Assembly (NCBI GenBank): GCA_001899205.1
Contig: MKVL01000020.1
Span: 62,001 to 126,000, forward strand
DNA from: Mesorhizobium sp. 65-26
Lineage (GTDB): Bacteria > Pseudomonadota > Alphaproteobacteria > Rhizobiales > Rhizobiaceae
Direction: 5' to 3'
DNA length: 64,000 nt
Of this stretch, positions 1 to 64,000 are shown piece by piece (position 1 is the first letter of the stretch; each line of letters opens with the position of its first letter). The position numbers and the translations under genes were made by a program. A model generated the notes under the pieces. The model had not been told where the DNA came from and made no database searches. It was given only the letters and a program-made list of their open reading frames with translations.

Positions 1-2
1 TG

Positions 3-515
3 AAGATCATCCGCGAGGGCAGGCTGGAGGTCGGCGTTCTCGTGCCCGAAAAGGACCTGCCGGACGTCTCCGTCGGTCAGGCGGCGACTGTCGTCGATGC
101 ATCTGGCCGGACTTTTTCCGGCACCGTTTCCTCGATCGCCCAGACGGTGAACTCGACGACGCGGCTTGCCACGGTCTATGTCGCGCTCGGCGAGGGATCG
201 GGATTGAAGCCCGGCATGTTCGCCCGCGTCGCGATCGCCGGAGCGACCTCGCGGCAGTTGAGCGTCGCCGAGGCCGCGCTCGTCTGGCAGGGCGGCAAGC
301 CCGCCGTCTTCGTCGTGGACGCCGCCGGCAAGGCGGTCATGCGCCCGGTGTCGACCGGCGCGCACCGTGACGGCCGTGTGGTCATCGAGAGCGGGCTGTC
401 GGAAGGTGATGATGTGGTGGTCGCCGGCGCGGGCTTCCTCAGCGACGGCAATCTCGTGCGCGTCGCCGCAGGCAACGATGCCGACGGCGCACACGAGGTG
501 GAGGCGGCGCGATGA
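3..515 (+). CDS. RND efflux periplasmic adaptor (MFP) subunit, C-terminal part
   Basis: The reading frame is open from the first base of the window, so the N-terminus lies upstream and the gene is partial. The visible ~170 residues match the beta-barrel and membrane-proximal domains of HlyD/AcrA-type adaptors: a 'VGQAATVVD' strand region, 'GSGLKPGMFARV' near residue 65 and a C-terminal 'GLSEGDDVVVAGAGFL' segment. Adaptors link an inner-membrane RND pump to an outer-membrane channel in the periplasm. The stop overlaps the start of the following RND permease by 4 bp (ATGA), so the two are co-translated and presumably form one pump. The substrate is not evident. Confidence 0.85.
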   Translation, partial: KIIREGRLEVGVLVPEKDLPDVSVGQAATVVDASGRTFSGTVSSIAQTVNSTTRLATVYVALGEGSGLKPGMFARVAIAGATSRQLSVAEAALVWQGGKPAVFVVDAAGKAVMRPVSTGAHRDGRVVIESGLSEGDDVVVAGAGFLSDGNLVRVAAGNDADGAHEVEAAR

Positions 516-3500
516 ACGCGATCTCCTCCTGGTCGATCCGCAACCCGGTTCCGACCATCGTCCTGTTCCTGTCGCTGACCATCGCCGGCCTCTACGGCTT
601 CATGCATCTGCGCACCAACAACATGCCTGATATCGACCTGCCGACGGTCACCGTCACGGTCTCGCAGCCGGGCGCCGCCCCCAGCGAGATGGAAGTGCAG
701 GTGGCGCAGGTGATCGAGAACGCGGTGGCGAGCCTGGACGGCGTCGACGATGTTTCGACGTCGCTCAGCGAAGGTTCATCCGTCACCACGGTCGAGTTCA
801 AGCTGGGAACCGACCCTGAAACCGCCGCCAATGATGTCCGCAACGCGGTTTCCGGCGTGGAGGCGAGCCTGCCCGCCGCGGCGCAGTCGCCGGTCGTGGC
901 GAAGGTCAACGCCACCGGCAATTCGGTGCTGACCTATGTCGTCGAGGCGCCGACAATGTCGCCCGACACGCTGAGCTGGTACATCGACAATGACGTCGCC
1001 AAGGCGATGCTCGGCGTCGACGGCGTGTCCAAGATCACCCGCTCGGGCGGCGTCGACCGCGTCATCCGCGTCGAGCTCGACCCCGATCGGCTGGCCGCGC
1101 TCGGCATCAGCGCCGGCAATGTCAGCCAGACGCTTGCCGCGAACAACGTCAACCAGCCTGGCGGCCGCACCACGATCGGCGGCCAGGAGCAGTCGGTGCG
1201 CACGCTGGCGAGCGCCGCCACCGTCGAGGCCCTGGCCGATACGCGCATCGCGCTGACCGGGGCGGGTGACGTCAAGCTCTCCGACCTAGGCAAGGTGGTC
1301 GACAGTTGGGAAAAGCCGCGCCAGACCGCCTATCTCGACGGCCGGCAGGTGGTTGCCTTCAACGTCTACCGTTCCGTCGGATCGAGCGAGATCGACGTGG
1401 TCAAGGCCGCGCGCGCCGCGATCGATGAAATGGGCGCCAGGACCTCCACCGTCAAGTTCACCGAGGTCACCTCCTCGTCCGGCTTTGTTCAGGAAAGCTA
1501 CGACGCGGCGCTCGAGGCTCTGTGGCTTGGCGCGCTGCTGGCCGTCGGCGTGGTCTGGCTGTTCCTGCGCGACATCCGGGCGACCCTGGTGTCGGCCGTC
1601 GCCATGCCGCTGTCGCTGATCCCGACCTTCGCCGTGATGGCGGCGTTCGACATATCGCTGAACAACATCACCCTGCTGGCGCTGTCGCTGGTGGTGGGCA
1701 TCCTCGTCGACGACGCCATCGTCGAGATCGAGAATATCGTGCGTCACATGCGCCAGACCGGCGCCAGTGCCTACCAGGCGGCCATCGAGGCCGCCGACGA
1801 GATCGGGCTGGCGGTGGTGGCTACAACGGCAACCATCGTCGCCGTGTTCCTTCCCGTAGCTTTCATGCCCGGCATCCCCGGGAAATTCTTCTTCTCCTTC
1901 GCCGTCGCCGTCTGCGTGTCGGTGCTGTTTTCGCTGCTCGTCGCGCGCATGCTGACGCCGTTGATGGGCGCCTATCTGGTCCGCGCCGGCGGCCATAGCG
2001 AGGAGGACATGCCGGCCTGGGTGCCGAGCTATCTCTGGTTGCTCCGCACCGCTCTGCGCCATCGCTGGGTCACGCTGTTGGCGGGCATTGCCTTCTTCGC
2101 CTTCTCGATGCTGCTGGCGACCAAGCTGCCGACCGAATTCATGGCGGCGACAGATCGCGGCCGTTCTATGATTTCAGTCGAATTGCAGCCGGGTTCGACC
2201 ATCGAGCAGACGACGGATGTCGTTCAGGACATCACCCGCCGACTCGCGGGCGAACCGGCGGTCGACAGCATCTTCGCCACCATCGGCACGGCCGCTGCTT
2301 CGGGCGGCGGGCCGAACCGGGGCTCGACCTCCGCCGAGGTGCGCAGCGCCAATGTCACCGTCAACCTCAAGCCACGCGGCGAACGTGCGCAAAGCCAGCA
2401 GCAGTTCGAGGCGGCGACATCGCCGAGGCTCAACGATATTCCCGGCGCGCGCATCCAGTTCGGTGCCGACGGCTTCGCCGGCGCCAAGGTCGCCATCACG
2501 CTGATCGGCGACAATGGCGATGCGCTGCAAAGGGCAAGCGACGCGCTGATCGATCAGATGAAGTCTGTGCCGGGCCTCATCAATCCAACCTCGACCGCGG
2601 CGACCACGAAGCCCGAGCTGATCGTACGTCCCGACAGCGCGCGGGCAGCCGCGCTCGGCGTCACGCCGACCGACATCGCCGCGACGGTGAAGATCGCAAC
2701 GATCGGCGATACCGACACCAGCCTGGCCAAGTTCAATCTCGGCGACCGCCAGGTTTCCGTCGTCGTGACATTGCCGGACGGCGCCATAGACGATCCGGCG
2801 AAGCTGGCCGTCCTGCCGCTGGCCGGCAGCAAGGGCACTGTGCCGCTCGGCGCCGTTGCCGACATCGGCTTCAGCGCCGGGCCGAACAGCATCACGCGCG
2901 TCGAGCGCAGCCGCAGCGCCACCGTGGAAGCCGACCTCTCCGGCCTGACGCTTGGCGAGGCCACGACCGCCATCCGGGCGCTGCCGATCATTCAGGCCCT
3001 GCCGGCCGGCGTGCACGAGCTGGCGCGCGGCGACGCCCAGCGCATGCAGGAGCTGTTCACCGGCTTCGCCACCGCGATCGTTGCAGGCATCCTGCTGGTG
3101 TACCTGACGCTGGTGCTTCTGTTCCGCAGCTTCGTGCAGCCGGTGACGATCCTCGTGGCGCTGCCGCTTTCGGTAGGCGGCGCGCTCGGTTTCATGCTTA
3201 TCACCGGCAAGGCGCTTGGCATGTCGCCGCTGATCGGCATACTGATGTTGATGGGCATCGCGGCCAAGAACTCGATCCTGCTGGTCGAATATGCACTGGT
3301 CGCGGAGAAGGAGCGCCGTATGAGCCGCTTCGAAGCACTGCTCGACGCCGCCCGCAAGCGGGCCAGGCCGATCGTCATGACGTCGATCGCCATGGGAGCG
3401 GGCATGCTTCCGATCGCCCTTGGCATCGGCGCCGACGCCGAGACACGAGCCCCGATGGCGATCGCCGTCATTGGCGGTCTTGTCTCCTCGACCGTGCTCA

Positions 3501-3658
3501 GCCTTGTCTACGTCCCCGTCGTCTACACTTTCATGGACGATATCCAGCGCTTCCTCGGCCGGTACCTCGGCCGGCTGCTCGTGGAGCGCACCGATGCCGG
3601 CACCCAGGCGGCGAACACAACTCCAGTGAGAGATCCAGGCCATGCCCATCCAGCCTAG
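512..3658 (+). CDS. RND family efflux permease (HAE1-like)
   Basis: The protein has 1048 residues, the normal length for an RND proton-drug antiporter. It has an N-terminal transmembrane segment ('PVPTIVLFLSLTIAG'), two large periplasmic loops and two six-helix bundles. The proton-relay residues are present: an Asp pair in 'GILVDDAIVEIEN' (D400-D401) in TM4 and a Lys in 'GIAAKNSILLVEYA' (K919) in TM10. The protein would sit in the inner membrane and export hydrophobic or amphiphilic compounds using the proton gradient. Its start overlaps the adaptor upstream and its end overlaps the next adaptor by 17 bp. It is clearly divergent from the second permease of the operon, so the two are not a recent duplication. 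Specificity is unknown. Confidence 0.95.
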   Translation: MNAISSWSIRNPVPTIVLFLSLTIAGLYGFMHLRTNNMPDIDLPTVTVTVSQPGAAPSEMEVQVAQVIENAVASLDGVDDVSTSLSEGSSVTTVEFKLGTDPETAANDVRNAVSGVEASLPAAAQSPVVAKVNATGNSVLTYVVEAPTMSPDTLSWYIDNDVAKAMLGVDGVSKITRSGGVDRVIRVELDPDRLAALGISAGNVSQTLAANNVNQPGGRTTIGGQEQSVRTLASAATVEALADTRIALTGAGDVKLSDLGKVVDSWEKPRQTAYLDGRQVVAFNVYRSVGSSEIDVVKAARAAIDEMGARTSTVKFTEVTSSSGFVQESYDAALEALWLGALLAVGVVWLFLRDIRATLVSAVAMPLSLIPTFAVMAAFDISLNNITLLALSLVVGILVDDAIVEIENIVRHMRQTGASAYQAAIEAADEIGLAVVATTATIVAVFLPVAFMPGIPGKFFFSFAVAVCVSVLFSLLVARMLTPLMGAYLVRAGGHSEEDMPAWVPSYLWLLRTALRHRWVTLLAGIAFFAFSMLLATKLPTEFMAATDRGRSMISVELQPGSTIEQTTDVVQDITRRLAGEPAVDSIFATIGTAAASGGGPNRGSTSAEVRSANVTVNLKPRGERAQSQQQFEAATSPRLNDIPGARIQFGADGFAGAKVAITLIGDNGDALQRASDALIDQMKSVPGLINPTSTAATTKPELIVRPDSARAAALGVTPTDIAATVKIATIGDTDTSLAKFNLGDRQVSVVVTLPDGAIDDPAKLAVLPLAGSKGTVPLGAVADIGFSAGPNSITRVERSRSATVEADLSGLTLGEATTAIRALPIIQALPAGVHELARGDAQRMQELFTGFATAIVAGILLVYLTLVLLFRSFVQPVTILVALPLSVGGALGFMLITGKALGMSPLIGILMLMGIAAKNSILLVEYALVAEKERRMSRFEALLDAARKRARPIVMTSIAMGAGMLPIALGIGADAETRAPMAIAVIGGLVSSTVLSLVYVPVVYTFMDDIQRFLGRYLGRLLVERTDAGTQAANTTPVRDPGHAHPA

Positions 3659-4916
3659 TCCACGTCTTTTGTCGACCAGGCAGCGCCGGTTTGCGTCGCG
3701 CGCCGCGATGCTGGGCGCGGCCCTGCTGCTGGCAGCCTGCTCGCAGGAACAGGGCAAGGCTCCCGCCGGCATGGGCGGCGCCGGGAGACCTGAGGTGGGC
3801 GTCGTCACCCTGCATCCGCAATCGGTGGCGATAACGGCCGAGCTGCCCGGCCGCACGGCCGCCTCGCTGGTCGCCGAGGTGCGTCCGCAGGTCAACGGCA
3901 TCATCCAGCAGCGCCTGTTCAAGGAAGGCAGCGAGGTGGTGGCCGGGCAGCCGCTCTACCTCATCGACCCCGCGAGCTACAAGGCCGCCTACGACAGCGC
4001 CGTAGCGGCCCAGCAGAAGGCGGAAGCCGCGTTGCCCACCGCGCAGGCCAAGTTCGACCGTTATTCCGGCTTGCTGAAGCAGAACGTGGTCTCCAAGCAG
4101 GATTACGACGACGCCGCCGCGACGCTCGCCCAGGCGCAGGCGGATGTTGCGTCGGCCAAGGCGAGTGTCGAGACGGCGCGCATCAGCCTCGACCGCACCT
4201 CGATCACCGCGCCGATCGCCGGCCGTATCGACAAGTCCTCGCTGACGCCCGGCGCGCTCGTCACCGCCAACCAGGATACGGTGCTGACGACCATCCGCTC
4301 GCTCGATCCGATCAATGTCGACGTCACGCAGTCGAGCACCAATCTGCTCAACCTGCGTCAGGCGATCTCGGAAGGGCGGCTGAAGTTCAGCGGCCCCAAT
4401 GTCAGCGTCAAGCTGAAGCTCGAGAACGGCACGATCTACGCGCAGACAGGCAAGCTGGAATTCGCCGGCGCCAATGTCGACCAGACGACCGGCACCTTCG
4501 CGCTCAGGGCCGAATTCCCCAATCCCGACCGCCTGCTGCTGCCAGGCATGTATGTGCGGGCGCTGGTCGAGGAGGGTGTCGCCCAGAACAGCTTCCTGGT
4601 GCCGCAGCGCGCCGTCAGCCGCAACACCAAGGGCGAGGCGACCGCCATGGTCGTCAACGCGCAGGGCAAGGTCGAGTCGCGCGTCCTCGCCGTGCGCAAC
4701 AGCGTCGGCAACAACTGGCTGGTGGACAGCGGCGTCGGCGATGGCGACCGCGTCATCGTCGAGGGCACCCAATTGGTGCGCGCGGGCGGCGATGCCACGG
4801 CGGTCGAGGTCACGATCGATGAGGCGACCGGGGAGGTCAAGGATCGCGCGCAGGGGACCTCGGCGGCGGCAACATCCTCCAAGATGGCCAGCAGCGGCCA
4901 GTCGACCGGGAACTGA
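3642..4916 (+). CDS. RND efflux adaptor lipoprotein (AcrA/MexA-like)
   Basis: This 424-residue membrane-fusion protein has a basic N-terminus, a hydrophobic segment and a lipobox (LLAAC, lipidated Cys about residue 33), so it is predicted to be a periplasmic lipoprotein anchored to the inner membrane. A biotinyl/lipoyl-like half motif ('EVRPQVNGIIQQRLFKEG') is followed by an Ala/Gln-rich coiled-coil hairpin at about residues 105-185, then 'SITAPIAGRI', which closes the lipoyl domain. The beta-barrel ends with 'LLLPGMYVRALV'. The start overlaps the previous permease gene and 3 bp separate it from the AcrB-like permease, its likely partner. Confidence 0.93.
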   Translation: MPIQPSPRLLSTRQRRFASRAAMLGAALLLAACSQEQGKAPAGMGGAGRPEVGVVTLHPQSVAITAELPGRTAASLVAEVRPQVNGIIQQRLFKEGSEVVAGQPLYLIDPASYKAAYDSAVAAQQKAEAALPTAQAKFDRYSGLLKQNVVSKQDYDDAAATLAQAQADVASAKASVETARISLDRTSITAPIAGRIDKSSLTPGALVTANQDTVLTTIRSLDPINVDVTQSSTNLLNLRQAISEGRLKFSGPNVSVKLKLENGTIYAQTGKLEFAGANVDQTTGTFALRAEFPNPDRLLLPGMYVRALVEEGVAQNSFLVPQRAVSRNTKGEATAMVVNAQGKVESRVLAVRNSVGNNWLVDSGVGDGDRVIVEGTQLVRAGGDATAVEVTIDEATGEVKDRAQGTSAAATSSKMASSGQSTGN

Positions 4917-4919
4917 GCC

Positions 4920-7900
4920 ATGTCCGGATTTTTCATCAATCGGCCGATCTTCGCCTGGGTGATCGCCATCGTGATCATGCTGGGCGGCCTGCTGGCGCTC
5001 AGGACGCTGCCGATCTCGCAATATCCGCAGATCGCCCCGACCACGGTCAGCATCAGCGCCAATTATCCCGGCGCCGATGCACAGACGGTCGAGAATTCGG
5101 TGACCAAGGTCATCGAGCAGGGCATGACCGGCATCGACAACCTCGACTACATGACGGCGACGTCGACTTCGACAGGCGCGGCCTCCATCACGCTGACCTT
5201 CACCAGCTCAGCCGATCCCGACACCGCCCAGGTTCAGACGCAGAACAAGCTGCAACTCGTCCAGTCGCAATTGCCGCAGGTGGTGCAGAGCAACGGCATC
5301 ACCGTCTCCAAATCGTCGACCGGCTTCCTGATGGTCATCGGCTTCGTCTCCAGCGACGGCAAGATGAACTCGACCGATCTCGCCGACTACGTCAATGCCA
5401 CCATCAACGACACGCTGAAGCGTGTGGAAGGCGTCGGCTCGACGCAGCTCTTCGGTTCGGGCTACGCCATGCGCATCTGGCTCGACCCGGATAAGCTCGC
5501 CAAATACGCGCTGATGCCGAGCGATGTGTCGACCGCCATCCAGGCGCAGAACACGCAGGTTTCCGCCGGTCAGTTGGGCGGCCTCCCCGCGCGCAAGGGC
5601 CAGCAGCTCAATGCGACGGTGACCGCCAAGAGCCGGCTGCAGACGGCCGAGCAGTTCCGCAACATCATCCTGAAGAGCAACACCGACGGCTCTCTTGTCA
5701 GGCTCAACGACGTCGCCACAGTCGAACTGGGCGCCGAGAGCTACACCACGTCCGCCAACTACAATGGCAAGCCGTCGGCCGGCGTTGCCGTCAACCTGGC
5801 CACAGGGGCCAACGCCATCAGCACCGCGGAAGCCGTGCGCTCCACCATCACCAGACTGAGCTCGACTTTCCCGCAAGGGGTCGAGGTCGTCTATCCCTAC
5901 GATACGTCGCCCTTCGTTCGGCTGTCGATCGAGGAGGTGGTCAAGACGCTGGCCGAGGCGATCGTGCTGGTGTTCCTGGTGATGTTCATCTTCCTGCAGA
6001 ACCTGCGCGCCACGATCATTCCGACGATCGCGGTGCCGGTGGTGCTGCTCGGCACGTTCGGCGTGCTGTCGGTGTTCGGCTACTCCGTCAACACGCTGAC
6101 CATGTTCGCGATGGTGCTCGCCATCGGCCTGCTCGTCGACGATGCCATCGTCGTTGTGGAGAACGTCGAACGCGTCATGGCGGAGGAAGGTCTGTCGCCC
6201 AAGGAGGCGACGCGCAAATCGATGAACGAGATCACCGGTGCGCTGATCGGCATCGCCACGGTGCTTTCGGCCGTGTTCGTGCCGATGGCCTTCTTCGGCG
6301 GTTCCACCGGCATCATCTACAGGCAGTTCTCGGTGACCATCGTCTCGGCGATGGTGTTGTCGGTGCTGGTCGCGCTGGTGCTGACGCCGGCGCTCTGCGC
6401 CACGATCCTGCGGCCGCCCAAGGACCACGCCACGCAGAAAGGGCCGTTCGGCTGGTTCAATCGCGTCTTCGACCGCGGCACGACAGCCTACCGCGACGGC
6501 TCGCACGGCATCATCAACAGGGGAAAGCGCTTCCTCGTGGTCTTCCTCGCCATCGTCGTCGCCATGGGCTGGATGTTCGCCAGGCTGCCGAGCTCGTTCC
6601 TGCCGGAGGAAGACCAGGGCATCCTGATCACCAGCGTGCAGCTGCCGGTCGGCGCGACGCAGGACCGGACGGAGCGCGTGCTGGCCGAGGTGACCGACCG
6701 CTACCTCAAGAACGAGAAGGACGCGGTCGACGGCGTCTTCACCGCTTCAGGCTTCGGCTTCGGCGGCGCCGGCCAGAATGTCGGCATCGCCTTCATCAGG
6801 CTCAAGGATTTCAGCGAGCGTAAATCGGCGGACATGGCGGCGAAGGCTATAGCCGGCCGTGCGATGGGGGCTTTCTCCAAGATCAGGGACGCGCAGGTCT
6901 TCGCGCTGGCGCCTCCGGCCATCCAGGGCTTCGGCAGCACCAACGGCTTCGACTTCTATCTTCAGGACGTCAACGGCGCTGGCCATGACGCGCTGATCCA
7001 GACGCGCAACCAGCTCCTCGGCCTCGCCTCGCAGAGCAAGCTTCTCGCCAACACCCGACCCAACGGCCAGGAGGACCAGCCGCAATTCGCCGTCGACATC
7101 GATCAGGAAAAGGCGAGTGCCTTCGGCGTCAGCCTGTCCGACATCAACAACACGCTGTCCACGGCCTGGGGCAGCAACTATGTCAACGACTTCATCGATC
7201 GCGGGCGGGTGAAACCGGTCTACCTGCAGTCCGATCCCAATTTCCGCATGCAGCCGGAAGACCTGGACAAGTGGCAGGTCCGCAATTCCGCCGGCGTGAT
7301 GGTGCCGTTTTCGGCCTTCGCCTCCAGCCACTGGACCTTCGGTTCGCCGAGGCTCGAACGCTACAACGGCTCGGCGGCGGTCGAGATCCAGGGCGCCGCG
7401 GCCAGCGGCGTCAGCTCCGGCGCGGCGATGGACGAGATCGACAGGCTCGTGGCGCAGCTACCGGCCGGATATTCCCACGAATGGACCGGCCTGTCGCACC
7501 AGGAACGTCTCTCGGGCAATCAGGCGCTCTCGCTCTACGCGATTTCGGCGCTCGTCGTCTTCCTGTGCCTTGCCGCGCTCTACGAGAGCTGGTCGATCCC
7601 GTTCGCCGTGATGCTTTCGGTGCCGATCGGCATCTTCGGCGCGCTGCTTGCGGCGACCCTCTTCGGGCAGACCAATGACGTCTACTTCAAGGTCGGGTTG
7701 CTGACCACGATCGGTCTCGCCGCCAAGAACGCCATCCTCATCGTCGAGTTCGCCATCGAGCGACAGGCGGCCGGCATGGGTCTGGTCGAGGCGACGCTGG
7801 AGGCGGCGCGGCAACGGCTGCGGCCGATCCTGATGACGTCGCTGGCCTTCATCCTCGGCGTCACGCCCCTGGCAATTGCCAGCGGTGCTGGCTCGGGGGC

Positions 7901-8069
7901 GCAGAACTCCGTCGGCATCGGCGTGATGGGCGGCATGATCGCGGCGACCGTGATCGGCGTGTTCATGGTGCCGCTGTTGTTCGTCACCGTGCGCCGCATC
8001 TTCAAGGGGCGGGCGGCCAGGCAGGACCAGGACAAGGGCGAGGCCACGGCGGCAGCCAACCAGCAATAG
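4920..8069 (+). CDS. AcrB/MexB-type RND multidrug efflux permease
   Basis: The protein has 1049 residues and starts with the HAE1 hallmark '[20 protein letters not shown]'. It keeps the proton-relay Asp pair at residues 407-408 in '[18 protein letters not shown]', the same numbering as in E. coli AcrB, and a TM10 lysine (K936) in '[13 protein letters not shown]'. Other HAE1 motifs are '[17 protein letters not shown]' after TM1 and 'LPEEDQG' in the second periplasmic half. It should be a trimeric inner-membrane pump working with the adaptor encoded directly upstream and the outer-membrane factor directly downstream. Drug or solvent efflux is the family role; the exact substrates are not predictable. 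Confidence 0.96.
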
Positions 8070-8080
8070 GATTTTCCTTC

Positions 8081-9577
8081 ATGACACGTTTCGAACGCGG
8101 TTCGGTGACCGCGAGGCGGCTGATTTTGCCCGTCATCACCGCGGTGCTGCTCTCGGGATGCGTCGTCGGTCCGGATTATCGCGCGTCCCTCATGCCCACC
8201 CCGGCCAAATGGAGCGGCCAGAAAGCGGGGCAGGCGGCCCAACCGGCGCAGCTCTCGAGATGGTGGCAGCGCCTGCGCGATCCCGAGCTCAACACGCTGG
8301 TCGAGGAAGCGGTCGCCGGCAATCTCGACGTGGCCGCCGCCAAGGCCAAGATACGTGAGGCGCGCGCCAGCTATCGCCAATCCGCCGGCACATTGTTCCC
8401 GTCGGCCACCGGCTCGGCCTCGGCGACCCGCGCCAAGGCGGCCGCCACGACCTCCGGCGGCAGCGCCGGCGATGCCTACAGCCAGTACCAGTCCGGCTTC
8501 GACGCCAGTTGGGAGCTCGACCTCTTCGGCGCCAACCACAGGGCCGTGGAGGCCGCGCGCTACGGCGTCGATGCTTCCGAGCAGGAGCTGCGCTCGACCC
8601 TGCTCACCCTCGTCGGCGACGTAGCCTCCAACTACGCCCAGGCGCGCGGCTATCAGGCGCGCATCGCGCTTGCCCGTCGCGCGGGCGCCTCACAAAGGCA
8701 GACCGCGGAACTCACCCGCGCCAAGGCCGCGGCCGGCTCGGCCACGGCGGCGGATGTCGCCAAGGCCATGGGACAGGCGGCCAGCACCGAGGCCTCCGTC
8801 CCCACCCTGGAGGCAAGCTACGCCGAAGCGGTGCACCGTCTCGCCGTGCTGACTGGCCGTCCGCCGGCCGCGCTTGACGGACGGCTGAAGCGCGGCGCGC
8901 CGATCCCGGCGCCCCGGATGCCGATGCCGACCGGCATTCCGGCCGACATCCTGCTTTCACGTCCGGACGTGCGCGTGGCCGAACGGCAGTATGCGCAGTA
9001 CACCGCCAAGATCGGCCAGGCCGAGGCGGCGCGCTACCCCTCGGTCAGCCTGACCGGAAACATCAGCACCTCGGCCTACAGGCTCGGCGACCTCGGCAAG
9101 AATTCCACCATCGGCTGGTCGTTCGGGCCGACGCTCAGCGTTCCATTGTTCAATGCCGGCCAGTTGAAGGCCGCGGTCGAGGTCGCGCAGGCGCAGCGAG
9201 ACCAGTATTTCATCGCCTACCGATCCTCCGTGCTCGGCGCGCTGGAGGATGTGGAGAACGCTCTCGTCTCGCTGGCGCAGGAGCGCGTCAGGGTAGGCAA
9301 GCTCGCGTCTTCGGCCAAATCCTATGGCGAGGCGGCGCGCCTCGAACAGGCGCTGTACAAGGCTGGCGAGACCAGCCTGCTTGACGTGCTGGATGCCGAG
9401 AGATCGGCTTACTCGGCAGAGGATTCGCTGCTGCAGAGCCGGATCCTGATCGCCACCGACTACATTGCCCTCAACAAGGCGCTGGGTGGCGGCTGGGACG
9501 GCGTGGTCGACAGCACGAAGCCCGAGGTCATCGACGTCGTGACGGGGCCGAGGCTGGCGCGAAAGTCCTCGCCATGA
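8081..9577 (+). CDS. Outer-membrane efflux lipoprotein, NodT/OprM family
   Basis: The 498-residue protein has a lipoprotein signal (LLSGC, lipidated Cys at residue 27) followed by 'VVGPDYR', a standard start of mature NodT/OprM-family outer-membrane factors. Two TolC-type repeats are visible, including 'WWQRLRDPELNTLVEEA', 'SWELDLFGANHRAVEAA' and, in the second half, 'LLSRPDVRVAERQY' and 'VPLFNAGQLKAAVE'. It would form the trimeric alpha-barrel exit duct for the RND pumps encoded upstream. It is the only outer-membrane factor seen for two permeases, so they may share it. It lies 11 bp after the AcrB-like gene and ends the operon. Confidence 0.95.
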   Translation: MTRFERGSVTARRLILPVITAVLLSGCVVGPDYRASLMPTPAKWSGQKAGQAAQPAQLSRWWQRLRDPELNTLVEEAVAGNLDVAAAKAKIREARASYRQSAGTLFPSATGSASATRAKAAATTSGGSAGDAYSQYQSGFDASWELDLFGANHRAVEAARYGVDASEQELRSTLLTLVGDVASNYAQARGYQARIALARRAGASQRQTAELTRAKAAAGSATAADVAKAMGQAASTEASVPTLEASYAEAVHRLAVLTGRPPAALDGRLKRGAPIPAPRMPMPTGIPADILLSRPDVRVAERQYAQYTAKIGQAEAARYPSVSLTGNISTSAYRLGDLGKNSTIGWSFGPTLSVPLFNAGQLKAAVEVAQAQRDQYFIAYRSSVLGALEDVENALVSLAQERVRVGKLASSAKSYGEAARLEQALYKAGETSLLDVLDAERSAYSAEDSLLQSRILIATDYIALNKALGGGWDGVVDSTKPEVIDVVTGPRLARKSSP

Positions 9578-9800
9578 GCGCGGACTGGTGGCGTTGAGCT
9601 TTTCTGGACCGATTCCTGCACGGCCTGTCAGAAAAACGAAATTGATCCTTCCAGCCTGAGCCGGAACATTGAAGCGTCCTGGAATGGCATTGGGGATTCC
9701 CGCCGTTCCGGGCCGGAGGAGGAAAGCCGCCAACGGTCGTTGAATGCCTCGCCACAAGCGGCGGGGCGGCACGGCGTGGCGCAAGGGCAGGGAGGTCGCT

Positions 9801-10820
9801 ATGGCAGCAGGGTCCGGGACATCGGCGGCCGATGCCTCGTCGCGGCCCTCCGGGCGCCGCTTCAAGATCACCCAGGAAGGCGTCGTCGCGGCCATCGCGG
9901 TCGTGCTGTTCATCGTCTTCTCGATCTCGCTCAACAACTTCCTGACCCAGGGCAACCTGCTGACGCTGCTCAAGAACGTCGCCATCCTCGGCACGCTGGC
10001 CGTCGGCATGGGTTTCATCGTCGTCGGCCGCGGCATCGACCTCACCATGGTCGCCGTCATGGTGGTCGGCGTTGCCTTCTCGATCTGGCTGTCCAGCCAG
10101 GGCTTCGGTTTCGGCCAGGCGCTGCTGATCGGCGCCGGCCTGGTCGCGGTCTGCGGCTTCATCACAGGCTTCCTGATCGCCGTCGCCGAGGTGCCGCCGA
10201 TCTTCGCCACGCTCGCCATGGCCTCGGTCGTCTATGGCGGCGGCCGCGTCGCCTTCAATTCGGACGTTCTCTATGCGCCGCCGGGCGTTGGCTGGCTGAC
10301 CTTCATCGGTTCCGGCACGGTGGCCGGGGTTCCGGTCTCGGTGCTGATCTTCGTCGGCCTCGCGGCGCTGATCGCGCTGTTCCTCAGGCTCACCCGCTTC
10401 GGCCGCTTCGTTTACGCGACCGGCGACAATCCGCAGGCGGCGCGAACCATGGGCCTGCCGACGCGCCCCGTCATCATCAGCCAGTACGTCGTCTCGGCGC
10501 TGATCGCCTATTCGGCCGGCATCCTGCTCACCGGCCTGGTCTCGGGCATCAACACCCGCCTCTACAATTCGACGCTGATCTACGACGTGCTGCTGGTCGT
10601 CGTGCTGGGTGGCATCAGCCTCTCGGGCGGTCAGGGCGGCGTCCGCAACGTGCTGGTCGGCACGGTGCTGGTCGGCATCCTGATCAACGGCATGACCATC
10701 CTGAATTTCAGCTTCACAAGCCAGAACCTGATCAAGAGCGTGATCCTTCTGGCGGCGCTCGCGCTCGACGCGGTCATCAACCCGCGTGACGAGCAGACCT
10801 CGCAGAGCGGCGACATCTGA
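9801..10820 (+). CDS. CUT2-type ABC transporter permease (cassette A, first permease)
   Basis: This 339-residue RbsC-family inner-membrane permease belongs to a ribose-type importer. Start 9801 is chosen because GGGAGG lies 5-10 bp upstream; an in-frame ATG at 9744 has no such site. Hydrophobic helices begin at about residue 24 ('GVVAAIAVVLFIVFSISL'). The family motif 'GMGFIVVGRGIDLTM' (normally GGIDLS) is near residue 75, and 'VVLGGISLSGGQGGVRNVLVGT' near the C-terminus is the conserved loop facing the ATPase. It is the first gene of a five-gene cassette repeated at 49031-55958. The C-terminal 'NPRDEQTSQSGDI' is almost identical to that of the cassette B permease. Confidence 0.93.
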   Translation: MAAGSGTSAADASSRPSGRRFKITQEGVVAAIAVVLFIVFSISLNNFLTQGNLLTLLKNVAILGTLAVGMGFIVVGRGIDLTMVAVMVVGVAFSIWLSSQGFGFGQALLIGAGLVAVCGFITGFLIAVAEVPPIFATLAMASVVYGGGRVAFNSDVLYAPPGVGWLTFIGSGTVAGVPVSVLIFVGLAALIALFLRLTRFGRFVYATGDNPQAARTMGLPTRPVIISQYVVSALIAYSAGILLTGLVSGINTRLYNSTLIYDVLLVVVLGGISLSGGQGGVRNVLVGTVLVGILINGMTILNFSFTSQNLIKSVILLAALALDAVINPRDEQTSQSGDI

Positions 10821-10873
10821 ACCCGCAACCGCCGGCATGCCCGGCAAGTCATCGACATAAGGGAGGAGAATCC

Positions 10874-11884
10874 ATGAGCCTTTTGAAGAAAGCCATCGCC
10901 GCGACATTGGTCGCGGTCGGCCTGCATGCCATGCCGGCCGTCGCCAAGGACATCGACCAGGTCGGCCGCGCCGCCTATGTCAATGCGCTCAAGGACAAGC
11001 GGGTGATCTTCATCCCGCTGTCGCAGGGCATGGACCTGAACCAGGCCTGGACCACCGTCTGGCAGCGTCACGCCGCCCGCTACGGCTTCAAGTTCGAGGT
11101 CCGCGACCCGAACATGGATACGGCCGCCGGCATCCGTGCGCTCCAGGGCGCCATCGCCGAGAAGCCCGACGTGCTGATCGTGCAGAACCCCGACGTCCAG
11201 ACCTACGCCCGCGCGCTGAAGCAGGCCCAGGAAGCCGGCATCAAGATCCTGCAGATCAACATGCAGTCGATCACCCAGACCGACAGCTATGTCGGCAACG
11301 ACTGGATCGAGATGGGACGCCTGGAGGCGGGCGAGCTCGCGCGCACCTGCCTGAAGCCGGGCGCGCCCTCGGGCAAGATCGTCTGGCTGGCCGGCGTGCA
11401 GACGGGCGCCGCTAACATCTACATGCGTGAAGGCATCAACCAGATCCTCGCCGAGAATCCCGGCCTGACCCTGGTCTCCGACCAGCCGGCCGACTACGAT
11501 AGCGAGAAGGCGCGCCAGATCACCGAGACGGTGCTGCAGCAGCATCCCGACCTGTGCGGCATCATGGGCATCTGGGACAATGCCGAGATCGGCGCCGGCG
11601 CGGCCGTTCAGGCGGCTGGCAAGCAGAACCAGGTCACCATCGTCACCAACGGCGCCGGCGCGGCCACCGGATGCGACAGCATCAAGAAGGGCCTGCTCAG
11701 CGTCATCTACAACTTCAACGCGCCGACCCAGGCCGAGATCGCCGCGCAGCAGATCTCCGAGTTCCTCCAGAACCCGCAGCGTCCGGCAGGCTCAGAGAAG
11801 ACCGTGTTCTTCGGCCCGATCACCCGCGTCGACAAGGACAACGCAACCGGCCGCAATTGCTGGACGCTTGACCAGCTGAAGTAA
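10874..11884 (+). CDS. CUT2-type periplasmic substrate-binding protein (cassette A)
   Basis: The 336-residue protein has a Sec signal peptide (cleavage likely after 'MPAVA', residue ~24) and a type I periplasmic binding fold of the ribose/galactose group. Segments such as 'IAEKPDVLIVQNPDVQTYA' and 'HPDLCGIMGIWDNAEIGAG' are typical of that fold. The start has a strong GGGAGGAG site. The protein ends with 'NCWTLDQLK', nearly the same as the 'SCWTLDEIK' end of the cassette B protein at 51087, which marks them as paralogues. Conserved Cys residues could form a disulfide. The ligand is unknown; the linked propeller genes suggest a sugar- or lactone-like compound (inference). Confidence 0.92.
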   Translation: MSLLKKAIAATLVAVGLHAMPAVAKDIDQVGRAAYVNALKDKRVIFIPLSQGMDLNQAWTTVWQRHAARYGFKFEVRDPNMDTAAGIRALQGAIAEKPDVLIVQNPDVQTYARALKQAQEAGIKILQINMQSITQTDSYVGNDWIEMGRLEAGELARTCLKPGAPSGKIVWLAGVQTGAANIYMREGINQILAENPGLTLVSDQPADYDSEKARQITETVLQQHPDLCGIMGIWDNAEIGAGAAVQAAGKQNQVTIVTNGAGAATGCDSIKKGLLSVIYNFNAPTQAEIAAQQISEFLQNPQRPAGSEKTVFFGPITRVDKDNATGRNCWTLDQLK

Positions 11885-11895
11885 GGCGACCCGCC

Positions 11896-14010
11896 ATGAG
11901 CCTCTCCGAATCCGTCGTCCGCTGGCGTTATCGGTTTCTGCCCGATCACGTCGTCGGCGAAGTCCTGAACAAGAAATGGGTGGACAGCGCGATCCCCTTC
12001 ATCGCGCTGGTGCTGGTGATCGCGATCTTCGGCTCCATCGTGCCGAGGTTCTTCGAGCTCGGCACCCTGGCCAACCTTTCCCAGCAGGTGGCGGAACTGG
12101 GGCTCGTGGTGCTCGGCCTGTCGATCGTCATGATCTCGGGTGGCATCGACCTGTCGGTCGGCTCCACCTTCGCCCTTGCGGTGACGACGGCGCTATACGT
12201 GATGAACGTCGAGGGTATGAGCCTCGGCGCCGGCCTTGCGGTGACGCTTGCCGTCGGCGCCGCCTGCGGCGCCATCAACGGACTGATGGTCGGCGTGCTA
12301 CGCATGCGCGCCTTCCTCACCACGCTGGTGACGCTGATCATCTACCGTTCGATTTTCGATATGGTTTTCCCCGATATCTCGACCGATATCGTGATGAACG
12401 CGCCGGATTCTCCGGCCTACGAGTTCCTCGGCATCGGCCAGCTCTGGGGCTTTCCCGCCTCGTTCCTGCTGATGGTGGTCATCTCGCTGGCGCTTCACGT
12501 CGTGCTCTCGCGCGGGCGCTATGGCTGGCGGCTGCTGGCCGTCGGCGGCGCGCGGCGCTCGGCCCACAATGCCGGCATCAATGTGCGCTGGACGGTGTTC
12601 TCGGCCTATGTGCTGTGCTCGATCTTCGTCGCGCTGGCCGCCTACCTGTTCTCGGCCCGCATCGGCTCGGCCGCATCGGATGTCGGCGCCGGCATGGAAT
12701 TGCAGGCGCTGACCGCGACCGTGCTCGGCGGCATTTCGCTCGGCGGCGGCCGCGGCTCGGTCGCCAAGGCGCTGATGGGCACGGTCTTCGTGCTCATCCT
12801 GTCCAATTCGCTGCTGGCGCTGGCCATTCCGGCGACGGTGAACGCGCTGCTGCTCGGCCTCGTGCTGGTGGCTTCCGTCTTCCTCGACGTGCGCTGGGTC
12901 AAGAACCGCCACAAGCTGCTCAGGGCGGTCTACATCTCGCCGACCTTCAACAAGCTGCTGCCGTCGATCTCGACCGAGGACGGCCCGATGAAGCCCAATG
13001 ACCGCCTGCGTGAGGTCGGCGTCATCGGCCTCGGCATCATGGACGGAGCCGAGGACGTCGTCTTCGACCGCGACGACAACCTCTATACAGGCTCGCGCCA
13101 CGGCGACATCCTGCGCTGGTCGCCGCCCGACTACACCAGGCACGAAGTGTTCGCCCACATTGGCGGCGCCCCCATGGGCATGGTGTTCGACGAGGCGGGC
13201 AACATGGCGGTCTGCGTCGGGGGCATGGGGCTCTACCAGATTTCGCCGCAGGGCGAGGTGAGCCTGCTGACGGCCGAGACCAACCGCAGCTGGACCTCCG
13301 TCGCCGACGATTCTGTGATGAAGCTCGCCGACGACTGCGACATCCTTCCCGACGGTCGCATCATCTTCTCCGAGGCCACCGTGCGCTTCGAGATGCACGA
13401 CTGGTACGCCGACGCGCTGGAGAGCCGGGGCAATGGTCGTCTGATCTGCTACGACCCGAAGGCCAGGACCACCCGCACCATCGTCAACGACCTGGTGTTC
13501 CCCAACGGCGTCTGCACCTCGTATGACGGGGAATCGGTGCTGTTCGCCGAAAGCTGGGCCTGCCGCATCAACCGCTACTATTACGCCGGCCCGAAGAAGG
13601 GCACGGTCGAGCGCGTGATCGAGGGCCTGCCCGGCTATCCCGACAACATCAACCGCGCCTCCGACGGCAATTACTGGCTGGCGCTCATGGGGTCGCGCAC
13701 GCCGGCGCTCGATCTCTCGCTGGAGATGCCCGGCTTCCGCCGCCGCATGGCGCGCCGGGTGTCCGAGGATGCCTGGCTGATGCCCAACCTCAACACCGGC
13801 TGCGTGCTGAAATTCAGCGAGAAGGGCGAGATCCTCGAAAGCTACTGGGATCTCGGCGGCCAGAAGCACCCGATGATCACCTCCATGCGCGAACACAAGG
13901 GCGTGCTCTATCTCTGCGGCATCTTCAACAACCGCATGGGCACGCTGAAGCTACCTGACGCCGATCAGAACTGGTGTGGCGTCGACACCTACTGGAGCAA
14001 GCGCACATGA
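11896..14010 (+). CDS. ABC permease fused to a strictosidine-synthase/SMP-30-like beta-propeller (cassette A)
   Basis: One uninterrupted 704-residue frame joins two modules. Residues ~1-345 are an RbsC-type permease with multiple membrane helices, 'MISGGIDLSVGSTFAL' and 'TVLGGISLGGGRGSVAKALMGT'. Residues ~365-700 are a soluble propeller of the strictosidine synthase/gluconolactonase superfamily, with 'GAEDVVFDRDDNLYTGSRHGDI', 'VFPNGVCTSYDG', 'ESWACRINRYYYAGPKKGT' and 'GLPGYPDNINRASDGNYWLAL'. The join follows 'VRWVKNRHKLL', where RbsC-type permeases usually end on the cytoplasmic side, so the propeller is probably cytoplasmic (inference). The same fusion occurs at 51251-53374, which argues against a sequencing artefact. 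The stop overlaps the next start (ATGA). Confidence 0.9.
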   Translation: MSLSESVVRWRYRFLPDHVVGEVLNKKWVDSAIPFIALVLVIAIFGSIVPRFFELGTLANLSQQVAELGLVVLGLSIVMISGGIDLSVGSTFALAVTTALYVMNVEGMSLGAGLAVTLAVGAACGAINGLMVGVLRMRAFLTTLVTLIIYRSIFDMVFPDISTDIVMNAPDSPAYEFLGIGQLWGFPASFLLMVVISLALHVVLSRGRYGWRLLAVGGARRSAHNAGINVRWTVFSAYVLCSIFVALAAYLFSARIGSAASDVGAGMELQALTATVLGGISLGGGRGSVAKALMGTVFVLILSNSLLALAIPATVNALLLGLVLVASVFLDVRWVKNRHKLLRAVYISPTFNKLLPSISTEDGPMKPNDRLREVGVIGLGIMDGAEDVVFDRDDNLYTGSRHGDILRWSPPDYTRHEVFAHIGGAPMGMVFDEAGNMAVCVGGMGLYQISPQGEVSLLTAETNRSWTSVADDSVMKLADDCDILPDGRIIFSEATVRFEMHDWYADALESRGNGRLICYDPKARTTRTIVNDLVFPNGVCTSYDGESVLFAESWACRINRYYYAGPKKGTVERVIEGLPGYPDNINRASDGNYWLALMGSRTPALDLSLEMPGFRRRMARRVSEDAWLMPNLNTGCVLKFSEKGEILESYWDLGGQKHPMITSMREHKGVLYLCGIFNNRMGTLKLPDADQNWCGVDTYWSKRT

Positions 14011-15095
14011 GGGCGATCCGCGCATTCATCGATCGCCGTCTGGGGCGCGGCGAGGCCGCCATCACCGTGCCGATCCTCGACGGCCCGCTCAAGCCCAACG
14101 CGGCGCTGGACGAGGCCGAGATCTTCGCCGAACTCGCCGACGCCGACAATCTGGCGGCGACCGAGAAGGGACTGGTGTGCTCGTCCGGACGGCAGGTGCT
14201 GCGCCTGGGCTGGGATGGCCGCCCGGCCGAACCGCTCGCCTCCCTCGCCGTCGAGGTTTCGGCGCTGGCCGCCGGCAAGGGCATGCTTGCCATCGGCCTC
14301 GACGGCGAGGGCATAGAGATACGCGGCGGCCCGCATGACGGCCGGCGCTTCGGCCGATCCGACGGCGGGCCGGCGCATCCGACCTCGGTCGCCTTCCTCG
14401 ACGGCGACACGCTGCTCGTCACCGAAGGCTCGCGGCGCAACCGCGCGCGCGAGTGGCGGCGCGACCTGATGGAGAAGGGTGCCGACGGCAGCCTGTGGAA
14501 GCTCGACCTTTCGACCGGCAAGGCCACGCGCGTCCTCGGCGAGCTCGCCTGGGCCGCGGGCGTCGCGCCGACCGGCTCGCAACGCGTCTGGTTGACGGAA
14601 AGCTGGCGTCATCGCGTGCTATCGGTCGACCTCACCACGGGACGGACGGAGCCGGCGCTCACCCATCTGGCCGCCTATCCCGCCCGCATCGCGCCGGCGG
14701 TCGACGCCGGCTTCTGGCTGAGCTTCTATTCCATCCGCAACCAGCTGGTGGAGTTCATCCTGCGCGAGGACGTCTATCGCCGTCGCATGCTGGCCGAGGT
14801 GCCGGAACCCTTCTGGATGGCGCCGGCGCTGGCCTCGGGCCTCTCCTTCCGCGAGCCGATGCAGGGCAGCCAGCTCAAGCAGATGGGCGTGCTGAAGCCA
14901 TATGCCGTCACCCGCTCCTATGGGCTGATGGTTCAGTGCGATCAGCAGATGCGGCCGCTGCGCAGCTTCCATTCCCGGGCCGACGGCGCGATGCATGGCT
15001 GCGTCGCGGCCTGCGAGCGCGGCGACGACCTGTTCGTGGCCTCGAAGGGCAATGGCCGCGTGCTGCGGCTGAGCGGCGCGGCGAGGGAGGGCTAG
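14007..15095 (+). CDS. Solo SMP-30/strictosidine-synthase-like beta-propeller protein (cassette A)
   Basis: The start at 14007 overlaps the stop of the fusion gene (ATGA), giving 362 residues with no signal peptide or membrane segment, so it is probably cytoplasmic. Propeller-like motifs include 'AAGVAPTG', 'WLTESWRHRVLSVDL' and 'GFWLSFYSIRNQL', which align by eye with the FPNG / ESW..RI.R / FW.A landmarks of the fused propeller. Several presumed metal-site positions differ (for example 'AAG' in place of 'PNG'), so it may be catalytically altered or structural. Tight coupling to the fusion gene and the ATPase gene (2 bp gap) suggests a common complex or pathway step. The function is not established. 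Confidence 0.85.
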   Translation: MRAIRAFIDRRLGRGEAAITVPILDGPLKPNAALDEAEIFAELADADNLAATEKGLVCSSGRQVLRLGWDGRPAEPLASLAVEVSALAAGKGMLAIGLDGEGIEIRGGPHDGRRFGRSDGGPAHPTSVAFLDGDTLLVTEGSRRNRAREWRRDLMEKGADGSLWKLDLSTGKATRVLGELAWAAGVAPTGSQRVWLTESWRHRVLSVDLTTGRTEPALTHLAAYPARIAPAVDAGFWLSFYSIRNQLVEFILREDVYRRRMLAEVPEPFWMAPALASGLSFREPMQGSQLKQMGVLKPYAVTRSYGLMVQCDQQMRPLRSFHSRADGAMHGCVAACERGDDLFVASKGNGRVLRLSGAAREG

Positions 15096-15097
15096 GC

Positions 15098-16591
15098 ATG
15101 GAAAACATCGTCGAATTCCGCAACGCCACCAAGACCTTCAGCGGCATCGCCGCCTTTCGCGACATCGACTTCACCCTGCGCAAGGGTGAGATCCACGCGC
15201 TGCTCGGCGAGAACGGCGCCGGCAAGTCCACGCTGACCAAGGTGATCGCGGGCGTCTACCGGCCGACCTCCGGCAAGATGCTGTTCGACGGCCGCGAGGT
15301 GAGTTTCGGCTCGCCGGCCGAAGGGCTGCGCAACGGCGTCGTCATGGTGTTCCAGGAGACGAATCTCGTTCCCGCCATGACGGTCGCCCAGAACATCTAT
15401 CTCGGTGACGAAAAGGCCTTCAACCGCCTGCGCGGACTCTACATCGAGGCGCGGCAGTTCCTCGTCGGCATGGGCTTCCAGGTCGACCCGACCGCACAGG
15501 TGTCGACGCTGGGCGCGGCGCAGAAGCAGATGGTCGAAATCGCGCGCGCCGTGCACCACAAGGCGCGCGTCATCATCTTCGACGAGCCGACGGCGACGCT
15601 GACGCCGGAGGAGAAGCGCCACTTCTTCAGCCTCATCGATCGCCTGAAGAAGCAGGGCACGGCGATCGTCTTCATCACCCACGCGCTGGAGGAGGCGCTG
15701 CAGGTCGCCGACCGCATTACCGTGCTGCGCGACGGCGAGCTGGCCGCCACCGGCGACGCCAAGGACTTCACCCGCGCTTCCGTCGTTCAGGCGATGGTCG
15801 GCCGCAACCTGACCGAGACCTTGCACGGCGCCCGCCGCCGCGAGCCCCGGCCCTATGGCGAAAAGGTGCTGAGCGTCGAGAACCTGTCCTGTGGCTCGAT
15901 GGTCCGCAACTCGTCCTTCTCGGTCTTCGGTGGTCAGGTGACGGGCATTTTCGGCCTCGTCGGCGCCGGCCGCAGCGAGATGGCCAAGGTCGTCGCGGGC
16001 GTGCTCAAGCGCGACTTCCTGCATGGCGGCGAAATCCGCCTGAACGGCAATCCGGTGCGCTATCGCGTGCCACGCCCGGCCATGCGCGACGGCATCGTCT
16101 ACGTTACCGAGGACCGCAAGGTCGATGGCTTCTTCGAGACGATGACGGCGGGCCAGAACCTGCTCCTCGGCGAATTGTCAAAGGCCGCCAATCCGGTCAC
16201 CCCCGTGTCGATGGGCCGGGCGGTGGAACTGGCCAGGGAGTGGGGCGAGCGCCTGCAGCTCAAGCAGATATCGGACCGGGCGCGCATGATCGAGCTTTCC
16301 GGCGGCAACCAGCAGAAGGTGGTGATCGCCAAGTCGCTCATCCAGGAGCCGAAGCTGATCATCTTCGACGAACCGACGCGCGGCGTCGACGTCGGCGCCA
16401 TCGTCGAAATCCACAAGCTGATCCACGATCTGGCCGACCAGGGACTGGCCGTGGTAGTGATTTCCTCCTACCTGCCGGAAATCATGGCGGTTTCCGACCG
16501 GATCCTGGTTGCAAAGCGCGGCAGGGTCGTGGAGGAGATGCTGGCGTCGGAGGCCGACGAGGCCGCGATCATGTTCGCCGCGGTCCACTGA
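15098..16591 (+). CDS. CUT2-type ABC transporter ATP-binding protein, two nucleotide-binding domains (cassette A)
   Basis: The protein has 497 residues, the normal length for RbsA/XylG-type double ATPases. The first domain has Walker A 'GENGAGKST', Walker B 'VIIFDEPTATLT' and a degenerate signature (LGAAQKQ). The second has an atypical Walker A ('GLVGAGRSE'), a good signature 'LSGGNQQKV' and Walker B 'LIIFDEPTRGVD'. A weak second Walker A is usual for this family. The start at 15098 follows the previous stop by 2 bp with GAGGGAGGG upstream; longer frames upstream are read-through of the overlapping gene. It energises import by the two permeases encoded upstream. Confidence 0.95.
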   Translation: MENIVEFRNATKTFSGIAAFRDIDFTLRKGEIHALLGENGAGKSTLTKVIAGVYRPTSGKMLFDGREVSFGSPAEGLRNGVVMVFQETNLVPAMTVAQNIYLGDEKAFNRLRGLYIEARQFLVGMGFQVDPTAQVSTLGAAQKQMVEIARAVHHKARVIIFDEPTATLTPEEKRHFFSLIDRLKKQGTAIVFITHALEEALQVADRITVLRDGELAATGDAKDFTRASVVQAMVGRNLTETLHGARRREPRPYGEKVLSVENLSCGSMVRNSSFSVFGGQVTGIFGLVGAGRSEMAKVVAGVLKRDFLHGGEIRLNGNPVRYRVPRPAMRDGIVYVTEDRKVDGFFETMTAGQNLLLGELSKAANPVTPVSMGRAVELAREWGERLQLKQISDRARMIELSGGNQQKVVIAKSLIQEPKLIIFDEPTRGVDVGAIVEIHKLIHDLADQGLAVVVISSYLPEIMAVSDRILVAKRGRVVEEMLASEADEAAIMFAAVH

Positions 16592-16663
16592 TCAGCCAGC
16601 ATGCCAGCGGCGCCTCTCCTCGCTCGGCGCCGCGAGCGGCAAGGATCGGAAGTGGAGTTTGCC

Positions 16664-17563
16664 ATGGCGGGGAACAACATCAATCTCAAGCTGCTGCAGA
16701 CTTTCCTGCTGGCCGCCGAGCATGGCAGCTTCCGCCGCGCCGCCGAGGAGAGCAACCGTTCGCCCTCGGCCGTCTCGATGCAGATACGCGACCTCGAGGA
16801 ACAGGTCGGGATGAGCCTGTTCATCCGCACGCCGCAACGCGCCAACCTCACGCCCGAGGGCCGGATCCTCTACGAGCAGGTGCGGCGCGCCATGGCCGAC
16901 GTGCAGATGGGGCTACAGCGCCTGTCGGAGGTGGCGGCGCAGCGGCGCGGCCATGTCAAGATCGCCTGCGCTCCCACGCTGGCCTCCACCCGGCTGGGAA
17001 ACATCCTGGCGACGTTCAAGCTGCGCTATCCGCGCTCGGTGGTGGATGTGCGCGAAACGCCGCCGGCCGGTGCGCTTACCTTGCTGCAGGAGCAGGAGGT
17101 GGAGCTCTACATCGGTCCCGAAATCCCCAACCTCACCGAGTTCCAGTTCGAGCCGATCCTGCAGGACCGGCTGGCCGCCTGCGTGCCGGCCGACTTCGAC
17201 CACGGCGCGCAGGAGCTGACGCTGGCCGAGCTGTCGCATTTCCCGCTGATCATGCTCGACCGTCAGACCGCGATCCGCACCCTCATCGACCGCATCGTGG
17301 CCGAAGGCAGCATCCGGCTGAACATCCAGTATGAGGTGCAGAACGCCTATACGGCGATCGCGCTGGCCTCGGCCGGCCTCGGCGTCGCCATCGTGCCGTC
17401 GATCGCCATTCCGATGCTGCCCTCTGCGGAGTTTCGCGTGGTGCCGATCTCCGACGCCGCCGCCATGCGCGCCGTCGGCATCCTGACCGCGCGCGGTTAC
17501 GTCCATAACAGCTATTCGGAACAGCTCATTGAGCTGATCCGGACCGAGATGCGCAAGCCTTAG
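16664..17563 (+). CDS. LysR-family transcriptional regulator
   Basis: The 299-residue protein has an N-terminal winged helix-turn-helix ('LKLLQTFLLAAEHGSFRRAA...SPSAVSMQIRDLEEQVG') and a LysR effector-binding domain from about residue 90. Start 16664 is chosen because it places the HTH at residue 6 and has GGAAGTGGAG upstream; the frame continues to 16601 without a recognisable start context. It lies 72 bp downstream of cassette A on the same strand, so it may control that cassette or the aldehyde dehydrogenase region that follows. It converges with the dehydrogenase gene at 17586. The effector is unknown. Confidence 0.92.
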   Translation: MAGNNINLKLLQTFLLAAEHGSFRRAAEESNRSPSAVSMQIRDLEEQVGMSLFIRTPQRANLTPEGRILYEQVRRAMADVQMGLQRLSEVAAQRRGHVKIACAPTLASTRLGNILATFKLRYPRSVVDVRETPPAGALTLLQEQEVELYIGPEIPNLTEFQFEPILQDRLAACVPADFDHGAQELTLAELSHFPLIMLDRQTAIRTLIDRIVAEGSIRLNIQYEVQNAYTAIALASAGLGVAIVPSIAIPMLPSAEFRVVPISDAAAMRAVGILTARGYVHNSYSEQLIELIRTEMRKP

Positions 17564-17585
17564 CGCCGAAGCGGCGGCCTCGATG

Positions 17586-19073
17586 TCAGTCGGTGTTGAT
17601 CCACACCGCCTTGGTGTCGAGATACTCGTCCATGTGCTCGATGCCGCCCTCGCGGCCATAGCCGGACATCTTCACCCCGCCGAACGGCACCGCCGGATCG
17701 ATGGCATGGTACATGTTGACCCAGACCGAGCCTGCCTTGAGGCGCCGCGCCAGCTTGTGCGCCGTGCCGAGATGCGTGGTGAACACCCCCGCCGCCAGCC
17801 CGTAGGGCGTCGCATTGGCGCGCGCCACCACCTCGTCCAGCGTGTCGAAGGGCAAGGCCGAGATGACAGGGCCGAAAATCTCCTCGCGCGCGATCGTCAT
17901 GTCGTCGGCGACATCGCCGAACACCGTCGGCGCGATGAAGTTGCCGCCCGCGAATTCCGCTCCCTCAAGCCGGGCGCCGCCCGCGACGAGGCGGGCGCCC
18001 TCGGCCTTGCCGGCATCCAGGAATCCGGCGACGCGCTGCGCCTGCCGGGCCGAGATGATGGGACCGATTTCCGTCAAGGGGTCGACACCCGCGCCGATGC
18101 GCAGCTTCCTGGCGTAATCGGCGACCAGGCCGACGAACTCGTCGTGGATGTCGCGCTGCACGAACAGGCGTGAGCCGGCGATGCAGATCTGGCCGGAATT
18201 GGCGAAGACCGCCATCGCCGCCACGGGAACGGCCTTTTCGAGGTCGGCGTCGCGGCAGACGATCACCGGTGATTTCCCGCCCAGCTCCAGCGAGACGCGC
18301 TTGAGGTTTCCGGTGGCGGCGCGCGCTATGGCCTGGCCGGTGGCGGTCGAGCCGGTGAAGACGATCTTGTCGACGTCGGGATGCGCGGCCAGCGCCGCGC
18401 CGGCCTCGGCGCCGGTGCCGGTCACCACGTTCAGCACGCCGTCCGGCAGGCCGGCTTCCTGCATCAGCCTGGCGATCATCAGCACGGTCAGAGAGGCCTC
18501 TTCCGAGGGCTTGAGCACGACCGTGCAGCCCGTCGCGATGGCCGGCGCCACTTTCCACACCGATCCCGCGATCGGCGCGTTCCATGGAATGATCGCGCCG
18601 ACCACGCCGACCGGCTCCTTCACCGTTTGCGACAGGATCTCGCCGGGGAAGGAATTGGGGATGGTGGCGCCGTGAATGGAGACCGCCTGGCCGGCATAGA
18701 AGCGCAGCATGCCGAGCACGCGACGGCTGTTGGCCAGCGTGCGCGAGATCGGCATGCCCATGTCGAGGGTGTCGGAGAGGCAAAGGTTTTCCCATTCGGC
18801 TTCGAAACGCTCCGCAATCCGCAGCAGCAGCGCCTGGCGCTCGAAGGGTGTGGATCGCGACCAAGGGCCTTCGAAGGCGCGGCGCGCCGCGGCGACGGCG
18901 GCATCGATATCGGCGGCGCTGCCCCTTGGCACGGTCGCCAGCAGCGCCCCGTTGGCGGGATTATGCGCCGCCATCACTTCGCCGGAAGCGGACGGCACCC
19001 ACTGCCCGCGCACGAACATCGGGCGGAAGCCGCCGTCGTAGAGCGCCGCCGCGCGGGTTTGCCAGTCGATCAT
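17586..19073 (-). CDS. NAD(P)-dependent aldehyde dehydrogenase
   Basis: This 495-residue ALDH-superfamily enzyme oxidises an aldehyde to the acid. The Rossmann/substrate regions show 'GAIIPWNAPIAGSVWKVAPAI', 'VFTGSTATGQAIA', the general-base motif 'LELGGKSPVIV' (Glu ~263) and the nucleophile in 'NSGQICIAGSRLF' (Cys ~297). The C-terminus carries 'PFGGVKMSGYGREGG', typical of betaine- or phenylacetaldehyde-type ALDHs. It is divergent from the SDR gene at 19317; an alcohol-to-aldehyde-to-acid sequence is plausible but not shown. The substrate is unassigned. Confidence 0.93.
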   Translation of the reverse strand: MIDWQTRAAALYDGGFRPMFVRGQWVPSASGEVMAAHNPANGALLATVPRGSAADIDAAVAAARRAFEGPWSRSTPFERQALLLRIAERFEAEWENLCLSDTLDMGMPISRTLANSRRVLGMLRFYAGQAVSIHGATIPNSFPGEILSQTVKEPVGVVGAIIPWNAPIAGSVWKVAPAIATGCTVVLKPSEEASLTVLMIARLMQEAGLPDGVLNVVTGTGAEAGAALAAHPDVDKIVFTGSTATGQAIARAATGNLKRVSLELGGKSPVIVCRDADLEKAVPVAAMAVFANSGQICIAGSRLFVQRDIHDEFVGLVADYARKLRIGAGVDPLTEIGPIISARQAQRVAGFLDAGKAEGARLVAGGARLEGAEFAGGNFIAPTVFGDVADDMTIAREEIFGPVISALPFDTLDEVVARANATPYGLAAGVFTTHLGTAHKLARRLKAGSVWVNMYHAIDPAVPFGGVKMSGYGREGGIEHMDEYLDTKAVWINTD

Positions 19074-19143
19074 CTGTACCTCCCTGGCGCATGACGGCTT
19101 GCGAAAAGCCCCAGGCGCAAATCAAAGCGCCACGGCGTCCGTT

Positions 19144-19163
19144 CCGCATCCGGGCGGATGCGG
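19144..19163. repeat. Hairpin-forming palindrome, REP-like copy 1
   Basis: CCGCATCC and GGATGCGG form a perfect 8-bp stem around a GGGC loop, in the intergenic region between the divergent ALDH (start 19073) and SDR (start 19317) genes. A near copy lies at 34121-34139. The stem has no T-run, so it is not a standard terminator. It may be a short intergenic palindromic element. Confidence 0.5.
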
Positions 19164-19316
19164 GGCGCGCCGCAGGTTAGTACGGATCATGTGCGCGCGG
19201 GGGTGCAATCTCAAGGAAGGAAAGCTGATCGCGCGTTCAGATAATGCGACTGTCCTCGCCTGCCTCCATCGCCCATCTTGCCGGCAGCGAGGGCGCGGCG
19301 CCCGGAGGAGATATCG

Positions 19317-20063
19317 ATGCAGCTTCAGGGAAAAATTGCCGTCGTGACCGGCGGCGGTTCGGGTTTCGGCGAAGGGATCGTGCGCAAGTTCGTGGCCGAG
19401 GGCGCGCGCGTCGTGGTGATGGACCGCGACGCAGCCAATGCCGCGCGCGTCGCGGAAAGCCTCGGCGACGCCTGCCGGGTCTTCGTCGGCGACGTGGCCC
19501 AGGCCGCCGGCATGGAAGGCGCGCGCGACCTCGCCTTGTCGGCTTTCGGCGGCTTGCACGTGCTGGTCAACAATGCCGGCGTCGGCCATGTGCCGACCCC
19601 ACTCGACGAAATAGACGAAGCCACTTTCGATCGCGTCGCTAACGTCAACATGCGCTCGATCTACCATGGCGCGCGCGCCATGGTGCCCCATTTCAAGGCG
19701 CAGAAGGCCGGTGCGATCCTCAACGTCGCCTCGACCGGTGGCGTGTCGCCGCGGCCGAACCTGACCTGGTACAACGCCTCCAAGGGATGGGTCATCACCG
19801 CGACGCGCGGCATGGCGGTGGAGCTCGCCCCCTTCGGCATCCGCGTCAACGCCATCAATCCGGTCGCGGGCGACACGCCGCTGCTGGCGACCTTCATGGG
19901 CTCCGACACGCCGGAGATCCGCGCGAAGTTCCTGTCGACCATCCCGCTCGGCCGCTTCTCGACGCCGGAAGACATGGGCAACGCCGCTGCCTTCCTGTGC
20001 TCGGACGAAGCCTCGATGATCACCGGCGTCGCGATGGAAGTCGACGGCGGACGCTGCATCTGA
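19317..20063 (+). CDS. SDR-family NAD(P)-dependent oxidoreductase
   Basis: The 248-residue classical short-chain dehydrogenase has the dinucleotide motif 'TGGGSGFGEG' at residues 11-20, 'NNAGVG' near residue 88 and the catalytic Ser and 'YNASK' (Tyr-x3-Lys) near residues 140-160. The C-terminus ends in 'GVAMEVDGGRCI', the usual FabG-like close. The start at 19317 has GGAGGAG 6 bp upstream; the longer frame to 19278 lacks a comparable site. It is followed after 23 bp by the decarboxylating-dehydrogenase-like gene. It likely interconverts a secondary alcohol and a ketone; the substrate is unknown. Confidence 0.93.
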   Translation: MQLQGKIAVVTGGGSGFGEGIVRKFVAEGARVVVMDRDAANAARVAESLGDACRVFVGDVAQAAGMEGARDLALSAFGGLHVLVNNAGVGHVPTPLDEIDEATFDRVANVNMRSIYHGARAMVPHFKAQKAGAILNVASTGGVSPRPNLTWYNASKGWVITATRGMAVELAPFGIRVNAINPVAGDTPLLATFMGSDTPEIRAKFLSTIPLGRFSTPEDMGNAAAFLCSDEASMITGVAMEVDGGRCI

Positions 20064-20086
20064 GGCTGGCGGGAAGGATGCAAGCG

Positions 20087-21178
20087 ATGAAGGACAGCTA
20101 CCAGATCGCCGTGGTTCCCGGTGACGGCATCGGCCCGGAAGTGACGGATGCGGCGCTCGACGTGCTGCGCGCCGCCTTCGGAGGGGAATTGCCGCTCGCG
20201 TTCACCGAGTATCCCGCGGGCGCGGAGCTTTATCGCCGCACCGGTGAGAGCTTTCCCGACGCAACGTTCCAGGCTTGCCGCGATGCGGACGCCGTCCTGC
20301 ATGGCGCGGCCGGCATTCCAGGCGTGGTGCATCCCGACGGCACGGAGGCCGGCCTCGACTTCACGCTGCGCCTGCGCTTCGAGCTCGACCTGTTCGCCAA
20401 CATCCGCCCGGTCCGGCTCTATGCCGGGGTGCGTTCGCCATTGGCGGGCGTGGAAGCCGGCCAGATCGACTACGTGATCCTGCGCGAGAACAGCGAGGGC
20501 CTCTACGCGGCGCGCGGCGCCGGGGCGCAGCTGCGCGGCGAGATGGCGGTCGACACGCTGGTGCAGACCCGCAAGGGCGTGGAACGCATCGTTCGCCAGG
20601 CGTTCGAAATCGCCCGTGCCTCGAATGGCGCGCCGGCGGACGGCGTCAGGCGCGTGACCTGCGTCGACAAGGCCAACGTGCTGCGCAGCTACGCCTTCTT
20701 CCGCTCGATCTTCGACGAAGTGAGCAAGGACTACCCCGATATCGAGGCCGAGCATGGCCTGATCGACGCGATGGCCATGTATCTCGTGACCCGGCCGGGC
20801 CACTACAACGTCATCGTCACCGAGAACATGTTCGGCGACATACTGTCGGACCTCGCCGCCGCGACCATCGGCGGCATGGGGCTGGCTCCGTCGGCGGAAG
20901 TCGGGCTGTCGCGCGGCCTGTTCCAGGCGGCGCATGGTTCGGCCCCGGACATCGCCGGGCTCGGCATCGCCAATCCCTACGGCACTGTCCTTTCGGCGGC
21001 CTCGATGCTCGAGTGGCTGGGGCGGCGCGAGGCGGATGATCGGCTCGTCTCGGCGGCGGCTCGCATCCGTCGCGCCTCTGAGAAGGCCATCGGCGACGGC
21101 GCGCTGACGCGCGACCTTGGCGGCACCGCCGATACGGCGAGTGTCGTGAAGCGCCTCTGTGCCTGTCTGGACGCTTGA
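20087..21178 (+). CDS. Isocitrate/isopropylmalate dehydrogenase-family protein (tartrate-dehydrogenase-like)
   Basis: The 363-residue beta-decarboxylating dehydrogenase acts on (R)-hydroxy acids. It contains 'VVPGDGIGPEV', 'LRENSEGLYAARGA', the catalytic 'DKANVLR' and the metal-binding 'NVIVTENMFGDILSDLAA'. The NAD region is 'AAHGSAPDIAGLGIANPYG'. Within the family, isopropylmalate, isocitrate, homoisocitrate and tartrate dehydrogenases are hard to separate by eye. The context, away from leucine genes, favours a catabolic role such as tartrate/malate-type oxidation. Start 20087 follows GGGAAGG; the ATG at 20078 is an alternative. It is likely co-transcribed with the SDR gene. Confidence 0.88.
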   Translation: MKDSYQIAVVPGDGIGPEVTDAALDVLRAAFGGELPLAFTEYPAGAELYRRTGESFPDATFQACRDADAVLHGAAGIPGVVHPDGTEAGLDFTLRLRFELDLFANIRPVRLYAGVRSPLAGVEAGQIDYVILRENSEGLYAARGAGAQLRGEMAVDTLVQTRKGVERIVRQAFEIARASNGAPADGVRRVTCVDKANVLRSYAFFRSIFDEVSKDYPDIEAEHGLIDAMAMYLVTRPGHYNVIVTENMFGDILSDLAAATIGGMGLAPSAEVGLSRGLFQAAHGSAPDIAGLGIANPYGTVLSAASMLEWLGRREADDRLVSAAARIRRASEKAIGDGALTRDLGGTADTASVVKRLCACLDA

Positions 21179-21179
21179 C

Positions 21180-21208
21180 CGGCCGGCTGACTCGGGGACT
21201 GCCGGCCG
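21180..21208. terminator. Possible bidirectional terminator hairpin
   Basis: An 8-bp GC stem (CGGCCGGC / GCCGGCCG) with a 13-nt loop lies between the convergent genes ending at 21178 (+) and 21215 (-). There is no clear T-run on either side, so it may be a weak terminator. Confidence 0.4.
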
Positions 21209-21214
21209 CCGGGT

Positions 21215-21844
21215 TCAGCGGGATTTCTTGGCCGTTTTGGGCCGGTACTGGACGATCGCGAAGATGATCCGGGTCAGTTCGTCGGCCACCTCGGGTATGG
21301 AGAGCCGACCGTCCTTGCGGTACCAGACATAGGCCCAGCTCACCATGCCGCCGATACCCAGGGCGGCGATGTGCGGATCGCTCAGCGTGAATTCACCCAG
21401 CTCGACGCCCTGGCGCAGCAGCGCGGTCAGCTTGCGGTCGAAGTCGCGCCGCATCTCGTTGATGCGTTCGAAATCCTCCGGCGGAAGGTTCTTTTCCTCG
21501 CGCGAGAAGATCGCGATGTGGATCTGGGATTCGAGAACGGCGGTCACGAAACCCCGGCCGAGCGCCTCGAGCTTGCCCGCCGGCGTGTCCTCCATCGACA
21601 GCGCCTGGTCCAGCGCCTCCAGCGAGGCGGCGATGCCGCGCGAGCAGATGTCGGCGAGCAGCTCGGACTTGGAGCTGAAATGGGCATAGATGAAGGGCTT
21701 CGAGACGCCCAGTCGCTCGGCGACCGCGTCGAGCGTGGTGTTCTCGTAGCCGTTTTCGTAGAAGAGGTCCGCCGCCGCGGCCAGTATCCGGGTGCGCTTC
21801 AGCGCGGCGATCTCGTCTCGGATTCCGATCCTGGCCTGTGGCAT
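21215..21844 (-). CDS. TetR-family transcriptional regulator
   Basis: The 209-residue protein has an N-terminal TetR helix-turn-helix: 'TRILAAAADLFYENGYENTTLDAVAERLGVSKPFIYAHFSSKSELL' spans about residues 18-63 (quoted in parts: 'AAAADLFYENGYENTTLD', 'LGVSKPFIYAHFSSK'). Start 21844 is chosen because GGGGGA lies ~11 bp upstream and the HTH then begins near residue 17; the frame is open further upstream. The C-terminal part is a helical ligand-binding domain, and many relatives sense acyl-CoA esters. It is the last gene of the minus-strand CoA operon, 148 bp after the DUF35 gene, and is the best candidate for binding the palindrome at 28525-28536 (inference). Confidence 0.9.
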   Translation of the reverse strand: MPQARIGIRDEIAALKRTRILAAAADLFYENGYENTTLDAVAERLGVSKPFIYAHFSSKSELLADICSRGIAASLEALDQALSMEDTPAGKLEALGRGFVTAVLESQIHIAIFSREEKNLPPEDFERINEMRRDFDRKLTALLRQGVELGEFTLSDPHIAALGIGGMVSWAYVWYRKDGRLSIPEVADELTRIIFAIVQYRPKTAKKSR

Positions 21845-21992
21845 GCGTGTCAAATTCCCCCGGCGACGGAGGCTATTTCCCTTATTTGATTCCCCTCCGG
21901 CGTCATACACCCAACCGCTTGCCACGCATATGCGCGAAAACGAACGCTGGCAGGTCGGCGACCGTGTCCGGCGCCGACACGGCCGTGGCGGT

Positions 21993-22445
21993 TCACGCGC
22001 ATTCGAACCAGAAGTCGAGCATGTCGCCCTTGCGGTCGTCCGCGAATTTGGTCGTCACCCGCGTGCCGACCTTGAGGCGCTCGGCGGCCTTCGCCGGGTC
22101 CGACAGGTCGACACCCCGGAAGAAGCCGCCAATAGCCGTGTCGCCGCCGTCGAGCATGACATAGCCGAACGCATAGGGCGGCGGCGGCAGGTTCTGGAAT
22201 TCCTCGTAGACGATGGTGAAGGTCTCGATACGGCCGCCGGGACCGACCTCCACCCAGTCGGTGGTGGGTTCGAGCGTCTGGTCCGAAAAGGCGCGTGGCG
22301 GAACCAGCACGCGCCCGGTCTTGCCGCAGCGCCGGCCATAGATCTTGGCGTGGTCGCGGATCTGCACGTAGAACCAGCTTGCGGTCTCGCCGAGCGCGTG
22401 GGTGTAGGTGATGTTCCAGGCCTCGCGGCGCTTCAGAAGTTCCAT
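21993..22445 (-). CDS. DUF35 OB-fold protein, thiolase partner
   Basis: The 150-residue protein resembles the DUF35/OB-fold subunits that pair with thiolase-fold enzymes. The N-terminal part normally carries a rubredoxin-like zinc ribbon with four Cys; here only Cys40 remains in 'YGRRCGKTGRVLVPPRAF', so zinc binding is probably lost. The OB-fold follows: 'LPPPPYAFGYVMLDGGDTAI' and 'LKVGTRVTTKFADDRKGDML'. Start 22445 gives the usual family length; the frame is open upstream only because it runs antisense to the thiolase gene. It lies 41 bp after the thiolase-fold gene and probably forms a complex with those proteins. Confidence 0.88.
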   Translation of the reverse strand: MELLKRREAWNITYTHALGETASWFYVQIRDHAKIYGRRCGKTGRVLVPPRAFSDQTLEPTTDWVEVGPGGRIETFTIVYEEFQNLPPPPYAFGYVMLDGGDTAIGGFFRGVDLSDPAKAAERLKVGTRVTTKFADDRKGDMLDFWFECA

Positions 22446-22486
22446 GTCTCTTTGTCCGTCTCTTTGAGGAATTGGCAGGTTTTCGG

Positions 22487-23665
22487 TCAGGCCTCGACGA
22501 CCATCGTTCCGAAGAACTGGTGGTCGCCGCCATTGCCGCTGGCGATGCCGAGCTTTGCGCCCTTGACCTGATGGGCGCCGGCGCGGCCGGACACCTGCAG
22601 CGCGATCTCCGCCACGCGGATCATCGCGGTCACGGCGATGGCGTTTGTGCACAGCACGCCGCCCGAGGGGTTGACCGGAATGTCGCCGCCGATCGAGAAA
22701 CGCCCTTCATTGACGCCAGCGACAGCGCCGCCGAGATCGGCGAGGCCGGCGGCCTCGATCGAGTGGTACTCGGTGTTGCTGAACGGCGCGTAGAGCTCGG
22801 CGACATCGACCTGTTTGCGCGGGTCGGTGATGCCGGCCATCTTGTAGGCGCGGGCAAAGGAGTTGCGCAGCGCGTAGGCGTCGGCATGGTCGGCGGTCAG
22901 CCGCTGGCCCATGCGGTCGCCGAGGTAGTAGGTCTCCGAGCAATGCCCGACGCCGGTGATCCAGACCGCGTCGAGGCGGTTCTGCTTGATGTAGCGCTCG
23001 GAGGCCAGCACCATGGCGCCGCCGCCGCTCGATTGCGGGCAGCAATCCATCAGCTTGATCGGCCAGGAGATGCAGCGCGACGCCATCACCTCGTCGACCG
23101 TCACCTCCTTGCGCAGATGCGCGTTGGGGTTGAGTGAGGCGTGCTTGCGGTTCTTGACGACGACACGAGCCATGTCCTCCTGGCTCATGCCGTATTTGTC
23201 CGCATAGCGGATGCCCGACATGGCAAGCATGGTGATGGTGCCGAGCGGCAGGGGCCGTTCGTAGGTCGGATCCCAGATCTTGTTGAGCACGGTCTGCGAA
23301 TCCCCGCACTCGCCGACCTTGTCTGCGCCGGCCGTCATCACCACGTCGCAGGCTCCCGCCGCGACGTGGTAGTAGGCCGCCGCGACGCTCGAAATGCCGG
23401 TCGCGCCGCCGGTGTTGATACGCAGGAAGCGCTTGTTGCGGCCGCCGACGGCATCCACGCCCAGGCGTTCGGCGTTGCCGATGCCCACCATCGCGTCGGG
23501 AGACAGCGAATAGACGATCGCCTCGATGTCATCGAGCTCGAGTTGCGCGCCGGTGAGCGCCTGGTTCACGGCCTCGCGCACGAGGTCCGGATAGCTTGCG
23601 TCGTCGCGGCGCGCCTTGAAGGCCGATTGGCCGATGGCGATGATCCCAACCCTTGGCGTGCTCAT
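22487..23665 (-). CDS. Thiolase-fold protein lacking the catalytic cysteine (1)
   Basis: The 392-residue protein has the SCP-x/acetyl-CoA acetyltransferase fold. The nucleophilic Cys motif is replaced by 'INTGGATG' at residues 83-90, and the C-terminal GHP-x-G motif is replaced by 'NPSGGVLCTNAIA', so the usual Claisen chemistry is unlikely. Related proteins without the Cys, such as steroid-degrading Ltp2, are retro-aldolases that work with a DUF35 partner, and a DUF35 gene follows here. A retro-aldol or carbon-carbon cleavage role on a CoA ester is therefore inferred. The start overlaps the upstream thiolase-like stop by 4 bp, suggesting a heteromer. Confidence 0.88.
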   Translation of the reverse strand: MSTPRVGIIAIGQSAFKARRDDASYPDLVREAVNQALTGAQLELDDIEAIVYSLSPDAMVGIGNAERLGVDAVGGRNKRFLRINTGGATGISSVAAAYYHVAAGACDVVMTAGADKVGECGDSQTVLNKIWDPTYERPLPLGTITMLAMSGIRYADKYGMSQEDMARVVVKNRKHASLNPNAHLRKEVTVDEVMASRCISWPIKLMDCCPQSSGGGAMVLASERYIKQNRLDAVWITGVGHCSETYYLGDRMGQRLTADHADAYALRNSFARAYKMAGITDPRKQVDVAELYAPFSNTEYHSIEAAGLADLGGAVAGVNEGRFSIGGDIPVNPSGGVLCTNAIAVTAMIRVAEIALQVSGRAGAHQVKGAKLGIASGNGGDHQFFGTMVVEA

Positions 23666-24822
23666 GCCAGTGCTCCATCCTTGTCTTGTCCAAACACCAG
23701 CACGGTCTGGTACATCATGGCGAAACCGCTTGCCGCTTGAGCCAGCGCCGCGCGTGCGTTGCGGATCTGGTGGCGTCCGGCCTTGCCCTGCACCTGGCGG
23801 GCGGCCTCGGCGATGCGGATCATCCCCGTGCAGAAGACGGGGTTGATGGTGATGACGCCGCCTGACGGATTGACCGGCAGTTCGCCGTCGCGATCGAAGA
23901 CGCCGGCGTCGATGTCAGCCTGCCACTTCGCCTTGCCGGAGAGCCCGAGCGCGGCATAGGCAAGCAATTCCTGGTAGGGGCTGACGTCGGTGAGTTCGAC
24001 GACGTCGAGCGCCTTGCGCGGGTCGCTCAGGCCCGCCTCGGCATAGGCCCGCCGCGCGGCCTCCTCGAGCGCCGGCGCGGTGGAAAGGTCGCGGTCGCCG
24101 AGGAAGCCCGCCTCGGTCGCCCAGCCCATGCCGCGCACCCAGGCGACGTTGTCGAGCTTGTGACGCGCGATATGCTCCTCCGACGCGATGACCACGGCCA
24201 CGGCGCCCAGCACCGGGGACGACACCATGTCCGGCTCGATCGGCCAGCGTCCGGCGGTCTTGTCCGGGTTCTTCGCACCGGCTCTCGCCGCTTCGGGATA
24301 GGCATGCATGCCGTTGGCGCGGTTGCGCTCGGTCAGCCGCCTTGCAAGTGCCGCGGTTTCAGGCTGGTCGGCCAGGATGGCCGATGCCTGCAGGGCTGCG
24401 CCCGACAGTTCATCCAGGGGCAGCGCGCGGTGGAAATATGGATCGGCGCCGAGCCGCTGCGCCTCCGACAGGGACGAGGCCTCGACGGGGCTCCACGACA
24501 CGACGAGCTGCGTGTCGTACTGGCCGGAGGCGACGCGCAGCACGCCCATGACGAAGGCATGCTCGCCCGCCGAAGGCGTCGACAGTATGTCGCGGTCGAC
24601 GCCGCCGACCGAGCCCGACGCAGCCATGATCGAGATGGCGCGGCCATCGAACTGGTCGTTGGAGGCGACGACGATGCCGTCGATCTGGTCGGCGTCGAGG
24701 CCAGCATCCCGCATCGCGGCCTGCGCCACGTCGAAGAGCAGCTCCTCGAGCGATTTTGCCTCATCGGTGACCGGAGCGCTGATTGCGCTGCCGATCACCG
24801 CGATTCGTCTGTTCAGGGCCAT
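23662..24822 (-). CDS. Thiolase-fold protein lacking the catalytic cysteine (2)
   Basis: The 386-residue thiolase-family protein is the companion of the gene at 22487-23665. At the nucleophile position the sequence reads 'STPSAGEHAF' (residues 81-90) with no Cys, and the C-terminal catalytic region reads 'NPSGGVITINPVFCTG' with no GHP motif. It shares the 'LPVNPSGGV...RIAEAA.QV.GKAG.HQ' C-terminal pattern with its neighbour, so the two probably arose by duplication and form a heteromer. It lies 20 bp after the CoA-transferase gene. A CoA-ester substrate is likely from context; the reaction is inferred, not shown. Confidence 0.87.
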   Translation of the reverse strand: MALNRRIAVIGSAISAPVTDEAKSLEELLFDVAQAAMRDAGLDADQIDGIVVASNDQFDGRAISIMAASGSVGGVDRDILSTPSAGEHAFVMGVLRVASGQYDTQLVVSWSPVEASSLSEAQRLGADPYFHRALPLDELSGAALQASAILADQPETAALARRLTERNRANGMHAYPEAARAGAKNPDKTAGRWPIEPDMVSSPVLGAVAVVIASEEHIARHKLDNVAWVRGMGWATEAGFLGDRDLSTAPALEEAARRAYAEAGLSDPRKALDVVELTDVSPYQELLAYAALGLSGKAKWQADIDAGVFDRDGELPVNPSGGVITINPVFCTGMIRIAEAARQVQGKAGRHQIRNARAALAQAASGFAMMYQTVLVFGQDKDGALA

Positions 24823-24841
24823 CGATACGCACCTTTTTCGT

Positions 24842-25999
24842 TCATTTCGGTTGAGGCTTCGGCGGAAATTCAGGCTTGTCGGTGCCGTCCGTTACCGGCG
24901 GTCCGCGCGGTGATGGCGGGATGCCGTCGACCCAGGCCGGGAAGAGCGCCTGCAGCTCGCCGGCGGCGTTCCTGCGCACAAGCCGGCGCTCGCCGGTGTG
25001 AGGATCGGCAAGCGCCTCGCCCAGATCGTTGACGACCGACAGGCAGCAGTCGACGCCTTGGAAGCGTGTTGTGATCTCCCCGGTCGACAGCCCGGCGAAG
25101 TATGCTGCGACGTCGCGGCGCAGCGCATGCTGCGGCAGCTCTTCCGACTGGCGCGATACCCAGTCCGGCTGTCCCGCGCGCTCGCAGAACGCCTTCCAGA
25201 ATTTCGGCTCAATGGCGCCCAGCACGACATGGCGGCCGTCCTTCGCGCGATAGACCTGGTAGTAGGCTGCTCCGCCGTTGAGGTAGGTTTCGCCCCGGCC
25301 CGGAATGGTGCCGTTCGCGCCATAGGCGGCGATCTGTATCATCTGCAGCGGCATTGCCGTGTCAGCGAGAGCCAGATCGATGGCGCAGCCCTTGCCGGTG
25401 CGGATGCGCCCGTGCAGCGCGCCCAGGATGGCAACCGCTGCGAACAGGGAGCCGGACACGTCCGAGATCGGCGGATCGAAGAAGATGGGGCTGTCGGTTC
25501 CGTTCCGGTCGAGCAGACCGGCCAGGGCGAGGTAGTTGGCGTCGTGGCCGGCCACGCCGGCGCGGCCCGAGCCGATGCCGTAGCCGCTGATCGAGCAGAG
25601 AACGATGCCGGGATTGACGCCGGAAAGGACGTCGTAGCCGATGCCCAGGCGATCGATGACGCCGGGCCGGAAACCTTCCACCACGACGTCGGCGGCGCGC
25701 ACCAGCTCCAGGAATTCGGCACAGCCGGCATCGTCCTTGAGGTCGATGCGGCGGATCGTCTTGCCGGCGTTCAGGCTGTTGTAGAAGATCGGTCGTCCGT
25801 GCTGGTCGCGCGGGCCAAGCTCCAGCATCTCGTCGCCCTTCGGCGGCTCGATCTTCACCACCTCCGCGCCCATGTCGGCAAGCAGCAGGGTGGCGAGCGG
25901 GCCGGGTATGTACTGCGACAGGTCGAGGATGCGCACCCCGCTCAGGAAGGTGGCGAGGGGCGAGTTTCCGGGCGCGTCGCTGCGTGGGTCGTGGCTCAT
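24842..25999 (-). CDS. Class III CoA-transferase (CaiB/BaiF family)
   Basis: The 385-residue enzyme would move CoA between carboxylic acids. The N-terminus has 'LSGVRILDLSQYIPGPLATL' and 'DMGAEVVKIEPPKGDEML', the CoA-binding Rossmann region of the family. The catalytic Asp is probably in 'ISDVSGSLFAAVAIL' near residue 175. Its start overlaps the stop of the cyclase-family gene by 4 bp. It is one of four class III CoA-transferases in the window, each with different neighbours, so several acids may be activated separately. The acid substrate is unknown. Confidence 0.92.
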   Translation of the reverse strand: MSHDPRSDAPGNSPLATFLSGVRILDLSQYIPGPLATLLLADMGAEVVKIEPPKGDEMLELGPRDQHGRPIFYNSLNAGKTIRRIDLKDDAGCAEFLELVRAADVVVEGFRPGVIDRLGIGYDVLSGVNPGIVLCSISGYGIGSGRAGVAGHDANYLALAGLLDRNGTDSPIFFDPPISDVSGSLFAAVAILGALHGRIRTGKGCAIDLALADTAMPLQMIQIAAYGANGTIPGRGETYLNGGAAYYQVYRAKDGRHVVLGAIEPKFWKAFCERAGQPDWVSRQSEELPQHALRRDVAAYFAGLSTGEITTRFQGVDCCLSVVNDLGEALADPHTGERRLVRRNAAGELQALFPAWVDGIPPSPRGPPVTDGTDKPEFPPKPQPK

Positions 26000-26865
26000 A
26001 GGATGGCCACCGGATTAACCGGGCTTCCCGTAGCGCCGCGTATGGGTAGCGCCGCGGCGACAAACAGGAAGCGCGCCACATTCTGCGCCGCCAGCTCGGC
26101 AAGCTCCAGCCCTTCGAGCAAGACGACGCCATGGTCCCTGATCAGGCACTGATGCACCGGAAACACCGTCCCGGCCCGGAAAGGCAACACCTCGACGGCG
26201 AAATTGTCGGCGCCGACAAGGGCCACGCCGGCTTCTGCCAGCAGCAGGCCGGCCTCGCGATCGAGACCGGGTTCGTTGTCGAAATTCACCGGTTCGCCGG
26301 CGGCCGAGCGTTCCTGCCAGCCCGTGCGCAAAAGCACGGCGTCGCCCTTCGCAAGCAGGGCGCCCGAGCGCTCGATTGCCGCCTGGACCATGTTCGGCCC
26401 GATGGCGAAGCCGTCCGCCAGCGGTCCACCGTTGAGAGCAACGAAGTCGAGCAGCACGCCCGTCGTCGCGATCGGACCGAGTTGCTGCACCCCGAGCCGG
26501 GCGGCGCCGTTGCTCTTGACCTCGGTTGCCGAGAAGCCGTTGTAGAGCATGTCGTCGTACCAGCAGTGGCAGAGTGCATCGAGATGCGTTCCGGCGTGCA
26601 ACGGCATCACCACCGTGTCGTCGGCGAACTGGAAGCCACCGGGGCGCCGCCTGCCGGCGGCATAATCGCCGCCGTCGCGGTTCATGAAGTGCATCACGCC
26701 CGGCCTGCTGCTCGGCACCGGCATGGTGGCCGAGATCTGCTGAGCAAGGCTTATCGTCCTGCCCTGCCGAACCAGTTGCGCGGCGTTGCGCACCTGCGGC
26801 GCGCCGATATGGTTGAGCGCGCCCCGTTCATCGGCTTCGCCCCACTTGCCCCAGGCGTCCTTCAT
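25996..26865 (-). CDS. Cyclase-family metal-dependent hydrolase (kynurenine formamidase-like)
   Basis: The 289-residue protein contains the family's metal-binding motif 'LHAGTHLDALCH' (HxGTHxDxxxH) and a later 'GVALVGADNFAVE' stretch. Members hydrolyse amides, lactones or cyclic ketones, for example kynurenine formamidase. Start 26865 (ATG) overlaps the stop of the acyl-CoA ligase gene (ATGA); the longer frame upstream reads antisense-like sequence within the ligase gene. In this operon it could open a lactone or ring before CoA activation (inference). Confidence 0.88.
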   Translation of the reverse strand: MKDAWGKWGEADERGALNHIGAPQVRNAAQLVRQGRTISLAQQISATMPVPSSRPGVMHFMNRDGGDYAAGRRRPGGFQFADDTVVMPLHAGTHLDALCHCWYDDMLYNGFSATEVKSNGAARLGVQQLGPIATTGVLLDFVALNGGPLADGFAIGPNMVQAAIERSGALLAKGDAVLLRTGWQERSAAGEPVNFDNEPGLDREAGLLLAEAGVALVGADNFAVEVLPFRAGTVFPVHQCLIRDHGVVLLEGLELAELAAQNVARFLFVAAALPIRGATGSPVNPVAIL

Positions 26866-28487
26866 GCCGGCAGCACCTTGTTCGCCAGAAGGGCGGCCGC
26901 CGCCTTCTTCAGCTCCTTGCGCTGCAGCTTGCCGGTGGCGGTGAGCGGCAGCGCGTCGGTGAATTCGATCCGGTCGGGCAGCTTGTATTTGGAAAGCTGC
27001 GCGCGGCAATGGTCCAGAAGTTCGGCCGCGACCACAGCCGTGCCCGTCGCCGGGACGACATAGGCGATGACCAGCTCTCCGCGCTCGGCGTCGGGCGCGC
27101 CGACGACCGCCGCCTGCGCGACGCCGGCAAAGGTCTTCATCACGTCCTCGATCTCGGCCGGGGAGATGTTGATGCCGGCGCGCTTGATCATGTCGGAATC
27201 ACGCCCGACGAAGACGAACGCGCCCTCGGCGTCGAGGAAGCCCATATCGCCGGTGCGGTAGAAGCCGTCATCGCCGAAGACATCGGGATTGAGCGCGGCG
27301 CTCGCCCCCGAATATCCGGGCGAGACATAGCCGGAGACCTCGGCGAGCCCGGTCTTTCCGGCGGGCAGCAGTTCGCCGGTCTCGGGATCACGGAAGCGGA
27401 ATGCCTGGCCGGGCAGGGGTTCGCCCTGGCAGCCCGCACGCCGCTGGAGCGGCCAGTCATGGCGTGTGACGGCGCAGTTTCCGTAGGTCTCGGTGGCGCC
27501 GTAGATGTTGCACAGCTGCGGGATGCCGAGTTCGCTGGCGGCGGCGAGGAAATCTCTCGGGCTGCCGATGGTCAGGCCGGTGCGGAGCGTACGGGTCCTC
27601 GTTCGGTTGAAGCTTGCATGCCTGAGCATCGCATTGGTGATCGCCGGAAGCGTGTAGATGGCGGTGCAACCGGTGCGCTCGATCATCGACAGTGCCGCGC
27701 CGGCCTCGAACCGGTCCGGCAGCACAAGGCAGCCGCCATGGCTGAACGTCGCGGGCAACGCGTTCGCCGCGCCATAGGACCAGAACAGCGGCGTCGGCAG
27801 GAACACCCTGTCACCCGGCCCCAGGCCCTGGCGCTCGCCGATGTTGAAGCCGTTCTCGACCATGCCGAAATGCTTGAGTCGCACGCCCTTGGGCCGGCTC
27901 GTCGAGCCTGAGGTGTAGAGCACCACGGCATCGTCGGCCGCGCTCGGGCCTTCGCCCGGCGGTGGCGTCGCGACGTCGCCGGCGCCCGCCAGATAGTTCT
28001 CCATGCTGACGAAGCCGTGCTGTGTGCCGGCCGCGAGCACGATGACCGTCCGCAGCTCCGGCATCCGGCCGGCGGCGGCAAGCTGCGCGAGGTCGGCTTC
28101 GAAATCGCGGTCGAGAAAATTCGGCCGGACGAACAGGGCCGTGATCCGCGAATCGGCGACCAGGAATTCGAGTTCCGAGCGTGTCGACCAAGTGCTGAAC
28201 GGCACGGCGACGGCGCCGGTCATGCCGATGCCGAAGAAGATTTCGAGCCATTCAGCGCCGTTGCCGAGAAGCATACCGACGCGATGTTGCCGGCCAATGC
28301 CGTCGCGCCGGAGAGCGGCGGCGACACGGGTTGCCCGGGCGTGCAACTGGGCAAAACTCGCTTGCCCGGTCTCGTCGATCACCGCGAGCGCGTCCGGGCG
28401 CAGGCCGGCCTGTTCCCGCAGCAGGTCTGGCAGCGTCCGGGCCAGCGGGGGCGCGATGCGCTCCGAAGATTCCTGCCCAGCCGTCAC
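26862..28487 (-). CDS. AMP-dependent acyl-CoA synthetase/ligase
   Basis: The 541-residue adenylate-forming enzyme activates an acid as an acyl-AMP and then an acyl-CoA. It has the P-loop 'VVLYTSGSTSRPKGVRL', 'YGATETYGN', the hinge region 'YRTGDMGFLDAEGAFVFVGR' and the C-terminal catalytic Lys in 'LTATGKLQRKELKK'. The start is GTG, preceded by a GAGGG/GAGG-rich stretch. It is the first gene of a minus-strand operon (ligase, cyclase, CoA-transferase, two thiolase-fold proteins, DUF35, probably TetR). A perfect palindrome lies 38-49 bp upstream of the start. The substrate is not determined. Confidence 0.93.
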   Translation of the reverse strand: MTAGQESSERIAPPLARTLPDLLREQAGLRPDALAVIDETGQASFAQLHARATRVAAALRRDGIGRQHRVGMLLGNGAEWLEIFFGIGMTGAVAVPFSTWSTRSELEFLVADSRITALFVRPNFLDRDFEADLAQLAAAGRMPELRTVIVLAAGTQHGFVSMENYLAGAGDVATPPPGEGPSAADDAVVLYTSGSTSRPKGVRLKHFGMVENGFNIGERQGLGPGDRVFLPTPLFWSYGAANALPATFSHGGCLVLPDRFEAGAALSMIERTGCTAIYTLPAITNAMLRHASFNRTRTRTLRTGLTIGSPRDFLAAASELGIPQLCNIYGATETYGNCAVTRHDWPLQRRAGCQGEPLPGQAFRFRDPETGELLPAGKTGLAEVSGYVSPGYSGASAALNPDVFGDDGFYRTGDMGFLDAEGAFVFVGRDSDMIKRAGINISPAEIEDVMKTFAGVAQAAVVGAPDAERGELVIAYVVPATGTAVVAAELLDHCRAQLSKYKLPDRIEFTDALPLTATGKLQRKELKKAAAALLANKVLPA

Positions 28488-28524
28488 CCTCGAACCCTCG
28501 CTGAAACCTGTAAGTGTGAATACA

Positions 28525-28536
28525 TACTGATCAGTA
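28525..28536. promoter_or_regulatory. Perfect palindrome, candidate operator of the acyl-CoA ligase operon
   Basis: TACTGATCAGTA is a perfect 12-bp palindrome upstream of the GTG start at 28487. The same core with one more base pair on each side occurs at 62454-62467 in front of the third ABC transporter. Such symmetric sites are typical of TetR-family operators, and a TetR gene ends this operon. Binding is inferred. Confidence 0.55.
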
Positions 28537-28592
28537 CTATCACGTTTTATCGGGTATGCAAGACGGGTTTCAAATCCTCCCGCGATGGTTTC

Positions 28593-29522
28593 CTACACGC
28601 GCCGCACGCCGGGCCAGCGGCCCGTTTCGACGAGTTCATCGACGGTCTCGATCATCGCGGCGGTGATGGCTTCCACCGGCTCGGATGCCGGCGGCGCCGA
28701 GTTCTGGCACAGCACGATCGTGCGCTGGATCTTCGGCTCGACCACGTCGCGGATGCACAGCGCGCCGATGTCCGTCCCTATGGCCGCTGAGCGCGGCAGG
28801 ATCGTCGCGGCAAGCCCGCGCTCGGCGGATGCGCGCAGGCTGGGCAGCGAATCGATTTCGGCGACGATGCGTGGCTTCAGCCCGTGGCGCGAGAAGGCGG
28901 CATCGACCAGTGCGCGCAGGCCGTTGGAGTGGCTCGGCAGCACCAGCGGCACATCGGCCATCGCCGACACCGACACCGTTTCACGGTCTGCGCCGGCGGG
29001 AGCCAGGGCCGGCTGGCAGACGAGGCATAGGCGTTCCAGCAGCAGCGGCTTGCGAGTCAGGCCCTCGCTGCCATGCGTGCCGTAGAGCAGCGCCATGTCG
29101 AGCCGGTTGTTGAGGATGAGCTCGCCCAGCAGGCCGCTGAGGTTCTCCGATATCTGCAGCAGAATCTGCGGAAAGCGCTCCCGCACCGACTGCAGCAGCG
29201 GAATGGTCATGATCGAGGCGCAACTGACCGGCAACCCGACCGACACGTGGCCGGAAATGTAGTCGCCGGCCGACTTCACGTCGGACTCCATCTGCTTCAA
29301 CTGGCGCAGCATCGTCTGGGCGTTGCGGTAGAGCGCGCGCCCCGCCGGCGTCACCGTGATGCCCTGGCGGCTGCGCAGCACGAGCTGCTTGCCATAGGTG
29401 GCCTCGAGGCCGGCGAGCTGCTGGCTGAGCGCCGGCTGCGCCACGTGCATCCTCTCGGCCGCCCTGGTCAGGCTGCCGCAGTCGACGATGGCGATGAAGT
29501 TCGCCAGGCGACGGGTTTCCAT
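28593..29522 (-). CDS. LysR-family regulator, Nac/CbbR-like
   Basis: The 309-residue protein has the HTH 'RLANFIAIVDCGSLTRAAER' and 'AQPALSQQLAGLEATYG' at its N-terminus and an effector domain beginning near 'GHVSVGLPVSCASI'. Start 29522 has GGAGGAG upstream and places the HTH at residue 4. It is transcribed divergently from the HyuA-type gene at 29783, the standard arrangement for a LysR activator and its target. By eye it is clearly related to the LysR at 43737-44735 ('VSVGLP', 'LSG...LNNR.D.A', 'DSLP.LR'). The effector is unknown. Confidence 0.93.
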   Translation of the reverse strand: METRRLANFIAIVDCGSLTRAAERMHVAQPALSQQLAGLEATYGKQLVLRSRQGITVTPAGRALYRNAQTMLRQLKQMESDVKSAGDYISGHVSVGLPVSCASIMTIPLLQSVRERFPQILLQISENLSGLLGELILNNRLDMALLYGTHGSEGLTRKPLLLERLCLVCQPALAPAGADRETVSVSAMADVPLVLPSHSNGLRALVDAAFSRHGLKPRIVAEIDSLPSLRASAERGLAATILPRSAAIGTDIGALCIRDVVEPKIQRTIVLCQNSAPPASEPVEAITAAMIETVDELVETGRWPGVRRV

Positions 29523-29578
29523 CTGTCGTTCTCCTCCGCTTTGCCCATAAGCAATCTGAATATGAACATCGACAATGA

Positions 29579-29592
29579 CTATTATCCATAAG
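29579..29592. promoter_or_regulatory. Candidate LysR site, CTATTATCCATAAG
   Basis: An A/T-rich imperfect dyad lies in the 260-bp divergent region between the LysR start (29522) and the HyuA-type start (29783). It resembles stretches at 42432-42445 and 44796-44808, the other promoter regions next to Nac-like LysR control. The assignment is by visual comparison only. Confidence 0.3.
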
Positions 29593-29782
29593 TTTTTATT
29601 ACGGGCTAGAAAGCTCCAGTCGTTCGAGCGGCAGCAGGAGGATCGGCCAGGCCGCCTCCGGGCCGCAGTCCGGCGAGGGAGGAAATTCGCGGTCGGCCGC
29701 AGGCCGGTACGCCACCGTTGATGTCGTCGCGCGCCGGGAGACGCCGTGTCGGCATGCTCGGCCATCTTGGGAGGAATCAGGA

Positions 29783-31885
29783 ATGAGCTACTATGCCTCG
29801 TCCGACATCGGAGGCACGTTCACCGACACCGCCGTCCTCGACCCGCGCGGCCGCTTGCGTCGCTACAAGGCGAGCACGGTTCCCGACAATCCGGTCAAGG
29901 GCATTCTCGCGACGCTGGCGTTTGCCGCCGCCGACGATGGTGTCGAACTGCGCGAGCTGCTGTCGCAAATCGCCATCTTCTCCCACGGCACCACCATCGC
30001 CACCAATGCCGCGTTGACGCGCAAGGGCGCGCGCATCGGGCTGCTGCAGACGGCGGGCTTCGGCGACACCGTCTTCATCAATCGCGGGTACAAGGCCACC
30101 GGCCTCGACGAAGCCACCAGCAAGAACTTCCGCCTGCTCACCAAGCCGGTGCCCTTCGTCGACCGCAAGCTGGTGCGCGAGATTAACGAGCGCGTCGACT
30201 ACAAGGGGCGCGTGCTCGTCCCGCTCGACGAGGCGCAGGCCCGCGCCGTCGTGCGCGAATTGCTGGCCGAGAAGGTCGACGCAATCGCCGTGTCGCTGCT
30301 CTGGGCCTTCAAGGTCCCCGATCACGAGCGCCGGCTGCGCGACATCATCCAGGAAGAGGCGCCCGGCGTCTTCGTCACCATCTCCAGCGACCTGCTGCCG
30401 CGCCTTGGCGAGCTGGCGCGCACGCAGACGGCGGTCATGAACGCGTTCCTCGGGCCGAAGGTGAAGGGCGCGATGCGCTCCCTGGTCGACAGCCTGCACG
30501 CGGAAGGCCTGCCGCGCGAGCCGCTGCTGATGCGTTCCAATGGCGGTCTCTCGGCGGCCGGAAGCGCCGCCGACGAGGCGGTCGGCATCCTGCTGTCAGG
30601 ACCCGTGGGCGGCGTCGTCGGCGCGCGCCTGGTCGGCGAGCAGATCGGCTCCTCCAACGTGATCTCGACCGACATGGGCGGCACCAGCTTCGATGTCGGC
30701 CTCATCATCGACGGCCGTCCGATGATCCAGCGCGAGACCTTCATCGAGCGCCAGGTGGTCGCCGTGCCTTCGGTCGCGATCGATACCATCGGCGCCGGCG
30801 GCGGCAGCATCGCCACGGTGCAGAACGGCAGGCTTCGCGTCGGGCCGGAAAGCGCCGGCGCGGTGCCTGGCCCTGCCTGCTACGGGGCCGGGGGCACCGA
30901 GCCGACGGTGACTGATGCCGACGTCGTGCTCGGCCTCGTCAATCCGGACAATTTCCTCGGCGGCCGCATCAAGCTCGATGCCGGTCTGGCGCGCAAGGCG
31001 ATCGAGGAGAAGGTCGCCAAGCCGCTCGGCCTCAGCATCGAGGATGCCGCCGAAGGCATCAAGCGCATCGTCGACAGCCAGATGTCCGACCTGGTACGCC
31101 AGGCCACCGTCTACCGTGGATACGACCCTCGTGACTTCATCCTGGTCGCCTATGGCGGGGCGGGTCCCGTCCACGCCAGCTCCTATGGCGCAGATCTCGG
31201 CGTCGACAAGATCGTCGTACCGCGCACGGCGTCGATCCTTTCGGCGCATGGCATCCTGCTGTCCGATCTCGTGGTCACCCGAGAGCAGGCGAGCTCGCTG
31301 ATCTGCCCTGCCGGAACGGATGCGTTCTCGGACCACATCAAGGCCGAGGAGCTGAACAGGGTGTTCGGCGACCTCCAGGAATCGGCGCGCCAGGCCCTCA
31401 ATGCCCAGGGCGTGGATATCACCGCCGTCGAATACGAGCGTTATGTTGACGTGCGCTTCCGCCCGCAGATCTTCGACATGTCGGTGGACGTATCCAAGTT
31501 CCCGTTCGCCAAGCCCGACGTCGATGCGCTGATCGAGCATTTCATCAAGTCCTACGAGGCGCGCTTCGGCACCGGCTCGGCCTTCCGCGCCGCCGGCATC
31601 GAGATCAGCGCCTTCCGCATCGTGGCCCGCGCCAGGCTGCACCGGGCGGATGGTTCGGGAACCGCAGCCGCGAGCGGTGCGCCCGCCAAGACCACGACGC
31701 GTCGCATCTATTCCGGCGGCGCCTGGCGCGAGGCGGCGATCCATGACGAGAGCGCGATCCGTCCGGGCTTCGCCTTTGACGGACCCGCCATTGTCGAATT
31801 CGACGACACGACGCTCGTCGTCGGCGCCGGCCAGCGTGCCGAGGTCGACAAGTTCCTGAACGTGACCCTGACCGCCCGGGCTTGA
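29783..31885 (+). CDS. Hydantoinase/oxoprolinase family protein, subunit A (HyuA-like)
   Basis: The 700-residue protein has the ATP-binding 'SSDIGGTFTDTAVLD' near the N-terminus and 'STDMGGTSFDVGLI' in the second half (ASKHA fold), plus 'MRSNGGLSAAG' and 'LLSGPVGGVVGARL'. The family includes N-methylhydantoinase A, 5-oxoprolinase and the beta-type subunits of acetone and acetophenone carboxylases, which use ATP to activate a carbonyl group. It lies 16 bp before the B subunit. The association with CoA enzymes and a zinc-ribbon-bearing B subunit favours a ketone-carboxylase-like or lactam/hydantoin role, but the substrate is open. It starts after GGGAGGAA. Confidence 0.92.
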   Translation: MSYYASSDIGGTFTDTAVLDPRGRLRRYKASTVPDNPVKGILATLAFAAADDGVELRELLSQIAIFSHGTTIATNAALTRKGARIGLLQTAGFGDTVFINRGYKATGLDEATSKNFRLLTKPVPFVDRKLVREINERVDYKGRVLVPLDEAQARAVVRELLAEKVDAIAVSLLWAFKVPDHERRLRDIIQEEAPGVFVTISSDLLPRLGELARTQTAVMNAFLGPKVKGAMRSLVDSLHAEGLPREPLLMRSNGGLSAAGSAADEAVGILLSGPVGGVVGARLVGEQIGSSNVISTDMGGTSFDVGLIIDGRPMIQRETFIERQVVAVPSVAIDTIGAGGGSIATVQNGRLRVGPESAGAVPGPACYGAGGTEPTVTDADVVLGLVNPDNFLGGRIKLDAGLARKAIEEKVAKPLGLSIEDAAEGIKRIVDSQMSDLVRQATVYRGYDPRDFILVAYGGAGPVHASSYGADLGVDKIVVPRTASILSAHGILLSDLVVTREQASSLICPAGTDAFSDHIKAEELNRVFGDLQESARQALNAQGVDITAVEYERYVDVRFRPQIFDMSVDVSKFPFAKPDVDALIEHFIKSYEARFGTGSAFRAAGIEISAFRIVARARLHRADGSGTAAASGAPAKTTTRRIYSGGAWREAAIHDESAIRPGFAFDGPAIVEFDDTTLVVGAGQRAEVDKFLNVTLTARA

Positions 31886-31901
31886 GGAGGAGGACAGCAC
31901 C

Positions 31902-34118
31902 ATGAACGCCCCGATCGACACCAGCACGATCCCGCTCAGCCTGCGCGCCGCCGGTCCGCGTCCGTCACCGCGCGGAAAGGAACTGGACCCGATCACCTAC
32001 GAGGTGATCCGCCACCGGCTGTGGTCCATCAACCAGGAAGGATCCACCACCATCATGCACGCCTCCGGCTCGCCGGTGGTGCACGCCACGGACTACAATT
32101 TCGGCATCTACATGCCGAATGGCGATATCGCCGTGTCGGGAACCTTCTACATGATCCCGCTCTGCACGATGACGATGATGATCCAGCTCATCAACGAGAA
32201 GTTCGCCGGCAACATCGCCGAGGGCGACGTCTTCGTCACCAACGACCCCTTCATCGCCAGTGTCCACCAGAACGACGTCCAGCTCGTCGCGCCCTATTTC
32301 CACGATGGCCGCATCGTCGCCTGGACCGGCTGCATGGCGCATCTGCTCGATGTCGGCGGCAAGGAGCCCGGAAGCTGGGTGCCGGACGCGCGCTCCTGCT
32401 TCGAGGAAGGCCTGCGCATCCCGATCCTGAAGATCGCGCGCGCCGGCGAGCTCGACAGCGGCATCTGGGACATGATCCTCGGCAGCTCGCGCATCCCGCT
32501 CTTCGTCGGCAACGACTTCAGCGCCCTGCTCGCATCGCATAGGGTCTCGCATGAAAGGCTGCGCGAATTGTGCGGCCGCTACGGCCCGGACGCCGTCCAC
32601 GACACCATGCTGCAGAACATCGCCAGCACCGAGGACGAGATGCGCGCCCAGCTCAGCCGCCTGCCGGACGGCGAGTTCAGCCACGCCATGTACTACGACC
32701 ATGACGGCCACACGAACAAGGTCTTCCGCGTCGCCTGCACCATGAGCAAGCGCGGCGACCAACTGACCTTCGACCTGCGCGACGCGCATCCGCAGATCGA
32801 GGGCATGGGCAATGCCTCGAAGGCGGGCACGCTCGGCGCCATCGCCACGGCGCTGCTCGGCACATTCGGCCAGGAACTCGACTGGAACGCCGGCCTGCTT
32901 GGGCCCATTTCCGTGCTGCTGGCCGACCGCACCATCATCAGCGCCGAGCCGCCATCGCCGATCAGCGGCGGGTCGGTGACGGCGAACTGGATCGCATCAG
33001 CCGCCGCCACCGCATGCGTCGCCAAGATGATGGCCTTCTCGCCCGAATTCGCCGACTATGTCTGCGGTCCGGCCGACGGGTCCTGGCTGCTCGCTCAGTT
33101 CGGCGGCCTGAACCAGGCGGGCGAGCCCTTCGCCATCATGTACATGGATTCCCTCGGTTGGGGCGGCCCGGCCTTCCGCTCGCGCGACGGCGTCGCCTCC
33201 GGCGGCTCGCTGATCGTGCCGGCCGGCGGTTTCAACGATGTCGAGCTGCATGAGAAGACCTCGCCCATGCTCTATCTCTGGCGGCGCGAACTCGTGGATT
33301 CGGCTGGTGCCGGCCAGTATCGCGGCGGCAACGGCATCGAATACAGCCTGGCCATGTATGACAGCGAGGTGCTGTTCGGCACGCTTGCCAGCCATGGCGT
33401 GGCGCTGCCCGACCAGATCGGCGTGCTCGGCGGCTATCCCGGCTCGGTCTGCAAATACGAACTGGTGCGCAAGAGCGACTGGCAGTCCCACCTCGCCAGC
33501 CATGGCCGGGTCGGCAAGCATGCCGATCTCGCCGGCGAACGGAAAGCGCTGGAGGCCAAGACCTCCATGCAGTTCTTCCCCGGCGACGTCGTCAACATGA
33601 TCGTGCAGAACGGGGGCGGCTATGGCGACCCGATCCTGCGTGAGCCGGCACGGGTCGCCGAGGATGTCCGCAACGGCGCGGTCAGCCTGGAAACGGCACG
33701 CGGCATCTATGGCGTGGTGGTCGACGCGGCCGGCAATGTCGACGAGACGGCGACCAAGGCCCGCCGCGCGGCGATCCGCGCCGGCAGGCTTGCCGACGCC
33801 AGGATGCCATCGCCGGCAAAGGGCAAGTCGACAGCCGCCGACAGCCTGCAGTGGGGGCCGGCGCTCAAGGTGGGCTCGTCGGCCTCGGGATTGACGCTGA
33901 GCTGCGGCGCCTGCGATGCCCAGCTCGGCGAAACCGATGGCAACTGGCGCGACGCCGCGGCCCGCCGCAATCCCAAGCCGGAGGAACTCGGCCCGCACCT
34001 GCGGCTGGATGAGCGTTTCGTCTTCGAGCAGCTCGTCTGTCCGCACTGCGCCACCTCGCTGTGGGTGGATACGCGCAGGAAGGAAGATGCCGGCGTCATC
34101 GACTTCCGGCTGAACTGA
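31902..34118 (+). CDS. Hydantoinase/oxoprolinase family protein, subunit B, with C-terminal zinc-ribbon-like extension
   Basis: The 738-residue protein is longer than plain HyuB proteins (about 550-600). Residues ~25-600 match HyuB: 'DPITYEVIRHRLWSINQEG', 'FVTNDPFIASVHQNDV' and 'GAGQYRGGNGIEYSLAMYD'. The last ~75 residues form an extra module with two cysteine pairs, 'CGACD' near residue 668 and 'CPHC' near residue 710, reminiscent of the small zinc-containing gamma-type subunit of acetone-carboxylase-like enzymes. This suggests a fused multi-subunit ketone carboxylase or related enzyme (inference). It is followed by a CoA-transferase, consistent with activation of a newly made keto acid. Confidence 0.9.
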   Translation: MNAPIDTSTIPLSLRAAGPRPSPRGKELDPITYEVIRHRLWSINQEGSTTIMHASGSPVVHATDYNFGIYMPNGDIAVSGTFYMIPLCTMTMMIQLINEKFAGNIAEGDVFVTNDPFIASVHQNDVQLVAPYFHDGRIVAWTGCMAHLLDVGGKEPGSWVPDARSCFEEGLRIPILKIARAGELDSGIWDMILGSSRIPLFVGNDFSALLASHRVSHERLRELCGRYGPDAVHDTMLQNIASTEDEMRAQLSRLPDGEFSHAMYYDHDGHTNKVFRVACTMSKRGDQLTFDLRDAHPQIEGMGNASKAGTLGAIATALLGTFGQELDWNAGLLGPISVLLADRTIISAEPPSPISGGSVTANWIASAAATACVAKMMAFSPEFADYVCGPADGSWLLAQFGGLNQAGEPFAIMYMDSLGWGGPAFRSRDGVASGGSLIVPAGGFNDVELHEKTSPMLYLWRRELVDSAGAGQYRGGNGIEYSLAMYDSEVLFGTLASHGVALPDQIGVLGGYPGSVCKYELVRKSDWQSHLASHGRVGKHADLAGERKALEAKTSMQFFPGDVVNMIVQNGGGYGDPILREPARVAEDVRNGAVSLETARGIYGVVVDAAGNVDETATKARRAAIRAGRLADARMPSPAKGKSTAADSLQWGPALKVGSSASGLTLSCGACDAQLGETDGNWRDAAARRNPKPEELGPHLRLDERFVFEQLVCPHCATSLWVDTRRKEDAGVIDFRLN

Positions 34119-34120
34119 TC

Positions 34121-34139
34121 CCGCATCCGGGCGATGCGG
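34121..34139. repeat. Hairpin-forming palindrome, REP-like copy 2
   Basis: CCGCATC and GATGCGG form a 7-bp stem around a CGGGC loop, starting 2 bp after the HyuB stop. It matches the hairpin at 19144-19163 except for one inserted base. An ATG at 34134 sits inside the stem, which argues against its use as the start of the next gene. Confidence 0.5.
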
Positions 34140-34184
34140 TTCGAGCCGCATCGCCCTCCCGAAGTCCCGAGCCAGTTTCCGAAA

Positions 34185-35393
34185 ATGACATCAGGCATAC
34201 TTGAAGGCGTGCGGGTGCTCGACCTGACGCAGAATGTGGCGGGTCCGTTCTGCACCCAGATCCTCGCCGACCTCGGTGCCACGGTCATCAAGATCGAGCG
34301 TCCCGACGGCGGCGACGATACCCGCGCGTGGATGCCGCCGGAGATCGGCGGCGAATCGGCGACCTTCCTGGCGCTCAACCGGGGCAAGCGCAGCATCGCC
34401 CTCGACCTTTCGAGCGCGCCGGGCAAGCGGGCGGTGGCGCGTCTTGCCCGCACTGTCGACGTGGTGGTGCATTCGCTGCGTCCCGCCAGCGCCGAGCGCA
34501 TGGGGCTTGGCCATGGCGCGCTCTCGGCCGGCAATCCCGGCCTCGTCTATTGCGCGATCAGCGCCTTCGGCGCGACCGGTCCGCTGAGCGAGCTTCCCGG
34601 CTACGACCCGTTGATACAGGCCTTCTCAGGCATCATGAGCGTGACCGGCAACGAGGGCGACGACCCGGTCCGGGTCAGCGTGTCGCTGGTCGACATGGGC
34701 ACCGGCATGTGGGCGGCGATCGGCATACTCGCGGCGCTGCTGAAGCGCGCCGGCACCGGCGCTGGTACCGTGGTGGAGGCGAGCCTCCTCGACACCAGCC
34801 TGTCGTGGATGACGGTCTTCGTCGCCGGCTTCCTGGCGTCGGGAAAGCTCCCGCGCAAGCTCGGTTCGGCGATGGCCATGGCGGCGCCGTACCAGCTTTT
34901 CCGCACCGCCGACGGACGCATCTTCATCGGTGCCGGCAACGACCGGCTGTTCGCCCGCGTCTGCGAAGCCATCGGCCGGCCGGAGCTCGCCGTCGACGCC
35001 CGCTTCCTCACCAACAGGAATCGCGTCGAGCGACGTTCCGAGTTGCAGGCCGAGATCGAGGCCGCCACCGGCCAGCGGCCGACATTGGAGCTGGTCGCGG
35101 CGCTGCGCGCGGTCGGCGCTCCCTGCAGCGAGCTCAACGATGTCGCGTCCGTGCTTGGGCACGAGCAGGTCGAGGCATCCGGCATGGTCGTGCCGCTGCC
35201 CACCCAGTCGGCGCCGCGCCACAAGGTGGTCGCGACGCCTCTGCGGCTCGACGGCAAGCGGGTGGTGTCGCGCAGGCCTCCGCCTGTGCTGGGGGAGGCC
35301 ACGCGCGAGATGCTCGCCGACGGGCTGGACGACGAGGACGACCCGGCGCCGGGCTGGGCCGCCGGGGAACAACGGCGCACGGGGGCCGAATGA
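34185..35393 (+). CDS. Class III CoA-transferase (CaiB/BaiF family)
   Basis: The enzyme has 402 residues from the ATG at 34185, which puts 'LEGVRVLDLTQNVAGPFCT' at the family's usual position; an in-frame ATG at 34134 would add 17 residues but lies in a hairpin. 'DLGATVIKIERPDGGDD' binds CoA, and the likely catalytic Asp is in 'SLVDMGTGMWAAIGI'. It would transfer CoA to a carboxylic acid, possibly the product of the HyuAB-type enzyme upstream (inference). The stop overlaps the acyl-CoA dehydrogenase start. Its C-terminus is acidic. Confidence 0.9.
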   Translation: MTSGILEGVRVLDLTQNVAGPFCTQILADLGATVIKIERPDGGDDTRAWMPPEIGGESATFLALNRGKRSIALDLSSAPGKRAVARLARTVDVVVHSLRPASAERMGLGHGALSAGNPGLVYCAISAFGATGPLSELPGYDPLIQAFSGIMSVTGNEGDDPVRVSVSLVDMGTGMWAAIGILAALLKRAGTGAGTVVEASLLDTSLSWMTVFVAGFLASGKLPRKLGSAMAMAAPYQLFRTADGRIFIGAGNDRLFARVCEAIGRPELAVDARFLTNRNRVERRSELQAEIEAATGQRPTLELVAALRAVGAPCSELNDVASVLGHEQVEASGMVVPLPTQSAPRHKVVATPLRLDGKRVVSRRPPPVLGEATREMLADGLDDEDDPAPGWAAGEQRRTGAE

Positions 35394-36553
35394 TGGATTT
35401 CGAATACACCTACACCCAGCAGGAAATCCGCGAGGCGGTCCGCCGCGTCTGCGATCGCTTTGGCCTCGACTACTGGCGCGAATGCGACGAGACGGGCGAC
35501 TACCCCAGGGCTTTCGTCGACGAGATGACGAAGGCCGGCTGGCTCGCCGCCCTCATTCCTGAAGAGTATGGCGGCTCGGGCCTGGGCATTCTCGATGCTT
35601 GCGTCATCCTCGAGGAGATCAACAGGTCCGGCGGCAATGGCGCGGCCTGTCATGCGCAGATGTACACGATGGCGTCGCTGCTGCGGCACGGCAGCGAGGC
35701 CCAGAAGCGCGCCTATCTTCCGCGCATCGCAGACGGCAGCCTGCGCCTGCAGGCCTTCGGCGTGACCGAGCCCGACGCGGGCTCCAACACGCTGCGCATC
35801 AAGACGTCGGCCCGCAAGGTCGACGGCGGCTACCGCATCGACGGCCAGAAGATCTGGACGTCGCGCTACCTCTATTCGGATCTCTATCTGCTGCTGGCGC
35901 GCACGACGCCGATCGAGAAGGTCGAGCGCAAGACCGCCGGGCTCAGCCTGTTCCTCGTCGACATCGCCGCCGCCGGATCCTCGCTCAAGCCGACGCCGAT
36001 CCGCACCATGCTCAACCACCACACCTGCCAGGTCTTCATCGACGATCTCTTCGTCCCGGACGTGAACCTGATCGGCGAGGAGGGCAAGGGGTTCGGCTAT
36101 CTCGTCGATTCGCTCAACGCCGAGCGGCTCCTGGTGGCGAGCGAATCGATCGGCGACGGCAAATGGTTCGTCAAGGCGGCCTCGGGTTATGCCGGCGACC
36201 GGGTCGTCTTCGATCGCCAGATCGGCGCCAACCAGGGGGTGCAGTTTCCCATCGCCCGGGCGCATATCAATGTCGAGGCGGCTGAGCTGATGCGCAACAA
36301 GGCGGCGACGCTGTTCGGCGAGGGCGATGGCGGAGGCCGTGAGGCCACAATGGCCAAATACCTTGCCAGCGAGGCCGCCTGGGAAGCGGCGGAAGCCGCG
36401 ATGACGACCTTCGGCGGCTACGGCTTCGCGTCCGAGTTCCATGTCGAGCGCAAGTGGCGCGAGGCACGGTTGTTCCGCACCGCGCCGATCTCGAACAATC
36501 TCGTCCTGGCGCAGGTTGCCCAGCACGTTCTGGGCATGCCGCGCTCCTATTGA
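35390..36553 (+). CDS. Acyl-CoA dehydrogenase family protein
   Basis: The 387-residue flavoenzyme has the FAD and acyl-CoA landmarks 'LIPEEYGGSGLGILDACVI', 'AFGVTEPDAGSNTLRIKT' and 'TFGGYGFASEFHVERKWREARL'. The usual catalytic Glu in IYEG-T near the C-terminus is absent: the region reads 'LFRTAPISNNLVLAQ'. A Glu in 'LNAERLLVA' (~E244) matches the alternative position used by isovaleryl-CoA and long-chain dehydrogenases, so it may still be active. Tandem ATGs lie at 35390 and 35393; the first overlaps the previous stop. It would introduce a C=C bond into an acyl-CoA. Confidence 0.9.
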   Translation: MMDFEYTYTQQEIREAVRRVCDRFGLDYWRECDETGDYPRAFVDEMTKAGWLAALIPEEYGGSGLGILDACVILEEINRSGGNGAACHAQMYTMASLLRHGSEAQKRAYLPRIADGSLRLQAFGVTEPDAGSNTLRIKTSARKVDGGYRIDGQKIWTSRYLYSDLYLLLARTTPIEKVERKTAGLSLFLVDIAAAGSSLKPTPIRTMLNHHTCQVFIDDLFVPDVNLIGEEGKGFGYLVDSLNAERLLVASESIGDGKWFVKAASGYAGDRVVFDRQIGANQGVQFPIARAHINVEAAELMRNKAATLFGEGDGGGREATMAKYLASEAAWEAAEAAMTTFGGYGFASEFHVERKWREARLFRTAPISNNLVLAQVAQHVLGMPRSY

Positions 36554-36656
36554 TTGCCACGGCAGGGAAGATCGGGCAGGTGCGAACTTCCGAAATGCGA
36601 ATTGCGGACCTCCGTGGCAACCCTCAACGTCGCGGACCGATTCCGGGGAGAGAGAC

Positions 36657-38018
36657 ATGACGCAGCAAGGCAAGATCGGTTTCGTCGCGGGCGAGCAATG
36701 CGCGATGGAGCCCGCGCGTGTCGAGGAAGCGGTGGCGCTGGCCGTCGCCGCGGCCGACAGGGTGCGCCGGACGAGCAGCTTCGATCGCGCTACGGTGCTC
36801 GACAAGGTCGCGCTGGCGCTGGCGGCGGATGCGCCGGCGATCGCCCAGGCGCTGGCCGACGAGAGCGGCTACCTGACGGTCAAGGACATGACGCTCGAGG
36901 TGCAGCGCGCCATCGAGGTCTTCACGCTGACGGCGGCCTATGCGCGGACCGGCATGTCCGAGCAGCTCAACGTCGATGCCGTCGAACGCGCGCGCGGCGC
37001 GGTCGCCTATATCAGGCGTGAGCCGGTCGGGCCGGTGCTCGGCATCACCGCGTACAACGGTCCCCTGTTGATCGCTGCCCACAAGATCGCGCCGGCGGTG
37101 GCGGCGGGCGCTCCGATCGTGCTCAAGCCGTCGCCGCGCGTGCCCCTGGCCGCTGTCAGGATGGCGCGCCTTGTCGTCGAGGCCGGTTGGCCCAAGGAGG
37201 CGATCTCGGTCGTCGACGTCGACAATGACGCGACGATGGCGCTGGTGCGTGATCCGCGCCTGCCCGTCATCAGCTTCACCGGCGGCATGGTCGGCTGGAA
37301 GATCAAGGAGGCCGTGCCGCTGAAGCGCGTGCATCTGGAACTCGGCGGCGTCGGCGCCGTGTTCGTCGCTGAGGACGGCAATGTCGCCCTGGCGGCGCGG
37401 GAATGCGCGGCCGGCGGCTTTGTCCGCTCCGGCCAGTCTTGCATATCGGTACAGCGCATCTACGTCGCGCGCTCGCGCTACGCGGAGTTCGTCGAAGCCT
37501 TCGTCGCCAACGTCAGGGAGATGCGGCCCGACAGTCCGGCGGCGATCGGGCCGATGGTGGACGAGGCGGCCGCCAGGCGGGTCGAGGCGGTCATCGTCGA
37601 GGCCGTTTCGCGGGGCGCCGCCATCGCCTGCGGCGGCGAACGCCAGGGCGCCTATATCGCGCCCACGGTGATCACCGGCGCGACGGGGGAGATGACCATC
37701 ATGCGCAACGAGATCTTCGGACCGGTGGTGGCAGTGAGCCCCGTCGATTCGGTCGACGAGGCGCTTGCCGAGATGAACGCCGTGAGCGGCGCGATCCATC
37801 ACGGCATCTACACCGCCAACCTCGACACCGCGTTCCGCATGTCCGACGAGATCAAGGCCGGCGGCGTCATCGTCAACGGCCCGGGCACCTGGCGTGTCGA
37901 TCACATGCCTTACGGCGGCACCGGGACGTCGGGTTTCGGACGCGAGGGAGTGCGCTTCGCCGTCGAGGAATACACCGAACCCAAGGTCATCGTGATCAGG
38001 CCTTCCGTGCCGCGCTAG
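36657..38018 (+). CDS. Aldehyde dehydrogenase family protein, short N-terminus
   Basis: The 453-residue ALDH is about 30-40 residues shorter than usual at the N-terminus. Catalytic elements are present: 'ITAYNGPLLIAAHKIAPAV', 'SFTGGMVGWKIKE', 'HLELGGVGAVFVAED' (general-base Glu near 228) and 'RSGQSCISVQRIYV' (Cys262). The 'LELGGVGAVFV' and 'CISVQRIYV' wording resembles glyceraldehyde-3-phosphate/lactaldehyde-type ALDHs such as GapN/AldA relatives. Start 36657 follows GGGGAGAGAG. It is 103 bp after the dehydrogenase gene, in the same direction. The substrate is unknown. Confidence 0.9.
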   Translation: MTQQGKIGFVAGEQCAMEPARVEEAVALAVAAADRVRRTSSFDRATVLDKVALALAADAPAIAQALADESGYLTVKDMTLEVQRAIEVFTLTAAYARTGMSEQLNVDAVERARGAVAYIRREPVGPVLGITAYNGPLLIAAHKIAPAVAAGAPIVLKPSPRVPLAAVRMARLVVEAGWPKEAISVVDVDNDATMALVRDPRLPVISFTGGMVGWKIKEAVPLKRVHLELGGVGAVFVAEDGNVALAARECAAGGFVRSGQSCISVQRIYVARSRYAEFVEAFVANVREMRPDSPAAIGPMVDEAAARRVEAVIVEAVSRGAAIACGGERQGAYIAPTVITGATGEMTIMRNEIFGPVVAVSPVDSVDEALAEMNAVSGAIHHGIYTANLDTAFRMSDEIKAGGVIVNGPGTWRVDHMPYGGTGTSGFGREGVRFAVEEYTEPKVIVIRPSVPR

Positions 38019-38257
38019 AGTCGGGGGTGAGTGCCGCCGGATACCGGTATAGGCAAACGCTCTTTGCAAAGCCGGGGCATTTGGTCGATGCGCTGAAAGC
38101 GGTTCCGGGAAGATGCATGGTCGTTCTCCGTCCGGAGTCGCGGAGGAAACGAAGGCCCGAGCGCTGCCGCGACGCATGAAAGCGGACCGCCTCGGTTCAG
38201 TCGCCCGGAACGGCGGTATCCGATCGCTCCGGAAAGGTCGCGTGGGAGGACGGGCCG

Positions 38258-39877
38258 TTGTCGCAGCCTGCAGGTCAGTTCGATTTCATCATCGTCGGAG
38301 CGGGGACAGCCGGCTGCCTGCTGGCGGATCGCCTTTCCGAAAATCCCGCGAACACGGTCTGCGTCATCGAGGCCGGGCCGAAGGACAATCATCCCTACAT
38401 CCATCTGCCGGCGGGCTACATCAAGACGCTGTTCAATCCGGCCTACACCTGGCGCTTCGAGACCGAGCCTTCCGCCGGCAGCGCCGGCCGTCGCATCGCC
38501 ACCACGCAAGGCCGCACGCTTGGCGGTTCCAGTTCGATCAACGGCCTCGTCTACAACCGCGGCCAGGCGGCCGATTACGACGCGTGGGCGCAGATGGGCA
38601 ATCGCGGCTGGAGCTACGAAGACGTGCTGCCTCTCTTCCGCCGCACCGAAAAGCGCATCGGCGCCGGCGATGATCGCCAGCGCGGGCGCGGCGGCAACCT
38701 CTACGTCACCGATCTCGACTGGCATCATCCGCTCTGCGATGCCTTCGTCAAGGGCGCCGTGGCGTCCGGCATCCCCTACAATGCCGACTACAACGGCGCC
38801 ACGCAGGCAGGCGTCGGCTACTACCAGCGAGTGATCCACAAGGGGCAGCGCCGCAGTTCGGCGCGCAGCTTCCTGAGGGCGGCGCTGAAGCGCCCGAACC
38901 TGACGCTGATCACCCAGGCGCAGGTCTCGCGGGTGGACTTCGCCGGTCGCAAGGCGGTCGGCGTTACCTATGTCAGGCCCGATGGCGGCGAGGCAAGGCT
39001 GGTCGCCAACCGCGAGGTGATCGTCGCCGCCGGCGCGGTCAACAGCCCGAAGCTGCTCCAGCTTTCCGGCATCGGGTCGTCGCCGCTGCTGCAGGCGCTG
39101 GGCATCGCGCCCGTCAATGTGCTCGAAGGGGTCGGCGAAAACCTGCGCGATCACTGGGCGATCCGCGTCGTGGCGCGCGTCAAGGGCGTCAGGACCATCA
39201 ACCGCATGGTCAGCGGCATCCCCCTTGTCGGGCAGGCAGCGCGCTGGGCGCTTGGCCTGCCGAACGTGCTTTCGGTGAGCCCTTCGCTGGCCCACGTCTT
39301 CTGGAAGTCGGACCCGGCGCTCTCCGTGCCCGACCTGCAGATGACCTTCACCCCGGCAAGCTACCGCGAGGGCGTGGCCGGATTGCTCGACAGTTTCGAC
39401 GGCATGACCTGTGGCGTCTGGCAGCAACGGCCCGAAAGCACCGGCTATGTCCGCGCGCGGTCCCGCGATCCACGTGAGAACCCGGCCATCCAGCCGAACT
39501 ATCTCGGCGCCGAGATCGACAGGGCGGCGATCGTCTCCGGCATCAGGCTGGCGCGGCGGCTGCTGGAGACCGATCCGCTTAAGCCCTATTTCGCAGGCCG
39601 GGAAAGTCCGGGCGCCAGCATCGAGACCGACGACGAGATCCTCGATTTCGCGCGGCGCAAGGGGTCGACGGTCTTCCACCTGATGGGGTCCTGCCGCATG
39701 GGTCCTGCCGGGGACCGCCGCTCGGTCGTCGACGACCGCCTGCGCGTGCATGGTGTCGAGGGGCTGCGCGTGGTCGATGCCTCGATCATGCCGACCATGC
39801 CGTCGGCCAACACCATGGCTGCCACCTACATGATCGCCGAGAAGGGCGCGGACGCCATCCTGCGCGCCTTGCCCTGA
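38258..39877 (+). CDS. GMC-family FAD-dependent oxidoreductase, TTG start
   Basis: The 539-residue choline-dehydrogenase-like protein has FAD-binding 'FIIVGAGTAGCLLADRLSE', GMC signature 1 around 'GRTLGGSSSINGLVYNRG' and signature 2 'GAVNSPKLLQLSGIGSSP'. The catalytic pair is His474 in 'VFHLMGSCRMG' and Asn518 in 'MPSANTMAAT'. No upstream ATG fits; the frame begins at TTG 38258 with GGGAGGA 8 bp before it. It would oxidise a primary or secondary alcohol. The LysR gene starts 7 bp after its stop. A related GMC gene is at 44908-46509. Confidence 0.92.
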   Translation: MSQPAGQFDFIIVGAGTAGCLLADRLSENPANTVCVIEAGPKDNHPYIHLPAGYIKTLFNPAYTWRFETEPSAGSAGRRIATTQGRTLGGSSSINGLVYNRGQAADYDAWAQMGNRGWSYEDVLPLFRRTEKRIGAGDDRQRGRGGNLYVTDLDWHHPLCDAFVKGAVASGIPYNADYNGATQAGVGYYQRVIHKGQRRSSARSFLRAALKRPNLTLITQAQVSRVDFAGRKAVGVTYVRPDGGEARLVANREVIVAAGAVNSPKLLQLSGIGSSPLLQALGIAPVNVLEGVGENLRDHWAIRVVARVKGVRTINRMVSGIPLVGQAARWALGLPNVLSVSPSLAHVFWKSDPALSVPDLQMTFTPASYREGVAGLLDSFDGMTCGVWQQRPESTGYVRARSRDPRENPAIQPNYLGAEIDRAAIVSGIRLARRLLETDPLKPYFAGRESPGASIETDDEILDFARRKGSTVFHLMGSCRMGPAGDRRSVVDDRLRVHGVEGLRVVDASIMPTMPSANTMAATYMIAEKGADAILRALP

Positions 39878-39884
39878 GGTGCGC

Positions 39885-40823
39885 ATGGTCACGCCTCTCA
39901 AGAAGACGATCACCAAGCTCGACCTGCTCAGCCTGCGGCTCTTCCTGACCGTCTGCGAGGAAAAGAGCATCGGCCGCGCCGCCGAACGCGAGAGCATCAC
40001 GCCCTCGGCGGTCACGAAACGGATCCAGGACCTCGAATATCTCTTCGACGTGAAGCTGCTGTACCGGGGCGCCAAGGGCACCATCCCGACGCCGGTCGGC
40101 GAGGCGCTCGCCGATCATGCGCGCAGCATCTTCGCGCTCGTCGACGGGATGAGGACGGACCTGAGCGAGTTCGCGCAGGGCGCGAAGGGGCATGTGCGCA
40201 TCAGCGCCGTGCCCTCGGCCCTCGTTGGCTTCCTGGCGGTGGAATTGCGCGATTTCACCGAGACGTATCCCCGCATCGACCTCGACATCCGTGAGCAGAT
40301 GAGCTCGGAAGTCGTCCATGCGGTGGCCACCGGCACCGCTGATATCGGCATCTACGCGACGCCGCCGGAGATACCGGGCGAGGTCGAGACCTATGCCTAC
40401 AAGCACGATGAGCTGGTAGCCGTCCTTCCCGCTGATCACCCTTTGGCGGCCAGGGCGTCCATCGCCTTTCAGGACCTGCTTTCGGCCGACATTGTCGGCG
40501 TCAGCGAGAACAGCTCCGTGATGAGCCAGCTTCGGCGTGCCGCCGCCGAGCTGAACCAGCATCTCAACCTTCGCTACCAGGCCCACAGCAACGAGGTGGC
40601 GCGCGAACTGGTGGCGGCCGGCTTCGGCGTGACCGTCCTGCCACGCGGGCTGGCGGCGTCGGCCCGCTCCGGCCGCATCGTCAGCGTTCCGCTGTCCGAT
40701 GCCTGGGCAAGGCGCGAGATGCGCGTGTGCGTGCGGCGCGGCGCGCTGCCCGCGCAGACCCGCGCCATGGTCGAGTTCCTGATCGGAAACGTGCCGGACC
40801 CGAAACGCGGCCGTCAGGCTTGA
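39885..40823 (+). CDS. LysR-family transcriptional regulator
   Basis: The 312-residue protein has the HTH 'LLSLRLFLTVCEEKSIGRAAERE' plus 'TPSAVTKRIQDLEYLFD' (quoted in parts) and an effector domain starting near 'GHVRISAVPSALVGF'. The ATG at 39885 is preceded by TGAGGTG; an in-frame GTG at 39879 is an alternative. It follows the GMC gene by 7 bp, so it is probably co-transcribed with the oxidoreductase operon, and it converges on the ALDH gene at 40877. The 'ESITPSAVTKRI' recognition helix differs from the Nac-like pair in this window. Confidence 0.92.
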   Translation: MVTPLKKTITKLDLLSLRLFLTVCEEKSIGRAAERESITPSAVTKRIQDLEYLFDVKLLYRGAKGTIPTPVGEALADHARSIFALVDGMRTDLSEFAQGAKGHVRISAVPSALVGFLAVELRDFTETYPRIDLDIREQMSSEVVHAVATGTADIGIYATPPEIPGEVETYAYKHDELVAVLPADHPLAARASIAFQDLLSADIVGVSENSSVMSQLRRAAAELNQHLNLRYQAHSNEVARELVAAGFGVTVLPRGLAASARSGRIVSVPLSDAWARREMRVCVRRGALPAQTRAMVEFLIGNVPDPKRGRQA

Positions 40824-40834
40824 GACGACAGCGC

Positions 40835-40854
40835 CGGCCGGACGTCGCCGGCCG
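40835..40854. terminator. Possible bidirectional terminator hairpin
   Basis: A 7-bp stem (CGGCCGG / CCGGCCG) with the loop ACGTCG lies in the 53-bp gap between the convergent LysR (ends 40823) and ALDH (ends 40877) genes. No strong T-run is present. Confidence 0.4.
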
Positions 40855-40876
40855 CGTTGCGTCGGTCTGCTTCGGC

Positions 40877-42358
40877 TCAGCCGTGGTTGAGGATGACCGT
40901 CTTGGTGGCGGAGAATTCATGCAGCGCCTCCAGGCCCTTCTCGCGGCCGTGGCCTGACTTCTTGAAGCCGCCGAACGGGAGTTCGACGCCGCCGCCGGCG
41001 CCGTAGCCGTTGATGTAGACCTGGCCCGAACGGACCTGGCGCGCCACCCGCATGGCGCGGCCGACATCCCGGGTCCACACAGCGGCGGCAAGGCCGAACG
41101 GCGTATCGTTGGCGAGCGCGATGGCGTCCGCCTCGTCGGTGAACGGCAGCAGCGACAGCACGGGGCCGAACACTTCCCGCCGCGCGATGGTGTTGTCGCG
41201 CGGCACCGGTCCAAGCAGGGTCGGCCGCACGAAATAGCCGTCGTTCGAGCTGCCGTCCTTGATGCTGCCTTCGGCGATCACCGGCACGCCTTCGCCGATG
41301 GCGGTCGACAGCATCGTGTTCACGCGCTTGTGCTGCTTGGCGTTGATGAGCGGGCCGAGGTCGCACTCGACGTCATGCGCGCCGGTCGACAGGCCACGGA
41401 AATGCGCCCCGAAGATCTCGGCCGCCTGCTCCATGGCGCTGGCCTGCACCAGCAGCCGGCTGCCGGCGACGCAGGTCTGGCCGGAATTGACGATGATCGA
41501 GCCGGTGATGATGGGCAACGCGGCCTTGAAATCGGCGTCGTCGAACAGGATATGCGGCGACTTGCCGCCGAGCTCCAGCGTCACGCCGACATGGTTGGCG
41601 GCCGCCGCCTGCTGCACCAGGGCGCCGACCTCGGGCGAGCCGGTGAAGCTGATGAAGTCGATCGCCGGATGCGCCGACAGCGCCGCTCCGGCCTCATGGC
41701 CGTAGCCGGTGACGACGTTGAGCGCGCCTTCCGGCAGGCCGGCCTCGATGGCGAGCTCCGCCAGCCGCAGCACGCTCAGACAGGCATCCTCGGCGGGCTT
41801 CAGCACCACCGTGTTGCCCATGGCCAGCGCCGGGCTCACCACGCGGCCGAACATCTGCGTCGGCGAGTTCCATGGCAGGATGCCGGCGACCACGCCGAGC
41901 GGCTCGCGGATGGTGAAGGCGGTGAAGCCGGTCGGCAGCGGGATGACGTCGCCACCGATCTTGTCGGCGGCGCCGGCATAGAATTCGAAATAGCGCGCCA
42001 GCACCGTGACGTCGGAGAAGGTCGAGCGATAGATCTTGCCGACGTCCCTGGCCTCCAGCAACGCCAGGCTTTCGCGCTCGCGCAGGATCAGCTCGGACAT
42101 CCTGGCCAGCACCCTGCCGCGGTCGGTCGCCGACATGCGCGGCCAGGCGCCGGTGTCGAAAGCTTGCCTCGCGCTGCGGACGGCCGCGTCCACATCGGCG
42201 GAGCCGCTCCTGGCGATTGTCGCGAACACCTTGCCGTCGGAGGGACACACCACGTCGATGGTCCGGCCATCCTGTGCCGGGCGCGACTTGCCGCCGATGA
42301 AGTTCTCATGCTCGCGCACGGACTCTAACTCTGCCTTCGACGCGGCCTGAACAGACAT
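40877..42358 (-). CDS. NAD(P)-dependent aldehyde dehydrogenase
   Basis: The 493-residue full-length ALDH has 'GILPWNSPTQMFGRVVSPAL', 'SFTGSPEVGALVQQ', 'LELGGKSPHILFDD' (general-base Glu) and 'NSGQTCVAGSRLLV' (Cys ~296). The C-terminal 'PFGGFKKSGHGREKG' is typical of the family. The start has GGGAGGA 5 bp upstream. It is divergent from the CoA-transferase at 42565, with a 206-bp shared promoter region that contains a candidate LysR site. It probably oxidises the aldehyde made by one of the GMC oxidoreductases (inference). Confidence 0.93.
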   Translation of the reverse strand: MSVQAASKAELESVREHENFIGGKSRPAQDGRTIDVVCPSDGKVFATIARSGSADVDAAVRSARQAFDTGAWPRMSATDRGRVLARMSELILRERESLALLEARDVGKIYRSTFSDVTVLARYFEFYAGAADKIGGDVIPLPTGFTAFTIREPLGVVAGILPWNSPTQMFGRVVSPALAMGNTVVLKPAEDACLSVLRLAELAIEAGLPEGALNVVTGYGHEAGAALSAHPAIDFISFTGSPEVGALVQQAAAANHVGVTLELGGKSPHILFDDADFKAALPIITGSIIVNSGQTCVAGSRLLVQASAMEQAAEIFGAHFRGLSTGAHDVECDLGPLINAKQHKRVNTMLSTAIGEGVPVIAEGSIKDGSSNDGYFVRPTLLGPVPRDNTIARREVFGPVLSLLPFTDEADAIALANDTPFGLAAAVWTRDVGRAMRVARQVRSGQVYINGYGAGGGVELPFGGFKKSGHGREKGLEALHEFSATKTVILNHG

Positions 42359-42431
42359 GACTTCCTCCCGATGCGCGAACCAAGGCCGGCAATCTAGGCG
42401 CTATGCCTGTCGAGGCAAAATACGAAGCGGG

Positions 42432-42445
42432 TAAGTGGCCATAAG
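42432..42445. promoter_or_regulatory. Candidate LysR site, TAAGTGGCCATAAG
   Basis: This A/T-containing motif lies in the divergent region between ALDH (start 42358) and the CoA-transferase (start 42565). Read on the minus strand it is CTTATGGCCACTTA, similar to the stretches at 29579-29592 and 44796-44808. Visual evidence only. Confidence 0.3.
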
Positions 42446-42564
42446 ATTTCGTGATCCTGGCCGGCCTCTCGATCGGGAAAGCCCAGCATCGCGGAGTTGT
42501 GCTTGCCGCCCGGCCGGGTCTGCGTTTCGATCGGCGATCCGTTCGATCATCGAGGAGCATCAAT

Positions 42565-43740
42565 TTGTCTTTCCAGGGCGTGCGCGTCGTCGACCTTACC
42601 CGTGTCATATCGGGCCCATTCTGCTCGGCCCTGCTTGCCGATCTGGGCGCCGATGTGATCAAGGTCGAACCCAGGGAGCAGGGCGATCCCGTGCGCGGGC
42701 AGGGGGTCATGGTCGGCTCCATGAGCAGCTATTTCGCCAACTACAACCGCAACAAGCGCTCCATCGCGCTTGATCTGTACGCTCCGGAGGGCAAGGCCGT
42801 GCTGGCCGCCCTGCTGACGCGCGCCGACGTGCTGGTCGAGAATTTCCGCCCCGACGTGCTGGGCAGGATGGGCTTTTCCGCCGAGCGGCTGAAGGAGATC
42901 AATCCCGCGCTGGTCCATTGCAACATCAACGGCTTCGGGATCGACGGCCCCTATGCGGATCGGCCCGCCTTCGACTTCATCGTCCAGGCGATGAGCGGCT
43001 TCATGAGCTGCAACGGCAGCGCGGGGGATCCGCCACTGCGCAGCGGCGTTCCGATCGCCGACCTCGTGTGCGGCCTCTATGCCGCGCTGGGCATCGCGGC
43101 GGCGTTGCACGATCGCGACAGGCATCCGCAAGGCGCGACGCTCAGCGTCAGCATGCTCGCCAGCCTGATGAGCATGCTGTCGTTCCACGCGACCAATTAT
43201 CTGAACTCCGGCGAGAGCGCGCCGCGCACCGGAAACGACCATGCGCTGGTCGCGCCCTATGGCCTGTTCGCCACCGCCGACGGCGAGATCGCCATCGCTC
43301 CCTCCAACGACGCCTTCTATGTCCGGCTGGTCAAGGCGCTCGGGCTGGAGGAACTGCTCGTTGACCCGACCTACGCCACCAACGAACTGCGCGTGGCGCG
43401 GCGGTCCGAGTTGAACAAGGTCATCGAGAACAGGACGAGGAACGAAACCTCAGCGCACTGGATCGAGGTTCTGAACCGGGCCGGGATACCTTGCGGCCCG
43501 GTCTACGGGATAGGCGAGGCTTTCGCCGACCCGCAGGTCTGCAGCCAGGGCGTTGCCGTGGCGGCGCGTTGCCAAAGCGGGCCGGTCGCCATCGTCGGCC
43601 TTCCCATACGCTGCGACGGCGTCGCCCGCGAGCCGAGGCTGCCGCCGCCGGAACTGGGCGAGCACACGGAAGCGATCCTGCGCGAGATCGGCTACGACGA
43701 TGACCGGCTGTCGCGGCTGAGGGCCGCTGACGTCATCTAG
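42565..43740 (+). CDS. Class III CoA-transferase (CaiB/BaiF family), TTG start
   Basis: The 391-residue enzyme begins at TTG 42565, which follows GAGGAG by 7 bp and puts 'FQGVRVVDLTRVISGPFCSA' at the N-terminus; the longer frame to 42451 lacks family similarity. CoA-binding 'DLGADVIKVEPREQGDP' and the likely catalytic Asp in 'PIADLVCGLYAALG' are present. It overlaps the convergent LysR gene by 4 bp at the 3' end. It is divergent from an ALDH, so an aldehyde-to-acid-to-acyl-CoA sequence is plausible. The substrate is not identifiable. Confidence 0.9.
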   Translation: MSFQGVRVVDLTRVISGPFCSALLADLGADVIKVEPREQGDPVRGQGVMVGSMSSYFANYNRNKRSIALDLYAPEGKAVLAALLTRADVLVENFRPDVLGRMGFSAERLKEINPALVHCNINGFGIDGPYADRPAFDFIVQAMSGFMSCNGSAGDPPLRSGVPIADLVCGLYAALGIAAALHDRDRHPQGATLSVSMLASLMSMLSFHATNYLNSGESAPRTGNDHALVAPYGLFATADGEIAIAPSNDAFYVRLVKALGLEELLVDPTYATNELRVARRSELNKVIENRTRNETSAHWIEVLNRAGIPCGPVYGIGEAFADPQVCSQGVAVAARCQSGPVAIVGLPIRCDGVAREPRLPPPELGEHTEAILREIGYDDDRLSRLRAADVI

Positions 43741-44735
43741 CCCGGTTGCCGGACGCGCCGCTTGGCTTTTGGTGTCAGGCTCTTGTCGGGCTTGCGCCCG
43801 GAAAGTGCCGGATCGAGCGTCGCGCCCTTCCATGTGCCGACCTCGACGAGGTCCTTGACCAGGAAGCGCAGGACCTCTTCGGCGGCCTGCATGGCGCGGC
43901 TGCGCGGCGCCCCTTCGGACCGGCAAAGCGCCAGCGGACGGGTCAGTCTCGGCTCGACGATGGGCCGGCTGAAGAGCTCGCCATAGCCGGTGGATTCCGC
44001 CAGCGCCGACTGCGGCAGGACGACGCCGGCGATGCCGGTGGCGGCGATGCCGCGCAGCGCCGGAAGCGAATCGACGTCGGCCACGATGTTGAGCTCGATG
44101 TTGCGCTCCTGGCAGGCCTGGTCGATCACCATGCGCATCGCATGCGGCTTGCCCGGCACCGTCAGCGGCCGCTTGGCGATCTCGGCGAGCGTGATCGGCT
44201 GGCCCTTGGTCTCGGCCTCCGAGGATACCCAGAACAGCTCCTCCGTCAGCAGCGGCTCGACCTGCAGTCCGGCCGCCGCCTCGCTGCGGAACTGGATGGC
44301 GAGGTCGATCCTGTTGTTGAGCAGCATCTCGATCAGATGGCCCGACAGCGCCTCGACGATGCGCAGATGGATGCCGGGGAAATTGCTGCGCATGCGCTGG
44401 ATATAGGGGAGCGCCACCATCGTGGCCGTCGATGTCGGCAGGCCCACCGACACCTGGCCGACGAACTGCTCGGCGAACTCGGCCATGCGCACGTCGGACT
44501 TCGCCTGCTCGATATGCGCCAGGATGATCTGCGCCTGCCGGTAGAGCCTCAGCCCGGCATCGGTGGGCGAGACGCCGCGCGCGCTGCGCACCAGCAGCGG
44601 CTTTTCCAGTTCGCTCTCCAGATTCGCGATCTGCTGGCTGAGCGCGGGCTGTGCCACGTTGAGTTGGCCGCTGGCCTTTGAGAAGCTGCCGAAATCGATG
44701 ATAGAGATGAGATAGCGAAGCTGTCTTAGTTCCAT
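43737..44735 (-). CDS. LysR-family regulator, Nac/CbbR-like
   Basis: The 332-residue protein has the HTH 'LRQLRYLISIIDFGSFSKAS' and 'AQPALSQQIANLESELEK' at the N-terminus. It resembles the LysR at 28593-29522 in the effector domain ('GQVSVGLPTSTATM', 'LSGHLIEMLLNNRIDLAI', 'VADVDSLPALRG'). It carries a ~30-residue basic C-terminal tail ('GRKPDKSLTPKAKRRVRQ') that the other lacks. It is divergent from the GMC oxidoreductase at 44908, its most likely target. Its 3' end overlaps the CoA-transferase gene by 4 bp on the opposite strand. Confidence 0.92.
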   Translation of the reverse strand: MELRQLRYLISIIDFGSFSKASGQLNVAQPALSQQIANLESELEKPLLVRSARGVSPTDAGLRLYRQAQIILAHIEQAKSDVRMAEFAEQFVGQVSVGLPTSTATMVALPYIQRMRSNFPGIHLRIVEALSGHLIEMLLNNRIDLAIQFRSEAAAGLQVEPLLTEELFWVSSEAETKGQPITLAEIAKRPLTVPGKPHAMRMVIDQACQERNIELNIVADVDSLPALRGIAATGIAGVVLPQSALAESTGYGELFSRPIVEPRLTRPLALCRSEGAPRSRAMQAAEEVLRFLVKDLVEVGTWKGATLDPALSGRKPDKSLTPKAKRRVRQPG

Positions 44736-44795
44736 TCCAAATCTCCGCGGAGCCCGGTCGCACAGGCACGCCCGCTCATGCGGATATAGCGCTTA

Positions 44796-44808
44796 CTTAT
44801 AGCCATAG
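44796..44808. promoter_or_regulatory. Candidate LysR site, CTTATAGCCATAG
   Basis: This A/T-rich motif lies between the divergent LysR (start 44735) and GMC oxidoreductase (start 44908) genes and resembles the stretches at 29579-29592 and 42432-42445. It is proposed as a regulator box from position and similarity only. Confidence 0.3.
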
Positions 44809-44827
44809 CGATGTTCAATATTTCATG

Positions 44828-44850
44828 CACCCCGAGGGGGTGTGATTTTT
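44828..44850 (+). terminator. Terminator-like hairpin in the leader of the GMC oxidoreductase gene
   Basis: CACCCC and GGGGTG form a 6-bp stem with a 3-base loop, followed by TGATTTTT. It lies 58-80 bp before the ATG at 44908, downstream of the proposed LysR site, so it may attenuate transcription of the gene. A role as an operator dyad cannot be excluded. Confidence 0.4.
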
Positions 44851-44907
44851 CCCATTCTTCATTGCAGTGAGTGCGGTTCGGGCTAGCCCGGGCAGGGAAG
44901 GAGCGTC

Positions 44908-46509
44908 ATGCAGCCAGACTTCGTCGTGATAGGTGCGGGTTCCGCGGGATGCGTCGTCGCCGCGCGGCTGGCCGAGGCCGGCTACAGGATCTGCCTCCTC
45001 GAGGCCGGCGGCCGCGACTCGCATCCGTTCATTCACATCCCAGCCGGCGTCGGACACCTGCTTTACGATCCCCGCTACAACTGGATGTACGCCTCCGAGC
45101 CGGAGGAAGGCACCTATGGCCGGCCCATCCATACGCCGCGCGGCAAGGTGCTGGGCGGTTCGAGCTCGATCAACGGCATGCTCTATGTTCGCGGCAACCC
45201 GGCCGACTATGACGGCTGGGCGCAGCTCGGTTGCCGCGGCTGGAGCTACGACGAGGTGATGCCGCTGTTCCGGCGCGGCGAGACCTATGCCGGCGACGGC
45301 GATCCCCAGTACCGGGGCAGGACCGGGCCGCTCAAGGTCGAGGACTACCGTACCATCCTGCCGCTGACGCATCTGTTCGTGAAGGCGGCGCAGGAGGCGG
45401 GATTCGCCTACACGCCCGACCTCAATGGCGCGCGCCAGGAAGGTGTCGGTTACGCGCAGATGACGCGCCGTGGCCGGCTGCGAGGGTCGACCTTCCGCAC
45501 CTACCTCCAGGTCCCGGCGGCACGGCGCAATGTCGAGGTCATCCCCAATGCCGCGGCATCCGGCCTGATCATCGAAAACGGCCGGTGCGTCGGCGTGCGC
45601 TACCTTCAGGGCGGCCAGGCAAAGGAAGTAAGGGCATCGCGCGAGGTCATCCTGTCGGCGGGGCCGATAGGGTCGCCTCAGGTGCTGCAGCTTTCGGGCA
45701 TCGGCGACCCGGATCACCTGTCCTCCGTCGGCATCGCGCCCCGCCTCGGCCTGCCGGGCGTCGGCCGCAACCTTTCCGACCATCTCACCGTGCGACTGGT
45801 CTGCCGTCTACGCAACCTGACCACGATCAACGAACTGGCGCGCGGCTGGCGGCTTGCCCGCGAGGTGATGAAATTCGGCCTGACCGGCAAGGGCGCGCTG
45901 ACCTTCGGCGTTACCAGCGCGATGGTGTTCTGCCGCAGCCGGGAGGGGCTGGAGAGTCCCGACCTGCAACTGCTGTTTACGCCGGCGAGCTATGTGTTCG
46001 GCAAGGCGCTTGTGCTCGAGGACCAGCCGGGCATGACGGTGGCCGTCTGTCCGACCAGGCCGGGGAGCCGCGGCACGGTGCTGATCGACAGCGCCGATCC
46101 GACTGCGCGCCCGAAGATCCGCTATGGCTACGCCACCGACAGGGATGATCTTCGCGTCATGACCGCAGGGCTCGCCCATGCGCGCAGTATCTTCGCGGCG
46201 CCTGCTTTCTCGAACTACATCGTCGAGGAGACGCGGCCGGGAAACGCCGTCACCGACAATTCTCAGGTCGAGGAATTCGTCCGCCGCGAGGGATCCTCGC
46301 TCTATCATCCGGTCGGCACCTGCAAGATGGGCATCGACGATGCGGCCGTGGTCGATCCGCGCCTGAAGGTGCGTGGCATCGAAGGCTTGCGGGTCGCCGA
46401 TTCATCGATCATGCCGTACCTGACGACGGGCAACACCAACGCGCCCACGATCATGATCGGCGAGAAGGCCGCCGATCTCATCATCGAGGATGCACGCAAA
46501 GCAGCCTGA
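44908..46509 (+). CDS. GMC-family FAD-dependent oxidoreductase
   Basis: The 533-residue choline-dehydrogenase-like enzyme has 'FVVIGAGSAGCVVAARLAE' for FAD, signature 1 'GKVLGGSSSINGMLYVRGN' and signature 2 'GPIGSPQVLQLSGIGDPD'. The catalytic residues are His467 ('LYHPVGTCKMG') and Asn511 ('GNTNAPTIM'). It is clearly related to the GMC protein at 38258-39877 but not a close copy. An alcohol oxidase or dehydrogenase role in the catabolic island is likely. The stop codon lies inside the first unit of a 19-bp tandem repeat that fills the following intergenic region. Confidence 0.94.
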   Translation: MQPDFVVIGAGSAGCVVAARLAEAGYRICLLEAGGRDSHPFIHIPAGVGHLLYDPRYNWMYASEPEEGTYGRPIHTPRGKVLGGSSSINGMLYVRGNPADYDGWAQLGCRGWSYDEVMPLFRRGETYAGDGDPQYRGRTGPLKVEDYRTILPLTHLFVKAAQEAGFAYTPDLNGARQEGVGYAQMTRRGRLRGSTFRTYLQVPAARRNVEVIPNAAASGLIIENGRCVGVRYLQGGQAKEVRASREVILSAGPIGSPQVLQLSGIGDPDHLSSVGIAPRLGLPGVGRNLSDHLTVRLVCRLRNLTTINELARGWRLAREVMKFGLTGKGALTFGVTSAMVFCRSREGLESPDLQLLFTPASYVFGKALVLEDQPGMTVAVCPTRPGSRGTVLIDSADPTARPKIRYGYATDRDDLRVMTAGLAHARSIFAAPAFSNYIVEETRPGNAVTDNSQVEEFVRREGSSLYHPVGTCKMGIDDAAVVDPRLKVRGIEGLRVADSSIMPYLTTGNTNAPTIMIGEKAADLIIEDARKAA

Positions 46510-46656
46510 GGTACGCAGGGCGACCTGAGGCACGCGTGGCGACCTGAGGCACGCGTGGCGACCTGAGGCACGCGTGGCGACCTGAGGCACGCGTGGCGGC
46601 CTGAGGCACGCGTGGCGGCCTGAGGCACGCGTGGCGGCCTGAGGTACGCAGGGCGA
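46505..46656. repeat. Eight tandem copies of a 19-bp repeat
   Basis: Eight head-to-tail units start at 46505, 46524, 46543, 46562, 46581, 46600, 46619 and 46638, followed by a partial unit. The consensus is CCTGAGGCACGCGTGGCGA, with the 8-bp palindrome CACGCGTG in six inner units. The first and last units share the variant GGTACGCAGGGCGA, and units 5-7 end in G. The array begins within the stop region of the GMC gene and ends 20 bp before the stop of the convergent lyase gene. There are no spacers, so it is not CRISPR. Confidence 0.95.
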
Positions 46657-46675
46657 CCTGAAAGGCGGCGGAAGC

Positions 46676-47608
46676 CTATCCGACCGCTCTGCGCACCGCG
46701 CTCACCGGATGCAGCCGGGTGCGCGGGCCGGCACGCATCAGTTGGCCCGGCAGTGCCCGGCCGAGGTAGCGTTCCATCTCCCTGGCCACGCCGATCATAG
46801 CATCGAGATCGATCCCGGTCTCGATGCCGAGTTCGGAGAGCATGTAGACGAGATCCTCGGTGCAGATGTTGCCGGTGGCGCCCGCCGCGAAGGGGCAGCC
46901 ACCGAGGCCGGCCGCGGCCGATTCGTAGCTGTCGATGCCGAGCTTTAGCCCTGCCATGACGTTCACGAGCCCAAGCCCGCGCGTGTTGTGGAAATGCAGG
47001 GTCAGCCGCATCTCCGGGTGATCCTCGAACAGCTTTCCGCAGACTGTCTCGACATGGCGGGGCGAGGCCATGCCGGTGGTGTCGCCGAGCGTCAGCGAGC
47101 CTATGCCAAGCGAGTTCAGCCGGCCTGCGATCCCGCTCACCGTCGCGGCCGGCACGTCGCCCTCGAACGGGCAGCCGAAGGCGACGGCGATCGCCGCGCG
47201 CAACACCTTGCCGCTGTCGCGCGCGATCGCCGCGACGGGCTCGACCGCCGCGATCGCCTGGTCGATCGACATGTTGAGATTGGTGGCGCTGTGGCTCTCG
47301 GAGGCGGATATGAACACCACCATCTCGTCGACATCGGCCTCGACCGCGCGCATGGCGCCCTTGGCGTTGGGAACCAGCGCCGCGATGGTCGGGCCGAGGG
47401 TCTTGGCCGCGGCGACCACCTGCGCCGCGTCGGCGAGCTGCGGCACGGCGCGCGGCGAAACGAAGGATGTCGCCTCTATGCGCCGCAGTCCGGCCGCGGC
47501 GAAACCGGCGATGAACTCGATCTTGCGCTCCGTCGGCACGAACTGCTGTTCGGCCTGCAGGCCGTCACGCGTGCCGACCTCGGTGATGTCGACCCTGGAT
47601 GGATACAT
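46676..47608 (-). CDS. Hydroxymethylglutaryl-CoA lyase family protein
   Basis: The 310-residue TIM-barrel lyase contains 'DITEVGTRDGLQAEQQFVPT' with the catalytic Arg-Asp, 'LTLHFHNTRGLGL' with metal-binding His residues and the catalytic Cys238 in 'GLGGCPFAAGATGN'. The family cleaves 3-hydroxy-3-methyl-acyl-CoA esters to acetyl-CoA (or a homologue) plus a keto acid. Start 47608 is chosen from 'MYPSRVDITEVGTRDGLQ' and a GGGAG site; the frame is open further upstream. It is divergent from a class III CoA-transferase, a pairing that would make and cleave a hydroxyacyl-CoA (inference). Confidence 0.92.
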   Translation of the reverse strand: MYPSRVDITEVGTRDGLQAEQQFVPTERKIEFIAGFAAAGLRRIEATSFVSPRAVPQLADAAQVVAAAKTLGPTIAALVPNAKGAMRAVEADVDEMVVFISASESHSATNLNMSIDQAIAAVEPVAAIARDSGKVLRAAIAVAFGCPFEGDVPAATVSGIAGRLNSLGIGSLTLGDTTGMASPRHVETVCGKLFEDHPEMRLTLHFHNTRGLGLVNVMAGLKLGIDSYESAAAGLGGCPFAAGATGNICTEDLVYMLSELGIETGIDLDAMIGVAREMERYLGRALPGQLMRAGPRTRLHPVSAVRRAVG

Positions 47609-47802
47609 GCCGTCGCGCTCCCGTCTCGATATGGCGGCGCATTGTGCGGGGCAGCCGGCCGGCGTGTCCATCGCGGCGCGTTCTCGATCCGGAAGCAGCC
47701 AATTCGCGAAAGCTTTTTGCAATAGCCCAGTCACCAGATGCTATTTCCTCTGCGCCGCCGCCGTGCCGTATCACCGCGCCACGGCGTAAAGGGAGGAAGC
47801 TG

Positions 47803-48984
47803 GTGGCAGAGGCGTATGCTCGGGACAGGAAATGCCCGCTGGACGGGGTCCGGGTGTTGGACCTTTCCCGTCTGGTCGCCGGCAACATGCTGACCCATGT
47901 GCTGGCCGATCTCGGCGCCGACGTCATCAAGGTAGAGCCGCCCGAAGGCGATTCCCTGCGCGCCTGGAAACTCAACGGCATCTCGGTCCAGTGGAAGGTC
48001 TACGGCCGCAACAAGCGCAGCATCGTCATCGACCTCAAGAAGGACGAGGACCGCGACATCTTCCGCAAGCTGGTCGCGAGCTCGCACATACTGGTCGAGA
48101 ATTTCCGGCCCGGCGTCCTCGACCGGCTGGGCTTCGACATGGGCGAATTGCTCAAGCTCCAGCCCAAGCTCGTCGTTGCGCGCATCAGCGGCTGGGGCAA
48201 GACCGGCCCTTATCGCGACAAGCCCGGCTTCGGCACGCTGGTCGAGGCTGCTTCTGGCTTCGCTTTCAAGAACGGTTTCCCCGACCGCGAGCCGCTGCTG
48301 CCCAATCTCGGCCTGGCCGATTCCGTCGCCGGGCTCTATGGCGCGTCGGCCGTTCTGGTCGCGCTGCGCGAGGCCGAACTGGGCGCAGGCAAGGGCCAGG
48401 AAATCGACCTTTCCCTGCTTGAGCCGATCATCTCGATCCTCGGCGCCGACCAGGCAGTCCACAAGGCGACCGGCGCCGTGCCGACACGCACCGGCAACCG
48501 CACGGCGCTGTCGGCGCCGCGCAACATCTACTGCACCAGCGACGCCGGCTATGTCGCCCTGTCGGCCTCGACGCCGGAGATGGCGTACCGCCTGTTCCGC
48601 TCGATCGGCCGCGCCGAGCTCTGCGACGATCCGCGCTTCGTCACCAACGAAAAACGGGTCGAGAATGTCGAGGAGCTGGACGCCATCATCGGCGATTTCA
48701 TCGGCGGGCTAACGCTGGCTGAGAATCTGGCGCATTTCGACAAGGCCGAGGTCACGGTAGGACCGATCTATGACGCCGTCGCGCTGATGGAGGATGCCCA
48801 TGTCCGGGCGCGCGGCACCTTTGTCGAGATGGAGGACGCGGAGATGGGCACGCTGCCCATGCACGCGGTGGTCGGGCGCCTCAGCGCCACGCCGGGCGCG
48901 ATCCGGCGGCCGGCGCCGATGCTCGACGAGCACCGGTCGGAGCTTTTGGATGAACTCTATGCGGGGCAGGCATTGACCATGTAG
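47803..48984 (+). CDS. Class III CoA-transferase (CaiB/BaiF family), GTG start
   Basis: The enzyme has 393 residues from GTG 47803, which follows GGGAGGA by 5 bp; the longer frame to 47599 is outside the family's length and overlaps the lyase promoter. It has 'LDGVRVLDLSRLVAGNMLTH', 'DLGADVIKVEPPEGDSLRAW' and a likely catalytic Asp in 'LGLADSVAGLYGASAVL'. It is divergent from the HMG-CoA-lyase-like gene and 46 bp ahead of cassette B, so it may be expressed with that transporter. This suggests the imported compound, or a product of it, is handled as a CoA ester (inference). Confidence 0.9.
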   Translation: MAEAYARDRKCPLDGVRVLDLSRLVAGNMLTHVLADLGADVIKVEPPEGDSLRAWKLNGISVQWKVYGRNKRSIVIDLKKDEDRDIFRKLVASSHILVENFRPGVLDRLGFDMGELLKLQPKLVVARISGWGKTGPYRDKPGFGTLVEAASGFAFKNGFPDREPLLPNLGLADSVAGLYGASAVLVALREAELGAGKGQEIDLSLLEPIISILGADQAVHKATGAVPTRTGNRTALSAPRNIYCTSDAGYVALSASTPEMAYRLFRSIGRAELCDDPRFVTNEKRVENVEELDAIIGDFIGGLTLAENLAHFDKAEVTVGPIYDAVALMEDAHVRARGTFVEMEDAEMGTLPMHAVVGRLSATPGAIRRPAPMLDEHRSELLDELYAGQALTM

Positions 48985-49030
48985 TGCCGCATGGTTGGCC
49001 CGCCAAGGGTTCAGGGAGGAAATGAGGGAC

Positions 49031-50035
49031 ATGCAGACGGCAAGCAGTGGTAAGGCCGGCGATCGCCGGTCGGCGTATTTTTCGCAGGAACGCATCGTTC
49101 TTGCGATTGCCGTTGTCATGTTCGTCCTGTTCGGCCTGACGCTTCCGGGCTTCCTCGCTCCGGGCAACCTGCTGTCGCTGGTGCAGAGCGTTTCCATTCT
49201 CGGCATACTGGCCATCGGCATGGCGCTGACCATCATCGGCCGCGGCATCGATCTCGCCATCATTTCGACCATGGCGATGTCGGTCGCCTGGGTCATCTTC
49301 ATGCTCGGCGGTGGCACGCCTGTCTGGCAGGCGGTCCTGCTCGGCTACCTGTTCGTGGTGTGCATCGGCCTGGTCATCGGCTTCCTCGTCGCCTACGCGG
49401 AAATCCCGGCGATCTTCGCGACGCTGGCGATGACCACGGCGATCTACGGCTTCACCCGCGTCGCCTTCGTCGACGTCGACCTGCTGTTCATTCCCCAGAG
49501 CGCGTCCTGGACCCGCGAATTCGGCGCCGGCTATGTGTTCGGCATCCCGATCCCGGTGATCGCCTTCGCGATCGTCGCGCTTCTGGCGCATCTCTTCCTG
49601 CGCCATACCAAGCCAGGCGTGTTCATCCGCGCCATGGGTGACAATCCTCTGAAGGCGCGCATCGCCGGCATCCCGACCCGCCCGATGATGCTGCTGCAAT
49701 ATGTGATCTCGGCATCGATCGCCTTCTTCGCTGGCCTGGTGCTGGCCACCCTGGTCGGCACCATGAACACCCGCGTGGTCAACTCGACCATGGTCTACGA
49801 CGTCATCCTGGTCGTCGTGCTCGGCGGCATCGTGCTGAGCGGCGGCCGCGGCGGGATCTTCAACGTCATCGTCGGCACGCTTCTGATCGGCATCTTCCTG
49901 AACGGCATGACGATCATGAACGTGTCCTATTCGATCCAGAACCTGATCAAGGGGGTGATCCTGCTGGTCGCCATCATCATCGACACGGTTCTGAACCCGC
50001 GAGACGAACAGACATCGCAGCAGGGCGACATCTGA
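49031..50035 (+). CDS. CUT2-type ABC transporter permease (cassette B, first permease)
   Basis: The 334-residue RbsC-family inner-membrane permease has 'GMALTIIGRGIDLAIISTM' and 'VVLGGIVLSGGRGGIFNVIV'. It is paralogous to the cassette A permease at 9801-10820; both share 'GRGIDL', 'NPRDEQTSQ.GDI' at the C-terminus and the same gene order downstream. Start 49031 gives ~10 bp spacing from AGGGAGGA; the ATG at 49022 is only 1 bp from it, and a TTG at 48995 is also in frame. It would pair with the fused permease as a heterodimeric channel (inference). Confidence 0.92.
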   Translation: MQTASSGKAGDRRSAYFSQERIVLAIAVVMFVLFGLTLPGFLAPGNLLSLVQSVSILGILAIGMALTIIGRGIDLAIISTMAMSVAWVIFMLGGGTPVWQAVLLGYLFVVCIGLVIGFLVAYAEIPAIFATLAMTTAIYGFTRVAFVDVDLLFIPQSASWTREFGAGYVFGIPIPVIAFAIVALLAHLFLRHTKPGVFIRAMGDNPLKARIAGIPTRPMMLLQYVISASIAFFAGLVLATLVGTMNTRVVNSTMVYDVILVVVLGGIVLSGGRGGIFNVIVGTLLIGIFLNGMTIMNVSYSIQNLIKGVILLVAIIIDTVLNPRDEQTSQQGDI

Positions 50036-50064
50036 CGCTACCGACAAAAAAACGGAGGAGAAAA

Positions 50065-51087
50065 ATGAGGAAACTGATCAACATCATCGGCGGCGCGGCC
50101 ATCGCGCTCGGCATCGGCATGACCGCCGTCAAGGCGCAGGACGCCGGCTTCGACGACGGCATGTCGACGAAGTTCTACGAGAGCATGAAAGGCAAGAAGG
50201 TCGTGTTCGTGCCGATCTCGATCGGCATGGACATCGCCGCCGGCTTTGCCGCCGGCATGCAGCGCATGGCCGACCAGTACGGCTTCCAGCTGCAGATCCG
50301 CGACCCCAACTGGAACGTCGACCAGGGCGTGCAGGCGATCACCCAGATCATCAGCGAGAAGCCCGACCTCGTCGTGATCCAGAACGTCGACATGCAGGCC
50401 TATGCCCGCGTCATCAAGCAGGCGATGGAAGCCGGCGTGCGCGTGCTGCAGGTCAACGTCAAGGCGACCAGCAACTCGACCGCCCATGTCGGCATCGACT
50501 GGTACAAGAACGCCGAGACGAACGCGCTCAAGCTGGTCGAGAAATGCAGCCCCAAGAATGGCGGCAACGGCAAGATCGCCGCGCTCGAGGGCACGCCCAA
50601 CAACCCAACCAACTTCATCGGCATGAAGGCCTTCAACGACGTCATGGCGGCGCATCCCGAGATGACCGTGGTGTCCGACCAGGCCGCCGACTGGGACGCC
50701 AGCAAGGCCCATTCCGTGGTCTCGACCGTGGTGCGCCAGTCGCCTGACCTGTGCGGCTATTTCGGCCTCTGGGATGGCCAGGATTCCGGCATGGCCGCGG
50801 CCATCCGGGAAGCCGGGCTGACCGGCAAGGTCTTCGTCGTGTCGCAGGGCGCCGGCGAAAAGGCGGCTTGCGAGAAGATCGCCGACGGCAGCTACGACTT
50901 CTACGTCTCCTACAACATCCGCGAACTGTCGAAGCACATCAACGACGCCATCGCCGTCATCCTGCAGCGTCCGGCGGACGAGACGCTGCAGCCGTTCGCG
51001 ATCTACCTGACGACCCAGAACCTGACCAAGGACACGCTGACCCCGAGTTCCTGCTGGACGCTCGACGAGATCAAGCGCGGTTACTGA
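50065..51087 (+). CDS. CUT2-type periplasmic substrate-binding protein (cassette B)
   Basis: The 340-residue protein has a Sec signal peptide (cleavage likely after 'AVKAQ', residue ~25). The type I binding fold shows 'ISEKPDLVVIQNVDMQAYA' and 'SPDLCGYFGLWDGQDSGMAA'. It ends in 'SSCWTLDEIKRGY', matching the C-terminus of the cassette A protein. It starts after CGGAGGAGAAAA. It delivers the ligand to the cassette B permeases. Enough differences from the cassette A protein are visible that the two may bind different ligands. A strong hairpin follows the gene. Confidence 0.92.
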   Translation: MRKLINIIGGAAIALGIGMTAVKAQDAGFDDGMSTKFYESMKGKKVVFVPISIGMDIAAGFAAGMQRMADQYGFQLQIRDPNWNVDQGVQAITQIISEKPDLVVIQNVDMQAYARVIKQAMEAGVRVLQVNVKATSNSTAHVGIDWYKNAETNALKLVEKCSPKNGGNGKIAALEGTPNNPTNFIGMKAFNDVMAAHPEMTVVSDQAADWDASKAHSVVSTVVRQSPDLCGYFGLWDGQDSGMAAAIREAGLTGKVFVVSQGAGEKAACEKIADGSYDFYVSYNIRELSKHINDAIAVILQRPADETLQPFAIYLTTQNLTKDTLTPSSCWTLDEIKRGY

Positions 51088-51094
51088 TCCCCAT

Positions 51095-51118
51095 GGAGCG
51101 CCCGGCGACGGGCGCTCC
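51095..51118. promoter_or_regulatory. Perfect 9-bp stem hairpin after the binding-protein gene
   Basis: GGAGCGCCC and GGGCGCTCC form a 9-bp stem with the loop GGCGAC, 8 bp after the binding-protein stop and in the 163-bp gap before the fused permease. There is no T-run. It could stabilise the upstream mRNA so that binding protein is made in excess, as seen in other importer operons (inference). Confidence 0.5.
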
Positions 51119-51250
51119 ACCTTCCGCAGGCCAGGGCAGTTCCTGCAAGGGCGCGACGGTTTAGCGTTTGGAATTGCGCATAGACAAGAGATGAAGCGTT
51201 GAGGCGATCCTGCGTTCGCCGGAATTGCTCCATGACTTCAGGGACGTGAG

Positions 51251-53374
51251 ATGGCGATATCGGAAACGTATGCGAAGTGGCGTTATCGCCTGGTGCCCGA
51301 CCATGTCGTGGGTGAACTGCTGTCGAAGAACTGGATCGACAACGCGATCCCGGTCTTCATCCTGGCGCTGCTGCTGATCGTCTTCGGCACGGTCATCGAC
51401 AATTTCTTCACCTTCGGCACCTTCTCGACCATGCTACGGCAGATGGGCGAGCTGACCTTCGTGGTGCTGGGGATGACGCTTGTCATCCTCGCCGGCGGCA
51501 TCGACCTCAGCGTCGGATCCGTCTTCGCGCTGGCCAATTTCCTGACCCTGTTCCTGCTGAACTACCTCCAGGTGCCGGTCATGGTGGGCATCCTGCTGGT
51601 GCTCCTGGTGGGCGCGCTGTGCGGGCTGATCAACGGCGTTCTGGTCGGCTATCTCAAGCTTCGCGCCTTCCTCACCACGCTCGCCACGCTGATCATCATC
51701 AGCGCCATCGTCGAGATCCTGACGTTCCGCTACGCCCGCGACGTCGTCATGTACACGCCGGACTCGAAGCTGTGGGATCTCCTGGCGGCCGGTACGGTGC
51801 TGGGCATTCCCTTCAATTTCGTCCTCGTGCTGGTCGTCGCCGTGGCGATGCACATCTACCTGACCCGCATGCGCAAGGGCTGGCACATCACCGCGGTCGG
51901 CGGCTCGCGCCGGTCGGCCTACAATGCCGGCATCAATGTGCGCGGCACCGTCTGCCTGACCTATGTGATCTCCGGCATCTTCGCCAGCTTTGCCGGCGTC
52001 CTTTACGCCGCACGCCTTAACAGCGCCGGCTCCGAGACCGGCGCCGGCCTCGAGGTCACGGTGCTCACGGCCGCGGTGCTCGGCGGTAATTCGCTGGGCG
52101 GCGGACGCGGCTCGGTGGCAAAGGCGCTGCTCGGCACCTTCATCGTCGTTCTCCTGACCAGCAGCCTGCTGCGGCTGCAGATGCCGAGCGGCTACAATTC
52201 GCTGCTGCTCGGCGGCGCCCTGCTCGTAGCCGTGGCCACGGATGTCCGCTGGCTGAAGAACCGCCACAAGCTGCTCTCTCGCGTCTATGTCTCGCCGACC
52301 TATTTCGCGCCGACGGCGGCCGCCTCGACCGATCCGGGCTCCGGCTCGCCCTATGAGATCAACGATCGTCTTGCAGAGGCCGAGGCGATCGGGCTCGACC
52401 AGGTCGACGGCGCCGAGGATCTTGCCTTCGACAGGCAGGACAACATCTACACCGGTAGCCGCCACGGCGACATCGTCAGGTTCTTCGCGCCCGACTACAC
52501 GCGCAGCGAGATCTTCGCCCATATCGGCGGCCAGCCGCTCGGCCTGCACTTCGACGGCGACGGCGCGCTCTACGCCTGCATCAGCGGCATGGGCCTTTAC
52601 AAGGTCACGCCCGACCGCGAGGTGATCAGGCTCGCCGACGAAACCAACCGCAGCCGCCTGTCGATCATCGACGACAGCCGCATGCGCTTCGCCGACGACA
52701 TGGACTTTGCTCCCGACGGCTCGGTCTATTTCAGCGAGGCGACGATCCGCTACGACGTCACCGACTGGGCGACGGACTCGATGGAGGGCCGCGGCAACGG
52801 CCGCGTCCTGCGCTACGACCCCAAGACCGGCGTGACGCGCACCGTTCTGCCGAAGCGCATGTTCCCGAACGGCATCTGCATGACGGGCGACGGCGAGTCG
52901 CTGTTCTTTGCCGAGACCTGGGCGGGCCGCATCAATCGCTACTGGTTCGCCGGCCCGAGGAAGGGCACAGTCCAGCCCGTCATCACCGACCTGCCCGGCT
53001 ATCCCGACAACATCAGGCGCTCGTCCGACGGCAATTTCTGGGTCGCCATGCTCGGCATGCGCACACCCGCGCTCGACCTTGCCATGCGCATGCCGGATTT
53101 CCGCCGGCGCATGACCCAGCGCGTGGCGTTCGAGGAGTGGATCTATCCGAACATCAACACCGGCGGTGTCGTCAAATATGACGTCAATGGCAGGATCCTT
53201 GAATCGCTTTGGGACCGTTCGGGCGAGAAGCACCCGATGATCACCTCGATGCGCGAGCACAAGGGCTATCTGTACCTGGGCGGCGTGTTCAACAACCGGC
53301 TGGGGCGGCTCAAGCTGCCGAATGCCGATCCGAACTTCAACGATCGCGCGCTTTATTTCGGGAATTGGTCGTGA
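51251..53374 (+). CDS. ABC permease fused to a strictosidine-synthase/SMP-30-like beta-propeller (cassette B)
   Basis: The 707-residue paralogue of the fusion at 11896-14010 has the same order. The permease (residues ~1-345) has 'ILAGGIDLSVGSVFALANF' and 'VLGGNSLGGGRGSVAKALLG'. After 'DVRWLKNRHKLLSRVYVSPT' comes a propeller (residues ~370-700) with 'GAEDLAFDRQDNIYTGSRHG', 'MFPNGICMTGDGESLFFAET', 'WAGRINRYWFAGPRKGT' and 'DLPGYPDNIRRSSDGNFWVA'. Compared with cassette A, this propeller keeps a more canonical 'AETWAGRINRYW' stretch. No frameshift or stop lies between modules. GTGA at 53371-53374 couples it to the next gene. The propeller may process, sense or stabilise; no function is proven. Confidence 0.9.
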   Translation: MAISETYAKWRYRLVPDHVVGELLSKNWIDNAIPVFILALLLIVFGTVIDNFFTFGTFSTMLRQMGELTFVVLGMTLVILAGGIDLSVGSVFALANFLTLFLLNYLQVPVMVGILLVLLVGALCGLINGVLVGYLKLRAFLTTLATLIIISAIVEILTFRYARDVVMYTPDSKLWDLLAAGTVLGIPFNFVLVLVVAVAMHIYLTRMRKGWHITAVGGSRRSAYNAGINVRGTVCLTYVISGIFASFAGVLYAARLNSAGSETGAGLEVTVLTAAVLGGNSLGGGRGSVAKALLGTFIVVLLTSSLLRLQMPSGYNSLLLGGALLVAVATDVRWLKNRHKLLSRVYVSPTYFAPTAAASTDPGSGSPYEINDRLAEAEAIGLDQVDGAEDLAFDRQDNIYTGSRHGDIVRFFAPDYTRSEIFAHIGGQPLGLHFDGDGALYACISGMGLYKVTPDREVIRLADETNRSRLSIIDDSRMRFADDMDFAPDGSVYFSEATIRYDVTDWATDSMEGRGNGRVLRYDPKTGVTRTVLPKRMFPNGICMTGDGESLFFAETWAGRINRYWFAGPRKGTVQPVITDLPGYPDNIRRSSDGNFWVAMLGMRTPALDLAMRMPDFRRRMTQRVAFEEWIYPNINTGGVVKYDVNGRILESLWDRSGEKHPMITSMREHKGYLYLGGVFNNRLGRLKLPNADPNFNDRALYFGNWS

Positions 53375-54464
53375 GCAACAGCCTGACACGCATCTGGGAC
53401 GCCCTCTGGGGACGGGGCGAATTCTCCATCACCGTGCCATCGATGGACGGCGCCCTGAGGCCCAATGTGCGGCTGGACGACGCATCCGTCACGCTGGCCG
53501 CGCCCGGTCTCGACGATCTCGCCGTTGCCGGCGGCGCGCTCTATTTCAGCCAGGGCGAAAAGCTGTTCGCACTTGATGGCCAGGGCAAGGAGCCACGGCT
53601 GGTGAAGACATGGCACGCGCCGATCTCCGCGCTCGCGGTGTCGGCCGGCGGCGAACTGGCGATCGGCTTCGATACGGGCGGCGCGGTCATCAGGCCGACC
53701 ACCGACGATGGCGGCGAGGTTCCGATCGACCTGCCGCAAAAGGACGCCTCGCCCACCGCGATGAGCTTCGCGGCCGATGGCTCGCTGCTGATCTGCGTCG
53801 GCGCGTCGGGCCGCCGCGCCTCCGAGTGGAAGCGGGACCTGATGACGCATGGCTCGAACGGTACCGTCTGGCGCGTGCCGGCCTCGCGGGCGCGCGCCGA
53901 GAAGATCGGGCAGGACATGGCGTTCCCCGCCGGTGTGGTTGCTGATGCTGCCGGCACTCCGGTCGTCTCCGAGGCCTGGAAGCACAGGTTGGTGCGCCGG
54001 CGTTCCAACGGATCCTGGGAGACCGTCCTGGGGGATATTCCGGGCTATCCGGGGCGTCTGGCGCGCGTGGCGTCGGGGCGGGGTTACTGGCTCAGCGTCT
54101 TCGCGCCGCGCAGCCAGATGATCGAGTTCGTGCTGCGCGAGAAAGTCTATCGCGAGCGCATGATCGCCGAGGTGCCGGAGGATTTCTGGATGGCGCCGTC
54201 GCTGCGGGCGGGGCGCAGCTTCAAGGAGCCGCTGCAGGGCGGCGGCGTGAAGCATCTCGGCATCCACAAGCCCTGGGGGCCGACCCGATCCTACGGACTG
54301 CTGGTCCGGCTCGACGAGGATTTCAAGCCGGTCGAGTCCTTCCACAGCAGGTCCGACGGCAAGCGCCACGGCGTGACCAGCGCCGCCGACTGGAACGGCG
54401 CGACCATGGTGGCGAGCAAGGGTGACGGCGTCCTCGTGGCGCTGGCGACGGCAGGAACGCAGGC

Positions 54465-54468
<4 letters not shown>
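53371..54468 (+). CDS. Solo SMP-30/strictosidine-synthase-like beta-propeller protein (cassette B)
   Basis: The 365-residue protein starts at GTG 53371, overlapping the fusion stop (GTGA). It is a paralogue of the protein at 14007-15095: both begin with a short basic helix and 'LWGRGEFSITVPSMDGALRP' or its equivalent, and share 'FWLSFY/YWLSVF..R.Q..EF.LRE.VY..RM.AEVPE.FWMAP'. Propeller landmarks are 'FPAGVVADAAG' and 'VSEAWKHRLVRR'. No signal peptide or membrane segment is seen. Its stop overlaps the ATPase start by 4 bp. It may bind the transporter complex or act on its cargo; the function is unknown. Confidence 0.85.
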
Positions 54469-55958
<1,490 letters not shown>

Positions 55959-55999
55959 GTGGCGCCAGGGGTGGCCGCAAAGGCCGCCCTCGCTTGCGG

Positions 56000-56743
56000 T
56001 CAGCCGGCGTTGAGCACCGCGCGGAGCTGCGGAATGCCCTCGACGATCGGGTGCAGGGCGATGACGTTGGCGACCTTCACGGTCTGCACAATCTCGTCAG
56101 GCGTGGCGCCGAGCTTCAGGGCTTGCCGCGTATGGCGCCGTATGGCGTCCTGGTTGGCAAGGGCAGGGCAAGCGGCGACCGCAAGCAGCAGCAGCTCGCG
56201 CTGCCTGGCATCGAGCCCGTCGCCACCGTCGGTCCCGTAGCCCAATTCCAACACCACCTTCAGCGCTTCAGGGTCGTGGGCGAGCGTGTTGTCCATCCAG
56301 TCGCGCCATTCGCCAACCTGCGCCTCGAACGCGCTACGCACTTCGGATGCCTTTTCAGCATTGCGGAGCGTGGCCTGCCTGCCGGCTGCCTCCAATTCCT
56401 CCAGCACCAGCGGCAGCGCGACCGACCAGCCCCGGTTGCTGGCGAAGGAGGAGATCTGCAGGGCCTCGACGACCTGCCGGGGCGTCGCGCCATGCTCCAT
56501 CGCGACGCGCGCATGCACGCCGACCCCGCGCGGATAGAGATGCGTCACGACGCAGTCGACGGCGAGGATGATCAGGTGCCGGAAAAAACGTGGCAGCGGA
56601 CCGGCCTCGGCGGCGAGCATGTGGCGATGGACGCGCAGCATCAGCTCCGGGTCGACATCCAGAAGGTCTTCCCACCAGCCGCCGAAAGGGCCCCGGTTGG
56701 CGGCAAGCACCTCCTGCTTCGCCTTCGACCTGCGTTCGTCCAT
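56000..56743 (-). CDS. Carboxymuconolactone decarboxylase (CMD)-family protein
   Basis: The 247-residue protein contains two CMD-like helical repeats, 'LIILAVDCVVTHLYPRGVGV' with following 'HGATPRQVVEALQI', and 'ELLLLAVAACPALANQDAIR' with 'LGATPDEIVQTVKVANVI'. The AhpD-type redox CxxC pair is missing, since the first repeat has a single Cys and the second 'AACPAL', so peroxidase activity is unlikely. CMD proteins decarboxylate lactones or act as oxidoreductase-like assembly partners. It lies alone, with repeats in its promoter region, next to cassette B. The role is unassigned. Confidence 0.88.
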   Translation of the reverse strand: MDERRSKAKQEVLAANRGPFGGWWEDLLDVDPELMLRVHRHMLAAEAGPLPRFFRHLIILAVDCVVTHLYPRGVGVHARVAMEHGATPRQVVEALQISSFASNRGWSVALPLVLEELEAAGRQATLRNAEKASEVRSAFEAQVGEWRDWMDNTLAHDPEALKVVLELGYGTDGGDGLDARQRELLLLAVAACPALANQDAIRRHTRQALKLGATPDEIVQTVKVANVIALHPIVEGIPQLRAVLNAG

Positions 56744-56761
56744 CCCGCGCTCCCGATTCCG

Positions 56762-56862
56762 GTTTGGCGGTCAGCTGCCGCCATGCGCAGGATATTTTGA
56801 GATGGCGCGTCGCCAAACTAACTTCGGCGTATCGCGCCATCGCGAACCGCTATGATGGCGCG
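56762..56862. repeat. Interleaved inverted repeats upstream of the CMD gene
   Basis: GTTTGGCG (56762-56769) pairs with CGCCAAAC (56811-56818). A 9-mer GATGGCGCG occurs at 56801-56809 and 56854-56862 and inverted at 56833-56841. All lie in the 161-bp gap before the start at 56743, so they may be operator sites. Confidence 0.45.
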
Positions 56863-56904
56863 CCGGAGCGGGGACGATCATTTCCGCGGGCGAAGGAGAT
56901 GGCG

Positions 56905-57261
56905 TCAGCCTGCCGCGGCCGTGCGCACGCCAGCCATGGCCTCGGAAAGTGCCGCAAGCGCGGCAGCGGCCGGGGTGGAAGCTTGCTCGTCGGCGTCGCC
57001 GCCCGATGGCGTCGGCGCGATGCTTATGACGGCGCCGTGCCGTGCAAAACGCGTCCGCAGCAGGTCTGCATCGGAGCCGGCGGGGACCAGCAGTTCGAGA
57101 TCCATGCGTGAGCGGTCGTCGCCGAGCGGCTCGAGATGCAACGCCCGCAGCGCAAGCCCGAAGCGCTGCGCGTCGCACAGAATGCGGATGACGCCATCGA
57201 AGGGGTCGACCAGAACGGTCGAGAGCCGCAGCGTCCGCGCGGTCGATTGTTCATCGGGCAT
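56905..57261 (-). CDS. Small protein with ACT-like (acetolactate synthase small-subunit-like) fold, putative
   Basis: The 118-residue frame starts after GGAG with 7 bp spacing. Residues ~10-80 ('LRLSTVLVDPFDGVIRILC', 'GLALRALHLEPL', 'SRMDLELLVPAGSDADLLR') follow a beta-alpha-beta-beta-alpha-beta pattern like ACT domains of amino-acid regulatory subunits. The C-terminal third is Ala-rich and probably disordered. It is divergent from an Lrp/AsnC regulator across a 115-bp gap with an Lrp-like box. A ligand-binding or regulatory role in amino-acid metabolism is suggested. I am not certain of the family. Confidence 0.65.
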   Translation of the reverse strand: MPDEQSTARTLRLSTVLVDPFDGVIRILCDAQRFGLALRALHLEPLGDDRSRMDLELLVPAGSDADLLRTRFARHGAVISIAPTPSGGDADEQASTPAAAALAALSEAMAGVRTAAAG

Positions 57262-57340
57262 GAGGATTCTCCATTTCCATCAGGATATTCCGTAGGCAAA
57301 AGGCATTTCTTCTTTTCTTTCGCCTGCGCCGCCCTATTGT

Positions 57341-57355
57341 CAGAAGCTTCTTCTG
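57341..57355. promoter_or_regulatory. Lrp/AsnC-type operator dyad
   Basis: CAGAAG-CTT-CTTCTG is a perfect 6-3-6 inverted repeat of 15 bp, the size of the classical Lrp-family box. It lies 21-35 bp upstream of the Lrp-type gene start and within the divergent promoter to the ACT-like gene. Autoregulation is likely. Confidence 0.55.
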
Positions 57356-57376
57356 TGAAAGTCGGAAAGGTGAGGA

Positions 57377-57880
57377 ATGTCTTCCGTGAAACGGCAACGG
57401 CAGGGGCGCGACGAGCTCGATGCGGTTGATCGCCGGATCCTGTCCGCGCTCCACGCCAACGCCCGACTGACCAACCAGGAACTCGCCGAGCGGGTCGGTC
57501 TTTCGCCCTCGCCATGCTGGAACCGCGTCAAGCGGCTTGAGGCGAACGGCACGATCGAGCGCTACACGGCCGTCATCGATCAGGCCGCGCTCGGCCTCAA
57601 CGACATCGTCTTCATCGAGGTCACGCTGCAGCAGCATGACGAGCGGGTGTTGCAGGAGTTCGGCAGCGAGCTCGCGCGGATTCCCGAAGTGCTGGAGGCG
57701 CATCTGGTCACCGGCGAATACGACTATCTGGTCAAAGTGGCGGTCGCGGGCACCTCCGATTACGAACGTTTCCTGCGCGAGCGGCTCTATCGCATCGACG
57801 GCATTCGCCACACCCGCACCACCTTCTCGCTGCGCGCGCTGAAGCGCGCCGTCTCGGTCGACCCGCTGGCGATCGGCTAG
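57377..57880 (+). CDS. Lrp/AsnC-family transcriptional regulator
   Basis: The 167-residue protein has the usual layout: an HTH at residues ~10-60 ('LDAVDRRILSALHANARLTN', 'LAERVGLSPSPCWNRVKRLE') and a RAM ligand-binding domain at ~70-155 ('VFIEVTLQQHDERVLQEFGS', 'VTGEYDYLVKVAVAGTSDYE'). These regulators sense amino acids or related small molecules and form octamers or dimers of dimers. GTGAGGA lies just before the ATG. Candidate targets are its own gene and the divergent ACT-like gene. Confidence 0.94.
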   Translation: MSSVKRQRQGRDELDAVDRRILSALHANARLTNQELAERVGLSPSPCWNRVKRLEANGTIERYTAVIDQAALGLNDIVFIEVTLQQHDERVLQEFGSELARIPEVLEAHLVTGEYDYLVKVAVAGTSDYERFLRERLYRIDGIRHTRTTFSLRALKRAVSVDPLAIG

Positions 57881-57932
57881 ATCGAGAGGCGGAGCGCGAT
57901 GTCGTCCGAGAACCGCCCCGCGGTCCTCGGCA

Positions 57933-58808
57933 TCATGCCCTGAGCCGGCTCAGCAATCGCTCGGCCGCGTTGAGATGCGGCGTATCGATCATCCGCCCCG
58001 CGTAGCGGAAGGCCGCGCCGCCGCCGTCGCGCGACATCGCCAGGATCGCGCGCGCCTCCTCGACTTCCTCGGCTGAGGGCGAGAAGGCGGCGTTGATGGC
58101 GTCGACCTGCGAGGGGTGGATGGCGAGCTTTCCGGAAAAGCCGACCCAGCTTGCTTCCTGCGCTTCGCTTGCCAGGCCATCGGCATTGGCGATGTCGACG
58201 AACGGGGTGTCGACGCAGGCGATGCCGGCGGCCGCGGCGGCGAACAGCGCCAGCGAGCGCACCATCCGGAATGCTTCGAGGATTTCCCCGTCGGCACGTC
58301 GCGTACGGCGCGCGCCGACCTCGACGCCGAGATCCTCCATGCCCCAGAAGAGGGCGCGGACCCGCTCGTGGGCGGTCGCGATCTCGGGCAGCCGGAAGAT
58401 CGCCTCGGGCAGCTCGGTGGCGATCGGGATAAGGCTGGCCCGCGTGGATGCGGCCGGCTCGATCCTGTCGAGCAGGACTGCGATCGATGCGAGATCGGAC
58501 GCTCGCGCGACCTTCGGCACGACATAGCCGTCGGCGCCGGCGCCGGAAATGGCGGCGATATCGTCTTCCAGCAAGCCGGTCTGCCATGCGTTGATGCGAA
58601 CCACGATCGTCGAGGCGATGCCGTCGGACCGGGCCTTGCGGATCGCCTGGGCCGTCGTGGCGCGCGCCAGGGCTTTGTTTCCGGCGGTGACGGAGTCCTC
58701 CAGGTCGATGATGATGGCATCGGCGCCGCTCGACCAGCATTTGGCGAGCTTGCGTTCGGAATCTCCCGGCACGAACAGCCACGAGCGGGCAAAGCTGAGG
58801 TCTTTCAT
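57933..58808 (-). CDS. HpcH/HpaI aldolase / CitE-like CoA lyase
   Basis: The 291-residue TIM-barrel protein of the citrate-lyase beta/malyl-CoA lyase group begins with 'RSWLFVPGDSERKLAKCWSS' and has 'ADAIIIDLEDSV', the conserved Glu region 'IPIATELPEAIF', 'GMEDLGVEVG' and 'GKLAIHPSQVDAINAAF'. Members cleave malyl-, citramalyl- or methylmalyl-CoA to a keto acid and an acyl-CoA, using Mg2+. It is divergent from the enoyl-CoA hydratase gene; a hydratase plus lyase pair would fit breakdown of a branched unsaturated CoA ester (inference). Confidence 0.92.
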   Translation of the reverse strand: MKDLSFARSWLFVPGDSERKLAKCWSSGADAIIIDLEDSVTAGNKALARATTAQAIRKARSDGIASTIVVRINAWQTGLLEDDIAAISGAGADGYVVPKVARASDLASIAVLLDRIEPAASTRASLIPIATELPEAIFRLPEIATAHERVRALFWGMEDLGVEVGARRTRRADGEILEAFRMVRSLALFAAAAAGIACVDTPFVDIANADGLASEAQEASWVGFSGKLAIHPSQVDAINAAFSPSAEEVEEARAILAMSRDGGGAAFRYAGRMIDTPHLNAAERLLSRLRA

Positions 58809-59001
58809 CGTCCCTTCCGGATGTGCCGGGCGACGCCTTCCGCGTCCCTGGCTGGAATTACCGCGCGCCCGCGCGCTCCACTATTCGGATCGACGTATGA
58901 ATCTATCACGAGGAACTATGAGGGCTTGGCCGCGGCTTCGACTATTGTCGCCTCATTGCTCGCGCGTCGCTCGCGCCGGCCGCCGAACGCACAGGCAGCG
59001 G

Positions 59002-59796
59002 ATGACAGCCGATTTCCAGACCCTTGAGATCAGACAGGACCAGGAACACGTCGAGACCGTGATCCTCAATCGTCCTGAGGTGTCCAACGCGCTGAACACG
59101 CGCATGGGCGAGGAACTCTACGCCTATTTCGAGACGCTTGCGCTGGAACCGGGCAGGCTTCGTTGCGTGGTCCTGACCGGCGCTGGCGAGAAGGCCTTCT
59201 GCGCCGGCGGCGACCTCAAGGAACGGCGCGGCATGTCGATCGCGGCCTGGAGCTCGCAGCATCTGGTGTTCGAGCGCATGGCCCGGGCGCTTGTGGCCTG
59301 CCCGGTGCCTGTCGTGGCGGCCGTCAACGGCGCGGCCTATGGCGGCGGCTGCGAGATCGCGGCGGCCTGCGATTTCATCTACGCGGCGCGGCGGGCCAAT
59401 TTCGCGCTGACCGAGGTGACGCTGGGCATCATACCCGGCGCCGGCGGCACGCAGACGCTGGCCCATGCCGTGGGTGCGCGGCGTGCCAAGGAACTGATCA
59501 TGACGGGCAAGCCGTTCTCCGCGGCGCAGGCGCATGAGTGGGGGCTCGTCAACGCGGTCTGCGAGGATGAAGGGTTGCTGCGGGACGCGGGCGAGGCGGC
59601 GGCCCGCATCGCCGCCAATGCGCCTATTGCTGTCCGGCAGGCGAAGCTGGCGATCTCGCGGGGCCTGGGCATGCCGCTCGCGGAAGGGATGGCGCTCGAG
59701 ATCGAGGCCTACAGCCGGCTGGTCTCGACGCAGGACCGCATCGAGGGCGTGGAAGCCTTCAGCCAGAAACGCCGGCCACTGTTCAAGGGGTGCTGA
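59002..59796 (+). CDS. Enoyl-CoA hydratase/isomerase family protein
   Basis: The 264-residue crotonase-fold enzyme has the oxyanion-hole motifs 'AFCAGGDLKERRGM' and 'VNGAAYGGGCEIAAACDFIY', and a catalytic Glu in 'ALTEVTLGIIPGAGGTQTLA'. A second Glu used by hydratases is absent or shifted ('GAGGT'), so hydratase and isomerase cannot be told apart. Start 59002 puts 'LEIRQDQEHVETVILNRPE' at the usual N-terminal position; the longer open frame upstream is in the antisense of the lyase gene. It lies 2 bp before the MmgE/PrpD gene. Confidence 0.92.
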   Translation: MTADFQTLEIRQDQEHVETVILNRPEVSNALNTRMGEELYAYFETLALEPGRLRCVVLTGAGEKAFCAGGDLKERRGMSIAAWSSQHLVFERMARALVACPVPVVAAVNGAAYGGGCEIAAACDFIYAARRANFALTEVTLGIIPGAGGTQTLAHAVGARRAKELIMTGKPFSAAQAHEWGLVNAVCEDEGLLRDAGEAAARIAANAPIAVRQAKLAISRGLGMPLAEGMALEIEAYSRLVSTQDRIEGVEAFSQKRRPLFKGC

Positions 59797-59798
59797 CC

Positions 59799-61100
59799 AT
59801 GCCGGTCGGACGCATTTTCTCGCTCTCGCGAAAGCTCGATCGCCTGGCCGCCGCGACGGCGGACGAGATCGAACGCGCCTACACCGATACGCTCGCCGTG
59901 CTGTGCGCCGGGTGGGACGAGCCGGTCACGCAGGCCGTGCGGCGCGCCTATCCGCGCGTCGGCGCCCCGTGGGACGAAGTCGACGGCGCCGAGCCCGAGG
60001 CGACCGCGCTGGTCTGGGGCACGGCCGCGCATGCGCTCGACTATGACGACGTTCACATGACCAGCGTCACCCATCCCAGCGCGGTGCTTATCCCGGCGAT
60101 AGAGGCCGCGGCGCGATCCGCACCCGAGCTTCGTGACCGCAGGTCGACGGCGTTCGCGCTCGGCCTTGCCGTGAATGTCGGGTTGGGGAACGCGATCGGC
60201 TTCGCCCACTACGCCAAGGGTTGGCACGCCACCTCGACGATTGGCGCTGTCGCCGCCGGCGCCGCGGTCGCCCATCTGTTCGGGCTTGAGGAACGAGCCT
60301 TCCTGTCGGCGCTCGCCATCGCCGCGGCGCAGGCCGGCGGGCTGCAGCGGAATTTCGGCACCATGGCAAAACCCCTGCAGGCTGGTCTGGCCGCCCAGGC
60401 CGGTGTCCGCGCGGCGCGGCTGGCGATGGCCGGACTCGAGGGGCCGGCGGATGTGCTTGCCGGCGACAATGGCTTCATCGCCGTATTCGAAGGCGGCGCA
60501 GATGCCGAGTTGGAACTCGATGTCGAGGCCGCCGTCGCCGGCCTGTCGCGCAAGCTCTTCGCCTGCTGCTACCTGGCGCATCGCCCGGTCGCGGCGGCCA
60601 TCCGCCTGCATGGCGAAGGCGCTTCGTCGCTGCTCTCCGACCCCGCCATTCGCGTCGAGGTCGAGGTGCCGCCGGGTTGCCTCAAGGCCTTGACCATCGA
60701 TATTCCACAGACCGGGGCCGAGGCGAAGTTCTCTGGCAAGTACACGGTCGCGCATGCGCTGCTGATAGGGCAGCTCGGGCTCGCCGCCTTCACCGGGCAA
60801 GGTGTTTCGCGGCCCGAATTCGTCAGCCTCGCCCGTCGTGTGTCGTTGAAGGAGACCGAGGCCAGCGGTGCCGCCGGGGTGGGCGTCGATCGGGGCCGTG
60901 TCACGGTCAGCCTCATGCGCGGCGCCGAACAGGTCGCCTCCGCATCCGTCGAGCACTATCCGGGTTCGCCGGCATCTCCGATCACGCGCGCCGAGCTCGA
61001 CGGCAAGCTGGCCGACTGCGTGTCGATCGGCGTGCCGGGAGACAACGGCCTCGCCGCCAGGATCAGGTCGATGGCAAGGCAGTTCGCGAGGAACGCCTGA
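59799..61100 (+). CDS. MmgE/PrpD family protein
   Basis: The 433-residue protein has the family landmarks 'HALDYDDVHMTSVTHPSAVL', 'GWHATSTIGAVAAGAAVAHL' and 'SQAGGLQRNFGTMAKPLQAG' (with 'AAAQAGGLQRN' here). Members include 2-methylcitrate dehydratase and cis-aconitate or itaconate-related decarboxylases, but most are unassigned. The ATG at 59799 is preceded by AAGGGG and follows the hydratase stop by 2 bp. Together with the divergent CitE-like lyase it suggests handling of a tricarboxylic or branched dicarboxylic acid (inference). Confidence 0.9.
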   Translation: MPVGRIFSLSRKLDRLAAATADEIERAYTDTLAVLCAGWDEPVTQAVRRAYPRVGAPWDEVDGAEPEATALVWGTAAHALDYDDVHMTSVTHPSAVLIPAIEAAARSAPELRDRRSTAFALGLAVNVGLGNAIGFAHYAKGWHATSTIGAVAAGAAVAHLFGLEERAFLSALAIAAAQAGGLQRNFGTMAKPLQAGLAAQAGVRAARLAMAGLEGPADVLAGDNGFIAVFEGGADAELELDVEAAVAGLSRKLFACCYLAHRPVAAAIRLHGEGASSLLSDPAIRVEVEVPPGCLKALTIDIPQTGAEAKFSGKYTVAHALLIGQLGLAAFTGQGVSRPEFVSLARRVSLKETEASGAAGVGVDRGRVTVSLMRGAEQVASASVEHYPGSPASPITRAELDGKLADCVSIGVPGDNGLAARIRSMARQFARNA

Positions 61101-61200
61101 CCCGACTACGCCGCCCGAAACGACCCTCCAGCATCCGAAGACACAGATGCCGCCGCTCCGGGGCGTCGTCGCCATGGAACGCGCAAGCAGGAAAGACAGA

Positions 61201-62172
61201 ATGGACCGTATCAAGCCCGATCAACTGAGCTTCGTTTCCAGCGGCCTGAGCCGGCCGGAGTGCATCCTGTGCACGGCTTCGGCCGGCATGTTCGTGTCGC
61301 ACGATCCGGTCGGCGTGCTGCACATCGCGCCCGATGGGAGCCGCAAGCTCTATGGCCGCAACGATGGCGTCTCCTCGCAGCAATTCACGCCCAACGGCAT
61401 CGCCCTGATGCCGGATGGCCGGCTGATGATCGCCAACAGCGGGCTGGAAGGCGGCGTGTGGCAGGTCGATCGCAACGGCGACTGCCGGCCCTTCCTCATG
61501 GAGGTCGAGGGCCGGCATCTCTATCCCGTCAACTTCGTGCTGGCGGACGATAAGGGCCGCCTCTGGATATCGGTCAGCACGAGGCAGGTGCCGCGTGCCA
61601 GGGCCTATCGCCGCGACATCGCCGATGGCTACATCGTGCTGTGGGACGGCAAGGGCGCGCGGATCGTCGAGGAAGGCTTCGGCTACACCAACGAGTGCCG
61701 GCTCTCGAACGATGGCGCCTGGCTCTATGTCAACGAGACATTCGGCCGGCGCATATCCCGTCTGAGGATCGCGGCGGACGGCTCGCTGGGCAAGCGGGAG
61801 ACCTTCGCCGAACTCGGCGCCGGCGACTTTCCGGACGGCGGTACCTTCGACGCGCTCGGCGGCTACTGGGTGACCAGCGTGGTGTCCAACCGCATCTACC
61901 GGTTCGAGTCCGACGGGCGGCCGCGCCTCATGTTCGAGGATGCCGATGCCGGCTACATGGCGATGGCCGAGGAGGCCTATGGCAAGGAAGGGCTGACCGT
62001 CGACATCCTCTATGCCGATGCAGGCCGCACGCTCAACCATATCGCCAGCATCGCCTTCGGTGGCGAGGACATGCGCACCGCCTATCTCGGCACGCTGAAG
62101 ATGGATTGCTTCCCGACCTTCCGCTCACCGGTTCCAGGCACCAGGCCTGCTCACTGGGATTGGTCGTTCTAG
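61201..62172 (+). CDS. SMP-30/gluconolactonase family protein
   Basis: The 323-residue six-bladed propeller has 'FTPNGIALMPDGRLMIANSG', 'VNFVLADDKGRLWISVSTR', 'GYTNECRLSNDGAWLYVNET' and 'FGRRISRLRIA', with the Glu, Asn and Asp positions of the metal site. The family hydrolyses sugar lactones. It begins at ATG 61201 after AGGAAAG. It is a different, more canonical branch than the propellers in cassettes A and B. It closes the hydratase-PrpD operon and is followed by a hairpin and a terminator. Confidence 0.9.
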   Translation: MDRIKPDQLSFVSSGLSRPECILCTASAGMFVSHDPVGVLHIAPDGSRKLYGRNDGVSSQQFTPNGIALMPDGRLMIANSGLEGGVWQVDRNGDCRPFLMEVEGRHLYPVNFVLADDKGRLWISVSTRQVPRARAYRRDIADGYIVLWDGKGARIVEEGFGYTNECRLSNDGAWLYVNETFGRRISRLRIAADGSLGKRETFAELGAGDFPDGGTFDALGGYWVTSVVSNRIYRFESDGRPRLMFEDADAGYMAMAEEAYGKEGLTVDILYADAGRTLNHIASIAFGGEDMRTAYLGTLKMDCFPTFRSPVPGTRPAHWDWSF

Positions 62173-62190
62173 GGCAACTCCGCCAGGCCG

Positions 62191-62274
62191 CGCAGCGGTT
62201 TCGCGCTGCGTAGCAACAAGCACTTCGAGTGTTTCCGAGATTAGCCGAAGGCGGAGACGCGCCAGCGCGAAACC
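62191..62274 (+). repeat. Long inverted repeat with internal hairpins, possible structured RNA
   Basis: GGTTTCGCGCTG (62197-62208) is complementary over 12 bp to CAGCGCGAAACC (62263-62274). A competing local hairpin CGCAGCG/CGCTGCG (62191-62210) overlaps the first arm. Between the arms lie CACT-TCG-AGTG and GCC-GAA-GGC mini-hairpins. It could be a processed 3' UTR or an intergenic repeat. Confidence 0.35.
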
Positions 62275-62290
62275 CCGATCGGCACACGGA

Positions 62291-62333
62291 ATGAAGGGCT
62301 CTTCGGCGCTGCGCCGGAGGGCCCTTCATTTTT
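62291..62333 (+). terminator. Intrinsic terminator
   Basis: ATGAAGGGC (62291-62299) pairs with GCCCTTCAT (62321-62329), an inner TCGGCG/GCCGGA segment extends the stem, and the hairpin runs into TTTTT. It is the strongest terminator seen in the window and ends the lactonase-containing operon. Confidence 0.8.
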
Positions 62334-62453
62334 CGCCACCTGCGACGCATCGCCCTCCACCGGCGGCGGTGGCGCGCCTCGGGGTGTTCTGTGGGCCGGC
62401 CGGCGAATCGAGGGCGTCCATAGCGTATCGATTGATACCGTTCGCCTGTTGAA

Positions 62454-62467
62454 ATACTGATCAGTAT
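62454..62467. promoter_or_regulatory. Perfect 14-bp palindrome, candidate TetR-type operator
   Basis: ATACTGATCAGTAT is a perfect palindrome 75 bp upstream of the binding-protein start at 62542. Its core is identical to the site at 28525-28536 in front of the acyl-CoA ligase operon. A possible -35 (TTGAAA) abuts it, so a bound repressor would block the promoter (inference). Confidence 0.6.
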
Positions 62468-62541
62468 ATATTAGTGCTATCAAGTCAGCTATCGGACCTT
62501 TGGGTTTGGAGCTGCTCGGGAACACGCCAAGGGAGGAACAA

Positions 62542-63648
62542 ATGGCGAGGGAGGAAGGCATGACTGTGGGGCTTCGCGGCAAGGTGCTGGGTCCGATCCT
62601 GTCGATCGGCATGGTGCTCGGTCTTGGCGGGGGGGCTCTGGCGGATGCGCAACTGGACGACATGGTGAAGCAGGCCATGGCGCCGCGCACGGCAGAGGAG
62701 AGCCAGCTGCCGACGACGGGTCCGGCGGCGCAGCCCGGCAAGAAACTGGTCAGCATCGTCTGCGCTTCCGCCATCGAGGGCTGCCGCGCGATCAGCGAGG
62801 CTCAGGTCGAGGCGGCGAAGGCGCTCGGCTGGACCACGCAGGTCATCGATGGCCGGGGCAGCGTCAAGGGCTGGGATGACGCCATCCAGTCGGCGATCCA
62901 GACCAAGCCGGACGTGATCGCGCTGGCCGCCATCCTGCCGTCGGCCGTCGCGAGTTCCCTGGCTGATGCGAAGGCGGCCGGCATCACCGTCGTCTGCACG
63001 CAGTGCGGTGCCAACCCGGACGAGCCGGGCATCGATGCCGCCGACGGCGACGAGGTGAACGGCATCATCGGCGACGATCTCGGCAAATACATCGCCCAGA
63101 AGGCCGGCGGAAAAGCCTCGGTGCTGATGTGGTACTACCCCGAATTCGGCATCTCCAAGCTCCGCCATGACGCGGCCAAGGAAGCGCTGGCCAAGTATTG
63201 CGACTGCAAGGTGCAGAGCATCGAGGTCAAGATCAGCGAATGGAATACCTCGCTGCCCGAACGCGTCAACGCGCTGCTCCTGCAGAACCCGGACATCAGC
63301 TGGATCTACAGCCCGGCCGACGAAACCGCGATCGACGCCGCCAACGCCATCAAGGCCGGCGGGCGTAGCGGCCAGGTTCACGTTGCCGGCGGCAATGGCA
63401 ACCTGCAGGCGCTCGACGCGATCAAGACCGATCCCGACTATGTCGCGACGGCGGCGGTGTCCTATGCCTTCTCGGCCTGGTCGAGCATCGACAACGCCAA
63501 CCGCATTCTTGCCGGCGAGAAGCCGGTGAAAACCAGGACGGCGGTGCGCGTCATCGACGCGAGCAACTCGTCCGCGGTCCCCGCCGGTCAGTACTATGGC
63601 GGCGACGTGGATTTCCGCGAGCACTACAAGAAGCTCTGGGGCAAATAG
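62542..63648 (+). CDS. Sugar-type ABC transporter substrate-binding protein (third transporter)
   Basis: The protein has 368 residues from ATG 62542, with GGGAGGA 4 bp upstream; ATG 62560 is an alternative. The signal peptide ends near 'GGGALADA'. The mature protein has a type I periplasmic binding fold ('QTKPDVIALAAILPSAVASS', 'NPDISWIYSPADETAIDAAN'). It is rich in Cys for this class ('CASAIEGC', 'CTQCGANPDEPG', 'YCDCK'), so disulfides or metal binding are possible. It is clearly different from the binding proteins of cassettes A and B. A possible shared operator links it to the CoA operon at 22-28 kb. Confidence 0.92.
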   Translation: MAREEGMTVGLRGKVLGPILSIGMVLGLGGGALADAQLDDMVKQAMAPRTAEESQLPTTGPAAQPGKKLVSIVCASAIEGCRAISEAQVEAAKALGWTTQVIDGRGSVKGWDDAIQSAIQTKPDVIALAAILPSAVASSLADAKAAGITVVCTQCGANPDEPGIDAADGDEVNGIIGDDLGKYIAQKAGGKASVLMWYYPEFGISKLRHDAAKEALAKYCDCKVQSIEVKISEWNTSLPERVNALLLQNPDISWIYSPADETAIDAANAIKAGGRSGQVHVAGGNGNLQALDAIKTDPDYVATAAVSYAFSAWSSIDNANRILAGEKPVKTRTAVRVIDASNSSAVPAGQYYGGDVDFREHYKKLWGK

Positions 63649-63661
63649 GCCGGAGGCAGGC

Positions 63662-64000
63662 GTGGAAGCGGAAATGTCTCCGCGCCATGCCGGCTCCCGA
63701 ACTCCAGCCTTCCATGTGGAGGGCCTGTCCAAGAGTTTCGGGGGCACGCTGGCGCTGGCCGATGTCGGCCTGACCATCGACCGGGGTGAGATCAGGGGAC
63801 TTGCCGGAGCCAACGGCTCGGGCAAGTCGACGCTGGTCAAGATCATGGCCGGCTATCACCATGCCGATCGCGTCGCGCGGCTCGGCGTGGGTGGGCGCGA
63901 TCTGCCGGAGGGCTTTTCGCCAAGCGCCATACAGGCGGCGGGCGTGGGCTTCGTCCATCAGGACCTGGCGCTGGTCGAGCAGTCGTCGATCGAGGACAAC
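63662..64000 (+). CDS. ABC transporter ATP-binding protein, N-terminal part
   Basis: The gene runs off the window end, leaving 113 codons visible. The start is GTG 63662, preceded by GGAGG at 5 bp; an in-frame ATG at 63674 is possible. Walker A is 'GANGSGKST' near residue 55, and the Q-loop region is 'GVGFVHQDLALVEQ'. The layout matches the first nucleotide-binding domain of RbsA-type double ATPases. It follows the binding-protein gene by 13 bp and would serve that importer; the permease genes presumably lie beyond the window. Confidence 0.9.
   Translation, partial: MEAEMSPRHAGSRTPAFHVEGLSKSFGGTLALADVGLTIDRGEIRGLAGANGSGKSTLVKIMAGYHHADRVARLGVGGRDLPEGFSPSAIQAAGVGFVHQDLALVEQSSIEDN

Follow-up and report, generated by a model that had tools for sequence, protein, structure and literature searches.

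An in-frame fusion of an RbsC-type permease with a strictosidine-synthase/SMP-30-type propeller in a conserved five-gene ABC importer cassette

To our knowledge, ABC importers are thought to deliver their cargo unchanged. A single open reading frame in the 64,000-nucleotide stretch of Mesorhizobium sp. 65-26 DNA analysed here (the window) raises the question of what an importer would do with a propeller domain of an enzyme family attached to one of its permeases. The frame (11896-14010, + strand) starts with ATG and encodes 704 aa with no internal stops. Its permease half (residues 1-345; 11896..12930) contains BPD_transp_2 at residues 59-327 (110 bits, cut-off 26.8) and ten predicted membrane helices, and a linker (residues 346-362; 12931..12981), modeled as low-confidence coil, leads from the last helix to a six-bladed propeller (residues 363-704; 12982..14010). 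Pfam places SSL_N (residues 363-408, 40.2 bits, cut-off 18.9), SGL (398-600, 51.7 bits, cut-off 26.3) and Str_synth (479-565, 68 bits, cut-off 25) in the propeller, such that by sequence the protein belongs both to the RbsC-type (BPD_transp_2) importers and to the SGL/strictosidine-synthase-like propellers. It is not the ribose permease RbsC equivalog (NF007067), scoring 153.2 bits against a cut-off of 398. The AlphaFold2 model from a 65-row alignment (pLDDT 85.2) has helices up to residue 346 and a six-bladed propeller after them; at a pTM of 0.65, how the halves sit relative to each other is unsure. The top Foldseek match of the propeller was strictosidine synthase (6s5u_E, E 5.6e-15, target-length TM 0.81), and other matches were TGW6, DFPase and the RPA3624 lactonase. 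The family assignment of both halves made in an earlier sequence-only reading, which placed the propeller at about residues 365-700, thus holds, with all Pfam matches above cut-off and Foldseek in agreement.

An assembly error or frameshift was considered as the origin of the fusion and rejected. No stop lies between the modules, as far as sequence allows this to be tested, and the full-length frame is open in 80/80 kept named loci, which were chosen as best matches to the fusion. The window's genome contains six copies, the five others being 46-56% identical to the window's frame, and 15/16 plasmid records that match the fusion contain at least 80% of its length. Open loci, same-genome copies and plasmid records agree that the fusion is not the product of chance or misassembly. 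The in-frame joining proposed from the letters alone is therefore borne out by Pfam, AlphaFold2, Foldseek and the 80 open loci: this is a real fusion of an RbsC-type permease to a complete strictosidine-synthase/SMP-30-type propeller. A full-text search of open-licence papers found no described permease-propeller fusion, in line with the earlier statement that no characterised example was known, and a search of such papers for bacterial strictosidine-synthase-like lactonases found no description of the fusion architecture.

The fusion is the third gene of a cassette whose order is permease 1, binding protein, fusion, second propeller (SSL2) and double ATPase, all on the + strand. Permease 1 (9744..10820) is a 358-aa RbsC-type protein without a propeller (BPD_transp_2, 76.2 bits, cut-off 26.8) that keeps its place beside the fusion in conserved order, and it is followed by a 336-aa RbsB-type periplasmic binding protein (10874..11884; Peripla_BP_4, 137.1 bits). 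SSL2 (14007..15095, 362 aa), whose start codon overlaps the fusion stop codon, was recognised as a propeller by its model (pLDDT 90.8) and by Foldseek, with TGW6 and strictosidine synthase as best matches. The RbsA/AraG-type double ATPase (15092..16591, 499 aa), whose start overlaps the SSL2 stop, matches ABC_tran over two stretches (190 bits); its best NCBIfam match is AraG at 471 bits, under the equivalog cut-off of 689. A cognate binding protein and a double ATPase thus share an operon with the fusion, as in an RbsC-type importer. Existing PGAP-type annotation names the fusion an 'SMP-30/gluconolactonase/LRE family protein' and SSL2 a hypothetical protein or strictosidine synthase. SSL2, the cassette, its second copy and the surrounding acid and CoA genes were all absent from the sequence-only reading.

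That second complete cassette lies at 48995..55958 (+ strand), with permease at 48995-50035, binding protein at 50065-51087, fusion at 51251-53374, SSL2 at 53371-54468 and ATPase at 54465-55958. Near it are genes for a GMC oxidoreductase (44908-46509) and a CoA-transferase III (47599-48984) and, on the - strand, a carboxymuconolactone decarboxylase-family protein (56000-56743) and an HpcH/HpaI lyase (57933-58808). All six fusion places in the window's genome have the same five genes, as do 75/80 named loci from other species, where all five lie on one strand. Among the five incomplete loci, three lie on contigs that stop after the fusion and one on a contig that starts at it; the fifth, L090, has no recognisable binding protein in a 1.1-kb gap. 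The SSL2 start codon lies no more than 40 bases upstream of the fusion stop codon in 77/77 SSL2-bearing loci, in which the SSL2 starts were chosen by that same rule.

The named loci are mostly from Alphaproteobacteria, with one from Bordetella, and plasmids add Paraburkholderia and Pantoea. These 80 were the top matches among at least 513 confirmed stretches encoding a relative and so are biased to close relatives, and 289 sampled genomes of the class were therefore searched separately with a fusion profile and an SSL2 profile, scoring three candidates per genome and counting the window's genome from its own search. A full-length fusion was present in 7/289 genomes and SSL2 in the same seven, where 14/14 SSL2 places adjoin a fusion. 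Split versions of the fusion were looked for and none was found among the 289 genomes, every place found with the independent SSL2 profile adjoining a fusion. In a phylum sample, 25/398 genomes match: 11 with the full fusion, 13 with a lone propeller and one with a permease-ATPase relative. Three stand-alone propellers (L144, L145 and L146; 357-365 aa) are 36-38% identical to the fused propeller and come from genomes without a cassette match. The 6.84-Mb genome of the window itself has 70 places that match the fusion, mostly plain RbsC-type permeases, showing that it encodes very many such importers.

An even number of helices with both ends inside is predicted for the permease half, and in this N-in, ten-helix model Lys and Arg number 18 on the inner loops vs 2 on the outer ones. 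The permease-ATPase relative, in locus L143 of a genome of the same phylum, gives independent evidence on this topology. In this locus permease 1 and a binding protein are followed by an 846-aa protein in which an RbsC-type permease runs in frame into a double ABC ATPase (L143:4433-6973), and its permease is 40% identical to the permease half of the window's fusion. Fusions of this type occur in 3/80 genomes sampled in its family, namely that of L143 and two others, which encode one at 53% identity. The ATPase must be cytosolic, so the corresponding end of the fusion permease is cytosolic too. On predicted topology and this relative, a periplasmic propeller was rejected and the fused propeller is placed in the cytosol, which is the side the earlier reading had given it. 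L143 also reveals that a related importer core does without propellers.

Hydrolases of the SMP-30, DFPase and PON type have a four-site pattern of Glu / Asn-or-Asp / Asn / Asp-Asn, and the fused propeller has it, with E386, D479, N537 and D583-N584 as putative metal-type ligands. Among 65 aligned fusions, E386, D479, D480, D482, N537 and N584 are invariant, and D583 is present in 64/65. The equivalence of these sites was drawn through an alignment with TGW6, in which TGW6 residues align with D479, N537 and N584, and for Glu-386 by position only. By sequence, the closest relative with a solved structure is TGW6, an ester hydrolase acting on IAA-glucose. Excerpts of the TGW6 study (PMC10958001) indicate that it keeps most of the ligand pattern, yet its crystal showed no Ca; by the alignment and these excerpts, it is without the acidic residues that the fused propeller has at 479 and 583. 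The pattern is thus no proof of a metal. As a conserved feature of the sequence, it nevertheless favours catalysis by the fused propeller.

SSL2 fails the same pattern in a comparison of 60 rows. D479, D480 and D482 of the fusion align with SSL2 sites 125, 126 and 128, and site 125 is Pro, Val, Ile, Met or Leu in 60/60. Site 184 is Asn in only 15/60, site 226 is Gly, Ala or Ser in 60/60, site 227 is Arg in 56/60, and Asp replaces the Glu equivalent to fusion Glu-386 at site 47 in 55/60. SSL2 retains the predicted fold, at the pLDDT given above, and has invariant residues of its own. Judged by residues, the full metal-type site is kept in the fused propeller and lost in SSL2, which is apparently an inactive copy of a propeller enzyme. 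The presence of two propellers per cassette, one plainly without ligand residues, could be taken to mean that both are inactive scaffolds that merely stabilise the complex or dock soluble enzymes, but conservation of the ligand side chains in the fused copy would then be unexpected, and we regard this as very unlikely. Strictosidine synthase chemistry was also considered for the fused propeller and rejected: the catalytic Glu of strictosidine synthase, which we take to be Glu-309 and to align with Thr-662 of the fusion, is replaced by that Thr in 65/65 fusions, by a weak local alignment. Hydrolysis is favoured by the ester hydrolase activity of TGW6 and by the presence of lactonases and DFPase among the structural matches.

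Conservation across loci was compared next to these site patterns, leaving 16 near-copies (Mesorhizobium-type loci) out of the means, the tree and the neighbour comparison. Mean pairwise identity over 59 loci was 68.6% for the fused propeller and 68.5% for the ATPase. The permease half (57.8%), permease 1 (56.8%), the binding protein (50.3%) and SSL2 (43.9%) were all less conserved by this measure. In 1426/1431 divergent pairs the fused propeller was more conserved than its own permease half, a pattern that at the sequence level shows strong selection on it. This result cuts both ways, fitting a common chemical step, the opening of a lactone or ester, and a common coupling or regulatory role alike. 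A propeller as conserved as the ATPase despite differing downstream genes may not read the cargo at all, which suits the latter role.

In such a regulatory arrangement the propeller would bind a cytosolic ligand, either the product or a general signal, and gate the transporter without hydrolysing cargo, much as MetN- and ModC-type ATPases are regulated by domains at their C-termini. The arrangement draws on conservation that equals that of the ATPase and exceeds that of the cargo-reading parts, on the importer relative in L143 that has no propellers, and on the retention of SSL2 without a metal-type site in every SSL2 locus examined. However, the fused copy keeps the whole metal-hydrolase ligand pattern, which a pure sensor would not need, and the neighbouring pathways vary by clade, making one common ligand not obvious. 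We regard gating by the propeller as the main rival to hydrolysis, though unlikely on balance. The sequence-only reading had proposed that the domain was either catalytic or sensory; the complete or near-complete invariance of the ligands across the 65 homologues favours, without proving, the catalytic alternative.

Genes around the cassettes give an indication of what is imported. Downstream of the first cassette lie a LysR-type regulator (16601..17563, + strand; LysR_substrate and HTH_1), an aldehyde dehydrogenase (17586..19073, - strand; Aldedh, 574 bits), a short-chain dehydrogenase (19278..20063, + strand; adh_short_C2, 192.6 bits) and an isopropylmalate/tartrate dehydrogenase-like enzyme (20078..21178, + strand; Iso_dh, 318 bits, scoring under the equivalog cut-off of every model shown). 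These genes belong to neighbour clusters 0-3, members of which recur near close relatives, the LysR-type cluster 2 in 27/80 loci. Elsewhere in the window, two thiolase-like genes and a CoA-transferase III gene stand in a row at 22487-25999 (- strand), and an unrelated catabolic cluster between the cassettes (29783-35393) has genes like those for hydantoinase/oxoprolinase A and B subunits, then a CoA-transferase III gene.

We compared neighbours using 22 probe proteins, taking as controls 19 loci from the window's genome that encode plain RbsC-type importers, after dropping loci shorter than 15 kb and one control stretch near a cassette. At least one of aldehyde dehydrogenase, CoA-transferase III, AMP-binding enzyme, HMG-CoA reductase, Iso_dh and acyl-CoA dehydrogenase was found beside 48/54 cassettes vs 2/19 controls, a contrast that is only indicative because the probes came partly from cassette loci and the controls from one genome. 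Taken singly, aldehyde dehydrogenase (p = 0.0075), AMP-binding enzyme (p = 0.0076) and enoyl-CoA hydratase (p = 0.00075) differed between cassettes and controls. Not significant singly were HMG-CoA reductase (8/54 vs 0/19, p = 0.1), CoA-transferase (p = 0.095) and Iso_dh (p = 0.055), nor did HMG-CoA lyase or acyl-CoA dehydrogenase differ between the 54 cassettes and 19 controls, and short-chain dehydrogenases were equally common (23/54 vs 8/19). Two probes for sugar-use genes, Gfo/Idh and PfkB, each found 0/54 beside cassettes. This acid and CoA context argues against a plain sugar importer.

A cargo with a sugar part was also considered: a ribose-type importer with a sugar-type binding protein, together with TGW6 as nearest solved relative by sequence, would suit import of acyl-sugar conjugates from which the fused propeller frees the acid, as TGW6 does with IAA-glucose. 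Yet neither sugar-use probe found anything beside the cassettes, though some sugar-use genes do lie near the Pantoea cassette, and an ester cargo of this kind in place of a lactone seems to us quite unlikely.

Several clades point to particular acids. A degradative HMG-CoA reductase (436 bits, cut-off 260) is encoded in 8/80 loci and one Shinella plasmid. In the scanned loci of this type, genes for HMG-CoA lyase, CoA-transferase, enoyl-CoA hydratase and a MocR regulator flank the cassette on both sides, in several with the lyase gene abutting the ATPase gene, and L098 has the reductase without the lyase cluster. This gene set is that of mevalonate degradation. In the tree, the fusions linked to it form two well-supported clades, one of six rows and one of three rows plus a locus too short to show the gene, in a count that leaves unlabelled rows out of account; they may have a single origin despite the two clades. 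Neighbours in other clades are an acyl-CoA ligase with an AraC regulator, or an alcohol dehydrogenase, a CoA-transferase and MmgE/PrpD. Beside the AMP-binding/AraC clade, L107:4894-5673 and six other loci encode a 259-aa product with no Pfam match at 1e-8.

For the window's first cassette, the neighbours would fit a cargo of the 2,4-dihydroxybutanoate kind, for example pantoate, since an alcohol would be oxidised to an acid beside an alpha-hydroxy acid, which would then be decarboxylated. We take this pathway to be one for the 2,4-dihydroxybutanoate class of pantoate, which closes to a gamma-lactone. By the same reasoning, mevalonate or mevalonolactone would suit the HMG-CoA-reductase-linked clades. 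Excerpts of PMC13064465 state that mevalonolactone opens spontaneously in water, so that an enzyme would be less needed in those clades.

Together, these lines of evidence suggest that the fused propeller acts as a hydrolase on a lactone or ester, which it opens at the exit of the channel, with SSL2 as its dead partner, a reading to which we give a probability of about 0.5. The importer would be a heterodimeric RbsC-type ABC system in which the fusion supplies the half that bears the propeller. In it, the binding protein would hand over a hydroxy-acid lactone or ester, and permease 1 would pair with the fusion's permease half to move this cargo across the membrane together with the double ATPase. 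The fused propeller, hung from the last membrane helix at its cytosolic end, would hydrolyse the cargo as it leaves the channel, and the free carboxylate would be trapped and then enter the acid- and CoA-forming enzymes encoded next door. SSL2, most likely without catalysis of its own, would partner either the fused propeller or the bare permease. Sequence shows directly the fusion, its cassette, the pattern of residues and the neighbourhoods, and the fold and topology are predicted; from these we infer the hydrolysis, the class of cargo, the pairing of the two propellers and any coupling.

A broader and more tentative extension treats the cassettes as an importer family that unites import and hydrolysis in one complex, with a dead propeller capping the other half, and that has been plugged by duplication as a module into several acid-degradation pathways, namely mevalonate, probably 2,4-dihydroxybutanoates such as pantoate, and CoA-ligase and CoA-transferase routes. 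We hold this to be somewhat doubtful as a whole. If true, transport would be joined to a chemical step in one complex with a dead propeller always alongside, and uptake and opening of the cargo may then be a single step for the cell. Annotation would change for hundreds of 'sugar ABC transporters' (at least 513 candidate stretches), which would be relabelled as uptake systems for acids, lactones or esters, and mevalonate degradation would gain candidate importers. The fusion allows direct tests on single purified domains, for which the stand-alone L144-L146 propellers are candidate soluble relatives.

Among known systems, the RbsABC-type sugar importers (RbsC/AraH, RbsA/AraG, RbsB) have the same Pfam domains, double ATPase, binding protein and predicted ten-helix permease as the cassette. 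Unlike them, the cassette has two different permeases, one of which bears a propeller, and a second propeller gene; its NCBIfam equivalog scores are far under cut-off (RbsC 153 vs 398), and its neighbours are acid and CoA genes rather than sugar genes. SMP-30/gluconolactonase, DFPase and the RPA3624 lactonase (8djf/7ris) have their fold, SGL domain and ligand pattern in common with the fused propeller, which differs from these hydrolases in its tether to an importer and has a metal-type site that is putative. Excerpts of PMC12362111 describe a Deinococcus Cu/Zn-SOD in which an SGL-type propeller is likewise naturally joined to a different functional domain, and whose propeller had weak lactonase activity that was lost with EDTA; in those excerpts that protein, unlike the fusion, is soluble, predicted to be periplasmic and linked to no transporter. 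Strictosidine synthase-like proteins including TGW6 (8kg3) are the best sequence and structure matches of the fused propeller, and differ from it at the presumed catalytic Glu position described above. Finally, in peptidase-containing ABC exporters an N-terminal C39 domain processes the cargo on the cytosolic side. Although these are exporters with a protease, working in the opposite direction and with unrelated domains, they offer a possible working analogy for the fusion.
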